Shown in pieces: positions 1-64,000 of a stretch of DNA of 64,000 nt; position 1 is the first letter of the stretch; each line of letters opens with the position of its first letter. Made by a program: the position numbers and the translations under genes. The notes under the pieces were generated by a model. The model was not told the origin of the DNA and did not search any database. It saw only the letters and a program-made list of their open reading frames with translations. The DNA is from Lasiosphaeris hirsuta (taxonomy: Eukaryota; Ascomycota; Sordariomycetes; Sordariales; Lasiosphaeriaceae), in contig JAUKUA010000004.1 of NCBI GenBank assembly GCA_030549175.1, positions 4,526,001 to 4,590,000 on the forward strand, written 5' to 3'.

Positions 1-1437
1 TAGCCCGATCTGGATGATGACCAACCCGATCTCACCGCGGGCCACCATCGCCGTGCCGAGTAACGTTGCGGGAGCCCAGTTCGATGCGATACCATTGCCC
101 CGTCGAGCAGCGACCTTCTCAGACCCTCCGACCATAATGAGGTCCCAGATTGGGACGCACACTCCAACTACCAACTTTCCACACAACATCAAGATGGCAA
201 AAACTACCCCCTTCCATATCATCTCGCCCGTCCACATTCGCAGAAACGGAATCGCAAATCCAATACTCGCAAAGAACAGCGGTTGCAAGATGTACCGCTG
301 CGTATCAGCCACGTACTTCTCAAACGTGTGAATAAAGGTTGGCGCCTTATCCCTCGCCGTCTCACCATGCTCCCTGCTCGTGACTACGAACGGGCCCTGG
401 GGGTGCCTGCTCGGCAGACTACTCAGCACCGTCCCGGCTAAGAACGCACCAAACAGCACAGAAGCGCCCGCATACGCAGCAATTGCCAGAAACGCACTCA
501 ACACACCCACCATCAACACAATATTAGCCACATGCTTCCCCCTCGCAAACCAACCCTCGGCAAACCGGCGAAAGCCCGGACCTAGCACAAACTTGGCCGC
601 AACCGGCGTCAGCACTGCTAGTAAGCTGCTCGCGAGGATAGGTCGGCCGATGATCCAGCCCAGGTTGCCGTCGCCGTCTTCGGCGAGGCCGCGAAGCTGG
701 TGGATGACGCTAACGAGAACAAGTCCGCAGACGTCGTCGAGGATGGCGGCGCTGATGAGAACCGTCCCGATACGGGTCTGTGAGAAGTCGGTTGTTGTCT
801 TGGAGGCGCTGTTGATGACGACGAAGGTGGTGCCGAGGGAGGTGGAGCAGAGGGCGGTGCCGATGATGAAGGCTTCCAGCGCGGCTGGTGAGGGTTAGCG
901 CTGGGGTGTGAGAGAGGGGGAATGGGGCTCACTGTGGCCGAATCCGCGGTAGAGGAGGGCGAAGGAGAGGGCGATGGGGGTGAGGACGCCGAGGAGGGCG
1001 GCCATGACGCTGAGGAGGAAGTTTTGCCTTAGGAGGTCGAGGCGAATGGTTAGGCCGCCTGGTCGTCATCAGCTAGTTGAAACGCGGCCGGGAGGGAGAG
1101 GCGGTCTACCAACCCTCGAAAATGATGAGTATTAGGCCAATGTAACCCAGAGCGAGGAATGTCTCCTGCCACTCAGGGGCCAAGATGTTGCCGATTGGCA
1201 CGCCGTAAATTAGACCGACGATAATCTGGCCGATTAGCCCCGCGCGGAAGATCTTGTCAGCGAGCCATTCTGAGATGGCCAAGAAAAAAAAGAATGAGAT
1301 GAGTGTCAAGATTCTAATGACTGGGAATGTGTTAGCGAATTGGGATCCGAGTTGGGGGCGTGACGGGGGTGACGGAGGGGCGGCGTACTGTTCGGTTCAT
1401 GATATTCGAGAAAACCGCCGCTTCCGTCGGCGGGCAT
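1..1437 (-). CDS. Monovalent cation:H+ antiporter, CPA2 (Kef/NapA-like) family, C-terminus cut by window edge
   Basis: Integral membrane cation/proton exchanger. Four exons rejoin one frame: 1389-1437, 1114-1320, 933-1058 and 1-884, with introns of 68, 55 and 48 nt. The start at 1437 is inferred: the first exon encodes a short N-terminus ending EYHEPN, and its phase-1 donor GTACGC joins to IRILTLISFFFF. Family landmarks are FEGGLTIRL at the exon 2/3 junction, a conserved acidic pair in AAILDDVCGL (the ion-binding position of CPA2 exchangers), and WAPATLLGTAMVARGEIGL just before the window edge. At least 422 codons are present, rich in hydrophobic helices, and the C-terminus lies outside the window. 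Which cation it moves cannot be read from the sequence. Family assignment is firm; the first exon is less certain. Confidence 0.85.
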
Positions 1438-2008
1438 GTTGGATGCAAGGTAGCCTGATAGACTCCAGTTTGAAGGTTATAGCAGACGCTGCCAGTGTGT
1501 TAGTTGACTTTTCCGACGGAATCGTTTGGCTGTTGAAGTCCGACGAGAGTTTGAGATTTTTGGAACTCGCAGCCGTTCTTGGCGCCGGGCCCGTGCGCGC
1601 CAAGGCGCAATGACGGCAGGTCGGGGCCGTCAGGGGACACTGCACGTCAGCTTCAGGGTTCGAGATACCGATCGCGACCAGATGCAAGCCTCAATATGGG
1701 GTAAAATCTCAGATCCAGGGACCAATTCCTAGTGTGCGCTTTTATTCGTACCCAATATCAACGACTTTCGAGTTCTCCCCGAAACCATCAATGCTCACAT
1801 CAAAGCCGAGACCCCGAGCAAATGTTTATTTCATTCATTCCATCACATTACACTCATCCTCAAACTTGAGTTCAAAACAGTCATCTATGGGTATCCTAAT
1901 CTTCTACAGTGCGCGCAACATTGTTGGCTCACTTTGCTGGCAACTCGCCACACCGGCTTCGACCGGCCAAAATCCGAAAAGAGCATTGAAAAAGAGAGAT
2001 CAAAACAC
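1438..2008. other. Intergenic, no gene seen
   Basis: About 570 nt between the antiporter start and the 3' end of the GPI-protein gene, both on the minus strand. It should hold the antiporter promoter and the GPI gene's 3' UTR. Open frames here lack codon character or homology that I recognise. Confidence 0.5.
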
Positions 2009-3233
2009 TCAGAGCAAGGCCATCGCAACCAAGCCCGCTGCCAGCGCCATCTTCCCCACCACCAGGCTCCTTGACCCCGCAGTCACTACAGTAGCCACAG
2101 GCGTGTTGCTCGTTGTGCCATTCGTAGTCAATGTATTGGGCTCGGAGGTTTGGAACGCTGGGGTCTGGTATGCCGGGGGCTGATGACCGCTGTGGCCCGG
2201 GTAGTCGGTGCTGTCTGACCACCCAGTTGTCGATGACGCCGACGGAGTTGTCGAGCCTCCGCAAGCCGCCGGAATAGTGGTGGTCACCGTAACGCTTGAT
2301 ATTATCGTGATGACACCGTTTGAGGGTACGCCGGTGTAAGATGTCACCGTTGATGTGGAGACGTCAGTCACGGTCTCGACCTCGGTAACCGTTACGGTCG
2401 CCCCCTGGCCGCCGCCCTGGGTCGTTGTCACGGTAACTGTCCCATCACCACCACCACCACCACCGCCACCCTGAGTCGTTGTGACGGTCAAAGTTCCATC
2501 ACCACCAGCCTGGGTTGACGTGACGGTCAAAGTCCCATCGCCACCAGCTTGATTTGACGTAACGGTCACCGTCGCGGTAGCCCCATCACCACCGCCGCGA
2601 GTCGTCGTGAAGGTCCCGCCACTATATTCGGTCACCGTTCGTACCGCGGGGCAGCTTTGCGGCTCGGTAGTCGTGGTCGTCGAAATAGAGCCCGAGATGC
2701 TTGAACTTGAAGTGACCTCGTTCTCAACGCCGCATTCCTCTCGACTTTGGCCCTATTGCGACCGTCAGTATTCTCGAATTCTCAAAAGCCAGCAAACATT
2801 GGGACCCACATTTTTGCAACACCACACCTTCCCGCCGAACGTGTTCCAGGCGCAGTAGTAACCGTTGTCGCAGGCGCCTATGGATTGGATTAGCCCTCTC
2901 TCCTCATCTTGCCGGTGTGGCTGACTTACGTCCGGACCCGTTCTCGCAGCATGTCTGGTTCAGCTGGACCTTGTTGTAGCAAAACAGAGACAACTCAGTC
3001 GAAGCTCTGCAAGACAGCCAATCGCCTCCGCAAGCGTTCTCGCAGGTGGTCCCGCTACCGCAGGTGCCGAACTCGGGGTGGTACCCGGGTGGTGGTGTTT
3101 GGCGGCGGAAGACGTCTTCCCCAGACAAATCGGCCATGTCGGGGGACCTCCATCTGAGGAATTGGCGCTCCTGCGCAGAGCACAAGGGCAGCGCCAAAAG
3201 CGCTGCAAGGGACAGCACCTGGCGCAAAGACAT
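2009..3233 (-). CDS. Secreted Cys-rich, GPI-anchored cell-surface protein with Thr/Gly-rich repeats
   Basis: Predicted cell-wall or plasma-membrane surface protein of 371 aa from three exons: 2930-3233, 2810-2877 and 2009-2752 (introns 52 and 57 nt, acceptors CATAG and CAATAG). Residues 1-20 form a signal peptide ending LCSA. A Cys-rich module follows, with CENACGGDWLSC, LFCYNKVQLNQTCC, a GYYCAWNTFGGKVWCC stretch spanning the first intron, and EECGVE after the second. The middle is low complexity, with repeats of the form GGDGTLTVTSTQ and Thr/Val-rich runs typical of O-mannosylated stalks. The C-terminus has a small-residue region followed by a hydrophobic tail (KMALAAGLVAMALL), as in GPI-anchor signals. 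I start at 3233 because upstream in-frame codons would add a second hydrophobic leader. Molecular function unknown. Confidence 0.75.
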
Positions 3234-4355
3234 TTTGGAGCTCTCTGAAGCTGTATGCAGGAACGCAGGAGCGAACAGCAACATTAAAAAAAAAAAAATG
3301 AGGGAAGGCGCCAAGACAAGGACAGGAAGAGGGGGGGGGGGGGTTCCTCAAGGTCTACCCCTCCGGGGGTGACTCGGAGGAGGGGAGCTCTCATAAGCTC
3401 GCTGCTCCAGGGCGGTTTCCATGGCAGCTCCGCATGGCAGATCCGTATGGCTGGCTTGGCTTGGCTGATGCAGAGTCTTGTTAGTCTCGATATCTGGATT
3501 CTGGGTAGGCACGGTCCCAACCGAGCTGTCGTCACCTGCTTTAGCTGGCATTTTCCCTTGGGCGCCCGTGGCGGGCTCTGATGGGCTGAAGGCCAAGCCC
3601 CGAATGCGACCCCCCTGCACACCTGTCCAACCACGGCCCCGGCTCGCCCGCCTCAGCAGCTTCCGTACCTGTCGGCGGTGAGTTGTTTGATCGTGGCTTG
3701 CAGCCCGGGTGGAGGAGGTTGGGGCAATCGACGTCCCCAAGCTGCCGTCGATCAGGCAAGCACCCTGCCCGCCCGCCTCGTTCCCTGCCAAGACTTCCAT
3801 TTGCAACCCAACACGCCTGTCCAATTCCGTCCATTTGCGTCCCGATTTTTCGAGTTTTTGCCCTGATATCGTTCTGCATCGACTAGTGTCTGCCGACCTG
3901 TGCAGGAGTCACCTCGGGGCCCCTGTCAAAATGTAGCCCATCATGGTCCGAAGACGGTGCCAGCGTCGGTGTGTCGTCGTCACACGCTCTTCTCCTCCGC
4001 CCAACCATTATTGGCGACAGCCCGCGTCTGCCCAACGCCGACGCCAGGACAAGCTTTTTGAGCTGTCCTGTCCTGGTCGCCCCAGCATCCACCTGCCACG
4101 CCACCGATTCTCGCCAGACCCGGCGACTCTCTTTCTTCTCTCTCACTCCGCATATGTGGTGGGGATCCTCGTGGAAGGCCGTTATTCTTCAGCATCAAGC
4201 CGTGTGCACATCATCGCCATCCCAGTTCGGCATACACACACACACATCCTGCGCCTGACCCAGCTATTTGGGACTGACATCCCCCCATCATCAACAGCAG
4301 CCCCTCTCAAGGGAGGCGCTCAACCTTCAACACACTCCGATACCGTCCAGACAAG
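3234..4355. promoter_or_regulatory. Divergent intergenic region with homopolymer and CA tracts
   Basis: About 1.1 kb between the start of the GPI protein (minus) and the start of the seven-TM protein (plus), so it should contain both promoters. It holds an A-run near 3285-3297, a G-run near 3332-3343 and a short CA tract near 4231-4245 about 110 bp upstream of the plus-strand ATG. The many short ORFs on both strands overlap each other and show no recognisable domain. Confidence 0.45.
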
Positions 4356-6050
4356 ATGGGCTACTTTGTGGGAATCACTAGCACCGGCTTCGTCGGCACC
4401 GACGAGCTGAGCGCTGTCACCTCGTTCCAGCCATGCCACATCTTTGGCGACCAGATGCTCATCGGCATGGGCATCCGCGTCGGCTTCTACCTGCTATACG
4501 TCGCCGCCATCGTGGCCGTGCTCTTCGGCGTCGACAAGCAATTCCGCTTCTGGCACGGTGCCTGGGGCATCTTGGCCCTCTCTCTCTTCCTCTCCATGTT
4601 CCTCAACGTGGCAAGCTTCAACCTCATTATCATCGACTACGCCGTCTTGATCGAGCTCGTGCTGTGGTACCCTGTTTACTTTGTCTTCACTGTGCTCTTC
4701 CGTCGTGCCCTCACCGTAAAGGGCCATGAAACGACCAAGTCGGATGAGGAAGTCCGCGAACGCCTACAGCGCTTACGCCAGGCCGCTGTGACCAACCTTG
4801 ATGTTGCGCGCGCGCGGGCCTACTCGAATGTTCTCAAGGCCTTTGCCTTTCATGCCGTGGCTGAGGAAGCCGAGGACGACGCCGACGCCGCGCAAGCCGC
4901 CCTGTCGCAGGCTATCACCCACTATGTCTCGCATTGGCATGAGCAGGTCGATGTTCGCGATGGTGAGCGCCGCGAGGAGTATGTTGCCGATGGCGGCGCC
5001 GTCACCACGGTTTATAACCAGGATCTAATCGATGAGATTGCGGCTGCGCCAACCCGCGCCGATGTTGATAAGCTCCGCGACCTCTACATTGCCGCCCTGA
5101 TCCACTCCCAACAATCCGTCTCCGAGGCTCGTGCTGCCGAGCAGGAGGTTGCGCTCATTGCGTCTGAGGAGCTGAACATCAAACGGCGCACGCGCCCAAC
5201 GAAGCATGCGGCCAAACACTTTTTGATCACGACGAGCTATAAGGACCAGCTGACGGCTGCTATCGGGCTGCTCGTCTGGTCCATGTACATGTTCGGCACC
5301 GCCGCGCTCAACTGGCCGCTGCTGCACAACGGAAACAAGACGGGTGGACAATGCGACGACGTGCCGACAGTGTATTTCGTGTTTGCGCCGAAGAAACCCT
5401 TTGCCGACCACAAGTTCGCCACGTTTCTCAAGGTCTGGACGGTTGGAGTGTGCATCTTTGCCGTCTTCACCACCGCCGTCGGCCTCTTCCTCCTCATCGT
5501 CGGTGTCTTCGGCCCTGCTGCTCTCGGTCTCAAGACATGGGGCGGCCGCAAACGCAAGGGGAAGCGATCCGTCGAGTCGGGCACGTCGAGCGACTTCGTC
5601 TATGACGTGCGCGGCTCTGCTGGGTACTCGCGCCGCGCTAGGGGCCAGCACGCCCAGGAGATTCTAAGCTGTCTGCACCACACCGACTCGCGCACGATCC
5701 GCCACCGCTACCAGATGCGCATCACGTCGCCCATGCACTTCACCCTGTGGAACATCCCCTGGGCGGTGCTGTTGGCCGTGTTGTTGGTGGTTACTATCAC
5801 GTGTGCCGAGTTGACGGTCAACCGCCAAGGCCCGAACAACGACACGCCGCTGGACTTTGCCAGGCCGCCGCTGCATGAGACGGCTGAAATCTTGGCCTTC
5901 TTGATCGGGCTATACTCGCTTGTGTTGACGTTGCTGAGCGTGTTTGGCGCGATTGTTTCAACGGTGCTTCGTAATAAGCGGAGGGAGGTCAAGGAGCCGA
6001 AGGATGAGGATCGGCACTATGGACAGAAGGGGTATGGGAAAGAGGCTTGA
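4356..6050 (+). CDS. Seven-TM membrane protein of unknown family
   Basis: An uninterrupted 564-aa reading frame with a real ATG at 4356. Hydrophobic segments lie near residues 40-58, 70-90, 93-115, 295-315, 358-390, 466-488 and 508-538, so about seven membrane spans are likely. Between the third and fourth spans is a charged, helix-forming stretch of about 170 residues rich in Ala, Glu and Arg that could form a coiled coil (EEVRERLQRLRQAAV and similar). The C-terminal tail is short and strongly charged. I do not recognise the family; fungal proteins of this kind are usually annotated as hypothetical. The high-GC, codon-biased sequence and lack of frame damage argue that it is a working gene. 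Confidence 0.8.
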   Translation: MGYFVGITSTGFVGTDELSAVTSFQPCHIFGDQMLIGMGIRVGFYLLYVAAIVAVLFGVDKQFRFWHGAWGILALSLFLSMFLNVASFNLIIIDYAVLIELVLWYPVYFVFTVLFRRALTVKGHETTKSDEEVRERLQRLRQAAVTNLDVARARAYSNVLKAFAFHAVAEEAEDDADAAQAALSQAITHYVSHWHEQVDVRDGERREEYVADGGAVTTVYNQDLIDEIAAAPTRADVDKLRDLYIAALIHSQQSVSEARAAEQEVALIASEELNIKRRTRPTKHAAKHFLITTSYKDQLTAAIGLLVWSMYMFGTAALNWPLLHNGNKTGGQCDDVPTVYFVFAPKKPFADHKFATFLKVWTVGVCIFAVFTTAVGLFLLIVGVFGPAALGLKTWGGRKRKGKRSVESGTSSDFVYDVRGSAGYSRRARGQHAQEILSCLHHTDSRTIRHRYQMRITSPMHFTLWNIPWAVLLAVLLVVTITCAELTVNRQGPNNDTPLDFARPPLHETAEILAFLIGLYSLVLTLLSVFGAIVSTVLRNKRREVKEPKDEDRHYGQKGYGKEA

Positions 6051-8893
6051 TTAGATTTTGGAAATTCAGGTGGCAGGTGGCAAGGCATCTTTGAATGGTT
6101 GTGTTGTCTCCCTTCTATTAGGATTGGATGTGCCATTTGGGTCGGGGTTATTATTAACCCTTGGATGGTAGAAGAGTCGCCATCGTTGCCATGAAGAAAC
6201 CAACCAGGGCTATGTGCTTTATATAGAAGCTTCAGAGACTCTACGGATGTGATGTCTCCAAATAATGAAAGCAGCCAAACAAGACAAAGGAATTCAGGCA
6301 CTAGCAATGAACCAGGTTCGTGAGGCTACAAGAGCTTCAACCAACTTTATCAATTTAGCACCCCACTTGCAACGCTTCTCAATTGCGCCATTTCTTGGTT
6401 GGTCCGAGCGTCCTTGAAAAAAATAAAATTTAGTGCTTGGGAGAGAACTGTAGTAACTTTGCCCTGGGCTTTGCTCACAGCGTTCAGGTTACAACCGCGC
6501 GCAGCGTTACGCCAGGCAATTGGCATGCGATGGTGTGTGACTTGCATGCGTGGCTTTTGACAGGGCGGTAGTATTCCTGGACGTACCTTTTTCTGCCGTT
6601 CGCAGAGAGGAAGGTGAGTTTCCCCCAACGCACCCCAAGCAGTGATCGGAGAAGGTAGGAGGCCGCTGGGCACTACCTGTGAGCACTGCCATAGGAGGAA
6701 GAGAAAGTGCGTAGGTGAGTTACCGTACGAAAGGTGACTACCGGTCCTACCACGAAAGGTTCGACCACGACCTAGCGACCTAGAGGCCAGCCAGACCAGG
6801 ACTAGATGGAGCAGATAGCATGATGCTTGGTGACCAACAGCTTATCACGAGCCTGTCGATTCTCATCGTGTGCTTCTCAACTTAGGAAATGATTATTACC
6901 CAGTACACTTCATATACGTTATGTAGAGGTAAGGAGGGCCTCCTATTATTTCGTTTAACGCTATTAATTCCTACGGCATTTTTACGACTGGTTAGGATAG
7001 GTAGTAAGTAAATTGTACCGATAGATTCTGTAGGTAGATACGGAGTATAAATTACGAACGAAGACGAGTAGTTGGATGTGGTAGGTGGAAGCGATCAAGT
7101 CCCCAATTTGGCACACATTACCTAGCAGCCTCACAACCATTAACGTCAGTTTTCAAATTGTACACTTGAAAACAGGCAACTAAAGCCCTCCCGGGCCTAG
7201 AGTCTCACATACCGGGATGATAGCCACAACTGGGGTCCGGGCAATCAGATTTCCTGATAGGGTGCCAGAACATTGCCCGGCATCGCCGACACTGTCTAAT
7301 CTTCGGTACTTGGGGGGCATCTGCTTTGGATTGGGGTATTTATTTGGGCGTCGGTGTTGGTGTGGACGCCGATGGTGCTTCGGTTTCCGCATGTTGGAGC
7401 CTTTCTTCCCATGTCGGCTTTGCTTCAGGCACCGACCTAGGCTTCAACTCAACTTGCTGTGCTCTTGGAGAGAGTTCGTACCGGGCGAGGAGCCGACTAC
7501 CCCATGGTTTCTTCGAACTTGCCATGTGGTGCATATCCCATGTGCATAGGGGCTTTCCATCCATAATTGCCTCATGGATCCTATGGCGGCAAGGCACGCC
7601 GTACTGCAAGGAGGCAGTGCAACTATTGTCACGGGGGCCAAGTGGTCGGCATTCGGCGATTGGGCGTGTTGTTGTTAATAGTTGCCTTTGCATATCAATT
7701 ACGGTCGTATGGGCGGGGTCGGGTGTAGGTCTCGGGGCAATTGGCACGCAGATTGGCCTTACATGTGGTGGGCAATTGGCTGGCATGGAGGGGATCAAAG
7801 GCTGGCCTAGACTTGGTAGGCACGTGGTGGGCTGGCTGGCAAAAGCGGTGTTGCACCAAACGCTCGAGACAACATGGGTGAGCCGCCGGCCAAGCCACAA
7901 GCTTGAATACACATTCTCGCCATGTTAGACGCCGAGTCAATCTCGAAAGAGTTATTGTTCTCAAGCCCCGCGTTAAAGGCTGTAAGCGTCTCGGAGAAAC
8001 ATGACGGGTGCTCCAGGGATGGCTGACTGGATACTGACCAACTTCTTAGTTCTCCGGACTCGAAAGCTTTGGAGGGCGGCAATCGGCACCGAGACAATTC
8101 TCTTTAGGAAGGCCGTTTTGGTCTATTCATAAAACCCTCCAGCAGAGTCTTCTGCACCGCCTCGACAAGGAACTCTCTGCATGACAAGATGCATTTCTAC
8201 GCTAATCGGATATTCAAGCACCATCGAACTACATGTGGGAAAGGAGGCGTACGAGCAGGGAATTATCGCCAGCCAATTAGCAAAATGCATCCATAGAGAA
8301 TCAGAGCGGAGCCATAACCTGATGGAGCATTCCAAGGTCTGGACCTTGCTCTGCGCTGTCTACCTCGAGCTCGGCATCAGTGGAAGGAAGGAGGTCTGGC
8401 TGAAGCTCTTGAGGCATGGGAGCTGAGATGCCAATTCCGTGCCCAATTATCCTCCACGGACGAGATGACACGGGAAATTTATTCCTTGTCGTAAACTTGT
8501 TAACCCAAGTTTCACAGTTCCTGGATAACATCAAGTTGCACATTTCTTCTTTAGAGAGATGGTTACTAGACTTGCCACTTCTGCTATTGCAAAGGAACTA
8601 ATGTGACGTGGCTGTCTAATCTACAGCCGTTCGGCACTTATTCATTTCATTCACGCATCAAGACAAAAAGATTGGAGTAGAGGGGTGGTTATCTGGCTAT
8701 GTTACATCTATCAAGGGTTGCCGACGATGGCTTCTATATATGCGCAAAGGCACGATTCATTCCTTTTGGCCTGGAAGGAATGCTTTCTGGTCTTGGTGAT
8801 TTCTCCAAGACCCCGATCGCTGGCATGGAGGATGGCTAGGTTGAAGCTGTTGCTAAGGCTGAATCCTGTACCATGTTGTCACCGGAGCCAGCT
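6051..8893. other. Gene-poor region grading into AT-rich repeat
   Basis: No supported gene. From about 6890 to 7160 the sequence is AT-rich with many TA steps, as in RIP-damaged DNA. Around 7690-7870 it carries stretches related to the interior of the MITE at 51.1-51.8 kb (shared phrases such as AATTGGCACGCAG and GTGGTGGGCAATTG), so an old relative of that element probably lies here. A plus-strand frame at 8181-8426 looks faintly coding but has no partner exons that I can identify. Confidence 0.45.
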
Positions 8894-9403
8894 TCACGTG
8901 CTGCTGGAAGAGCTTGGGGTTCCGTAGCCCAAGGTTGAAGAGCAGCCCGGTTGGGGTGTGAGCAGAGGAAGCGGAAAATGAGCTCCATTTCCATTTTCTT
9001 GAGTTCCATCTCCATCTGCATCTAGGCAATTCGTTCTTTGCTCGCAGTCTCTCTATTTTGGGTCTCCATCTGCATCTAGGCAATCCGTTCTTTGCTCGCA
9101 GTCTCTCTGTTTTGAGTCTCTGGTCTCTCTGTTTCGGGCATTGGCGTTGGACTTGATAGCATAAAACTTGGCGGCGAATATAAGCAGAGTGAAAGCGATA
9201 ACGGCGACCTGGAACTGCCATACCCAGAGAAGCGACTTGAAGCTGTAAACGACGTAAATCTGGCTAATGCCGTTACCTCCGGCTGACCAGAGAGCCGACG
9301 TGGCCGAAGCAAAAGCTTGATAAGCCATGATGTCGTGTGAAATATTGTGCAAGTTGGGAACCTGCAGCGGGCTTATACCAGACAGGTCAGTTTGGAGGGC
9401 CAT
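8894..9403 (-). pseudogene. Small single-TM protein with repeat tail, interrupted by one TAG
   Basis: A minus-strand frame starts at an ATG at 9403 and encodes a soluble N-terminus of about 70 residues, a single hydrophobic helix (FQVAVIAFTLLIFAAKFYAI), then a charged tail. The tail is built on a 54-bp tandem duplication (9015-9068 and 9069-9122). The frame meets TAG at 9053-9055, giving 116 aa. At the equivalent codon of the other repeat unit the base triplet is CAG. Reading through that one stop, the frame stays open to TGA at 8894-8896 (169 codons). This is direct in-locus evidence for a CAG to TAG change of the RIP type. A second frame through the repeats would encode a coiled coil (KERIA-MQMETQNRE), so the original frame of the tail is not fully settled. 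Function unknown. Confidence 0.45.
9015..9122. repeat. 54-bp tandem duplication (2 copies)
   Basis: Two adjacent 54-bp units, each beginning TCTGCATCTAGGCAAT and ending near GTCTC, differ at a few positions. The unit length is a multiple of three, so both frames survive the duplication. One difference is the CAG/TAG pair that ends the small membrane-protein frame. Confidence 0.8.
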
Positions 9404-10162
9404 GGCGGAGAGATAGGGATGATGGTAGAGATAATTGTGAAGATGAGGCCGAAGTGATGGGTTGAAGAGTTGGGTTAAAGAGTTGGGTTGAAGAGATGGA
9501 TTGAGGAGATAAGGTGAGGACATGAGTTGATGGATGAGGTAGATTGGGGAACTTAAGTAGAAGGAAATCGCTTACTTGCCTTTGTCTCAATGAGATTCCA
9601 GTTATAGACAGAATAAAGTGTTGTGACGGAACAAACTATTGTGGAGACGGGATAAAGTCGCTGTCGTTGTCAAAGTTGCTGGTGTTGGTTGAGAAAGTCG
9701 AAAAGACCTAAATTCTTTCGGTGGGGAGGTACTTGTATCTATGATATTGTTACCATCGCCAGTCCTACACTTGGACACATTCCCATTGTCATCGCTGGCC
9801 CCGCGCTTGGCCATGGTGATGTCTCCATCTGCATCGCCACTGGCCTCTTATCGGATGGTCATGTCTTCATTTGCAGCGTCGCTAGCCACTTATCCGATAG
9901 TGAGACGGTGATGTCGAGGCGGTCATGGTTAGAGGGCTGTCCGTTCACGTCTAAGAGGTAGTTATACTACGTAACTTATATCCTACCTTCTGTCTACTTT
10001 GTAACTTTGTATTAAAGTACGGGGAGTATGAGGGTGTTTCGCTATGTGAGTAAACGTTACTCTATACGGAGTAAGCTTCTTTATAGGAGCGTAATGTTAA
10101 TTGGTTACATTATTCGTGTTCTGTGTTCCTATCATATTACCTCTTGGTACGAGGTGGGTTGT
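9404..10162. repeat. Repeat-derived sequence, including a diverged copy of an LTR 3' part
   Basis: No gene supported. The segment at about 9955-10165 aligns by eye with the 3' half of the solo LTR at 10789-11260: both contain GGTAGTTATAC followed by similar sequence, and both end CTTGG-ACGA-GTGGG before TGTGAC. Differences are mainly transitions, as expected for RIP divergence. I could not define the 5' end of this copy. Confidence 0.4.
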
Positions 10163-12846
10163 TGTGACGGCTAGCACACATACTACACACCGTCACGTTA
10201 AACTCCTCCCACTAGGAAGATAGCCATTCACTGTCAGTATGGAAACCATTCACTGGAAGAACAAGTGGCCCAAGCTGCCTATGACTTATACATAAGCCCG
10301 GAGCCTGGCCACCACTCGCTCTTCCTCCCTCTCTTTCCTTAGCTTGTTTTTACACAGTCAAAGATAGGTAGGTTATTGCAGCATTGTCTCTCTTCATCCT
10401 GACCTGCCGTGACAGTTGTGACACATAGGTTAAGCTCCGATATAGCTACCGTTGTAGACGTTACTATGGGCCTAGGTTAAGAAGGTGATTTACCTTGTGA
10501 ACCTTAGGTTAGCTTAACAGTATAATAGTATATCTATCTAAAATCTAGGGTCACTTCTTTAATATACATAGTTTAAAATTAAACGTCATAGTAATAAAGC
10601 TACTTACTATCGTAAAATAGTTAAGCTATACAATCTTTCTCCAGTAGTTTGTTTAGTTAGAGGAGACTAATATAATAGATCTACTAGTTAAAGCCTCTTA
10701 TTACTAATGGAATACTTACTTAAGTAGTAAGGTTAGTTATTGGTGTATTAGTCTTTATAAACGTAATCATAAGATGTGTCTACATAACTGTTACAACCTG
10801 TGCACTGCGTAGCGGGCTACTCAGTGTTGAATGACAGATCGCAAGGTAGAACGCCTAATTGGGAAAGGAGATTGATCAATTGAAGGCAAGTCTCTCAGAC
10901 GGGGTGTCACACTCTGTCAAACAGATTGCTATCACCAGAGTTGGATAATACTTTGGGATACAACAAAATGTAATTGCTTGCGTGAGGAACAGGAATCATC
11001 ACGCTCCAAGGTGTCTAAACACGTTGGCTATTGGTATCTACCTAGAGGGTAGTTATACCAGGTAGATTGTATCCTTTGACCTGCTTGCTCTGTTGCTCTG
11101 TGAAGGGGGAGTGGGAGAATGAGAGCATTTCTCTCTGCTTGCTCTGTTGCTCTGCGGTAGAGTGGAGAGAGCACGAGAGCGCCTTCATTGATTGGCTGCT
11201 TCGCTGCTCGTTCCCGTATTCCTTGTCACATGACTTCTTGGCACGAAGTGGGATGTGACAATAACTTGTACTATTTATATAAACTACTTCTTCATTATTA
11301 ATTACCTCGGGGGTAGAAGTCGGGGTAAACTAGGAGGTTACTTATTAATACGTTCCCTAAGTGGATTTGTGACTAGATCTAGTATATCATTTTTAGCCAT
11401 GTCAGTTAACATTAATATAGGTAAGAATTCTTTGTATTATAACGTAGTATCGAACTTCCCCGTTATGATATTTCGTCTGTTTACTAACGTTACACTATTT
11501 GGTAGTGGGATTATTAGCGTACTCCGTAGTATCGGAACCGCGGCCGGTAGCGTTATTAAGGTTTACTAGATTCCCCTTAGTTCTGGTATTTCTACTGTTC
11601 TTAAGCGCTCTAGTACTGGTGATTCTCTCGTGAGTACTACTTCGGCTAGGTAGAGGCCGTCTTATACTCCTCGAAGGTATTTATCGATTAAAGTTTTGGA
11701 GCGTTCCCTTGAGTTGTCACTATTAATGTTTTAATTATTTAGGTAGTCGTTCTGAAGGGGGCATCTTAAGTAGATAAGTATACCGGAGAGTTAGGCTTGT
11801 TAACGCTGAGAATGCTAATTTGCGCTCCGGCTTTACTTAGGTTTACTACTTAACTCTCGGATTCTTAGAGATGTAGTCAAATACCTCGGGCTTCTGGAGC
11901 TTAACGATATGTATCCGCTTGTCTTATTGTTTAAACAGTAGGTCGCCAACTCCGTTAAGAGCCTTCGTACTATTGTCGTGAGCGTTGTCGTTACCTTTGT
12001 TACAACGTGGTATAAGGTAATGTTATTCCCGCCGGCGTCAATTTGACAATACTCCCCCTCGCTCGAAAGTAATGGGAAGGTGTCAATTCGATTCGATAGT
12101 GGGCACCACTTACTACGGTCAAAAAGACCGCTTTGGTAAGCATTACTTTGCTGGTCTTTCACTGAACACTGATATGACATAAGTTATGTGGTGTAGTGTG
12201 TATATTGTAAAGGATGGCCTGTCGGCAATCAGTCTGGAGGGCGCGCTGCCATATAATGGCAGCGCACCCCCTGTGCTCAATTGAGCGCAGGAACTACGCA
12301 CAACGGACTAATCTATCCAAGCTATCTATATTCTACCACGTAACAAGGACTCTCCGGATCTTCGTCGTCTTCGGTAGCCAAGGTAGATTCGGGAACGTTC
12401 TGGGGGTTCGTAGATCGTCTACGAGCTTCGTGTCGGCTTACGCTTTTTCGTTACCGGGAGATGCATAAGCCAAGGCGCTATCATCGAAGTGTACTTCCTT
12501 AGCGGCCTAGGCCGTGTTAGCCTCGGTGGTATCGGCGTCGCGTGCCATCGTTAGTCCGAGATCGGGGTCGGGATCGGTTGGTAGATATTGTGAGCTTTAT
12601 AGGTAGGTGGTTTGGTTGAGCTTGTTTTTATGTCACGGTAGGTCGGGATAGAGAGAGACGAAGCTTCAATTACCGACCCTTGGTTGTATAAAAACAAGCT
12701 AGGGAAAGAAGAGAAGAAGAGCAAGTGGTTGCCAGATCCAGGTCCTTTATAGGAGTCCTAGGCAGCTCAGGCCACTTGCTTACTTCCAGTGAATGGCTCG
12801 CTTCGGGGTAGAGGGTGTATGTGAGGTGTGGGTGCCAGCCGTCACA
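10163..12846. mobile_element. RIP-degraded element with long terminal inverted repeats
   Basis: The left arm starts TGTGACGGCTAGCAC at 10163; the right arm ends at 12846 and its reverse complement starts TGTGACGGCTGGCAC. The arms can be aligned for about 160-200 bp, ending at 10360 (TTAGCTTGTTTTTACAC) and 12687 (reverse complement CTAGCTTGTTTTTATAC), with shared CATTCACTGGAAG and GCTGCCTA blocks. The 2.7-kb interior is AT-rich and has no open frame with recognisable transposase motifs. Flanks do not give a clean target duplication (GGTTGT versus GCTTGT). It could be a Mutator-like or other long-TIR DNA element, or two retroelement LTRs in opposite orientation. A younger LTR is nested inside. 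Confidence 0.55.
10789..11260. mobile_element. Solo LTR (472 bp) with 5-bp target duplication ATAAC
   Basis: The segment begins TGTTACAACCTG and ends GGGATGTGACA, the TG...CA pattern of LTRs, and is flanked on both sides by ATAAC (10784-10788 and 11261-11265). No internal coding region is attached, so it is read as a solo LTR left by recombination between two LTRs. Its interior is less AT-rich than the surrounding element, so it probably inserted after, or escaped, the RIP that hit its host sequence. Superfamily unknown. Confidence 0.65.
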
Positions 12847-13023
12847 GCTTGTTCCTTGGTCTTATAGTTGTATATTTTTGCCACTATTGTAAGCAATGCA
12901 GTGCCACTGCAGTAGCAATACTGACAGCCCTCAATTCTAGCAGCTTTCACCCTATTCCATCTAACAGATATAGTTGTTAACTAATTTCATTACTGGTGCT
13001 GAAATAACGGCACACTGGCATTA

Positions 13024-14867
13024 ACGTATTTTATAAGCGAACGGATAATATAAGCGAACGGATAATTTTCCGCCACCCCACCCTCTCTACCTTTCGCAAC
13101 GTTTTCCTCCACCACACAATATGGCACTGCCTTCAAAGGAAGCACAATTAAACTTAGTCCTTGAAGCTCTTTGAAAAGACCCAAAACTCCGTCTTTCAGC
13201 TGCAGCAAAGATCTATTTTGTTCCTTACACTACTCTCTACAACCGACGTGTCGGTCGGCCTTCACGACGCGATATTCCAGCCAATTCACGAAAACTTACA
13301 GATCTAGAGGAGCATACAATTGTTTAGTATATATCTGAGCTATGTGTACGTGCATTTCCTCCTCGGCTTCGTTTTGTGGAAGATATGGCTAACCAACTGT
13401 TACGCGAACGCGACGTGCCCCCTGTCGGTAAGCTCTGGGCTCACAACTTTGTCAAATGCCAACCAGAACTCCGGACGCGTTTTTCGCGTAAATATGATTA
13501 CCAGAGGGCTAAATGCGAAGATCCAAAGATTATTCGTAAGTGGTTTGCCCTTGTGCATAACACTAAGGCTAAGTACGGTATCCTTGACGAAGATACGTAC
13601 AACTTTGATGAGACTGGGTTTATGATGGGTATGATTATTACTGGGATGGTTGTTACTACCTCTGATGGCTATGGGAAAGTTAAAAAGGTCTAACCTAGTA
13701 ATTGTGAATGGGTTATAGTTATCTAGGGGGTAAATGCTCAAGGCTGGGCTATCCTATCATTTATCCATTTAAAAGGAAAATACTACCAGAAGGGTTGGTA
13801 TCGAGATTGCGGTCTTCCAACTACCTGATATATCGGAACGACCAACAACGGCTGGACTACTAATGAGAAAGGCCTCGATTTCATCAAACACTTCGATCTT
13901 CATTCAGCATCTCGTACAAAGGGAAAATACCGGGTTTTAGTCCTTGACGGCCACGAAAGCCACCATTCCAAAGATTTCGAGGACTACTGTAAGAAGCATA
14001 ACATTGTTACACTCTGTATGCCTCCTCATTCCTCACATCTAGTCTAGCCATTAGATGTTGGTTGTTTTGGGCCGTTGAAGAAGGCTTATGGTGATCAAAT
14101 CGAGGAGTTGATGCGTATGTACATCATATATATTACCAAGTTGGATTTCCTTTGTGTGTTTAAAGAGGCATTTTTTACGGCTTTTATCGACAAGAACATC
14201 TAAGGAGCCTTCGCCGGAGCTGGCTTTGTGCCGTACGACCTAGAGAGGGTGATATCTAAGTTAGATGTACACATTCGAACTCCAACACCCCTAGCCTCAA
14301 GCCGAACCACTATACCACCTTGGGTCTCCCAAACGTCACACAACCCTCGAGAAACCACTTCACAGTTAGCGTTTATTAAAACTCGAATTTCTAACCATCA
14401 GGGCAGCTCTCTAACCCTAATGCTAACTGCTGTGGATCGATTAGCCAAAGGTACAATGGCTGTAATGCACGAGGTAGCTCTTCTACGTACTGAGGTCTTA
14501 GCACTACGCAAGGCTAATGAGGGGCTTAGTAAGAGACGAAGAGCTAAAAAAAACACGTGTGCGGCTTGGAGGGTTACTTACGGTACAAGAGGCATAGGAT
14601 CTACTAGATCAGAAGGCTGTGGGTGAGCAGTTAGCCCAGGAAATACGACAAAGTGGTGGTGATGCAGGGGGGTCTCGAACGAAGATTCGGTGCTGTGGCG
14701 TGTGCGGAAAGCCTGGCCATAATGCACGCACGTGCAAGGAGGCTGTAGAATCATCTGATTCATCTATTTCTGATTCAGTTATTGTTATTTCCTAGTGTTG
14801 TGGTTGTGTAATTGAGGGCAGTTGTGGTGGGGTGGCGGAAAATTATCCGTTCGCTTATAAAATACGT
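13024..14867 (+). mobile_element. Fot1/pogo-type (Tc1-mariner superfamily) DNA transposon, inactivated
   Basis: A complete 1844-bp element bounded by TA dinucleotides (13022-13023 and 14868-14869), the target duplication of Tc1/mariner elements. The terminal inverted repeat is 42 bp on the right, starting ACGTATTTTATAAGCGAACG from the outside and ending in CCGCCACCCCACC. The left copy has the same sequence but with a 17-bp internal direct duplication (ATAAGCGAACGGATAAT twice). The interior carries one transposase gene, described separately. Intact ends with a dead gene mean that the element could move only if supplied with transposase from elsewhere. Confidence 0.9.
13121..14795 (+). pseudogene. 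Fot1/pogo-like transposase (HTH + DDE + C-terminal zinc knuckle), RIP-killed
   Basis: DDE-type transposase of a cut-and-paste element. One frame runs from the ATG at 13121 to 14626 with seven stops at 13172, 13325, 13691, 13724, 13826, 14045 and 14201. All are explained by C-to-T or G-to-A transitions (CAG/CAA to TAG/TAA, CGA or TGG to TGA); for example HLxQPLDVGCF and NIxGAF carry TAG and TAA where family members have Gln. DDE landmarks are NFDETGFMMGM, VLDGHESHHS and PPHSSHL. An N-terminal helix-turn-helix region contains LYNRRVGRPSRR. An A8 run at 14546-14553 shifts the frame by one base; after it the frame continues with a further TAG to CGVCGKPGHNARTC, a CCHC-like knuckle common in Fot1 relatives, ending at 14793-14795. 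Confidence 0.9.
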
Positions 14868-15133
14868 TATACCTCCCGAGGGTCAATCTACCCTCTATTA
14901 TCATAGCCATTTTCTCTATTAGCTCATAAAGTTAAAACCTCTTAATACGGATTCGGCCAGAAGGAAATGTCGGGTGTGACTATATAGGTAGTATGTATCA
15001 TTTCAAGGCAGGACATGAATCAATGATCCAACTCAGAGTGTCTTTTGGAAGCAGATTGTTCATTCTCATTGCAAGCACTAACAATATCATCAGCTTGGCA
15101 CGGCTGTTGTCTTCATGCATCTCCATCCTTGTG
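14868..15133. other. Short intergenic, nothing seen
   Basis: About 265 nt between the transposon end and the stop codon of the decarboxylase gene. AT-rich at the left, no supported gene. Confidence 0.4.
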
Positions 15134-16549
15134 TCAGTTACCCCCCTCGACAGTGGCAAGCAGACTGCGAACGGGGAAATTCGGCATCTGGTCCGGGTCA
15201 CTAAAGCTCTTGGGCCACAAATCCGAGCCCTTGGGCGGGATGCCGGACCAGAGCAGCTTCGCCTGCGGGCCAAAGACGAGGCAGTAGCTAGACCCGCCGA
15301 AATGAAACATGCCCATCTTGTCGCCCTTGTCCACGTGCTGATGTTTCTGCACGGTAATCTCGCACCCAGAGGTGTCGGTCATGCCGATGGCGATGAAGCA
15401 CACGAGCCCGATGCTAGCGTTGTCGGCCTGGAGGAAGATGAGGCCGCGCGCGGCGACGTTGGCGATGTACGGCTGCGACCACGTCGGCCCGGCCGGGTCG
15501 GGCTGGCTGGGCCAGTGGCCGAAGAAGGTCTGGTAGATGTTCTGCGAGTAGTACGTCCCCGGCACCAGCACCGTGTCGACGATGGTGCCCGACACGGGCG
15601 CGTGCCACTGGTGGTAGCTGAGGCAGGACAGGAAAGCCTGGTACACTGTGCCGCCGGCGAAGCTGGGCGCCAGCGCGTGTTGGTTCATCATGTCCTCTAG
15701 CGAGTAGCGCTGGTTCTTGCCCATGAAATTGTCGCTCATCTGCACGTTGGTGACGGGGTACTGCAGCGGCGCCGACTCGCAGGCGTGCACAATGATCGAG
15801 TCGTCGCCCTGGCCGACGAGCGGGCGGATGTTGGGCTGGAAGTCGCGCGTGAAGAACTTGTCCCAGTTCTGGAAGCCGTAGGTGGTTGGATCTTTGGGGT
15901 CTGGGCAGACGTAGAGCTCGGGAAAGGTGTATGTCGTGGCTGGCTGCACGCCGTCCTCGTTGCCCATTTTGAGCAAGAAGCTCAAGCCTCCGGAGGGTGC
16001 CGAGAGCCATGAAGGAAGGACGGCAGTCGAGGCGCTGCTGGTGAGAAACGTCTCCCATTGCACTAGCATGGCCTTGAGACATTGATTCACTGATGGATAT
16101 AGAAAAAACATGTATCCAGACGCCGTGGCCATGGGCCAGTCGAGGACTGCGTTGAAAGGACAGCCAATGAGTCCGACTTTGTTCGCAATGTCGTTCCATG
16201 CCGGCCCTTGTGTCAGCAGGACGTTGAAGGCGTTGAGCATGTCCTGGAATGACCGGAGTTCTTGGTTGCCCTCAGGGTCCTCATTGTAGGGGGGGATGTT
16301 TGGCACCTCTGTAAACATGTTCTCGGACAGCGGTTGCAGAATAGCATCGTTGGAAACGAGGTTTTGAAGGGCAACAAGCGTCGGGTCTAGCTGTGTTTTC
16401 GGGCTATCGCGAACACGACTCATGAGCTGCTTGACCCAGGCCACAATGACCTTGCGGTCCTTAGGTAACCAGTACCCGAGTCTGTGGTTGTGGTATCTGT
16501 CGTCATCGAGCAGTGCCCTAAAGGCTGGTGAGATTGGCGAATCTTTCAT
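15134..16549 (-). CDS. Phosphatidylserine decarboxylase-like (PsiD-type) pyruvoyl decarboxylase
   Basis: A single-exon gene of 471 aa, with the ATG at 16549 chosen over non-ATG or poly-Gly-coding upstream extensions. The N-terminal half (about residues 10-200, including HRLGYWLPKDRKVIVAWVKQLM and MLNAFNVLLTQGPAWND) matches the accessory domain found in front of fungal PSD-like decarboxylases. The C-terminal half has FFTRDFQPNIRPL, WHAPVSGTIVDTVLVPGTYYSQ, FIAIGMTDTSGCEITV and GMFHFGGSSYCLVF. In this family the backbone is cut between Gly and Ser of the last motif (here about residues 419/420) to make the pyruvoyl cofactor. No signal peptide or membrane anchor is visible, so a soluble amino-acid or amine-forming decarboxylase, as in the PsiD tryptophan decarboxylase, is more likely than a mitochondrial PSD. 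The substrate cannot be assigned. Confidence 0.88.
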   Translation of the reverse strand: MKDSPISPAFRALLDDDRYHNHRLGYWLPKDRKVIVAWVKQLMSRVRDSPKTQLDPTLVALQNLVSNDAILQPLSENMFTEVPNIPPYNEDPEGNQELRSFQDMLNAFNVLLTQGPAWNDIANKVGLIGCPFNAVLDWPMATASGYMFFLYPSVNQCLKAMLVQWETFLTSSASTAVLPSWLSAPSGGLSFLLKMGNEDGVQPATTYTFPELYVCPDPKDPTTYGFQNWDKFFTRDFQPNIRPLVGQGDDSIIVHACESAPLQYPVTNVQMSDNFMGKNQRYSLEDMMNQHALAPSFAGGTVYQAFLSCLSYHQWHAPVSGTIVDTVLVPGTYYSQNIYQTFFGHWPSQPDPAGPTWSQPYIANVAARGLIFLQADNASIGLVCFIAIGMTDTSGCEITVQKHQHVDKGDKMGMFHFGGSSYCLVFGPQAKLLWSGIPPKGSDLWPKSFSDPDQMPNFPVRSLLATVEGGN

Positions 16550-16652
16550 CTTGGCGAAGTGGCAGAAGTTGTAGGGCTTGATTGCAAACTTGAAGTGCTG
16601 AATTCGTCGGCGACTCGAAGGCACACCATATCTGGCAGGAAGATGGCATAGC

Positions 16653-16659
16653 TTATATA
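16653..16659 (-). promoter_or_regulatory. TATA box of the PsiD-like gene
   Basis: CTATATAAG read on the minus strand, about 105 bp upstream of the ATG at 16549, a usual spacing for fungal TATA elements. Confidence 0.5.
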
Positions 16660-19600
16660 GGTGTAGGTAGGGAGGAGAAAGACGTAGGACACAGGAGAGT
16701 TCCAAACTCCAAAGAAGTCGGGCTCCGCTCAGCTGCAAACCTGCGGCTGGCTTAGGCCGACAAGGTGCATTTCTCCCGCGGAGCGGATTGGCAGCGATGG
16801 GGCCCGTGTGAGACTCTCCACCCCCTCCACCCCCCCCCCCCCTTTTCGGGGTCACGGGCATTAACGTCGCTTGCAGGCCCTGTAAAGTGTGACCTGCTCC
16901 TTGAAATGTGTAACCATGCCCTTCCGGTGCTGCTGCGGGAATGTCGATCAGACTTTTGGACTAGGGAAAGAAACATAACATCGGGAATAATACCTGCCAA
17001 TCAGAAATGTTGGTAATTTGGAACACGAAGTTGACCAAGGCAAGACCCGAACATACGAGAGGGCACAACTGTGGAGGCTGCATGGTGTCGGAACACGAAT
17101 GTCACGGGCGCAGCTCTTTGTCGACTTCCGAACCCCAAGTCAAGACAACTTGAAGGTAGATTGGTGAACCGTGGTCTTGGCCAAACATCATGCGAAGGCA
17201 TACCTCCCCCTACGACGCAACATTTCGGACAAATCCAGGTTTTCGGTGAGCCTAGAAAAGGAGGGCGACCGCGAAGGATAGTTATATGCAGCATAGGTTA
17301 TTAGGGAGCATGGAAGGGCGAGGAAGAGAGCAGCTACCAACCTAGGAACGCTTGTTGAGAAGACTGTGTTTCAGTAGACCTAGCGTGCATGGTCGACATG
17401 TGTAGAAACATGGTCAGAGACCATCCAATGTCCTCCCTTGTGTGGAATTGGCTTGTAGGGTGGGGCACAGAATCATACCCACCTTGATCTTAGAGGGAAG
17501 GCACGGCTAACACCAAAACACACACCTACATGGGCAAACACGCAAAGCCAGTCAACGTTGGCCCCTCGGAAACAAAGTGGTCAGGTGGCTGCCCTATGGT
17601 TTTGCTAAGAGGCGCCACAATCGGTGTTTCTTCCGGTGTGTCCTGCCAATACAAAGAGCAACCGACATCAATAAGACCAGCGCACGACCCGCGGCGGCAC
17701 AGGCACACTCGCCGGCCTCACACAAGCAAGTGCTTTCATCGGCTTCATCAGAGAACTGCAAAACGGCCGCGCTCTGCCCAATCTTTGCCCAGATCTTCCT
17801 CTGATCCGCCCCCGCAACGCCATTGCCATTGAAGTAGACGGTGCTGCCATCGAAGTAGACGGTGCTGCCATCGAAGTAGACGGTGCTGCCATCGAAGTAG
17901 ACGGTGCTATCATCGCCGTCCCTCCTCACCGAGGCCCTGCCCGAGTGGCCGTGCACCGAGACGCCAGCTCGACCAGTCTTGAGTTCGAGCGCCGCCTGCC
18001 ATTCCCCTCGACCGCGGCGTACGACGACGAGTTGTCAATCGTGGTCGTGACTTCGGTGCTGGTGCTGGTGGTGATGGCCTTCTGGCTCTTGCTCTTGGTG
18101 TAGGTAAGGGCTACATTGTCGTTGCCCGCCCTTGCGGCGGCACCGCGGGAGTTGGTACGTAGTCACCCGTCTTTCGCCACGACTCGAGCCGCTACTCATG
18201 TTATCCTCAGTTTTGAATAGCGGTTTGGTTCTTGTTGATGGTTTCAAAAAATATGGCCGTTGTCGGAGAGTAGCGGCCTGGAGGAAATCCGAGGAGTAAA
18301 AAGCCTTGAGGATACGACCAGGCAAACTGAGATGGCAATTTTCCGGCCAATGTCTATGTCGACCATACTGGCAGGGCCGAGAGTATTCAGCGAATTCGGC
18401 CGCCTTGCCAGTAGGAGCATTCACATCGCGAGTAAATGTAAACAGCCAAAAGTGCCTCTGGTTGTGTACCATTGGTGTTTTTTCTTTGCCTCGGGCCGTA
18501 CTGCGTCAAGTATGGTTTGAAAAGTGAGGTGAGTATCTCTCACCTATTACGACGAGTCGAGAAAGGTGATATTATGACATGGGAAAAAGAATGCGCCTTG
18601 ATGCTTGTGTTGGGAAGAAGGTACAAAATCCACAGCATCCTAAGCCCGAGCCATGGCCGGATAGCTGCCCCTTCATCCCTCACTCGTAGCCGCTATTTGC
18701 CTACCCACCCAACAACAAACCCTCTCGGCTCCGAAACATATTAATCCAATCTTCTCCCACTCCCTTCCATCATTAGCGGGCTCGAGATTGCTGGCCTAGC
18801 CTTAGCCGAAGTTCAAATCGGAGGCTCGATCATTTCAAGCTTGGCCGGAGACTCACGAGATGTCACCACCACCACCAGGGTTTGTTCCATCCCCTAAGGA
18901 GGACCTGCCGCGCACAACAGACGGGCTGAGAATGTTTCGTGTGGATGCTGCAGGACTCCAGTGGAGAAATAATCTACACCAGGTCCGTGTAGGCCGAGGG
19001 ACATGCGGTTGCTGCCTTCTCGAGCGATGGTGACATGCTGGCCTGGTCTCGGGACGGTGGCCCAGCTAGGGGTGTGCTCTCGGCCGAGTATAGCGGCTCC
19101 AAGAGCGAGGTCGCAAAAGGAACGTCGCAAGTGCTAGTGGGACGTGTTGAATCCATGACCTGCGAACTGGTCTTGGTGGCCCTGAAGTTCTTTAGGTTGC
19201 CGCCGGAGCCTCCCATCGTAGGCATGCTTTCAGAAGATACAAAAGTATACAATCTTTGACAGACATCTTCGTCTAAAACTTCCCCCCCCCCCGGTCCCCC
19301 AACGTGTCAGTGAATTAAGGAATGTAAAGTGAGTCTTGGTGTCACACTTTTTGCAAAAGGAAATTCCTCTTGCCTGCAGAGCTAGACCACTTATATAATA
19401 CCCCATATGTCATATGCAAAACTTGGGCTAAGGCCGGTTGTGGACCGTGAATGATAGGCGGGGGCGTGGACGCGCGTAGTCCTGCCCCTCTTACATTGAG
19501 GTGTCCAGACGGGCGTGGAGACAGGACCTAGTTAGCAGTCCGGTTGGAGAGCTCTCAAAGGTCGTTCAGAAGTGCAAGGTTGTGCATCATGGTCGGAGTA

Positions 19601-20756
19601 TTGGAAAGATCCGGGCGAGGAACAGAAGATTCTTCAAGCTATGGAGGTTCATGGGAGCCTTCTCCGGCGAGTGTGCTGAGACGGGATTTCCCGTCTTGGC
19701 ATCTAATAAAAGGTGTTGCAGGTGTTAGGCACGCACCTTCACCTGCTCCCGAGACGATCCGTAAGATAGTTCTAAACGGTACGAACTTCGTGCACCAAAT
19801 CGTGACTGTGGTGCTACCTTCCAGATTCCTGAAATGTGTCTTGTCTCCTGAAGACTCCACAACCGACTCAGGCTGCGAGCCTTGGCCATCAGCGACAGAA
19901 GAGCATGACCCACGTTCATCAAGAAGATGGTGTGGGCGCTCGATGATGGAAAAGGCTAGTTCGAAGGGCCGACCGGCCAGAGCCTTGAGCTCGTCGATGA
20001 CCTTAGGGAGGGGGGTTTAATCGGAAAGAATCTTTGATGTGCGTAAAAGGCCTTGTTTGTCACTGAGAAGGGGTAATTATATGGGTCTCACGTCGTGGAA
20101 TGCGGACGTTGGGGATCAAGGGTGTAGATTGGATTAGATTGGATTGGAGGGGGAAGACACCCGTTTTACTCACCACGATGGGGTTCGCGGCGTGTCCACA
20201 ATGGGGGAAAAGATTGCATTTTTGGCATCATATGCGACGAGTTGCTCACATGGAAGGTGCAAGTGCAAGGAAGGGTGCACTGCCAGTTTTTCTTGATGGA
20301 GAAGGAAAGACCGGGTCGGGGTGGAGGAAGAATTTGGCCACAATGGTGTCGGTAATTGCTGCCCCACATATCGGTTGGTCTGTGCAAAGTCGTATCATTT
20401 TGATCAAATGGCGCGGGACGCGCTCTCGAGTCTCAAGACGTGTTCTCGATCTGGAGATGCGTGAAAACGTTGGAGGCATGTGAGTAGGCGTTTCCCACGT
20501 TCAGAGCTCGATTCACTGATCGGTTTCCCTCTACGATAGGTAGCAAGGCACCCTGTACGAATATCCTGTTTTAATGCGAGTATCCGGCTCGCCCGCAAAA
20601 AGAAATGCAGCGTGCAAAAGTTGCAATCGCGATCAGGTCCTGAATTCACCCGCCCACGTCCTGACACTCTCATTTCAGTCCACCATCCACTACGCCACTG
20701 CTGGCTACCAAGGATGTCGCGGGAATGTTGATGTTTTCCGTCCTGTAGGAGGGGAA
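16660..20756. other. Long stretch with no confidently supported gene
   Basis: About 4 kb. A C-run lies near 16829-16842. Minus-strand frames look locally coding at about 17600-18190 (including an SxYFDG repeat made by a minisatellite) and at about 19640-20005 (KVIDELKALAGRPFELAFSII then HFRNLEG), but neither has a convincing ATG, splice partners or a family that I recognise. The second could be an exon of an uncharacterised gene or a remnant. Another C-run sits at 19282-19291. Confidence 0.4.
17831..17914. repeat. 21-bp minisatellite, about four units
   Basis: Unit GAAGTAGACGGTGCTGCCATC repeated nearly exactly four times. The length is a multiple of three, so a minus-strand frame through it reads as a seven-residue repeat (STVYFDG). 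The near-identity of units suggests recent expansion. Confidence 0.85.
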
Positions 20757-21913
20757 CTACGCAGTGTCGAGCGGCTTTCGCCCGTAAACGACCGTGCTGT
20801 GGCCAAATCAGTCAACCGAAAAAAGAAGTTGAAAGGGGCAACACACCTCCAGTACCAGGGCTTGTACGAGGCTCTTCTCGACTGCTTGCGCATCGCATTA
20901 ATGAAGACGACGGCCTCGGCAGGTTCCCAGCCGTGGATCTGGGTCAGCATAAAGGTCCCGAAGCCGTCAAGGCTCTGGTCGAGGCCTAGTTGGCCGAGGA
21001 GGCCCATCTGCTTTTGGTGAGGATCCTCGGGCCAGCCATGGAGTGGTACCTTGATCATACGCTCGGTGACATCGACGAAGCCGACCTTGATCATCAGGTC
21101 GCGCATCGTGTGATGGTTGGCGATTCTGAAAGACCGACCGATGCGGTCGCCCGCCGTGTAAAAGAGCTCGGCCCATTTGTTGAAGACGTGGTCGTCCGGG
21201 ATCGAGACGTGGTCCGACTGGATTTTGAGGTCCATCTCCATGTCCTCGAGCCAGCCGCCCGGCTTCAGATGACGGAAGGCCTTGGTGTACAGCTCTTCCC
21301 AGTCAGGGATGCTGCCGTAGAGGCACCGCAAATGCACATAGTCGAAGTGCGCCAGCGGCCAGGTCCATTCGAGCAGGCAGTCTTCGATCACGAACCGGCA
21401 GTTGGGTGGCACCCAGGTCGGCTGGATCGGGCTGATGTCGGTACCCGTCACCACCGCCATCGGATGCTGGTCGGCAAAGTCAATGGCCCAGATGCCCGTG
21501 CCCGTGCCGACGTCGAGCACTTCGCCGGGGTCGTTGTTGAGCGGCGCCTCGAAGAGCTTGTTATCGAGCGCCATGAGCAGCACGTTGTGGATGATGTCGA
21601 GGCCCTCATTCTGCGTCTCGTCCACCGGCGCCCAGTACTCGGTCGTGCTCGTCTTTTTGTACGGCCGGCCGTGTAGCTTCCGGTACGCGTAGACGCTCTC
21701 CGTCAGCGAGGCCGTCGATGAGTCAATGCTCGTCGAGTCGATGCCTTCGTCGTCGACGTTGGTATCATCATAGCTGTAGTCTTGTTGGATGGGGGTCGCT
21801 TCGAGCGCCGCCGGTGGGCTGCCGGCCGGCGGACTGGTGGGCGGAGGAGGACTATCGGTCGGGCGGTCGTTCGCTGGGACGGGATTACCAGCCGGAGCTG
21901 AGTTCGTCGCCAT
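20757..21913 (-). CDS. LaeA-like SAM-dependent methyltransferase
   Basis: Class I methyltransferase of 368 aa from two exons, 20847-21913 and 20757-20796. The 50-nt intron (GTGTGT...GCCACAG) is needed because the unspliced frame leaves the family after KPWYWR, whereas splicing gives YWSTVVYGRKPLDTA, the ending usual for this group. The first 90 residues are Pro/Ala/Ser-rich and disordered. The SAM-binding motif I is VLDVGTGTGIWAIDFAD, followed by VVTGTDISPIQPTWVPPN, a post-I acidic loop (FVIEDCLLEW) and LKPGGWLEDMEMD. These are shared with LaeA, the nuclear regulator of secondary metabolism, and with many cluster-resident relatives. Whether this one modifies a small molecule or acts in regulation is not visible. 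The PsiD-like decarboxylase is the nearest gene on the same strand, 4 kb away. Confidence 0.88.
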
Positions 21914-22488
21914 AATTACAGCTCTCAACACACGAGAGACAGTGTTTGAGCTGTCCAAGATGGACGCGGGGAGCTCGTGGGGTGCAGCCTAGGCTTTCTA
22001 ATCCCTCGCCGTCGCCAAATTGGGGATCCCGGCAGCCCCGGTTATCCCACGCCAACGCGCAGCGGCCCGCAGCAATAGCGCCGGGCCAAGAGAGGCGCCA
22101 AGGATAGTCCCGGCCTGCAGGCTTCCGCTTCCCCATCTCCCTGCAACATTCATGCTAGTGCCGACACCAAAGTTTTAAAACAGCCCCCAAGCTTAGCTCC
22201 AACGTGAGCTCTATTTCGCCGTCTCAGTCCTACCACCAGCTGAAGCACCACCGACCTTGAATGAGATAGTCGGTGAGAAGACCTTCGTCCAAGCTGAATC
22301 TTCTGCACTGCTAATCACAAGTCACGTCTTAGCCTCCAGGACTCCGAGAAGCCGCACAGGAGATGCTCCAAGTGAAGCGCAAGCAAGGTAAAGCCCCACA
22401 ACGTATCCCACCTAAGGGTAAGGTACCTATAGGTTCATGCTATTAGCTAGTCACCTCTAAAAGACTCCAGTCGCTAGAATTTCCTCAA
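21914..22488. other. Divergent intergenic region
   Basis: About 575 nt upstream of the methyltransferase and upstream of the recognisable part of the NACHT pseudogene. The N-terminal domain expected for an NLR before its NACHT is not readable here, so it is missing or decayed. Confidence 0.4.
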
Positions 22489-23493
22489 ATGTATTACCGT
22501 CAGCATATGATTAGACCGCCTTGCCTGGGCACAGGTGCCTGGCTTATGAGGGCACCGGATTATCTTGCCTGGTTGGGCGGCGACCGCCGCTTTCTCTGGA
22601 TCAGAGGAAAGGCTGGCCCCGGAAAACCTACCCTGATGAAGCACACACTGGGCGAGCTGCGCCGCAGCTCGACCACGAACTCACGCACTACTATCGCCGC
22701 ATACTTCTACCACACCACAGGAGACCCATTGGAGCGGTCAACCTTTGGCCAATTGCGTATTATGCTATATCAACTCTTCACGCAAAACCAAGGCCTGCTG
22801 GAGGAGTTCATCGCTGTATCGGAAGGGCGCTTCGCAAAGGGGCGGAATTTAGAATGGTAGGTGGATGAGCTCAAGGAAGTTCTCCGGACCGTGAGCGAGC
22901 TCAGGTGCTGGAAGTTCACGATTCTTTTTTTCGACGGTCTGGACGAGGGCTCTAGAGACGAGATCAGCTAGCTGTTGTCCTTTTTGGGGCAATTATGTCC
23001 AAGCAACCTTCGAAAACTGTTCTGCAAGCTCCGCATATGTTTCACCGGCCGCCACTACCTAAACTTCACTATAGATGACTGCTCGGAGAGTCATGTTTAA
23101 CGCTTTAACTTCCAAGACATACAAGTCTTCGCTCGGCAGAAGCTGTTTCGTCTATGCCTCACGTCCCATAACCAGCATCTATTGCCATCCGTCCTCGACT
23201 GCGCCGACGGTGTGTCCCTCTAGGCTGACTTGATCACCAACGCGATACTCATGTCTGAAGATGACGGCGAGACCCTCGACCGAAAGAAGGAAACGCTAAT
23301 GGCGACGCCGCATGAGTTGGACGGCCTTTATACCCAAACTTTTCTTAAACTAAACGATAGTGAACGGATCGAGACCTTCTGCCTTCTGAAATGGGTGCTT
23401 TTCGCATCTCGGGGTTTAAGCCCGCTCGAGGTATGTTTCGCCGTGCAGTTTGAGGGGATGGACTCGATCCTTTAAGCTCTCAAATAGCTACAT
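22489..23493 (+). pseudogene. NACHT-domain NLR (STAND) fragment with RIP-type stops
   Basis: One plus-strand frame covers about 1 kb of a fungal NACHT domain. It has a cap motif (CLGTGAWLMRAPDYLAWL), FLWIRGKAGPGKPTLMKHTL (Walker A with two Ser-to-Pro changes against the usual GKAGSGKST), ILFFDGLDEG (Walker B), ICFTGRHY (sensor region) and the winged-helix region LKWVLFASRGLSPLEVCFAVQ. The frame is interrupted by TAG, TAG, TAA, TAG and TAA at 22858, 22969, 23098, 23221 and 23473, each consistent with CAG or CAA mutated at C. No frameshift is needed. The N-terminal effector domain and the C-terminal repeat domain (WD40, ankyrin or TPR in intact members) are absent. Intact homologues sense ligands in heterokaryon incompatibility or immunity; this copy is dead. 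Confidence 0.85.
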
Positions 23494-25379
23494 GAGTAGA
23501 TTGCTATTTCTGATTAGGTATCTACCTGCTACATGTTAGAATTAATGGAGGCTTGATCGAGCTGCTTGGTATTTAATGTCGTCTTGAAGCCTGAGATAAT
23601 ACATACGACCATACCTACTGGAAAACTCGGGATCCCGTCCGCTCTCCCATAGATAAGCCAGTGAGGGCCAGACTAGTAGTTGGGTCGGTGACGACCAGCG
23701 AATCCCTGGTGTTGTATGTTTTTTTCTTTTTGTTTTTTTGTTGTTGTTGTTGGACTTATGCCCGTCCATGTGGATACACCTGAGTATTCCAATCCCCGTT
23801 GTAACAAAGAATGAACATGACACGCAGCATGTAGTTATTCAACGTTGTATTGTGCCAAGAACTGAACTGCCACTTTTGGATGTATGAGTAGTAGTAGCAA
23901 CTACCACATCGGCGATTGCAAGGTCAGCAAGGTAGGCTAACTACTCAGATCTTGACCCAAAAAAAAAGGAGTACATTGTGCAGTGTACTACCTTCCCCTG
24001 AACTTTGCACCAGCCACTGAAGGTAGCTGGTCCTTTGGTGTGAGCTGGGAGGGTCCAAGGCGCCGGATGGTACCTATGTTATCTGGCTGGAGGGTGTTGC
24101 CCTCACGTTGCAACAATACCGATCTTGTGCCTTATCGATGGATTTACCTAGATCCTTCAACCTTGGGCGTCATGGGGGCAGGACAGTGCAGAAATTCAAC
24201 CTGGTGAGGAGCCCTCTTATATGGCTCAAAAGTGCTTCGCCGTCAGTTGAGAGTGGCGCGATTATACGCGGCCGCGTGGCGCGCCCTCTAGGAAGCGGCG
24301 GGTCGAGCTATGTCTGGCACGGTCCCGCCCCGGCCCGTCCGGCGCGATGCTGGCGCCGCCTTCATTTCCGGAGCACTGAGTAACGTTGCGAGCATCGACT
24401 CCGGGGCACATGCCAAAGGGGAGGGAAATGTAACCAGTGGGGAAGCCCCTTCTTTTGGTCGCATTTGTTGCGACGCTGCACGGGAGGTGCCGAAAGTTCC
24501 CCTGCGCATCTGCATCTGGCGAAGCCGGCGTCTGTGCCTCTTCCTCCACGCGCCAACCACGCTGGGCGCTGAGGCTCTGAGGCTCTGCAGGTTATTAAAG
24601 AACAGAGACAGCCAAATGCGTCCTGCTGATTCCGCCGTCAGCCCCCTTTGCGAGTGCCCCAGAACCCAGAACCGGGTCGGTGGCGGCTGGGAGCTATCGA
24701 CTTTTGCTTGATTACCGGGCGAGTCATCTCGGTCGCTGCTGCTATTGACGGGGAAGCTAATTGACGTGTGATTTGCCTCTCGAGGCGTGGTTACCCTATG
24801 AGCGTGCGAGAAGGGGGTGCGCCGCTCGATTGGTCGCAGACCCCTGACCTGCCCCTTGCAGCCACCGCACCTTCCACAGCACCTACTAAAGCACCTATCA
24901 AAGCACCTACCAACTGCAATCACTCGACCGGGCAGAATCTCGGCGGCGGCATGCAAAAACACAAGTTACTTCCCCGAGCCATCGCGTCACACTCCCTGCT
25001 CCTGCTACTAGGGCCCTAGTCAGCGCCTGTGGGGGCTGCCGGGGGAGGGGTTTCCCTCCTCAATCTCGCACGCCGGCACTCAAATGTCCATCCAAGATTT
25101 CACCTTGCCCAGATGCCAGTAACTTCACCTTGCCATGGGTTGGGCAAGAGGATCCAGGCACCCGCTCGGTGAACTGGCAATTTACGGCAACGTTGCGAAC
25201 CGGGCCCAAGGAGTCTGAGAATGCCAAGCCTCGCAGAAGCTCGACCAAGGGTCGAAATGGACAATTCCATGATAAGTATAAGACGAATACTATCTGCAGC
25301 ACCATCATGTTGAAATCTCGCTCAAGCACCGCTGTGCCATTCACTCCTTATCTGTCCTAGGACTTTCCACTCTTTCACC
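23494..25379. other. Gene-free stretch; promoter side of the chitinase gene
   Basis: About 1.9 kb without a supported gene. It has a T-rich low-complexity patch at 23718-23752 and GC-rich sequence at 24260-25020 whose long minus-strand frames are Pro/Arg/Ser-rich and lack homology. A TATA-like GATAAGTATAAG at 25270-25281 lies about 100 bp upstream of the chitinase ATG. Confidence 0.45.
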
Positions 25380-26783
<1,404 letters not shown>

Positions 26784-27121
26784 GGGATGGGGGAAATTGG
26801 GGGAGGAGAGGGGGTTGTACATTTGATACCACACGCGAGTTCGCTTCTAACTCTCTTGTTCCGGCTTACATTCACTCCGTACATTTCTGGTTCATTTTCA
26901 GCACCGCTATTTAATATTGTCCATTTCCTTTTTACAATCTTCAGTCATCATCTGCCCTTCAATGGGTTAACGGCCGGAGATGGCTGTAATTCAATGCAGG
27001 AGTTCTTGTATATACTACTTGTTTGCGTTCTGTAAATACAGCATTAGGTATCTACTTTTGCGTGGTGTGCCGAAGGCTGATTGAATAAATTTATCCGACA
27101 GTCCATAGCGGGAGCTTTGTG
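26784..27121. other. 3' flank of chitinase gene, nothing seen
   Basis: About 340 nt between convergent genes (chitinase plus, protease-like pseudogene minus). T-rich, as in a 3' UTR and terminator region. No gene. Confidence 0.4.
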
Positions 27122-29489
27122 TCACGGTAGTCCGGTCATGAAACTGAGAACACGGTCCCCATCCGTCTCAGCATCGTCTGCCGCCATGACGACTCCGGGC
27201 TCGTTGCTGACATCCCGGACAGTAGAAAAGTTACTGAGCGTATCTCCACTCTTCTTCTCATCAGAGAAATCTAGACTGGTAGCAAAATAGTGGGCAAAGG
27301 CTGATATTGGCTCCGGGTTGACGTGTCCGTCGCGGTCAATGTCGTTCAAGAATGTCGTCGGCGCATCATTTGACATGGAGGGCCTAGAACTTGGCACCAA
27401 AGCGGCTGGAGAATTCGATGTCGAGGTCAATGTAGGGTGGGAGTTTGATGATGACAAAGGACCACCTTGGTTTGACCACTGGTCAAAGACTGCACGGAAA
27501 CCTTCCTGAAAGAGGACCCTGACATCTTCCTGGTGAACCGCGAGACTGCGCCCCTGTTGGTGCAGTAATTCCCCCAAGATTTGGGAACCACGCTCCTCAG
27601 GCAAAACCCAGGCCACGTTATTAGTAGAGCCGAAGCCTCTTCCTTCCGAGATATTCTTTGCCTCCGACTTTATCGTCTCTTTCATCCTCGTCTCCTTCAT
27701 CAAGTTCGTCTCTTGGGATGCTTTGTCTATTGTGTCTCAGGCTGGCCCTGTAAACCCCACTGTCGGTGCTAGGAGGTCCGGTTACGCTGAGATACCCTCT
27801 GTTGGTGCTGGAAGGTCCATTCTTTTGGAGCTGAGGCGTCCCAAGGATAAATCGATGCGCATGATGGACAACTTCGCTTTGCACACTTATTTGGGTTTCG
27901 GCCGATTCCGTCTCTTTCAAGTCCGATTCGACATTCTCAGTGGCTATCAGATCTTCAGGCGGAGGAAGAGAGACGGAAGCCGCTTTGAGCGCACTGCGGA
28001 TATCGTCGAGGGTCTCACAAATGGGGACTACATATACGTCACCCAGAAAGTCTGACGCGACAACGTGCCCCAGCAGCTCATGAGTGACTTCATCCACAAC
28101 CCAGGAAGGAGCCCGAGTCACCATCGGCAACGTCTCCATGGCCTGTGTATCGGCAATCAGTATCGCGCACGGTGATAATTGGGCATGGAAACAAAATCTT
28201 ACCATCCGTGTTCAGAGAAACAACATATGTGTCGACGAGGCCGTTCCCGGGCCAGATGACCATGCTAGCCGTTCCAGCCCGTATCCATCCATCGAGAACG
28301 CCGGATGAAGTGATTACCAGCACCTGTCTCCCGGCGGTGCCGCGGATTTGGACCTTGGAAATGGGGTCGGGAGCAATCAGTAGTGCCGGACCGGCGGCGC
28401 CGCATCGGGAAAAGGTGTTTGGTTTCCACTGGTCTAGTTGAAATAGCGCCCAATCGAAGTACTTGAAGTTCTCGCTGGAAAATGGAGACCGATCTGCACA
28501 CGCAGTACGGAATCCATTTGCTGGAATGCACCATAACGAGGCCCGCGTGCGTCCTTGAGGGCGTGAAATCCCAGGAGGAGGCAGTCTTGCTGCCTGGCTG
28601 TGTTGGATGGGGCTCTGTCTCGGCCGGGGGGCCCCCTAGAGGATCCTCACCCGCATCATCTCCACTAATGGCACCGTAAAAAGAATGGCCTGCTGTGATC
28701 GCATAGTATGTGACGGTTCCGGACTCGGTGACTTTGAGCACCCCGCCCAAAGTAGCTCGCCCTCACACGTCAGAGGTTTGGTTGTAGAGACGGATAGGAG
28801 TTCCGCAGTTGGTACCAGCGAAGTGACTGTCAGGTGTCTGGACGATGCTGTCGGAGTACCGGAGCCGGACGCCATTCGAGATGACCTTGTAGAGAAACGA
28901 GAGCTCAGCCTCCACCTCTGCGTTGAAGAGTTGCCAGCTTCTCCAGGAGGTCTCGAATATTCCTCTCCACGTCTGGGCTGCAGAAGAAGACGATGTGCGG
29001 CCTCGCAGTCTCCTGATTCACGCCAGCAACGGCCAATCGAACGGCGTCAACTCGCCTCGACTTGGCTCGCATTGTAAGCATTGTTCGGCTCCGTGATATA
29101 ACCCAATACCTCGTTGTATCGTTGAGTCTGACGATGGCTGGGGTCAAAGATGACCAAGCCGTCAAAGGCGGGGTGTTTGATGGTGGCGCGCGGGCGCCGC
29201 GCTGAAGCCGCCTCGGGGGATGAACCCCTTGTGGGAGCCGGGCTGGCTTCGGCATGCTGTGGGATAAATAGACATCAGAGCTGACGCGCGAGTTCTTGGG
29301 GTCGGCCATCAGGCTGCGCAGCCACGGCCACGGATGACAGTGCTTGAAACGTGGCAGAGTCTGCGGGCTTTGCAGTTTCTGTCTTTCTGCCAAAAGAAGC
29401 TGCTGTATCAGACATACATCCAGCCTCGAAGCAGCTCCTGTCACGTAGACCCACGGCTCTCTAACTTCCCAACTAGAAAACCGAACCAA
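27122..29489 (-). pseudogene. Trypsin-like serine protease-domain protein of a fungal family, broken
   Basis: Minus-strand frames, in order, read RPHIVFFCSPDVERNIRDLL, then LYNQTSDV-stop-GRATLGGVLKV, YYAITAGHSFYG (His motif), ENFKYFDWALFQLDQW (Asp motif), VLVITSSGVLDG, GDVADGDSGS (Ser motif), WVVDEVTHELLGHVVASDFLGDVYVVPICETLDDI and an acidic Ser/Glu-rich C-terminal region. These motifs and spacing match a chymotrypsin-fold module seen in fungal proteins, sometimes beside ankyrin or NLR-type domains. A canonical intron (GTAAGA...ACACAG, about 28143-28202) joins to the Ser motif. The gene is broken by a TGA before GRATLGG and by four extra bases directly after the GDSGS codons, around 28104-28107, which shift the frame. 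The frame must also change near 28480 and 27650, where introns or indels cannot be told apart. Confidence 0.6.
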
Positions 29490-29648
29490 GATTGAGTGAG
29501 ACCAGAGCTGGTTATAACAGCAAGCTCGGATTCGAGCTCACGTTGCATTCAACCATGGAGCCACTTGGCGACACAACAGAACAGCAACTCGAGTCCCTTT
29601 TTGCAGCTTTGTGGGACTGGCAAAGTCACCAAGATTGTTCGGCTACAG

Positions 29649-29990
29649 CTACAACCTGTAGCTGTCTAAGTCCCAACCATTAATAGGTGCCATTACGAGA
29701 GAGGCGAAGCTGAGGAGGCAGTCCGCCTGTTGGAACAGGCGCAGGACATGTTTCAGCCGCGCCCCGCGCAGAGCCATCGTGCCGCAGGTGGTATCCATCC
29801 CCAGGTCAGGGCGGGTTGCAAAGTTGTCTTTGACAATGACAGGGATCCCGTGAAGACTGCTACGCAGACATCCAGCAGACATCAACCCCTGCAAGTGGAG
29901 CGCCGTCAAATTTAGGAGGTCAAGTTCCATACTGTCGAGCGTGCGTAGCGTTTGCCAGGCCGACTTAACCAAGTCGACGAACGGAAGGAG
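29649..29990 (-). pseudogene. Amidase-signature enzyme, N-terminal remnant with internal deletion
   Basis: The frame reads DLLNLTALHLQGLMSAG, then within about four residues SLHGIPVIVKDNFATRPDLGMDTTCGTMALRGA. Both blocks are diagnostic of fungal amidases (GatA-like, with the catalytic Lys in VKDN), but intact members have about 40-50 residues between them, so an in-frame deletion has occurred. The sequence loses similarity after LFQQADCLL, and the Ser-cis-Ser-Lys region with the nucleophile is missing. No ATG of suitable position was found. It is a remnant, not a working amidase. Confidence 0.7.
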
Positions 29991-31174
29991 ACAGTGGGAC
30001 TAAGGGGGAAAACAATTTAAAGCAGCGCACAAGAATGCAAACGAGGGAGAGAAGTGTGAGGGGGGCGACAAAAGCGGGGGAAGCAGGCGGCGCATGTCAT
30101 CGTGTGTTACCACATCGAATGGGGGAGATGGATGGCTTCCCGACTCTCCGGAAAGTTCTCATAAGACGCTGAGCTTACAAGTTACCGAATACTGTAATAA
30201 GCGAGGTGCCTAAGATTTCATCTTTTAGATGTTTATTACCCCGACTTTATCAAGGAACCAAGCACGTGAGGATCGCCGATGCCTAGATTATTACCCTGGT
30301 GTCAAGGAGGAGTCGACTCGGAGAAGGGGGGGGAAGAGGGACGTACCGCTTCGCCATGCCGCTTGCTGACCTCGACCTGGGAGCTGAGCCAAACCGCGGC
30401 CGCCATCAGTTCCAGGAACTTGGCCTCGAAGGCGGCTAGCTGCTCCTGGCAGATGCTCTCCAGGGCTGGACTTCGTCTTGCCGGACACGCACCACACATA
30501 CCATCTACCCCTCACCTAGGTAGCAATATCATTACATTGCTCCCCATAACCAGAGCCCGAGCTCCAAGTTTCACAGCATATTCCGCAGCTCGAGCCCGGT
30601 GGACCACGGTAGCTTTTGCTTGAGAGCATATAAATATAAACTTGACGTTAGTCTTAACTTGCGAGATGATTATGGTACGTATTCTACCACGAGGTCTTGA
30701 GCTACATACTGCATCGATATATCTTTAGACAAATATTATACGGAAAGACAAGTACAATGGTAGCACCCCAGTTTTCCACTTCTTCCGCCTTTTCGCATTC
30801 GAGATTCGCAAAATTATTTTCGAGCTCGACCTCCGTTTTCATATTATCTTTATAGACTTAACCTCCGAGTTAGCCAGACTTAATAAGGCTTCGTACTATG
30901 CCGGGGTACTTCCGGTTCCTTCTTTTTAAGCGCGTCCAGGTGCACCCACATTTTCCTCTCACTTCCTTGCAGCCACACTGGCGAGGGATAGACAGGTTTT
31001 TGTGGAGAGCAAGAAATGTATTGATGCATGCACTTTTGTATCGAGAGCGTGAAAAGTCCCATCTACATACAGGTGCCGCTCGCCCCAGTGAGACCAACCA
31101 GTCCATGACGACGAAATATAGATACTGGTTGGAGAAGAAATTCTTTGTGTCCGGCATGATAGCGGCTGCGGGTC
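29991..31174. other. Intergenic with one orphan coding-like fragment
   Basis: About 1.2 kb. On the minus strand at about 30335-30470 a frame reads CQEQLAAFEAKFLELMAAAVWLSSQVEVSKRHGE and ends at a good donor (GTACGT), as an exon would, but I found no partner exons. From 30600 to 30900 the sequence is AT-rich. No other gene supported. Confidence 0.4.
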
Positions 31175-31393
31175 TTAGACGTTGACGGTCGAGCCGACGG
31201 GGCCGAAGCGGATGTTGGAGTAGATGACCTTGGAGTTGGGATGTGTGGCCTCAACGTCGGCGGGGGCACCAGAGTCCTGAGGGCAGGGGCCACGAGCGGC
31301 ACCGGGCTGGCCCTCCTTCTCTGGGGGGTAGGTGGAGTCGAGCCAGAGCATATTGGCGTAGTGCTGTTACTATCAGTTTTCTTTTCTTTCTTT

Positions 31394-31424
<31 letters not shown>

Positions 31425-32772
31425 GGATGTGTGTGTATGTGTGTGTGTGTGTATGTGTGTGTGTATATGTGTGTGCGTGTGTGTGTGGGTGTGTGTGTGT
31501 GTGTGTGGGTGTGTGTGGGTGTGTGTGTGTATATATTTGATCAGTAGAAACGAAACTTACATCATCCCAGATGGACATTACCAGGACCATGGGAACTCTG
31601 AGAGCGGCATTGAGCTGAGCGAAGCCGCCAACCTCCTCAAAGCGGTCGCGGTCGCCAAAGGCGATGGGAGCAGCCTTACAGAACTCGGGTGTAATGTCGC
31701 TAGCTTCCCCAGGGATGCCGTCCCACTTGGGTGCAGGCACCTCGATCTTCTTGCCGTTCTGGACGAAGAATTGGGTGAGCTTGTTCTCGCGGAACTGGGA
31801 CACGACGGTGAACTTCTTGCTGGTGTCGACGGCGAGGCCCTTGCCGTAGAAGTCAGTGTTGCCCATGCGGTACGGGTTGTAGTCGCAGCCGTTGGCGTCG
31901 CAGCCACCGGCGAAGCGGTCTTCCGAGTAGGTGCCACCGCAGCTAGACGTCTCGCAGACGTGGTACTTGTTGTCCTTGCACGCGTGCGGCGTGAAGGCAT
32001 AGGCGTATGCGTTCGACTCCCAGATGTCGATCTCGGCGCAGCAGCCCCCGTAGGGACCGACACCGGCGTTGGCGTCATTGCTGGATGCTTTCCAGCCCTC
32101 AATATTACCCTTGCCCCCGACGAACTTGAGATCGCGGGCGCACTGGGCGTCGCAGTACTATCTTGTTGTCACGGCTGTGCTCAGACTCGTTTGCATGGAG
32201 CGGGGGACACTTACACCGGTGCCGTACTTAGCGCCGGCTTTGTTACTCGAGTACTTGGCCATACCACCATCCTCATCCATGGCGACAAAGTAGAGGGCCG
32301 AGTTAAGACCGCACTCGACGGTAGACAGGTCGACATCGAAGGTAAACTCGTTATCCATGAGGGTAAACATCTGGTACTTGGAGGCGCCGTTCATGAGGTA
32401 GAAGCGCGAGCCGATGTTGGTGCCATACTCGTGCTTGGTCAAGAACTTGAGTGTGAGGGCATCGCCGCTAGCCGAGGCGCCGTAGGTGGTACCATAGTTG
32501 GCGCCCTCAAGCTGGCACTTGGACGCGCAGTCGGTAGCCGTGCTACAGGCGTCGGTCCACGTGTTGCCGTCGTAGCAGTTCTTGTTGTCCGACGTGTGTA
32601 GCCAGCGCCAGTTGGAGTCAATGACAACCTCGGCGCTGACTGTGGTGCACGACGCCTTGCCCGTGCACTTCTTCCACGACAGCTTTGGGTGCGTCTCAGT
32701 CTGCTGCTTGCCAACCTGCTGGGCCGCTACAAGACCTATCAGCAGGGGCGCTGCCACGAACGAGGACTTCAT
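31175..32772 (-). CDS. Secreted cellobiohydrolase/endoglucanase, glycoside hydrolase family 7
   Basis: Retaining cellulase acting on crystalline cellulose. Three exons, 32215-32772, 31561-32157 and 31175-31363, give 447 aa. The ATG at 32772 starts a signal peptide ending VAAQQ, and the mature protein begins with the Gln expected to become pyroglutamate. Landmarks are [35 protein letters not shown], and [14 protein letters not shown]. Exon 2 has [19 protein letters not shown] sequence containing the catalytic E-x-D-x-x-E (nucleophile, assisting Asp, acid/base), [14 protein letters not shown], and SIWDD joined to [15 protein letters not shown] at the second splice. The protein ends [13 protein letters not shown] with no linker or CBM1. 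The loops look like cellobiohydrolase I rather than endoglucanase, but this was not modelled. Intron 1 is 57 nt; intron 2 is 197 nt and contains long microsatellites. Confidence 0.94.
31396..31531. repeat. Poly-T and GT microsatellites inside GH7 intron 2
   Basis: A run of 29 T (31396-31424) followed by about 100 bp of GT-rich repeat. On the transcribed minus strand this is an AC-rich tract followed by poly-A, lying between the donor at 31560 and the acceptor at 31364. It accounts for the unusual size of the intron. Confidence 0.9.
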
Positions 32773-32911
32773 GGTTATAGAGGGAGAAGATGCGTTGGTG
32801 GTGGAAGAGAGCGTGGGGGCTAAAAAAAAAGGGGGGGGGAACGATGCGACGACTGCCCGATAGTCGGTAGGGGGTAACACGAGTTGTTGAAACAGAGGCG
32901 CCGCTCGTCTT

Positions 32912-32919
32912 TTATATAT
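32912..32919 (-). promoter_or_regulatory. TATA box of the GH7 gene
   Basis: TATATAAA on the minus strand about 140 bp upstream of the ATG at 32772. Confidence 0.5.
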
Positions 32920-34894
32920 TTTCTCTTTTTCGATAGCAGCTCATCTCCCCGCGGCATGGTCTCGAGCTGGCAGGGCGTCCAGTTGCAGATACCGAACCGG
33001 TTCGTCTTGGTGGAATTGCAAGTCGAATTCCCATACCCCAACGTGTCATTCATCAAAGCAATGGCAGCCTTCGGCTGGCAGGTAGCATCCAATCGATTGG
33101 CCTAGAGTTAATAGACTTAGATGGATGGCAGAAGAAACTGCGGGGATCCTGGCATCGGCAATCCTGCTCTCTGGAATGGGGAAGCGTCCAAGAGAACCAG
33201 CATGCAGGCCGGCTGGTGGGTACCTCGTGCTAGCCAACGTCGGGGACAGCAATGTTGGTGATGGGTTCACACAACCAGACGGTAGCTACCAAGTACACAG
33301 GGGCCAAAAATTGTCTTGCGTACATGCAGGATGGCGTCGATATTGGGGGGGGGGGGGGGGGGCTAATTGGTCGCTCTGGGCTTTCTTGGACGGCGGCCTC
33401 GGACACAAGCGTATCCTCGGCGTGTTCCCCACCTTTTTTTCCCGGGTCGGGGGCTGATTGCAATGCGGAGGGCTCGCCCCCGGTTGTTAACAGAGAGGAC
33501 GTCAGCCGACTCAACCCCACTTCATTCCGGCGCGGTGGACAACGGCTCCTCAATCAATCGCGCAATTAAGTCAGTCCCTCCCCGTAGCCGCCAAGCAGGG
33601 ACATCCCCCCCTCGCCTCCCCACCGACTCACGACAGCTATCAGCCTATCTGCCTGAGGGTGGGTGGCGAGCCGGCAGTTGCCGGGTGTCACGACGTCTTG
33701 GCTGTTTCTGGGCTGCTTGGCTGCTTCTTGCTTCTGGGCTGTTTCTGGGCTGTTTCTAGGCAGCTAGGCTTCCTGCGTGCCAACGTGGTTGGTCGAATTA
33801 AACACCACCGCCCAGCCAGTCGTGCAACAAACGTGGTGAAAAAAAAATAAAAAAACCAAAATAGAACGCCACGAACTGGGTGATGATAGGAAGGGACATT
33901 GAATATAACCCGCATATTTCTCTTGACGACGGAGCTCCCGGGCCCTGGCTCCACTTCCTCCGTCTCCGGGAGCCATCGCCCGTCTACGTCGCCGTCCGCG
34001 ACTTCCTAGCACTAACCGATGACCGATGCCGCGGGCGCCTGCAGGGATCAGCCCCCCGCCTGAGTCCTGCCATGACCTCCTCCGATGCGACAAATTAAAC
34101 CGGCCGAGTCCCGCAAATGAGCTTCGTACGTGGTCATGGCAGGTTTGTCTTGTCCCACCACTCACGTGTCGCTTCACTATCGACGTCTACAAATCCCGCC
34201 TCGTTGTGCGTCGCACAGCAGTCCCGGAGCCACACTGTCCGGATTAGCGACACTCCAGGTCTCGGGCCTCTCGCCTGGCCCCAAGCTAGGTCACCAGGAC
34301 CTCTGTTAATTGAACATGGTTTGGTTGCCATGATTCTTGGCCATTGGCACTAGCTTGGCCTGACCGAGCTAGGAACTCAGATGCCGAGTTCTAGTTCTCA
34401 GAGGAGCAGCTCCGCGATGCCCTGCGCTCGTGCGGTCTTTGGGATGAGAAGCCGCAGACCCAATCGTAGCCGCACAGAGGGACGACCTAAATTTATCGGG
34501 TGAGGAGACGCGACTCTTCTGCCTTGCTCGAGGCTGCTTCAGAGGGTAAACATTCTGGAGGCATCCTACCCCTTGAGGAAGCTACATCGAGGTGCGTAAA
34601 CATGTGTTTCCCGAGTCTAATTGATCACCATGCTACATACTGACGGCTGAAGTAGTGTTGATGTGGAGGCAGATAACAAAATTACTGCTTCTGTATTAAT
34701 TCATCTGCTCTGGGACCTTGCTCTCCAGCTTTTTGCAGGCTGTCTCTTTTATGGATGCGCTTCGTGGCGAAGTGCGTAGTGAATGCGACCCTCACTAGCT
34801 GAACTGACTTTGTTAGTTAGCTATCGGCACTTGCCATTAATAACACAATGTTTATTTGTCTTGCACTGAGACATGACCCTCGACCTCTGAAATC
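32920..34894. other. Gene-free region upstream of the GH7 gene
   Basis: About 2 kb with no supported gene. Features are a G-run at about 33346-33362 and a short repetitive patch at 33700-33770 (TTGGCTGCTTCT and TGGGCTGTTTCT phrases). The region should include upstream control of the cellulase gene; I did not identify specific operator motifs. Confidence 0.4.
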
Positions 34895-37013
34895 TTAATC
34901 CTTCGAAGAGACTTTCTTCTCATAGTACCCGTGTTCTGGTGGTGTAGCAGTTTCCTCATCCATTCTGTGCGACTGCACCGTAGTCGTCTCCAGACTTTCT
35001 TTGCTGATGCGGAAAAATCCAGCAATCGAAAGCAGCGGCCGGAAGATCTCGCTTTCACCGGACGATGCATGCCACTGCTCTCGCTTGTCGAAGTCTTCTG
35101 GGAGGAGCCGATGCCGGGAAACCTTTCGAATGATAAAGATAGTGCCGTTGATGATGACATGAGTGATGAGGCCACTACAGACTGACATTAGCGCACCGAG
35201 CACCGGCCCGGCCGAGAGACTGAGACTTACGCGATGAGACCGTAAGCAATGGAATAGCTGAATGGAATGAACAGCAGGGTCACAAAGGCTGGTACCGCGT
35301 CCCCAATGTATTTCCAGTTGATCGAGACAACTTGTCGCATCATCATGCACCCTATCTGTTGTTCATGGGTACCTTAGCTACTGGGGGTAGACGCCCCGGG
35401 TCGAACTGTGTACAGAGGTGAGCTTACCAGAATCAAAGTGCATCCCGTGGCCCAGGGTGGGATGGAAGCGAAGATGGGCGCGAAGAAAATGGAGATGATG
35501 AAGCACAAGCCAGTGGTGACGGCGGTAAGGCCAGTGCGGCCACCCTCGGCAATGCCCGAGCCTGACTCGATGAAAGCCGTCACCGGAGACAACCCGAGCA
35601 GGCTGCCGACTGAGATGCTCAAGGCATCGGTGCAGTACGCAATGGTGGAGCGGGGGAAATCCCCCTTGGCGGCGTCGGCGACCCCTGCGAATCGTGCCAT
35701 ACTATACAGCGTGGCCGTGCAGTCCAGGATGTCGACGTACAAGAAGGTGAACAGCGCCAGTGCGAACTGGCTCGGGTGGGAGCTCACGTCCCAGTCATTG
35801 GCCCGCAGAATCTTGTCAATAGGGTGGAATCCGACGACGGTCTTGAAGAAATCGAATCTCGACTGACCCTGCTCGTTGTAGGGGAAATACGTGAAGGAAG
35901 TCGTACGCCTGATGAGCTCCCGAGTCAGTGGGTTGATCTTCAGCAACACGACGTAGCCGCGCAAGTGATAGCTTACGGCCAGGATATAATAGACGTAAGC
36001 AAAATCCCAATAATCATGGCGGTCTTGATCTTGTACGCCATGAGCAGCACAGTGACCATGCCACCGAAGACGAGACCGATCCACAGAGTCGGGTTCCTCA
36101 TCTTGTCGCCGGTGCAATGTCCAAACTCGTCCAGGAATTCCGGAGGACAGCCCCCGAGATCCAAGGGAGCAGGGAACGAGCCAGTCACAGCGCCGATGCC
36201 CGCAGGATACGACAAGCCGATGAGGGCAAGGAAGAGGCCGATTCCGCAGGCACTCGCGATTTTCAGCGACGTCGGGAGCAATCGCACCAGCCATTGCCGC
36301 ATGCCCAGGAGAGACAAGGCTATGAAGATCCACCCTTCCACAAAGACCGCTGTCAAGGCGAGACGGTAGGGGATGTTGCCTGTCCCGTGATACCCAACAA
36401 CCTGATAGGCAAAGTATGCGTTTAGTCCCATGCCCGGACTGGAACAATACCAAATCAGCTGAGGCACGCCCAACGCGTGTGTCATGGGAGCCACGTCCAA
36501 CTTACGCCAGTGCTACGGGCATATTCGTGAAGAGACCAAAGAGGCATGATGCAAACCCGGAGATGGCAGCGGTTCCCGTGATGAGCTCACGTTGGATTTC
36601 TACATCAGAGGGTCAGGTTAGCCGCACAAGCATGTCAAGCCAGCAGAAACGCACCCAGTAAACACGTGTTGTAAGCCGCATCTTTGGCACAGGTGATGTC
36701 GTTTGTGTTGGTGCATACGCAAGTCCCACCGCTGTCCTTTAGGATGATGGCGTTGACCGAGATGATGTAGGCCATGGTGAAGAAGGTGGTCAGGCCAGCC
36801 CTGATCTCAGTCGAGAAGCGCGAATTCGGTAGGGCTTTCTCCTGCAAAAAAAAAAAAAAAAAACACAAGAGTGTAAGCTCACAATTACTTCCTCCTTGGG
36901 GCTGGAAACTTGGAACGTACATGGCCGGACCCCTCGAGCCTAAAGACCCTCCCAACGCTAGTCCGGGCAATACTTTCATTGATTTTGTGGACAAGATCGT
37001 CAAAGTACCCCAT
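34895..37013 (-). CDS. azgA: AzgA-type purine (adenine/guanine/hypoxanthine) permease
   Basis: Plasma-membrane H+-coupled purine importer, 573 aa, close to the length of the Aspergillus nidulans AzgA protein. Seven exons keep one frame throughout: 36921-37013, 36655-36841, 36506-36599, 35977-36438, 35428-35908, 35231-35355 and 34895-35174 (introns 79, 55, 67, 68, 72, 56 nt, all GT-AG). The start is the ATG of [12 protein letters not shown]. Signature segments are [17 protein letters not shown] (first span), the joined [64 protein letters not shown], and [14 protein letters not shown] across exon 5/6. About 12-14 hydrophobic helices are visible. The charged tail ends in KK-VSSKD. The family is distinct from the UapA/NAT purine transporters. 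Intron 1 contains a poly-A/T run of about 19. Confidence 0.93.
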
Positions 37014-37766
37014 CTTTGTATCTAGTGAGTTTCAGTTCGGAACAAGTGAATAGTGTGTCTTGGTGAGAAGTCAAGGGCGGATGGATGGAAACAAGAAAAT
37101 CTGGGGGAAAAGAGCAGCTGTTAATACCTGCAGTACATAGCGAGCAACCTGCAGTACACACGGCATGTGGCCTTGTTGCCCTCGCATCCCTAAAGGGCGT
37201 GCCAATCTTGGGGCGTCCGGACATGGTTCCTATTGATCAGTGTTGAACTTGGGGAATATTGGATCGCCTGGTCTAGACATCTAGATAGCGCCATGTAATC
37301 ATGCACAGATAGGCGGAACCGGAAGTGCGGTGATACATGGCGCAAAATCGTTCGATATGTCTGGCCGCCTTGTCTCCCGTGGCACTGGTACCGACCTGAC
37401 AGTGGCGGGGCCTTGGCGAATCACGATCCGGAGTAGGGCATACGGCTGAGGCGCCGAACAAAAGCATTGCATCATGGCGTTTATTGGTCATGCATGCCGC
37501 GGATTGGCGAGCTGAGCTCACCTCTGGGAGCCTTGCCGCATATCGGCGTTCCATGGTTCCAGCCAGAGCAAGAGGGGAGAGAGGGGACACATCCCACCCT
37601 ACATGTCTCCCAAGTAGAAAAACAAAGATTCGAACCCTGCGAGAGACCCTGCATCGCCATCCGCGACAACAACCTAATAATATCGGGCGGCGCAACCAAG
37701 CCATTGCATTTCTATCCCGGCTTCTTCGCCTCGTCACGCTCCCGATCTCCAACTTCCCAGCCACCG
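37014..37766. promoter_or_regulatory. Divergent promoter region, permease / methyltransferase-like gene
   Basis: About 750 nt between the permease start (minus) and the ATG at 37767 (plus). In-frame sequence upstream of 37767 is open on the plus strand but has no upstream ATG; the long frame only starts if a TTG is used, so I treat it as 5' UTR or promoter. Confidence 0.45.
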
Positions 37767-39666
37767 ATGTTCAGCGCAGATATTACTTGGACTCCGGTGG
37801 CAGATGCAGAGGTGGGATCAAGGAAGAACGGCAGGAAGACTGTGCCTCCTGGCCCCCCTTCTGAGCCTGGGACAGACCGAGCCGATACACCCTCGCGCGA
37901 CGGCGGGTCCGTGAGAAGCTCGGGCTCGCGGAAGCTGTCCGTCTTTAGCTGGGGTCGAGGGAAGAAGAGGAGCTCAACTCCCCATTCCGGCGACCGCCCA
38001 CGGCAGGCCAGCTCCGGCAGTGGTTCGGATGTCAACAAGAGCAAATATGTGGACGAGTCTGTCGCCGAAATGCCGGAGGACAGGGGTCCCGATAGACATG
38101 AACTGCCGGCTGGAGTGATGCTATCTAGGAGGTCCCCGACGCTCGAGTACGCTCGCTGCGCACTACCGCTCGCCGACGAACAATTCACTAGCGGTTTCGC
38201 TCCACAACCGCCGTCTAGCTATCACTCGCCCGACTCGATCCATGGAAGCGAAGGCATCGCATCGCTATCGGAGCGCTCTCAGCCAATGCGAGTACTCGGC
38301 AATGCCGAACGCGGAATAGCAAGCAGCGGTGGGAGCTGGGGAAATCGGTACGTCTATCTCATCACCGTGCGCTCAGCGGAAAAGCATATGAACTCGACGA
38401 GAGAGAGAGAGAGAGAGAGAGAGACTGATTTCACCCATCTCATAACAAAGGGGGCTTCTCGAAGAATCAGCCTCGAGCAGCAGAGGATCCGCCGTACTCA
38501 CCGACCACCCCAAAAGCCCAAGCTCACCTCGAACAAGGATAATCTCGCAGAGTCAAAACTCGGTCCTCGACGGGCTCAGCCCTCCCCCAAAGTCACCCCA
38601 TCGACCCAAACCTCGGGCCAGCATCGCAGATCCTTGGTGGCCATCACCCTCAGCCCCCGAGAGCCAACCGGGGCAAATACAAGGAATCCAGGCTCTGACT
38701 CGCCGCATGGCCCGCGCATCGGCATCCACGCGCTGGAGCCGCACTCGAGAGGAGTGGACCGAACCGCTCGACGCGGGCAGCCGACAGGAAATCCACCTCG
38801 AGAAAGACCTCTGGCTCGTCAGCGAGCTCCTCCTCCGCGACACGGCCCTCACGGCCCCACCACCCGTCCCAGTGCGCACTTTGCTCGACCCCACGTTCCC
38901 CACTCGCGCGGTGCAGCTAAGCTCCGGCCGCATCCTCGACGTCGCCAGCCGGCCTGCCGAGCTCTACCACCTCGCCCTGTTGCAGCCCGCCGCGCGGATC
39001 GCGCACCTCGTACCAGCAGCAGCAGCAGCAGCAGCAGTATCAGTAGCCGACGGAGGGGGGGGGACAGGATCGTGGACCACGAACCTCCTCCCACTCCCAC
39101 ACAACGTTGCCAGCCTCTCGCTGATGCCGACACAAGGGTCGCAGGGGGTGGCATTCCCACTGGGCGACGCGTCGTTTGAGCACGTGCGCGCGACGCCCGC
39201 GGCGGTAGGCGCCTTCTCTTCTCCTCAGCTCAGGGCGCTGCTCCGCGAGTGCCACCGGGTGCTGGCGGTGCGGGGCCTGCTCGAGATCCGGCTGGTGGAT
39301 CCGAAGCCGCGCGACGCGGGGCCGGCGGTGGCCCGGTGGGTCGAGGCGGAGCTGCTGGTCGCGCTGGAGTCTGAGTTTCGGTGTACGCGCCCCGCTGTGA
39401 TGGTGCCTGTGTGGGCGTGCGAGGCCGGCTTGGAGTGCATGCACCTTGGAGAGGGGAATCAAGGTGGGGTCCACGAGTTTCGGGTCTGCGTTGAGGACGG
39501 GGCGGCCGCCGAGGAGCAGCTCGAGGCCGAGTTGTGTCGATGGTTGCTGAGGAGCCAGTACCCTTTTGTGAGGACTTGGCTGTGGGAGATACACGAATGT
39601 CGCGTCGAGTGTTTGGAGTTGACGACTAGATTTGGGGTCATGTCGCTTTTTGGGTTGAAGACTTGA
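37767..39666 (+). CDS. Protein with disordered N-terminus and methyltransferase-like C-terminal domain
   Basis: Two exons, 37767-38347 and 38451-39666, with a 103-nt intron (GTACGT...AAAG) that contains a GA microsatellite, give 598 aa. Residues 1 to about 300 are Ser/Pro/Arg-rich and predicted disordered, with many basic-Ser sites. The C-terminal 300 residues look like a diverged Rossmann methyltransferase of a fungal group: RAVQLSSGRILDVASRPAELYHLALLQPAARIAHLVP, LPLPHNVASLSLMPT, FEHVRATPAAVGAFSSPQLRALLRECHRVLAVRGLLEIRLVDPKP and WLLRSQYPFVRTWLW. The CHRVLAVRGLLEIRLVD block aligns with the LKPGG-E region of class I enzymes, but the glycine-rich motif I is weak, so catalysis is uncertain. A GCA repeat near 39017-39036 encodes poly-Ala. 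Function unknown. Confidence 0.72.
38398..38424. repeat. GA microsatellite in intron
   Basis: An uninterrupted (GA)n tract of about 26 bp inside the single intron of the methyltransferase-like gene. Confidence 0.85.
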
Positions 39667-42062
39667 ATAGGACTACAATGATAAAATGGGATCACCATCT
39701 GTCCACGACTGTCCCTGTAATGAGCATGTAGATTGGAGATAGGTAGCGGCTTTGATGTGTTTATCCAAGTGTTAAATCTACCTAGGAATCTAGAGTTGCA
39801 TCATTATCTGTCTAACCATTAGGAGTCGTCTTGATCATCTAGGGAAGAGGGAGGTCGCATTTATATGCCAAGAAGCTGGTCTCATTAAAACTATAAAAGT
39901 CGTGGTCCTGGATACCGTACTTTGCTCGTATATCGGCCATAAGCCGAAACCAGTCCCCAATAAGCTTTGGGCCTCCATATAAGGCTCTTTGAGCTATACG
40001 AACGTGAAAAGCGCGCCTTAAGCCCTAGGCGGCGCCACGCAAACTGGTATACCTACTACTTACCGGTGAATCTGCGCGACACGTCAAAAGGAGGAGACTG
40101 GCCATATCTTTCACACTGGCAATCCGGGGCGAGAACCCCTGCGAATCTAGGTCGATTACACATCGTACGAGGGTCTCTTCTTCAGCTAAAGTCAGATTAT
40201 GCTATACGTCACGGTTCTCAGGCTTTGCGACCCGTCCTTCCATCCGGGCGATGAGGGTGTTGATTTTGGCTATTGAGGACCCAAGGGTTTCAGTGACTGC
40301 AATGGACTAGGATGGGCTGCGGCCATGATTGCGGCCGTGCGTAATGATCGGCACTCATTGGCAGCCTTTAGCAGTTTTTGCCAGTTGCTGGATCCAAATG
40401 TAGCGCGAGGGATGGAGATACCACGGACCTGCCTGCAGACGAACTGCAACTGGGGACGATGGCAATGGTGGTAAGCATGGGGAAAGTCCCTTCTGTCAAA
40501 GGGGGGCAAAGGGGGGTATGACAAAGGTGGGGCGCTCATGCCTGCATGTGGTTAAGACCACGTGATGTGCGAAAATGCATCTTTTTACGCACCGGGCACG
40601 TCAAAATGTTCAGGTGTGGCACCACCTTGGTACCACAACATCATCGAGACCTAACCTGAGCTAATTATTTCCCTGTTTCTGTTCGTGGCGTTCTCGCCTG
40701 ACAAAGTGTCGATGCAGATTTACACTAAATGGGCCTCACAGGGCGGAACGGCCAATGGGGGCAGGCGCTGTTATTATTTTTGAAGCCACCGTTAACCTTT
40801 TCTGTATTAGGCAAGTGCTCATCAACGTGATACAGCACCTGCATACCTACAAGCACACTGCATGTGGAAGTCCGCCCAAAGAACAAGACATTTCCTACGA
40901 ACGTCCGGTTTGCTAACCACGACCGTCGGCTCTCAGTAACGATTAGCTTACAGTTTCTGTCAAGTAATTCAGAGTGGCGGCTAAAATTAAAAACCGTGAG
41001 GGAGGACTCCATTCCCCTATGCCCGTTAATGTTGCCTGACTTGCAACTCATGTCGGCTTAAAGCCAAGGTGGGTTCACAAACAATGGATAGGTGCTATGA
41101 TGCGATAGTGCAGTTTACTCGACATCAAGCAAGGTAAGCGACCAAGGCAAGCGACCAAGACAAACGACCAAGGGCGAACGACCAAGGCGGACATACCACG
41201 ATGGGCGGGATGTGTGTAGTAAAAGTGGATCGGATAGAGATGGGACTGGATCGGAGAAGGCTAGCAAGCAAAAATCTGCTACCATCGCCAACAAGCCATT
41301 TCTGGCTGTGTGCTGACTCGACACCGATGCTGTGTAAATGCAGTGGCCGGCGCTTGTCTCGCGAGGCGCATGCTGGATGCATGCAGTTGCCAACGCTAAG
41401 CCCGTTTAAGCTTCGTCTCAAGGTCCCAAGAAGCCCGACGGCAACATCGAGAATCGAGATTGAGCCACTTGTAGAGATGTATGGAAGGTGCTGAGGACCT
41501 GGGCTCAGTACTGCGGCAGGGTACAGTCGTGCCCTATCGGAGTTACCACTTGGTAGACCTTGATTGAGATGCGGCTGCCTCGTCTCAACACACCAGGGTT
41601 CAATGGCCAATACGAGGATACCAGTTAATGTTCCAAAACCCTGATTGATTTATCGCCGTGGGCACATCAAATACGGCATGTGGAGTTTGCGGGAGATCGC
41701 ACCCGCTACTTCTCGCTACCACGACGAATCCAGATGAGTGCCGGCTAGGCATCTGCCTCCTAGGATTGTGGCGCCTCACGAGACAACTGGTTGTTACGAC
41801 GGCAATTCTAGTGGTGTGTGTCTAGGGCTCTCAGGCCATTTCTTCCTGCACATTGCGAAAATACGAGAGCGAGTCTGTGAAAATAAACGCTTATTCCCGG
41901 CTGCATCGAGTTCTGTGTATGTTGCCCGGTTTCTATCGGTCAACTCCCTTCCGCTGACACAATAAATACCCAATGACACCAGGTCCCCAACAAACGGAGT
42001 TGTTGATAGACTTCGCAATCATAATAAACTCCAAACCTTTCTTTTTCTTTCCCACCATCAAC
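39667..42062. other. Gene-poor region with a short tandem repeat
   Basis: About 2.4 kb. Short frames on both strands show no domains. At about 41125-41183 there are four imperfect 12-bp units of the type GCGACCAAGGCA. No gene supported. Confidence 0.4.
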
Positions 42063-42707
42063 ATGACGGCAGGCCGTGACAACCAAACTGCGGCTGGGCA
42101 TATGTATGTGTGGGCATTCCCAACATTCATTCTTCTTCCCTCTATCATCTCCACACTAGGCACTAGCTAGCCCCTCTTGCTCGAATTTACCAATGGTCCG
42201 GGCACTAACAGTATTTACCTTCCAGCAGCACTTGCCAAGGAACAAGCGACTGTAGCGATGCCCCGACTAAATGCCCCAATACTCAGTCGGCCTCTGTCCT
42301 TCTCCTCACACTCAATACCAGCTCTCACTCGCTACCTGGGGGGTCCTTTGCCTCACCGGATGGAGCAGCTAGACCGACAGAGTTACTCCAGGCCCTCCAG
42401 TTCCTTGGCATCGGTCTGCCTCTGGACATTGCGGATAAGATGCTGGCAGACTACGGAGGCTTGCAACCAACGGATAGATTTCTTGCGGAAACCTGTGGCA
42501 TGAAAATGAGGATCGAAGACAGCCTCAATACCGCCAGGGATGACCTCTGCTCAAGCTGCCGGGCTACTGTTGGGTCAGTGGATGAGGAAATCCATGGGTA
42601 AGCTTGAACTATATGAGTCCCGCCACCTGTCGTCGCCTGTATTGTGCAGCGCTTGACTAAGGCCAGGTAATGTCAGATTATTCCATGCCAAATAGGTCAG
42701 ATTTCCG
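42063..42707 (+). CDS. Possible small spliced protein of unknown function
   Basis: Tentative. An ATG at about 42063 (CAACATGAC) could open a short exon ending at a GTATGT donor near 42104; the acceptor CTTCCAG near 42228 follows a CTAAC branch site. The next exon reads STCQGTSDCSDAPTKCPN, then ELLQALQFLGIGLPLDIADKMLADYGGLQPTDRFLAETCGMK and DSLNTARDDLCSSCRATVGSVDEE. A GTAAGC donor at 42600 pairs with CCAG near 42666, after which a short exon ends at TAG (42705-42707). The exon chain keeps one frame and has several Cys, but there is no clear signal peptide and I do not recognise the family. The true 5' end may be elsewhere. It ends 245 bp before the hAT relic. Confidence 0.35.
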
Positions 42708-43175
42708 GTCAAATCGGGAAAATCCAGGATTTGGCTACAGTGGGTGGACAAAAAATCCAGTGTATCGCCATTTGGCCCCCCAACCCCCTGTGGCCACGCC
42801 TATTCAATCGTGCACAACTTTTCCACTTCCTACCCAAAACATATACAATTGCAAAATTTAGATACATTAGATCCAGGGCTTCAAAAGGACTTATATCAAC
42901 ATTTGGTATACCATGGTTGTAAAAATGTGTGGCGTTCGAGGAAAAGTTGGACCAGCGAATGACACAAATCAAATAAATCAAATAAGGCCCCCCTATTTGA
43001 TTTGAATTTGGCAATCAGGAGGCCTATTTAGCTTGCAAATTGGCATATTTGACTTGTTTGTATTATTTGCAAATAAAATGCCAAGCCCGGAACAATACAA
43101 ATTTCTACTCCGACCAAACCCGAACCGACAGCCACCTCCGCCGGCTGAAATCACGCTACCCCAAAACATCGAATT

Positions 43176-43358
43176 TCACTGCCAATGCCGTAAACATTGA
43201 AGCCTAGATATTGTATCGTTATACATGGCTTGTCGCTGGGTACTTACTGTCAATTTGGCACGACTGAATACCCTTTCATACTCTGTTGAAGCCGGAGGTA
43301 TTGAGAGGATAGTTATCGCCATCTGCGAGAGCCTTGGATAACGGTCCTGTTGCGCCAC
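43176..43358 (-). pseudogene. hAT transposase C-terminal dimerisation domain remnant
   Basis: About 60 codons remain open. The motif order RYPRLSQMA, LSIPP, E-ERVFSRAK and LQCLRHW is that of the hAT family dimerisation domain. The upstream catalytic part has decayed beyond reading. Confidence 0.8.
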
Positions 43359-44344
43359 CTACCACTTCAGAGGGTTATCTATTGAAGGAGGCACATACTC
43401 TGATAGGTAGTTGCTAAGTTTATCGTTAACAGGTAGTAGCAGTGGCTCATATTGAATAGATCTATATAAAAAGTCGTTACGCGTAGGTGGGTAGATCTGT
43501 TTAGCTGGCTTTACCCTCTAAATAGGTTGACTGGAATACTTACGGTCGTATAGCTTACGTACCATAGTAATTATATCGTCAACTTACTCTGCCGTCATGT
43601 TCAACTCGAGCCACTTCTTCCTGAGTGATGGGTAGAGTACCTAGGCTGCCTAATAGACTAGAGAGTCCCATAACAATTCGATATATCCTTCCAACTTCGT
43701 AATCATAAGATCAAGGCTTTGTTATATGAAGTTAGCGCCCTCTTAGCCAAGGTCCATATCTAGAGGTGTAAGCGTAGGCACTCTAGGGGGTACCATACCG
43801 TTGGCTAGCCTGGCAGGTTAGCTACGTTATCTCGGTAAGTCGACTTGGTAGCTATCCAAACGGCGTAGTAATTGGCCCGTATTTACGTGTTACGTACGCC
43901 CTGAAGCTGTTACAGGCCTTGTAGGCTCATGGGTTTGTTAGTGTGGTAGTAACGGTAGCCGAGGGAGGTCCGGGCCGGTAAATAACGTAGGTATGGGATT
44001 ATTGTAATAAGTAGCACGTTATATCCGTAGATCTTAGAATAGCCGGTGGGTAATAGGAACTACGTGTACGATATAAGATCTATTACCCTTAAAGACCTTT
44101 GTTACTACCTTAAAAAGCTTTAATATTAACTTTATCACAGTTAATAGTTACTAATCCTCTATATCTAAGATATCTTCGGTAGGGACCTTCTTACCGGCCG
44201 GCTTGTTAGACCATAGATAGTAAAAGATATTTAACGACTCTCGTAGTACGATTACTCTCTTAATCATAAAGAATACTAAGTTCTAATAAGTATCGTTATT
44301 TCTAGCTAACTGTAGTAAGCCGTTAAAACAGTCATATAGGACAG

Positions 44345-45676
44345 TGTGACACAGGCCAGCCCGCGAAGGTCTGGGGTGTGACAACCACAAGGTGAGATAT
44401 CAAATGGAGAGTCAGACTGCAGAGCTTTAACCTTTTCCTAACTCTCGACTCAACCGTTCAGCGAACCACCCCGACAATTGCTGTTGGTCTAGTTCAGAGC
44501 TTTCACACGACGAACTCAGGGACTTGATCTTCGCAGGGCTTAATAAAGCTCAAGGTCCGATTCAGAGGTTTAGAACAGAACGGTGAGGGAGTTAACTGTC
44601 GCAATGCAAAGTGGTGGAGAGCCAGGGAGAAGGAGGTTCAGGGAGATGGAATGATCCAACAGAGGATAAGACACAATGCTTCGCAGTTGCAAGTCGGTGA
44701 GGAACAGAAGGGTTCACAAGGTTGTATTACCCCTCAGCTTCACTGAAGTTCAGCTGATAATCTTTCTAGGTTTGTCCAAAGAGAACTGGGGAGCTTCTTC
44801 CTCTCGAGGATCCGTCGCAGCGCACCTGTCCTACTTATGGAAGGCTATGTACAAGATACAAGGATACCAGAATACCTGAAGGATCCTCCTAGCCGCCCGT
44901 CGGTCCCGAATCTCCTTTCTAGCCGCCCGTCTCTCGCGCCCTACAAATCCGTGGCTACATGCCAAGTAAAGCCGGCCCGTCACACGTCGGTCCATGGTCG
45001 GTATTAGTACTTATCCATACAGCTCTAGCGGCATGGTGTCCATTGCTGCAGGTGTTCCTTCACGTCCTTGGTACTTACGTTGGCCACAGCGCTGTTAGGT
45101 CGATCCCATGTCGGCTGTCACAGCAACGGTTCCCTTCGTGACTCACACGCGGGGGTCGCGGCCACCTGTCACCACTGAAGCTAGACTCCGGAGAACGTCG
45201 GGTTCCAGGTCTTCCAAAGGAATGCCGGTGGTAGCGGGGAGGTCCATGATTCGAAAGACCAGCTGCAGGGTCTGGGCTGACTGTGCAGGCCCTGACCACG
45301 ATGCTGAGGTTAAATGGCTTGTCCATGACAAATCTGAAGTCTGATGACGTTGCCTAGCGCGGGCGAGGATCCGTTGTACGGCTGCTCTGGCTTGTGAGTG
45401 GTTCTGGGCATTCCGTTGCAACCCGTGGGTGCTGTAGGAGAATCCGCTGACCTGCGTGTCGGCTGAATAGGCCATAAGCCACGCGTGGGATCGTGTCCCG
45501 AGGTTGAGCCACGTTGTGGTCATCCTCTGTGATGGTTCCCTTATCCACGTGATCCATGACGGATGTTCGTGGGTCAATGGGTATGTGCTTCTTGTGTGTG
45601 GTTCGTGCCGCTGGTGTAGGGCTCGGTCAAGGAGGTCAGTGACCCTGTTGACCTAGGTGAGCCTACCAGTGTGACA
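44345..45676. mobile_element. Nested TG...CA insertion (solo LTR or small LTR-type element) with TSD GACAG
   Basis: A 1332-bp segment begins TGTGACACAGGCC and ends CCAGTGTGACA, and is flanked by GACAG on both sides (44340-44344 and 45677-45681). It sits inside the hAT relic and is clearly less AT-rich than its host. A 144-codon minus-strand frame at 45143-45577 has no homology that I recognise. A solo LTR of this size would be long; a short non-autonomous LTR element is an alternative. Confidence 0.7.
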
Positions 45677-47358
45677 GACAGAGCCAAAGTCTTCCTTCTC
45701 TTTAGGTGTTAATTTACCGTTAGTGATATGTGTAAAGTCATCGTACCGTTATAGGCTACGCCGAATCTAGTAAACGAGATTGTATAGTTTCTTAACAAGG
45801 CCACGCTTTCTTTATTATTAAAGAAAAGCTTGTTCTTCTCCTATATCTATATAGGCCTAGAAGCTAGGCTTAAGTAAACATAAAAGCCTAGTATCCTTAC
45901 CTTTAAGAAATGCCTTCGTGATAAGGTTAATAATATGGCCAAAGTAGTGAACGTGGCATGCCGACTTTAGGTAGGAAAGTGTATCATAATCTGTAGCCGG
46001 ATATAATAAATCGATAAGTTCGTCGATACAGGTATTATTAGAGGGTACATTATCAGCTTAGTAATAGCTAAGTTTTAGTAAAATGTTATATTTTTCGGCG
46101 GTTATCTTAAGAACCGATGTTAATAACTTGCTAGAGTAGATATTAGTTATCTACTTTATAGCTAATAACTACATAAGTAACGTACCCTAATTGTTAAGAT
46201 AGTATACTACTATTCCTAGGAGAGATAGACTGTTAGGAAAGGTCTAAAGATTAAAGGATATATACTTGGTATAGGGAGATAACGTTATTGTTTCCTTTAC
46301 TTCCGTCTATCGGGCGTGGAACTTCTCGTCAATCTATCTCGTAATAGTCTTACTAATCTCGGGTATTAAAGTATTAACCATTTTAGCGTTTAGAAGCTAT
46401 AACATAGTACGGAAGTTGGCGTGTTATACCATAGAGAAGGGTATGTTAGAATTGATAATTTAGTCGAGTAGAGCTTCCTTAAATTGGTCGGCTATAGACC
46501 GGGGAATCGTAGGCCGGGCCCGGGCGGTTATGCCCTGTAGTTGTTCGAAGATAGATCTAAACCTCTTAGTTGGCCAGGCGGTATCATCATTAAGATCGGA
46601 GCTATTGTTGGTAATACCGTGGGCTTACTTCAAGTAAATACTCGCGTTAGATGTAGTAATAACGCTGTATATACCGTTATTACAGTGCTTGTAATACCAA
46701 ATAGACTCTCCAACGGTATCATCGTTAAGGAGATGGCAAAGCTAATAGCCGTACCCTCCAATCTATGACTTCCGTACCTTCTTCTTATGTATCCATACCT
46801 CCAGTATATAACGCTTTCTCCCATGTTGTACGGTCGGCATGTCGGAAATACGGTAGGGGACATCTTAGAGTAGGGTTACACGTTCTGTCTGGGCCGCGAT
46901 ACCAGTCGTTCGATCGGCGATCAGTCGGAGTAGATTTGTGGTACCGGAGCGAGCTGTTGTGGTTGTTATAGAGGACTGTGTATCGCTATTGACGGAGGCG
47001 GTGTCGGATAGCTCTATTGAGTCGGCCATGATACTAGAGAGGTGTGGATTGAAGATAGTGGAAGATGTGTGCCAAATGCTAATATGCGCTCAAATGGCTG
47101 GAATTGGCTGGAATTGGCTGGAATTGACTACATGGAAAATTCCACTGTTAGCTGTGCTCAAATTGTCGAAAAAGGGCCACTTACCGGGGAGATTTTTTCG
47201 ATTAATTGGGCGTCCAAATCCAGGCTTATTTTACCCTGAAAACCAGAAAAGTGGGACATGTGCCAAATTTGGCATTTTCCTTATTTGGTTTGTATTTGAT
47301 TTGTATTTGGCTTATTTATTTGGACTTTATTTGACTTATGTCAGGCCCTGAGTTGGAC

Positions 47359-50128
47359 GCGACCCGTCCGACGCGTCGGTGAGGGGTTTTACACCAGACT
47401 CTTGTCCACCCACTGTAGTCAAATCCAGCAGCTTTACTATCCTAGTAGAGAATCGGGTCTTTCTCTTTCACTAGTTTTCTCAAACTTTGCTGTTAGAGGG
47501 GTCCGGGGGACGGTGTTAATATATAGTGTATTTAAAAGTGTCTAGAAACTTTGAGAATCACATATATCGCTGGTTGTGGCGATGTGGAGGTAAAATAGAG
47601 TTATGGCGAACTAAGCTGAAAAGGGTTTTTTGTCAAATACTAGGTATATCAACCGGAAAAGACATAACCAAGAGTGTGCAAAATATATTCATTTGATGGA
47701 GGTGCAGCATCATCTTATTCGTCGCCGCGCGCACCAAATCGTCCATGTCGCTGTCCAGTTCCACGAAAACGTGCCCAGCCAAAGCTGCTCTTGGCAGTTA
47801 AGCGCGCCAGCTTCCCTTCAAGGCTGGTACTCTGACGCGCACTGCTTCAGCCATGGGGGAAAGATGTGATAAATAAGGCTTGTTGGTTGGTGGGGTAGGG
47901 TTAGGATAAGGGCAGATGGACAGGAAAATCGGGTTCGGTTTCGTGAGGTAAGCCCAGTCGACGAGGGGATGACAGGTCCCTGGGCTCTGATTGGCCGAAA
48001 TTGGTCGGTATCTCCAGGTGGGGAGATGCGGGATGGAAGTATGTAGCAGATGTCTTTGGCTTGCTTTGGCTTGCTTTGGCTTGCTTTGGCTTGCTTTGGC
48101 TTGCCTTGGCGAGTTAATCGGCTGCAGGTGGGCTGATCAGCTTGTGGGTTTGACGGCGGCAAGAGGCCTGTGCGATTGATGCGCTTCCTTGAGATGCAGT
48201 TGCCGTTGAATGGGGGTGCGCAAACGCTAGATGATGTGTTGTTGGGTGGGCGCGTGAGGGTTTCATAACCTGTGGGAGCAATGTATGGTAATATATAGCT
48301 ATGAGCATGAAGTAGCAAGGTCTGACCTGTGCAGGCGCCCAGACCACCGCACAAAGTGGGCGGTGGTGCCTGTGGGGTAGCCTCAACAGCTTGTCGGCTC
48401 CCTCGGGATCGACGGCCTGAGGAACACCTGGAATCGAAGAGGGTTACTAGAGTTGAACAGCATCAAAGGGGCCAAAAGAAACAAAGGAGGGGAGTAAAAG
48501 CATCTAATGGTTTAGGATAGCTTGGATATCATCCGCAGTCATTTTGTCCTGCTGTTTGTTCAGTGATACAACAGAAGTTGTCGGGGGGTGGAGAAAAACA
48601 GTTCCTGGCCACCACTTCTCCTGGAAAGCAGTTTAAATTCGCGCTGCAGAAAGACATTATGGCAGTTTAGAAATGGGTAGTATAGTGAAATATACTAGTC
48701 CTAAGAATCAGGCCCTAGACTGTTTCCTTTTTGTCGGTCTGGCATACCAAGCAAGCGAGAAATTGAAAGAACAATTGGTCGTCCTTTTCCTTGGCTGCCT
48801 CACGCTTTTGACTTCATGATGTTGCTTGCTGTCATCCGTCTCTCTCTAGATTGTCTGATCCTCAAGCTAGGAAACCGTGCCATCAGTTGGGGAAATGACG
48901 GAGGACGGTCATGAGGATGATGGATATCAGGATCGCGGGAAGTAGGTAAGGTTGAACCAAAACTTCCGCCATCTTCTCCACGATGGGTAGTAGATTCCCC
49001 AAGATGGTCGGCAGCATCTCCAAGGCTTGGGTACATTACATTAGCAAAATATTAAGAGGCGACTCAATCAATCGGATTGGTTAACTTACCGAGGGCGAGA
49101 AAGGCAGCGCAGAAGACGGAAATCCTAGTCGTAGTATGTGCCCGACCCAAGGAGCATATCGCCGCGAAGGCGGCAACTAGCACCAAGGTAAGGGTAGGAG
49201 GGACCTGCCCCAATCGCTAAAGCTGTATCCGCCCTCGCAAATGTCGTTAAACCGTAACCTATTAATACCGACACACCAAGGCTAGCCGTGCCAGCACTTT
49301 CCGCAAGTCCCAGAACACCTTGGTGGTGGTCTGCAGGCCTTTAGCGAACCGACAATTTCGCTTAATTTAATAGGAGTCTAGCTTCACGGTTCAAGAACAC
49401 CATGACTGTAATTTTAGTCCTCAAGGAGGGGGGGGGGGGTTTCAAGGAGGCCACCATCAAGTTTTGTGTATTAGGGCTAGAATAGGTGTCTGATCGACCA
49501 TTGATTGATAGGTAGGGAGATCTCGTTGCTAATTCGCACATACAGAACACCAAGCAAGTGAGCACGGGCCTAGGCCTGTGCTTGTCATCTCAATTTGGAG
49601 TGAACAGTGAATGAATAAATACCTACCCGGCCCAGTGAACAGCACATCTATCTCGTCAAGCACGCCATTGCAATGGGCGGGCAGTAATTAAATTATTGAA
49701 AATTTCTCGTCCGTTTTCTATAATAACACCACCACAGCTCTACGAAAACACCACAGGATACGAACAAGCTCATCTTGGTCCCAACTTTAAGCAACTACAT
49801 CCTCGGCCTTCCATTTCAGCTCAACTACAAGCAATGGACTCATCCACCAGGCAAGAATTAATCATAAATGTTTTTTATTTGCTCGCGGTACCCCCTGGGT
49901 TCTCCAAGACTAGTACTGGATTAGTTAACGAGAGGCAGAGAACCGACCCTGCTGGGAATATTCGAGACTACCTTCCGGCAGTCGATTCGGCAAGTGTCGA
50001 GGTATGATACCACAAATCGCAAAGGGATAATTAGAGAAACTACCGCTCAGTCTGCGTTGGATACCTAGTCGCCATGATGTCGACATCGATGTGATGATGG
50101 ACATTATGAGAACTACCCTGACTGTAGG
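47359..50128. other. Gene-free region with decamer repeat
   Basis: About 2.8 kb with no supported gene. A decamer array lies at 48053-48110. A G-run is at 49431-49439. Several frames on both strands are short and low in complexity. Confidence 0.4.
48053..48110. repeat. Decamer array (CTTTGGCTTG)n, about six units
   Basis: Perfect or near-perfect 10-bp units. On the minus strand it reads as a KQAKASQSKP-type low-complexity peptide; this is a by-product of the repeat. Confidence 0.85.
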
Positions 50129-50584
50129 TCAGTCGGGTTTGGCTTTTGCGGGCATTGACCCGAAATGCCCTGCTGTTTCCGGGGCCCGGCTACGCAGACC
50201 AGCGGTACCTACGACGATGATGACTCGGGCGATGAGCACGAGGATAGCTCGGATGACGACACCGTCAACGCGGCATAGCTTCGCCGTATAAGTGCAAAGA
50301 CTCTTGGCCATCGCATCCTGGTTGAGCGGGATCTGGTGAACCAGATCAATAGCCAGTAGGACCACCATGTTGCCGGTAGTAGCGGTGCAGTTTCTGGCCT
50401 GCTGAGCCATGGCGGTGCTTCAGGCCTCGGCAGGCTGGGCATCGGCAGGCTGGGCATTGGTAGGCTGGGCGTTGGTGCTGTGGGCCTCGGCAGGGCGGTG
50501 GACCTCGCCCAGCTCAATATCGTTGATTTGACAATACGAGTCCATTTCGTATGCTGGAGGAGGAGAACTGATTGTGCGCTCCAT
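50129..50584 (-). pseudogene. Small single-TM protein with PPPAY motif, one in-frame TGA
   Basis: From the ATG at 50584 one frame runs to 50129 (152 codons) with a single TGA at 50420-50422. It encodes MERTISSPPPAYEMDSY (a PPxY-type motif), a short repeat of the form TNAQPADAQPAEA, then NMVVLLAIDLVHQI and a hydrophobic segment VVIRAILVLIARVIIVVGTAGL, ending in a basic tail. The TGA is one transition from CGA and fits the damage seen in neighbouring relics. The repeat is encoded by a GCATCGGCAGGCTGG-type array. Family unknown; a two-gene or intron explanation is less likely, since the frame is unchanged across the stop. Confidence 0.4.
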
Positions 50585-51116
50585 ATTAGCGATTGATAAA
50601 GTGAGAAATCTCAAGTCGAAATCGAGGGTGGGTGGGCAATATGTCTTACATTGATAGCCTATTTTGATGTTGATCTTCTTTAATGTTGTGTTGGGTGAAC
50701 CTTGCTTAGATAGTTCGTGGGATGGGGCTAGTGGGAATGCCAGGTGACTTCACTCCCATTCACCATTCACTGCAATGGGACAATAGGACAATGCCATTGT
50801 GCTCGGTAGGCCACCCATTAGTGCTGCCTGTTCAAATGCAGCTTGTCATATGAAAAAAGGCTAGTGGTGGATAGAAGGTACTGGGATCAAGACCGGTTAG
50901 CCTTGCCACCAGAATCGCCACCACCCCCACAGCAACAAATATTAGCCAAGCCGGTGGCTCCCCAAGGGCGTGCATGCATACTCTAATAATTCAGGGTTAG
51001 TCTCCTACCCCCAGTGACGGTTGCCTGCCGTCCCGTATGCTGTGTGACTTTTCATCTTTGACCTGGATATCGGACTTGCGGACCCGTTTAATTCGGGCAC
51101 TAGACCTTTCAAATAG
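50585..51116. other. Intergenic, nothing seen
   Basis: About 530 nt between the small membrane-protein pseudogene and the MITE. No open frame of interest. Confidence 0.4.
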
Positions 51117-51770
51117 AGGGCGTCACGGTGCACAACTAAGAAGCGTCTTCTGTGCACTACATCTCCATACATAACCCTGAAATAACCCTGAAAACGGCAA
51201 AGAGGGTACATTCAAGAATACTGCCGCACCGCGAGCAAGCCACACCACTGCCAACCTATTGAATGCCCACCACTTGCAAGGCCGGCCGCATGCCAATTGA
51301 GCGGTCCGACTGCCCACCACTTGCAGCCTTGCAAGCCAACACTTTTACCTTCAACACTGTATCAATTGACTATAATTGACTACGATTGAGTGCGACCGCT
51401 GCGACCGGTGCGACCGGCGGGGTAATTGGCGGGGTAATTGGCACGCAGGCCCTGCAAGTGGTGGGCAGTTGGATCGCTCAATTGGCATGCGGGCCGGCCT
51501 TGCAATTGCAAGGCAATTGAATCTCGCGATCGGCACGCAGGCCGGCCTTACAAGTGGTGGGCAATTGAATCGCAGGCTTATAAGGCTGCAAGTGGTGGCC
51601 TTCCCCTATGTGTGTGTGGCCTTCACCGCCTTTTTTGCTGACGGCCTTTGACGGCCGTTGACAGGTCTTGCTATCTATCTGTGGCTGGAAGGCGGTGAGT
51701 AGAAAAAGGGGGGTAGGCTAAAGTACCTAGTGCACAGAAGACGCTTCTTAGTTGTGCACCGTAACGCCCT
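51117..51770. mobile_element. Foldback MITE, 654 bp, 43-bp TIRs and 8-bp target duplication
   Basis: The ends are inverted repeats of 43 bp with one mismatch (outer end AGGGCGTCACGGTGCACAAC on the left, AGGGCGTTACGG on the right), ending GTGCACTA. The flanks are TCAAATAG (51109-51116) and TCAAATAA (51771-51778), an 8-bp duplication with one transition. Inside, arms at about 51235-51320 and 51450-51530 are also mutually inverted (CAAGTGGTGGGCAG...CAATTGGCATGCGG), so a single strand would fold into a long hairpin. There is no transposase. The 8-bp TSD suggests mobilisation by a hAT-type enzyme. Related sequence occurs near 7.7 kb. Confidence 0.8.
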
Positions 51771-52260
51771 TCAAATAAGTCAAAGGATTTAGACCTCTCT
51801 TTTAGTAGACTCACAACTCTTTTTTGGATATTTTTTTCAACGGCAAACTTGATGATGCTGCTCCAGATGTTGGTAGCTGTGCTGAATCGCATTGTATCGA
51901 GACGTTCAACTCCAGGTCCTCGAATAGTGGAGTTGTCATCGCCGACGCCGCGGATGGCCGGTATCGTCGTCTATATGTCCCTATAGCAACGCTTTCGGCG
52001 TCGAAAGAGTTCTACGACTGCTATAATTCCCGTTCTAGTTTAGCGTTTTTTTTTTTTTTGCTAATACTTCTCTCACCTACTGATGCAGTTTGGCTTGGCT
52101 GAGTCGTTCCTCATGCTCTGAATTTGCTGCTAGAGTGGACCGGTCAATGTGTTGAAGAAATCGAGGCAAGGATCGAAGCGGTATGTCGAAAGGAATGACA
52201 ACATGCCCTTAACATTGGCTGCTGATTTTGCTTCATATTATTGCGCAAACGAGAACCGCC

Positions 52261-55200
52261 TCACACTGAAAACCCTTTTCTCTCAAAAAGCCTTAGGATC
52301 TCCTGCAAAACATCCCTCTCCTCCTGCGATTCCGTCCCTGAAACACGGGCCGCAGCAGCCCTGTCTCTCAAGATTTCCAATCCAGACGTCCCGCTCCGAT
52401 CCTGCACGGCCGGATCCGCCCCTGCTGCGAGGAGAACAGAGCAAAGGTCATAGTTGTACGAGGCGATAGCGAGAGAGAGAGCCGTGCGCCCATCTCTGTC
52501 CCGGCGCTTGTCGACTTCGACGCCCCTGCACTTGGAAAGAATCTCCTCGGCCACCGCCGTCACGACGCGGTCGATGCGCTGGAGCCTCGGGAACTCGGCG
52601 AGGATGTGCAAGCCCGTCAGACCTTCGCCGGGGCCCACTGTGAACTCGAGCGTCTCGTCAAAGGTATCGAGAAGACGAAACAGGCTTCCAAGCAGCCGCA
52701 GGGTGTTTTGGTGCAGATCGGAAAGCAGATAGCCCAGGATGGTCGTCCCGGGGGGCGAGATGGTGAAGTTGAGGCCCCAGGCGGCGGGGTTGTTGATCAT
52801 GGCATGTCTGTCTTCCGGGGCGGTGCATTCGAGGATGAATGTGGCGAGTTCGAAGGAGGCGCGTGTTACCGCTCCAAAAAAAGGCGTCTGGCTGTGGTTT
52901 GATGGGATTTCGAACCTCGACCCAGCGCGGAGGAGGATGCGCGGGATCTCGAGGCCGCCGAAATAGTTGGCGTAATTCCCAAGGGCGGTTATGCTGCGGA
53001 AGTTGCGGGAGTCGACGTTGGCGCCGCGGGAAATGAGGAGCTCGGTGATGTCGGGGCGGTCTTGCTGGACGGCAAAGTGCAGAGGCGGCTGCTTCCGGAC
53101 GACATCGACGTGGTCAATCGTATCGGGCGCGAGGGCCAGGACGGCGTCAACGATATCGACACAGCGTAGAAGGATAGCCTGTGAGATTATCGGTGTGCCA
53201 TTCGGAAACACCATTCTGGCGCCGTTGTTCTTTAGCGCCGCCAGCGTGTTCGAAGCGGCCGTCTTGAACGATGGGCCATGGCGGCCGATTCTCCCCAAGG
53301 TCCCACCAATCCGGTAATAGTAACCCTGATCAAGAACAGGCTTCAAGAGAGGCCACTCGCCGTTCAGTATAGAGTCAGGATCAAGGAGCCCCTCGGCTTT
53401 CACGTGTTCAAGCATAGCGACAAGGGCATCGCTGCAGTGATAGGTGCACGCAAGCCACAGAGGTGTTGCTAAATCGTTCCTCTTGCTCGCAAGAAGGGGG
53501 TTTGCGCCGTAGCCAAGTAGTGCTCGCACTGCATTGACGCTGTTCCATGCGGCCGCCCGATGTAAAGGCGTTCCAGAAGCCAGCTCTTTGAAGGAAGTCG
53601 AGTGCCACCACTCCTTGCTTGTCTGGGCATGGACATTACCGTGCCCCTGCACGAGACGGGCAGCAAGGTCCTTGATCGAAGGATTGTCGTCGAAGAAAAA
53701 AAGCCAGTGTAGCGGGGTGTCTCCGCCATGGTCGGGAATCGAGGCGTCGGCGCCTCGACTGAGGAGCAGCGTGACGGTCGGGCTGTCCCCCGCCATACAT
53801 GCTTCTAGTAGAGCCGTTTGACCATCGGCGCCTTGTGAATTGAGGTAGCTGAGATCATCACCCCTGAGCTCTAACAGCTTCTTCACCAGAGGTAAATGAC
53901 CACAGCGCGCCGCGGAACGGAGGAGCGAACCATCATCACCTGCTCTATCCGGACCGTCAGCCCATTGACTTGAATCCGACCCCAGAAAGGGGCTTCCGAG
54001 ATCTGAAAAACCAGTCAGTTAGTTAGATTCCACTAACGCACATGATTTCAGTTCTCGTACATTGTTCTCTCCGACGAGCGAGCAGCCTTTCGAGTATATC
54101 TTGGCTGGCCGTCTCGTCAATAGCTGACAATTCATCGAGAGCCGTGATGAAGCCATCTTCGGCGCTTTGCTTCAAGAAAGGAAGGATCTCGTCCTGCCTC
54201 TCCTCAAACAGGCCTAAGCTAGTGGACGCGCGGTATACCACGACCTGGGCAATCTTAAGTCCGAGTTTGGCAGCCCGTATCAGCCAGTTTATCGAGTCTG
54301 AAGGTTTCCTCCCGCCCATAAACTCCAAGCAGCACAGTGACAGGATATACGCCGCTCCCGCCCGCTGTATATCGCTGATTTGACCGCCAGGGGTGTTTGA
54401 GCGTGACTCCAGACTCTCGAGGATCTGGACTTGGATTCTGGTTCCCAGGTGTCGGAGTTCCCGGAGATTGAACTGACCAGTATATGTAGCTCGACCACGC
54501 GGGGTTTCCTCTTGTTGGTGGCTGGATGCGTGTGGCGATGGTTGGCTTGTCGAAATTAGATGCGAGAGCGCTAACTCCAAGTTCCTTGAGGCTGGATCCC
54601 TTTGCAGAGTCAAATCAAACACCGCCCCGTATAGCAACGTTCCGGTGCTCAAAGTTCCGCTGGCTTTCTCCACCATTGATGCCGTTAACTTCAAGCGTCG
54701 AATCGCTTCCCGCGCAGCCTCGCCGTCGAAAGGGGCAGGAACTTCAGTCAGAGCCTCGAACGGATTTGCCCCGCCATTTGCGACATACCAGACAAGAAGA
54801 CCAAACGAGTAGGTGTCAGAAAGCATCATAGTTTCTCTAACCGGTTTCCCCTGGAGCAACTCTGGCGCCTCCCAATCCGCCGTCGCCTTTGGTAGCATTG
54901 GGACGTTGTCGCCGTCAAAAACTGAGAATCCAAAGTCGGAGAGCTTTGGGATGAAGGACTTGGCTTCTTGGCCACGGAACATCAAGATGTTGTCTGGCTT
55001 GATGTCCCCATGGACGATTCCGTTCGAATGCAGGTGCTGCAGGGCGTGCCCGACGGCGAAGCAAAGCTTCGTCTGGTCTTTGACGGAAACTTTCAACCCG
55101 CGACGGTAGCACGCCGACAGAGTTCCCATGTCCGCATACTCCATGATGAGGGACGGCCACATGTGCCCGGGGTTGTCGGTGTGTTCCTCCCACGAAACGG

Positions 55201-55612
55201 ACACCAACTTGGCGATATTCTCGTGTGTGCGGATTCGCTCGTCCGTCAGAACGCGCAGTTCCATGTGCAGCGCATAGAGTTGCTTCATGGTGCGCGCTTC
55301 GTCTTGCTGGTACTCAAAGATGAGCCGTGGCTGCTTGATCGCCCTCACAGCGCTCCGATACGCCCTCGAGCGGTAGACAGTAAACGTCGCACCCTGGCCG
55401 ATAAAAGCGGCCGCCTTCATAGCGGTGGATGACGGGTGGTCTTGACCATAGAGCTGCAGTTTGCTCGCCAGCCAGGTAATCGAGACATAATCGGGCGCCG
55501 TGGTGAGCGGCTCAATGGTGGTGAGAGCTCTCGCGGAGGATGTTTCCCGCTCTGCACTCTCCGCCACTGCTCGCTCCAGGCCCCAGAAACCTGAGCTCGA
55601 TGCTCTGGGCAT
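52261..55612 (-). CDS. Protein kinase with helical-repeat region and C-terminal ankyrin repeats
   Basis: About 1,110 aa in two exons. Exon 1 starts at the ATG at 55612; exon 2 ends at TGA 52261. Kinase domain (about residues 65-330) is complete: GQGATFTV glycine loop (72-79), AIK lysine K93, a candidate alpha-C Glu near 118, HGDIKPDN catalytic loop (201-208), DFG (226-228) and APE (249-251); activity is therefore likely. Residues 385-500 form Sel1/TPR-like helices (INWLIRAAKLGLKIAQ). After the intron come ankyrin repeats: DGSLLRSAARCGHLPLVKKLLEL, GQTALLEACMAGDSPTVTLLLSRGAD, GTPLHRAAAWNSVNAVRALLGYGAN, PPLHFAVQQDRPDITELLISRGAN and GRTALSLAIASYNYDLCSVLLAAGAD. Two splices restore the frame: 58 nt from GTACGA (joining to LGSPFLG) or 49 nt from GTGCGT. 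It is divergent from the HeLo gene. Confidence 0.85.
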
Positions 55613-55977
55613 TGTTCTGGAGATGACTGAGTTGTCCTTTTAGCGATTGTATATATATGTATCTAGGGAAAATGATGAAAAAGAATGGTGTGCTGCTCCC
55701 ACCTTTGAGATGTGTTGGCAAGCTGTATTGGCTGCATGGCCTGATGAGTAGAGCCGACGAGGTTACACAAGAAAGCCACACACCCTCCCCTCCTCTTTCA
55801 TCGGGGGCCATTTTCGGGACACGCCAATGAGGCCCCGGTCACGAATGGTCACGCCACGCCAGCAGGCGAGGGGGTGCGCGATTTCTCGCGACATGAAGAG
55901 CTGTGTCGATGAGAGAGGTGACAACACGGCAAAACGAAACTACGTCCCCGTGAAAAACAATCTCTTTACGTGCCAAG
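55613..55977. promoter_or_regulatory. Shared divergent promoter of the kinase-ankyrin and HeLo-pseudokinase genes
   Basis: Only 365 bp separate the two ATGs. A minus-strand TATA-like TATATATA near 55648-55657 lies about 40 bp upstream of the kinase ATG. Such a short head-to-head arrangement allows co-regulation, but this is inferred from spacing only. Confidence 0.55.
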
Positions 55978-57705
55978 ATGGCCAGCTTTCCTGTCGCAGC
56001 CTCGGCAATCGGACTCACCGTCACGACTTTCACACTATGCGTTGAAGGGCTTCAGGCCATTCGGCGCGCTCGCAGATCCCCAGGGACTATGCTGAACTTC
56101 GACATCGGAATCGATATAGAGACAGCAAGGTTGCTTCTCTGGGGGCATAATTCTGGCGTCGCTGCGGGCTTACTTGACCCGAGTTTGGAGCCCGTCCGGC
56201 CGCTCATCGATCGCATCCTCGGCACGCTCCTCTCGGGTCTCCGCGACGCGCAAGGGCTCAAGTCCAAGTACGGTATTCGTATTTCCGATGGCCAGGATAC
56301 GGACGCCCCAGCCGCCTCCATGTCGATGGATGGTCATGTTGACATACTCGGTCTGCCGGTACAAGTTGTCAAATTGGCGCTTCGCAGGCATAACGAACAG
56401 TGCAAGAGCCTCAAGGAGCAGACCAGTGTCTTTCAGAAGACCAAGTGGGCCATCAAGGACGAAAAAAAAGCTTCCAAGTTAGTCAAGGATGCCAAGTCAT
56501 TCGTCGATAGGCTCAATCAACTCCTGACGGAGAGCCAGAAGGCTTCGCTGGACGCCGAGACGACGGCCGTGAAGATTGCCATTTTGGGTACAAACTGGAA
56601 TCACCCAGCCAAAGCACTGGCTGCCATCGAGAACGCCACCTCGGGACTGCATGAATCCATCGCCATGCCCGCGCGGCTCTCCCGTCTCCGACTGGAGATG
56701 GAAATGGAAGTTGCCGCCCCGACCTTGGAACCAGGTTTAGGATCGCTGCCCCAGCCTCTGGTTCTAGCGCATAACCAAGTCCGGCCTTTGGACTTTAGTA
56801 GATCCCTGGTCAGACACGGCGGCAGGGACATGATAATTGAATGGCGCCATCTTCAAGCAAGGGAGGTATCAGGGGAGAAAGGCGAAGCACGCGCTAGGCA
56901 GGCAGCGCGGCTAGTACAACTATTCCAGGAACTACGAGGACATGAGAACGATTACCCCATTCTTGAGTGTGTCGGTTTTGTCGACAATCGGCACAATATA
57001 CCCGCTCGCCTGGGCGTTGCCTTCGCCATGCCTGCCAAGTCATTGGGCCCCGAAGCCAGCCCGCCGTGGTCGTTGCACGACTATCTCATGTCTAATAGGT
57101 TCGAAGCTTTCCTACCATCCCTCGGGGAGAGGTTCGAACTCGCTCGGAGGATCGCTAGGGGATTTCTCCAATTCTTCCAGTTTGGGTGGCACCACAAAAG
57201 CATCCGCAGCCACATCATCGGCTTCTTCCCGGAGAACGACTCACCGACTGTTCGTACCCCATACATTATGGGGTTCGCATACTCTCGGCCTCACGAGAAG
57301 GGCGTTTCGGACCAGGAACGCCGTACCACCGAGCTTCAGCTATACCAGCACCCCGAGGATCAGGGTCGGGATGAACCGGGGCACAAACTAATCTACGACA
57401 TGTACGGCATCGGCATGTTGCTCTTTGAGATTGGAATGTGGAGATCTATTGGAGCATACTACGCTCGATGGAATCGGAATGACAGGTCCTTGGAGGTCGG
57501 GTCCTTCGGTAGCAAGCTGATCGAAGTGGAGAGCGCCAATCTCGAGTTCCGGATGGGGTCGCATTTCAAGAGCGCCGTCATCGACTGTCTTACTAGTAAC
57601 TTGGGTACTGGGGAAGTAACCAATATGGAAGATCCTGGAGCCCGAGACTTGAAGCTCTCGTATTTTGAAAAAGTAGTCAAAAAGCTGGATCTTTGCAGGG
57701 CATAA
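55978..57705 (+). CDS. HeLo-domain protein with C-terminal pseudokinase-like domain
   Basis: Intronless, 575 aa. Residues 1 to about 230 resemble the HeLo domain of HET-S and related proteins: a hydrophobic N-terminal helix (ASAIGLTVTTFTLCVEGLQAI), IDIETARLLLWG (compare the DIAKARLSRWG region of HET-S), LIDRILGTLLSGLRDAQGLKSKYGI, then WAIKDEKKASKLVKDAKSFVDRLNQLL. HeLo domains are membrane-targeting death domains in fungal incompatibility. Residues 265-560 have a kinase-like C-lobe (SLHDYLMSNRFEAFLPSLGERFELARRIARGFLQFF, then YDMYGIGMLLFEIGMW), but the catalytic-loop position reads WHHKSIRSHII without the Asp, and the DFG position reads MGFAYS. No glycine loop is seen. It is therefore a pseudokinase by sequence. 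Domain order is that of MLKL (helical bundle then pseudokinase). Confidence 0.85.
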   Translation: MASFPVAASAIGLTVTTFTLCVEGLQAIRRARRSPGTMLNFDIGIDIETARLLLWGHNSGVAAGLLDPSLEPVRPLIDRILGTLLSGLRDAQGLKSKYGIRISDGQDTDAPAASMSMDGHVDILGLPVQVVKLALRRHNEQCKSLKEQTSVFQKTKWAIKDEKKASKLVKDAKSFVDRLNQLLTESQKASLDAETTAVKIAILGTNWNHPAKALAAIENATSGLHESIAMPARLSRLRLEMEMEVAAPTLEPGLGSLPQPLVLAHNQVRPLDFSRSLVRHGGRDMIIEWRHLQAREVSGEKGEARARQAARLVQLFQELRGHENDYPILECVGFVDNRHNIPARLGVAFAMPAKSLGPEASPPWSLHDYLMSNRFEAFLPSLGERFELARRIARGFLQFFQFGWHHKSIRSHIIGFFPENDSPTVRTPYIMGFAYSRPHEKGVSDQERRTTELQLYQHPEDQGRDEPGHKLIYDMYGIGMLLFEIGMWRSIGAYYARWNRNDRSLEVGSFGSKLIEVESANLEFRMGSHFKSAVIDCLTSNLGTGEVTNMEDPGARDLKLSYFEKVVKKLDLCRA

Positions 57706-59926
57706 AGGCCGGGTTGGCACAGACATGGCCTTGTTATCAAGGGGCGGGAAGTTAGAATCCCACACAAGACGGTCGGCCAGGCGTCAACACAATTGGCTTT
57801 AGCAATCTCCCAAAGGTTGTGCCGCGATGGTAGAATCAACTCTTGTCACTGCAAACTTGGACAATAATGGCAACCCGCGGACCATTTATTTTGTTTCATC
57901 TTTCGATGGCATCGATATTGTTTACTAGTCCACCTTGACACTACTAGCACTTCCCAATTGGATCAGGTTATTTTGCTGCCTAAGGCGGGCTGCATCTCCT
58001 GCTGCCTGGAACAGATGAGTTGGGCTTAGCGTCCCGGCACTGAGAGGGTTCCTCCCCTAATAACCTAGCGCTATGTTTAGGTCCCCATCCGGCATGCCGT
58101 CGCGTGGAGAGTCCGTATTTCGTCGCGGGGGCCGGGTCGCCGCACTGCTGTCCCTATTTCCGGCGGCCCCGTCACCAACTCCAAAAGAAATCCTGCTGAC
58201 CTAAACCACGGGAACCTGGTGATTCCGTATTTCGCGATGCCACCCGGCACACAACCCACGGGCTGGCGACGTTGCAAAGCGCGCCCCCGAGAATACGAGG
58301 CCGCAGAGCTGTCAGAAGTCTTAGCCGACAAATGAGCGGTGGCCGTGGATGTCGGGATGAAAATAATGAGAGAAAGAAAACATAAAAAATGAAAAGGGGG
58401 TATAAATGGTAAGTGCGTGGGAAATGGCATGGTGAACGGGATTACCTTTCACAGCGCCTCCGTGTGTCGACTAGATACGTGCGCGTCAATGATACTGGCT
58501 GCACCTCCGCGTGATGGCCAGGACGGGGGGATGGAGTTTGCGTGTGGAATTATCTGTGTGTAACGGGGTTGCGAACCAGCTAGTACATGCTCAATTGTCG
58601 TTTCTAATAGGATTGTCCGAAAAAAAAAAAAAAGTTTTGGGTTACATGAAGTACCGCACCGCTAGGGGAGAGAGGGGTGGGTCATAATTTTGTTTGGGCG
58701 CCCCTTATCCGCTTCGCTAGTGTGGGCGGAAGCCCACTCCTCAAACTCAACGTTGTCAGGTTGGATCGATACCGTTTACCTGAGTACGTCAGCCAGGTTT
58801 GACGATTTGGGCTCACTTTCGTTTTTCTTTTTCCTCCGCACCGGTCTCGGGTCTTCTTCCGACGATTGTGTTATGTACGACCAATTTTTTCTTTCTTTCC
58901 TCTCCTTGCTGCCATTCCCCTTGTCGTGTGCGGCTTGCATGACCAAAAAGGACTTCGCTCGCGCCGACACGCACCTCGCCGCGGGCGACCGACCGCCAAG
59001 ATACCGAAGCTATGTGCTATCCCACAATATGTATAGTATATGTCAGAAACGTGGACACTACAGGAACACTGAAAGGAAACTTTAGCTGGGAGCACTGAAA
59101 TGGGCCTCTGAGACTGTACATCGGCAGGGTATGGGATTATCTTAGCTCAGGGAAGAATCAGGGAAAGCTCAGGACAAATCAGCCACAGCTTGCCCTAGCT
59201 CACCCCAGCTCAGGATTATAAACGAAAAAGGAAATTCTATAAGCCCAGATTCGTCTCGGACAACCAAACTGTTTCCAGCTCCTTACGTAAGTAATTCAAT
59301 GTTTATTATCCATAATCGTATTATATACAAGCTCTTTGCAGAATAACTTGTCGTGAGAGTGACCATACTGTCTGGGCCCTTACGTAACCTCTGTTCCATA
59401 CTATTAACACCCTAGGCGTCCTGCCTTGCAGTCTATACCTACTTGGGTGCAGGTTGTAATAGTATTCTGTCAGCTCCGCTGGCTAGATACCCAGGGCCCC
59501 TGAGCCCCTTATCTTCTGACAAGGAGAGTATTTGTTTGTAGGGGGTGTAAGTGCGAGACTTGAGCCGAGCCTGAGCCAGGGTGAGCAATCTCACGTGCGC
59601 GAGGTAGGAAAAAGGAAATTTCGTGTACCCAAATTCATGTCATAAAAAAACGTATAATACAGCCAGCAGAACGATGAGATGATAGACCGAAGGTGGTAGA
59701 AATCCCGACTGTTGAATAGGTAGTGACTTAAAGAGCCGAACTCCTTTCTCTAGTTTTGAACCGATCCTACAGCCATGATGCTGGCCGGTTGGGTCGGGCC
59801 TCACGAACGGGGAGCTGAGCGGTTACGAGATGCTACTAGGCATCGGGTGATCTAAAGTCTCTTTAGAATTTGAAACTGTATGCTTTGGTTGGTACATTGT
59901 GCCCATCCGAACCTCAGTCCCTATGA
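57706..59926. other. Gene-free region with low-complexity and repeat patches
   Basis: About 2.2 kb, no supported gene. An A-run lies at 58621-58634. Two diverged copies of a GAAAAAGGAAATT...AAATTC-type sequence occur near 59227 and 59608. A candidate short inserted element at 59144-59508 is flanked by TTATCTT and has matching GCTCAGGG termini in inverted orientation. Confidence 0.4.
59144..59508. mobile_element. Possible short TIR element
   Basis: The left end is AGCTCAGGG and the right end CCCTGAGCCCC, that is (A/G)GCTCAGGG inverted. The 7-bp TTATCTT flanks both sides (59137-59143, 59509-59515). The TIR is only 8-9 bp and AGCTCAGG occurs several more times nearby, so the boundaries may be coincidental. 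Confidence 0.25.
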
Positions 59927-60877
59927 TCAAAAGGAAATCATGGGCAGTCGCTTCGCTGCGAAATACGCCCAATAAAATACCTGGTTGTCAGACGACGGCA
60001 CGCCGACCCAATCTCCTGCTAACGCCGCCAGCACCCAGTCGGTGTAGAGGGCGATCAAGGCGGTGAGGATGACAAAGCCAGCAAAAACAGTGAGTCCCAG
60101 CCCGGACAACGCTTTAATGAAGCCTCCACCGCCTCCTCTCTGGTAGAAGAAAACCAGCATGCAAAGCATCGGGACTCCCAGCAGCACGCCACCAAATGTG
60201 TATGTGATAATGCGTAGCTCCCAGATGGCCGAAAAGTTGAGCCGAACCAGGTTTACGACGCCCACAAAGCCGATAATGGCGCCTGCGAAATACAGAATAG
60301 ACCACCACATGATCTTGCCGAACGGGTTCGCCCTCGGGCTGGCCGCCTTGGGCGCATCCGAATAACCGCCGGAAACGGGTTGGTAGCTGCCATCGATAAT
60401 GCGGCTGTCTTTTGCTTTTCGGTCGTCGATAAGCCGTGCTGCGTGGATGGTCATGAAGGACAGGGTAACGGAAAGCAGGAGCTTCCAGACGGCAATGAGA
60501 ATAAACGACCGGCTGTTGCGGCACCTCACCATGACGAGCACCGTGAGGGGAAGCGTGATGCCCAGCCCAATGAAGCCGAATGCCAGGTTGAGCTTGCGCC
60601 CTGTGAGTTTGCGCCGCGGCCAGAACGGGCTGCGGCCCGTAGCCAAGCAAAGGACCGTGAGGTAGGTGAGAATATGGCTCGCGAAACCAATCGCACCGAA
60701 GGGGAGGGCGTAGCAGCGTATCTGTTCCTGGATAGTGCCGCCTTGCTCGTAGCCGGGATCCTTGAGCCACTCGTCGACCTTGGCTGTCAAGCCGAGGGTT
60801 GGGCTAGCTCTGGCAATGATGGCTAGAAGCAGCCAGGGGCTGCGGCGAGGAGAGAAGCTGCACTTTGTCATGGCCAT
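59927..60877 (-). CDS. Multi-pass membrane protein of unknown family
   Basis: One exon, 316 aa, from the ATG at 60877 (a second ATG two codons downstream is equally possible). Hydrophobic segments are YALPFGAIGFASHILTYLTV, LNLAFGFIGLGITLPLTVLV, FILIAVWKLLLSVTLSFMTI, MWWSILYFAGAIIGFVGVVN, IITYTFGGVLLGVPMLCMLV and LTVFAGFVILTALIALY, with a weaker N-terminal one that may be a signal anchor. Loops are short and basic, and there is a GGGGG stretch before the last spans. No transporter or receptor signature is visible. Intact codon use suggests a working gene. Confidence 0.75.
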   Translation of the reverse strand: MAMTKCSFSPRRSPWLLLAIIARASPTLGLTAKVDEWLKDPGYEQGGTIQEQIRCYALPFGAIGFASHILTYLTVLCLATGRSPFWPRRKLTGRKLNLAFGFIGLGITLPLTVLVMVRCRNSRSFILIAVWKLLLSVTLSFMTIHAARLIDDRKAKDSRIIDGSYQPVSGGYSDAPKAASPRANPFGKIMWWSILYFAGAIIGFVGVVNLVRLNFSAIWELRIITYTFGGVLLGVPMLCMLVFFYQRGGGGGFIKALSGLGLTVFAGFVILTALIALYTDWVLAALAGDWVGVPSSDNQVFYWAYFAAKRLPMISF

Positions 60878-62232
60878 GAAAATCCTATACAACTGGTGTG
60901 ATAAGAACTAATTCTCCATGCAGACGACTCTATAAGGCGATCTGGGCTGGTGCGCGACGCAGAACTCCCCAAAGAATGACCGATGAAATGTGAGCCGGCC
61001 CCAACTCTCCGCTCCGCGTCGGGCGCACTGTGCTCGCGAAAGATGCCGATCGAGCTGTTGTCTGTTGTCTCTTGCCCCCTTCGAAGACGGTGTTATAGAA
61101 CGGAAACGTCTCGGCTAAAAGGTACCATGAGAACGAGCGAAACCGGGGATCAAGGTGAAAAAGCGATTCAAAAGGTCTCGGCTGGACATTGTGAACACAT
61201 GGCGAACCCCAGCCTTTTTACTTGGACGACACATATTATGTGGTTCATCTCCGCTTTGATAGTTGGACGCCACAACGGAAGAGGCTGCAGGTCCAGGCGC
61301 TACACGTCGAAGAGCTGAGCAGACCCCTGGTTGCTGGCTGTCTTTTCGCTAGCAGAGCCTACGAACCAACCTGCACCAATGCACCACATAATGGCCCAGC
61401 CCCTCACGCGAAATTCAGGGCTTGCATCGGAATGGATAAGCGGCCCACCCGTCACCGCCGATGGCTGAGATATTCCACGACCGAGATTATCGCATCCCAA
61501 ATTGATGAAAACCCCCTCGCCTCCTTTTGGTTGCAGACGCCGACACAACACTGCACGCCGTACCGCCGCGCCAGGTCCCGAGTAGCGACAACGCAGGGAG
61601 AGGAAGACATACCGTGGCAGAAGAGACAACAGCAAATAGAAATACTGACTCGGAGAGCACAAAAGCTGCACCGTTCCTATCAGGCCCCTTCAACGGCGAC
61701 GGAGATGGGATTCTCCCCCAGATACGGCTGGTCGTCGACATCAAAAATCCTAGCCCGCAGGGGTTCCTCGATCCAGGTTCTGAAGCTATCATACCATGTG
61801 CAGGCACGCGGGACCAAGATGTTTTATGGTCTCGTCCCTTCCTTTAGCGACGTGGTAACCCAGGATTCCTCCCTGGACGTCTTCAAGGGAATGCTACAGC
61901 CGTCTTTGGGGCCAGCGACACTGCGGGACACATGATCCGTGACTATGGCAGTGCATACCGTGGCCCCATTTCGTCCAGCAATGCAGTTGTTGAAGGTCTT
62001 ATGGTTTAATAACCAGTCGCCCATGCCCAATCCGCGACGGAACCCGTTATCTACAAGCATTTTTTATTATGGGAAAAATATGGAAATAATACGCATCTGT
62101 GGACTAGGCTAATAAACACATAATCTGCGAGGGAAAGTGATAAGCTTCGGCTAAGAACGACGGAGAAGCTACCTAGGCCGTCATGACTGAAAACTACCGC
62201 GGCTCTAAGAAACAAGGGCTAGAATGAATTCG
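60878..62232. other. Intergenic without supported gene
   Basis: About 1.35 kb. Open frames exist on both strands (for example plus 61222-61935), but they start without a convincing context, show no domain and overlap equally long antisense frames. AT-rich at 62060-62110. Confidence 0.4.
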
Positions 62233-62889
62233 CTAAACGAGAACTTGACATGAAACATAGCGAAGTATAGTATCTAGAGCAAGGTCCTCGCCTTTGAAAC
62301 CACGAATCTTAATATCGTTCAGGAGACGGATGAGCCGGGTGCCTAGCTCCTCTTTAGTCTCACTACTGCGAGGCTGCTTGTCGCTCAGCTCCTCCAATTC
62401 TGCCGCATATATGACCGCCACCTTCTCTTTCTCGACAGATGTAGGGGCCGCGGCCTTCAATATCCTTATTTGCAGTTTGGCAAGAACTAGATGTAGTCGG
62501 GCCTTGGATAGCGGCTGGCGTTGCTTGCCCTGTTTCTCCCATTTGTCAATTTCGGCTTGCGCGGTATCCTGTATCGCAATCCAATACGCTAAGCCATTCC
62601 TCCTCAGGGCTTCCAAGTCCCTCGCTGGATTATTCACCCTCCACTCTTCGTCGCAATTCGAGCAAGGTCCCGGAGTACCTGGGACATCGTACGGAGACCT
62701 GAAATGCTCATACAGCTCAAACGCCGACAGCCTTTTCATGTCGTTGACATCCATCATCTCTCTAATAAACGCAAGGACACCAATCATAGCTTTCCCCGAC
62801 TCTGCTTCCGCCGTGGAAGCATAGGTTCTTGCATTGTCGGTTTCGATCAGCTCCACACAGTAGTTAGGTAGGCCAGGAAAAGGAAGCAC
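62233..62889 (-). CDS. Hypothetical protein, helical, 5' end uncertain
   Basis: The open frame of 218 codons begins with GTG at 62889 and has its first good ATG at 62787 (184 aa). The composition is that of a real protein: helical and charged, including FIREMMDVNDMKRLSAFELYEHF, a CSNCDEEW pair of Cys, LAKLQIRILKAAA, and KEELGTRLIRLLNDIKIRGFKGEDLALDTILRYV. An upstream exon is possible, since CTAAC followed by an AG lies inside the open frame near 62855-62865. The family is not recognised. It lies divergent to the S8-like pseudogene, about 150 bp away. Confidence 0.5.
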   Translation of the reverse strand: MLPFPGLPNYCVELIETDNARTYASTAEAESGKAMIGVLAFIREMMDVNDMKRLSAFELYEHFRSPYDVPGTPGPCSNCDEEWRVNNPARDLEALRRNGLAYWIAIQDTAQAEIDKWEKQGKQRQPLSKARLHLVLAKLQIRILKAAAPTSVEKEKVAVIYAAELEELSDKQPRSSETKEELGTRLIRLLNDIKIRGFKGEDLALDTILRYVSCQVLV

Positions 62890-62905
62890 CCAACAGCAAC
62901 ACCGA

Positions 62906-64000
62906 TTGACTGGACAAGATGCGGAATGCGCTCTACAATGCTGTCATCGAGAAGCTGGAGCAAATTGCAACCAAATCCCGAACCTAAGCAAGCCTCTCGG
63001 GAGACATAACCTCCACCTCGAGAGGCGTGTCACCAGCTCCAGCCCGTCGTACACCAAAACGACCCTGCCACAGGCACCCGCACGCAAAATTTTGACCGAA
63101 GAAGCTATTTTCTTCGACGGGGAAGCCTTGTGGGACGATGACGGGTACGTGTTCCCTTGTCGACACCAACAACACTAACACCCATTACAGGCGCGTCGGT
63201 CGTGCTGCTGCGTTCTTCGATTCAATGTCACAATTTCACAACCGCTGCATAAAGCCCAAGATCAACAATAATGAACACCAGATCGCCATTCTGGACACAG
63301 GCATCTAGACTGACAACAACGATATACATGGGCTCTGTGACGACATGCGGGAAACACGAAGGCGCGGCGGCTGCCGCTTGTGGAGGACAGGCCCTATCCG
63401 TCCCGTGCAGTCCTTTACCGGCGACCCTGACGATACAGGCGAGGACTCGACAGGGCATGGGACACATGTCGCGTGGCTGGCGCTCAAGACTGCGCCAGAT
63501 GCAGATATTGACATAGCCAAGATCTCTCATGATATGCATTTCAGCGACAACACGGCGGTTATAAGAGTGAGATAAAGGTCGCCCTCCTTTGTCCATTGGC
63601 CTTTCTGACAGTCTCTAGGCAATTGACTGGGCACTGAAGCTAAACGTTGATATTATCAACTTGTCATTCGGCTCCGCCTACATCGACTCGGGTATCGCGG
63701 AAGCTATCGACCGGGCCGCAGTCACCAGACCACATCCGACTCTTGTTTTTGCAGCGGCGTCAAACTCCAGGCGGAACAGCTGGTCTACCTTCCCCGCCAC
63801 ACATCACAGCGTCATCGATATTCATAGCCTTGACGGCAAAGGCAACGACAACGGCGGCCTAAATCCTTCACGCCCCCCCCGGTGTCGACAGCTTTGGCAC
63901 CTTGGGTGTTGCAATCGAAATGCTTTGGAACCAGCGAATGGAGGCCAAGTCCGGGAGTTCATACGCTACCCCGATCGCGACTGAAATTGCTGCTAACAGT
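62906..64000 (+). pseudogene. Subtilisin-like (S8) peptidase, broken, runs off right edge
   Basis: Three exons can be followed: up to 63144 (EEAIFFDGEALWDDDG), 63191-63566 and 63619 onward, with introns of 46 and 52 nt. All three catalytic motifs are visible: HQIAILDTG (Asp), TGHGTHVAWLALK (His) and, near the edge, SGSSYATPIATEIAAN (Ser); IINLSFGSAYIDSGI and FAAASNS (oxyanion Asn) lie between. The gene is broken by TAG at 63306-63308 just after the Asp motif and by one extra base in a C8 run at 63873-63880, after which the family sequence (GVDSFGTLGVAIEM) continues in another frame. The N-terminus is not identified. S8 domains of this type occur as effector or stand-alone proteins in fungal NLR-type systems. 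Confidence 0.75.

Follow-up and report, generated by a model that had tools for sequence, protein, structure and literature searches.

A recurrent head-to-head kinase and HeLo-pseudokinase gene pair in Lasiosphaeris hirsuta, a putative cell-death unit of fungi

Necroptosis-like death in fungi is known as a process in which an NLR and an amyloid act on a HeLo protein. What, then, might a HeLo gene be doing next to a kinase gene? Positions 52261-57705 of the window (the whole 64,000-nucleotide stretch of the Lasiosphaeris hirsuta genome, Sordariales, analyzed here) hold two divergent genes, one for a kinase-ankyrin protein (gene A) and one for a HeLo-pseudokinase protein (gene B). We put at roughly 0.6 the probability that this pair works as sensor and executioner of regulated cell death, with the kinase switching on a pseudokinase-gated executioner. 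This reading draws on the domains of the two proteins, their catalytic status as judged by sequence, the recurrence of the pairing, and the presence of both proteins in two other species. A trigger, either non-self or damage, would be sensed by the ankyrin repeats encoded in gene A. In response, the active kinase would phosphorylate the pseudokinase half of its partner, probably in the pseudo-activation loop, or release it by binding, and the N-terminal HeLo helix, thereby freed, would attack the membrane. The signal would run from kinase to pseudokinase and end in killing.

Table 1. Coordinates of the gene pair and its parts within the window.
Feature	Position	Strand	Details
Gene A exon 1	54061..55612	-	About 65-aa N-terminal extension, protein kinase domain (residues 69-286), Sel1-like helical linker
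Gene A intron, 58 bp (GTACGA...TTTTTCAG)	54003..54060	-	Frame stays open; junction ungapped against P0016
Gene A exon 2, ankyrin repeats up to stop codon	52261..54002	-	Pfam Ank_2 1.7e-33, 5 stretches
Bidirectional intergenic region, 365 bp, between the two start codons	55613..55977	.	Start-to-start gap
Gene B, HeLo-pseudokinase protein, 575 aa	55978..57705	+	ORF and Pfam; 11 relatives have both Pfam domains
HeLo domain, residues 7-194	55996..56559	+	PF14479 8.4e-26
Pseudokinase C-lobe, DUF7580 (PF24476), residues 354-571	57037..57690	+	6.4e-8; HRD replaced by HKS, DFG by GFA at 432-434

The earlier note described two intact genes lying head to head and 365 bp apart. Both genes are open over the coordinates in Table 1, and the ATG-to-ATG gap is 365 bp as it said. 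Gene A encodes 1097 amino acids on the minus strand, from an ATG at 55612 to a stop at 52261. Its two long open reading frames (54023-55639 and 52261-54018) occupy different frames, and a single 58-bp GT-AG intron at 54060-54003, picked for the best-looking sites, connects them; several other GT-AG choices also keep the frame open. The exon junction aligns without gaps to Rhypophila decipiens protein P0016. The linker of gene A is labeled Sel1-like because of a Sel1 match in the kinase paralogue of pair P3, which was itself below the cut-off (5e-4).

Gene A appears to encode a catalytically complete and apparently active kinase. Pfam matched Pkinase in exon 1 (2.4e-26) and ankyrin repeats in exon 2 (1.7e-33), and the catalytic residues are present, in agreement with the original description of a kinase with every catalytic motif plus ankyrin repeats. 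In the six homologues of alignment A1, which excludes the window kinase, the catalytic Lys, HGD, Lys, Asn, DFG and PE do not vary; the window kinase has the same catalytic residues. Across all seven paired kinases of alignment A7, window included, the loop Gly, the Lys, the Asp of H[GS]D, the next Lys and Asn, and DFG are invariant. The APE segment of the P10 kinase is ambiguous, unlike the PE that is invariant across A1. Neither exon of gene A gave a Pfam match to NACHT or NB-ARC at E ≤ 1.

Gene B is predicted to belong to the HeLo domain family, with a predicted pore-forming role. Its PF14479 score is 91.5 bits, against a curated cut-off of 23.2. PF14479 was matched (E ≤ 0.01) by 14/14 proteins of alignment A3, which were gathered with a HeLo-containing query. 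HET-s HeLo crystal structures were also matched, 2wvo at 2e-9 with profile A3 and 2wvq at 9.6e-15 with profile A6, and homology to these structures suggests that the N-terminus of gene B is a helical bundle. Residues 4-22 form the most hydrophobic 19-residue stretch of the entire gene B protein, and the N-terminal 19-residue stretch likewise ranked highest for hydrophobicity within its protein in 9/9 cases examined, drawn from the 14 A3 proteins.

The kinase-like C-lobe had been described as lacking the catalytic Asp and DFG. The HKS and GFA motifs bear this out, and the loss extends beyond that claim, as the VAIK lysine is also gone. In alignment A2, with VAIK and DFG positions assigned by motif and not by structure, the VAIK lysine position is Glu in 14/14 rows (E288 in gene B) and GF occupies the DFG position in 14/14 (G432 and F433). 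The HRD Asp is Ser in gene B and is kept in two of the 14 rows (P0007 and P0012). The pseudo-activation loop contains two candidate phospho-acceptors: S436, a position that is Ser or Thr in 14/14 rows, and S444, which is Ser in 13/14. Taken with the HET-s structure matches, PF14479 at 8.4e-26 and DUF7580 at 6.4e-8 support the HeLo-pseudokinase architecture.

The earlier note had called the arrangement MLKL/RIPK-like; the comparison with MLKL is supported, a specific likeness to RIPK is not. Among the kinase structures in the best 60 of 232 matches to the family profile, LIMK1 came first (8.9e-6) and MLKL next (5.7e-5), followed by B-RAF and IRAK4; the MLKL structures in these best 60 matched at 5.7e-5 to 6.7e-4, including 6vbz (5.7e-5) and 4btf (1.7e-4). 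With profile A3 alone, GCN2 was the first kinase (0.0066) and MLKL reached only 0.51. No RIPK ranked among the top 60 of the 2724 PDB hits to kinase profile A7. Other kinases scored better in these 60, and a RIPK identity for the window kinase was not supported.

Like mammalian RIPK3-MLKL, the fungal pair combines an apparently active kinase with an effector that joins a predicted helical death domain to a pseudokinase matching MLKL structures. Unlike in mammals, the fungal genes sit head to head in close linkage, the kinase bears ankyrin repeats and shows no particular likeness to RIPK, and LIMK1 scores slightly above MLKL for the pseudokinase. By analogy, the fungal pair may work like RIPK3/MLKL; we do not claim family membership.

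Other known systems are similar in part. The nwd2/het-S two-gene cluster of fungi runs from sensor to executioner, and in this and other NLR-HeLo clusters, as here, the sensor adjoins the HeLo executioner gene (PMC10197012, available part). In contrast, the presumed sensor at our locus is a kinase-ankyrin protein and not an NLR, there is no shared amyloid segment in the stretches tested, and the link appears to run from kinase to pseudokinase. Amyloid-type signaling between the partners found no support: in the four region pairs compared, which set the two ends of the kinase against the linker or tail of the HeLo protein, no shared 21-mer scored higher than shuffled sequence. Fungal protease-gasdermin clusters differ from the pairs described here, in which the caspase-like domain found in some copies bears a pseudokinase and the neighbor is a kinase. 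To our knowledge, plant MLKL proteins have no linked kinase. These proteins, for example wheat Pm13, resemble gene B in joining a helical N-terminus and a kinase-like domain in one protein (PMC10951266, available part). HELL domains with kinase/pseudokinase domains are already mentioned in a review (PMC12881547), although the available part of that text states no partner kinase, pairing or caspase-like exchange. A description of a kinase-pseudokinase gene pair was not found in the literature searched.

The pairing recurs within the L. hirsuta genome. There are 14 loci related to the HeLo-pseudokinase, window included. At 8 of the 13 other loci a kinase lies within 6 kb, and 7 of these pairs are divergent, where about 0.51 would be expected (Poisson, window left out, 7.5e-8 for the 8 pairs and 1.0e-10 for the 7 divergent ones). 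With the window included, 9/14 loci are paired and 8 are divergent, against 0.55 expected; at the remaining 5/14, the kinase list used gave no kinase within 6 kb. With its 128 loci, this kinase list is a minimum (122 of 250, then 142 of 166 candidates scored). Doubling the kinase number still gives 1.2e-5 and 1.2e-8, which leaves the pairing conclusion unchanged. Leaving out P7 and P8 gives 1.6e-5 and 2.6e-7. In 20,000 uniform random placements the maximum was 5 pairs or 3 divergent pairs. Pair counts and random placements together rule out chance adjacency under models of uniform placement, which ignore the clustering of fast-evolving genes.

The kinase resembles that of the window in six of the eight other paired loci, five of them head to head and one tail to tail. 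Of the remaining two, P7 is apparently degenerate. P8 (contig C12), at first counted as one more pair, is set apart because its kinase frames look like another class, with no ankyrins by eye. One further pair, P10, was found from the kinase side. The window kinase has 35 other matches; pairing was seen in 7 of the top 11 and in none of the remaining 24 (Fisher 4.9e-5, with P10 added post hoc to the paired count). Four unpaired kinases (L054, L056, L057, L060) were judged from 1.5-kb flanks and coordinate lists, a view that would overlook a different type of partner. The start codons, chosen by eye, are 249-470 bp apart in five other pairs (P2, P3, P4, P6, P10). Pfam found ankyrin repeats in the kinase gene of 5/8 apparently intact pairs (P1-P4 and P9) and found none in P5, P6 or P10, with the DNA of P5 and P10 incomplete at the kinase 3′ end. 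Kinase and pseudokinase distances correlate over eight paralogous pairs (P7 and P8 left out), with r = 0.475 and 604 of 40,320 relabellings as high. The correlation is of modest size, and support is weak for most deep nodes of the trees; P5, P9 and P10 are placed roughly, as their splice sites are provisional.

Both window proteins are also present in Rhypophila decipiens (65/61% identity, equal-sized contigs) and in Aspergillus similis (52/50% identity, equal-sized contigs and consecutive numbers), with adjacency in these species read from matching contig sizes and protein numbers and not base by base. Seven other divergent cases within 6 kb, one of them apparently degenerate and one with another kinase class, together with both proteins in two other species, support the conclusion that head-to-head pairing has been kept by evolution. 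The HeLo protein occurs without a detected kinase partner in four named species, and the kinase without a detected HeLo partner in two Fusarium species. A protein search for HeLo partners of the Fusarium and further kinases gained only one weak protein (P0081). No relatives were confirmed in the prokaryotic genome collection or in viral contigs.

Three pairs (P6, P9 and P10) appear to have a caspase-like domain where HeLo would be. P6 matched Peptidase_C14 (PF00656) at 3.5e-8, with 33.9 bits versus a cut-off of 21.4. P10 matched PF00656 with 18.6 bits (0.0017), just under the Pfam cut-off. P9 had no Pfam match, yet it shares 36% and 32% identity with the other two. Since the link between kinase and pseudokinase stays constant while these three copies bear a caspase-like domain, the predicted domains suggest a general kinase-to-pseudokinase switch with exchangeable executioners. 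The caspase-like alternative to HeLo in some pairs had been missed by the earlier reading.

It is possible, though improbable in our view, that the sign is reversed, with the kinase acting as a guardian that keeps the HeLo-pseudokinase off. Loss or mismatch of this antidote-like kinase, for example when unlike hyphae fuse, would then unleash the partner, and allorecognition would arise from allelic mismatch. Tight head-to-head linkage, with 249-470 bp between chosen starts in six pairs, would give both genes the same dosage, as suits a poison and its antidote. In P7 the matches of the two genes are each interrupted by stop codons, as if both genes were lost together, although introns may explain some of these stops. 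Many ankyrin repeats, however, seem more elaborate than an antidote needs, and the sensor-to-executioner order of the nwd2/het-S cluster (PMC10197012, available part) speaks for the opposite sign.

Somewhat less probable still is that linkage serves co-regulation in ordinary signaling, such as development or secondary metabolism, where no death occurs and HeLo serves to anchor the protein in the membrane or to oligomerise it. The genome has many DUF7580 loci, most of them unpaired (6/24 have a kinase within 6 kb, window included), and we found no paper on DUF7580 in the literature searched; both facts fit such a role. The HeLo match in 14/14 A3 proteins, collected as they were with a HeLo-containing query, argues against it, as does the hydrophobic N-terminus in 9/9 proteins examined. 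The exchange of HeLo with a caspase-like domain indicates, in turn, an executioner role. We consider it least likely that one ancestral pair was duplicated repeatedly and that today's pairs are its passive leftovers, whose genes no longer depend on each other in function. In both trees P2 and P4 group as sisters, the pattern predicted if whole units were duplicated. Yet the paired copies are only about 25-38% identical to the window pair and are spread over five large contigs and one small one, and both proteins lie on equal-sized contigs in Aspergillus too. Intact gene order is not expected to last that long without selection.

If a kinase does act on the HeLo-pseudokinase, fungi would have the kinase-to-pseudokinase switch that forms the other half of necroptosis. 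This may suggest that the switch predates animals or arose more than once. Replacement of HeLo by a caspase-like domain ahead of the same type of pseudokinase would place necroptosis-like and caspase-like death under a single control module. We see even odds that these genes represent an undescribed class of fungal cell-death circuit, made of a linked, mostly head-to-head kinase and a pseudokinase-gated executioner. Such a class would include at least five copies with ankyrins, and eight copies in this one genome have no obvious break in the parts read. It would keep the kinase-pseudokinase link constant while exchanging a HeLo pore former for a caspase-like executioner, and would be a fungal counterpart of RIPK3-MLKL that works without an NLR or an amyloid. 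With just two linked genes and no NLR, the system would also be easy to test in yeast or Podospora.

A minor observation concerns the public L. hirsuta protein P0015, which begins at residue 432 of the full gene A protein and is therefore without the kinase.

Gene A encodes an intact kinase-ankyrin protein. The two long frames seen by the earlier note are exons of one gene, joined by a 58-bp intron (54060-54003), and the exon junction aligns without gaps with the Rhypophila decipiens protein P0016. Pfam recovers the kinase and the ankyrin repeats that the note described (protein kinase, 2.4e-26; ankyrin repeats, 1.7e-33), and a loop Gly, Lys, HGD, Lys, Asn, DFG and PE show no variation across six homologues. 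The stretch between kinase and ankyrins is probably Sel1-like, a name we use because one paralogue has a Sel1 match (5e-4, below cut-off). A public L. hirsuta ankyrin protein of 666 aa is identical to the ankyrin part and begins at residue 432 of the gene A protein, so the L. hirsuta annotation splits gene A (window 52264-55612). A profile of seven paired kinase domains is generic against solved structures: entries that we take to be tyrosine-kinase, STE and TKL kinases top the best 60 of 2724 PDB matches, and RIPK is absent from those 60.

The start codon of gene B lies 365 bp from that of gene A, which reproduces the head-to-head spacing reported earlier. Pfam finds HeLo (8.4e-26) and then DUF7580 (6.4e-8), with GF at the DFG position, in agreement with the description of a HeLo domain followed by a kinase-like C-lobe lacking DFG. 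All 14 aligned HeLo-pseudokinases have Glu in place of the VAIK lysine and GF at the DFG position; two of the 14 have Asp at the HRD position. Of the serines in the pseudo-activation loop, S436 is matched by Ser in 13 of these rows and by Thr in the other, and all ten rows of the pair alignment have Ser or Thr there; S444 is Ser in 13/14 but is not conserved in most paralogous pairs. The N-terminal 19-aa stretch is the hydrophobicity maximum of the whole protein in 9/9 proteins examined.

A profile of 14 gene B relatives matched the HET-s HeLo crystal structure 2wvo at 2e-9 and kinases weakly (GCN2, 0.0066; MLKL, 0.51). A wider profile of 15 proteins comprised eight from that set, two paralogues with a caspase-like N-terminus and five HeLo paralogues (three from pairs, among them P2 and P4 with their second exon only, and two that have no kinase at up to 6 kb), and matched the HET-s HeLo structure at 9.6e-15. 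In the kinase part, among the best 60 of the 232 matches to the profile, LIMK1 (8.9e-6) was followed by MLKL (5.7e-5 and 8.4e-5) and a B-RAF fusion (1e-4); next came 4btf (1.7e-4), a longer MLKL chain, presumably mouse full-length MLKL, and then further MLKL, IRAK4 and B-RAF. The P4 paralogue as single query gave MNK1 and GSK3 at 0.05-0.2 and did not match MLKL.

The arrangement recurs within the genome. A whole-genome search with the HeLo protein gave 15 matches, merged to 14 loci, and an independent kinase search gave at least 128 loci after merging. A kinase lies within 6 kb of 9/14 HeLo-protein loci, 8 of them divergent, where 0.55 is expected; in 20,000 uniform placements the highest values were 5 pairs and, for divergent pairs, 3. 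Since the window prompted the search, the fair count leaves it out: 8/13 loci are paired and 7 divergent, against 0.51 expected (Poisson 7.5e-8 and 1.0e-10). The same counts give 1.2e-5 and 1.2e-8 with the kinase number doubled, and leaving out P7 and P8 (6 paired, 5 divergent) gives 1.6e-5 and 2.6e-7. P7 is apparently degenerate: both of its genes have stop codons within their matches, though introns may account for part of these stops. P10 stands outside the count of 14 loci. Among 35 other matches of the window kinase, 7 of the 11 best are paired and none of the remaining 24 (Fisher 4.9e-5, P10 included post hoc).

Coordinates of the window, its genes, the pairs (P1-P10) and other loci (C, contig)
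Feature	Location	Strand or arrangement	Remarks
Window	C9:4526001-4590000		genome 44.4 Mb in 14 contigs
Gene A	window 55612 to 52261	minus	two exons, 1097 aa
Gene B	window 55978-57705	plus	one exon, 575 aa
P1	window pair	head to head	
P2	C7:6365542-/6367184+		
P3	C1:238538+/237656-		
P4	C7:3260405+/3259593-		
P5	C7:6629986-/6633015+		
P6	C9:5511279-/5514256+		
P7	C8:966665+/965367- (C8:961831-969600)	divergent	HeLo-DUF7580 / kinase; L022, L035, L082
P8	C12:3631673+/3629842-		kinase apparently of a different class
P9	C2:572981+/577560-	tail to tail	
P10	C8:636341-/638037+		noticed from the kinase side, confirmed with P9 effector as query
L025	C10:1391206-1394850		HeLo-pseudokinase, frame 692 aa
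L028	C11:3064138-3067887		HeLo-pseudokinase, frame 648 aa
L029	C1:4769642-4771468		HeLo fused to ubiquitin-conjugating enzyme domain
L031	C12:4378726-4380063		one frame, HeLo and kinase
Glycosyl hydrolase family 18 gene	window 25794-26780		3e-72
Phosphatidylserine decarboxylase-like gene	window 15137-16960		8.2e-39

For comparison, a kinase lies within 6 kb of 6/24 DUF7580 loci (window included), all divergent, and of 7/19 HeLo loci, 5 divergent; the remaining two are same-strand, one of them a HeLo-kinase fusion. In L031 a HeLo domain (3.2e-27) runs in frame into the N-terminal portion of a protein kinase (1.4e-36) with an HRD-type loop, a fusion of HeLo to an apparently active kinase. L029 (UQ_con, 1.3e-19) has a kinase match 1.9 kb from its HeLo match on the same strand. 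For L025 and L028, DUF7580-positive by Pfam in L025 alone, the kinase list has no entry closer than 6 kb; they are possible solo executioners or orphans. Kinase matches at C4:14559-15450 and C1:1715423-1716314 have identical scores, which suggests a duplicated or alternative assembly piece.

Start-codon spacing is 249-470 bp in P1, P2, P3, P4, P6 and P10, with starts of our choosing; in P5 the distance to the effector start, taken from a residue near the kinase domain in place of a start codon, is 1478 bp. The P2, P3 and P4 effectors combine HeLo with a kinase-like C-terminus, DUF7580 being above cut-off in P2 and P4, and their partner kinases carry ankyrins by Pfam. In the P5 effector HeLo is matched only below cut-off (0.0011), and an upstream frame shows, by eye, an N-terminus of HeLo type; the kinase-like part of the P3, P5, P6, P9 and P10 effectors is recognized mainly because it resembles the protein of the window or that of P9. 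A caspase-like-pseudokinase gene stands beside the kinase in P6, P9 and P10. These caspase-like N-termini have GH and LDCC motifs in common; Peptidase_C14 is above cut-off in P6 (3.5e-8) and just below it in P10 (0.0017), and the P9 N-terminus, with no Pfam match, is 36% and 32% identical to the other two. The match to a metacaspase-1 PDB entry is not significant (0.54). The P9 kinase has ankyrins by Pfam, and none were found in the examined parts of the P5 and P10 kinase genes (Pfam for P10) or in 1.2 kb downstream of the P6 kinase; pair by pair, ankyrins are therefore shown in 5/8 of P1-P6, P9 and P10.

Searches of public proteins found 14 proteins with the HeLo query, including the window's own, and 66 with the kinase query, of which P0015-P0019 (the window's ankyrin half included) cover at least 61% of the query and the rest at most 47%. 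Both partners occur in Rhypophila decipiens (65% and 61% identity; 25,262-bp contig) and Aspergillus similis (52% and 50%; 52,541-bp contig; BDV11DRAFT_174908 and 174909); because contig sizes are equal for the two partners, we infer that they share a contig in each species. The HeLo protein came without a detected kinase partner in Lophiotrema nucula, Rhinocladiella similis, Lindgomyces ingoldianus, Wilcoxina mikolae and seven further entries, and the kinase without a detected HeLo partner (42-51%) in Fusarium nygamai and Fusarium sp. DS 682. Such absences are weak, as length and word filters and split annotations, like that of L. hirsuta, can hide partners. The prokaryotic genome and viral collections yielded no confirmed relatives. 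The pairing described in the earlier note recurs in divergent form within this genome (seven further divergent pairs), and both proteins are present in two other species.

Kinase and pseudokinase trees of eight paralogous pairs, P7 and P8 not among them, agree in part: the distance correlation is 0.475, a value reached by 604/40,320 relabellings, and becomes 0.86 (0/5000) when two orthologous pairs are added. Both trees place P2 next to P4 as sisters (support 99 and 82) and, weakly, P9 next to P10 (40 and 41). In HET-S the HeLo domain acts at the membrane to carry out cell death, and RIPK3 phosphorylation of the pseudokinase releases MLKL (reviewed in PMC12881547). Judged by anatomy, sensing and switching would fall to gene A, and execution to gene B. 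That the pair instead belongs to ordinary signalling seems doubtful, and that the kinase guards the executioner is unlikely, if a shade less so; that the two genes are only passively linked is also improbable, the least probable of the readings considered. We favor activation of the executioner by the kinase, with a probability of roughly 60%. The unit may possibly work like RIPK3-MLKL, an analogy that makes no claim of belonging to those families.

The L. hirsuta pair would be of the same general kind as fungal two-gene death clusters. PMC9815663 and PMC12258605 deal with the HeLo and kinase domains found in NLRs. We recognized no description of a kinase and HeLo-pseudokinase pair, and found no paper on DUF7580, in the open-access literature searched. 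The HeLo-pseudokinase architecture is known; judged by that literature, its pairing with a kinase and the swap of executioners appear to be new. Elsewhere in the window, G+C is 0.41-0.49 at 10001-14000 and 42001-50000, most other 2-kb steps being at 0.50-0.60; these low-G+C stretches could be decayed repeats.
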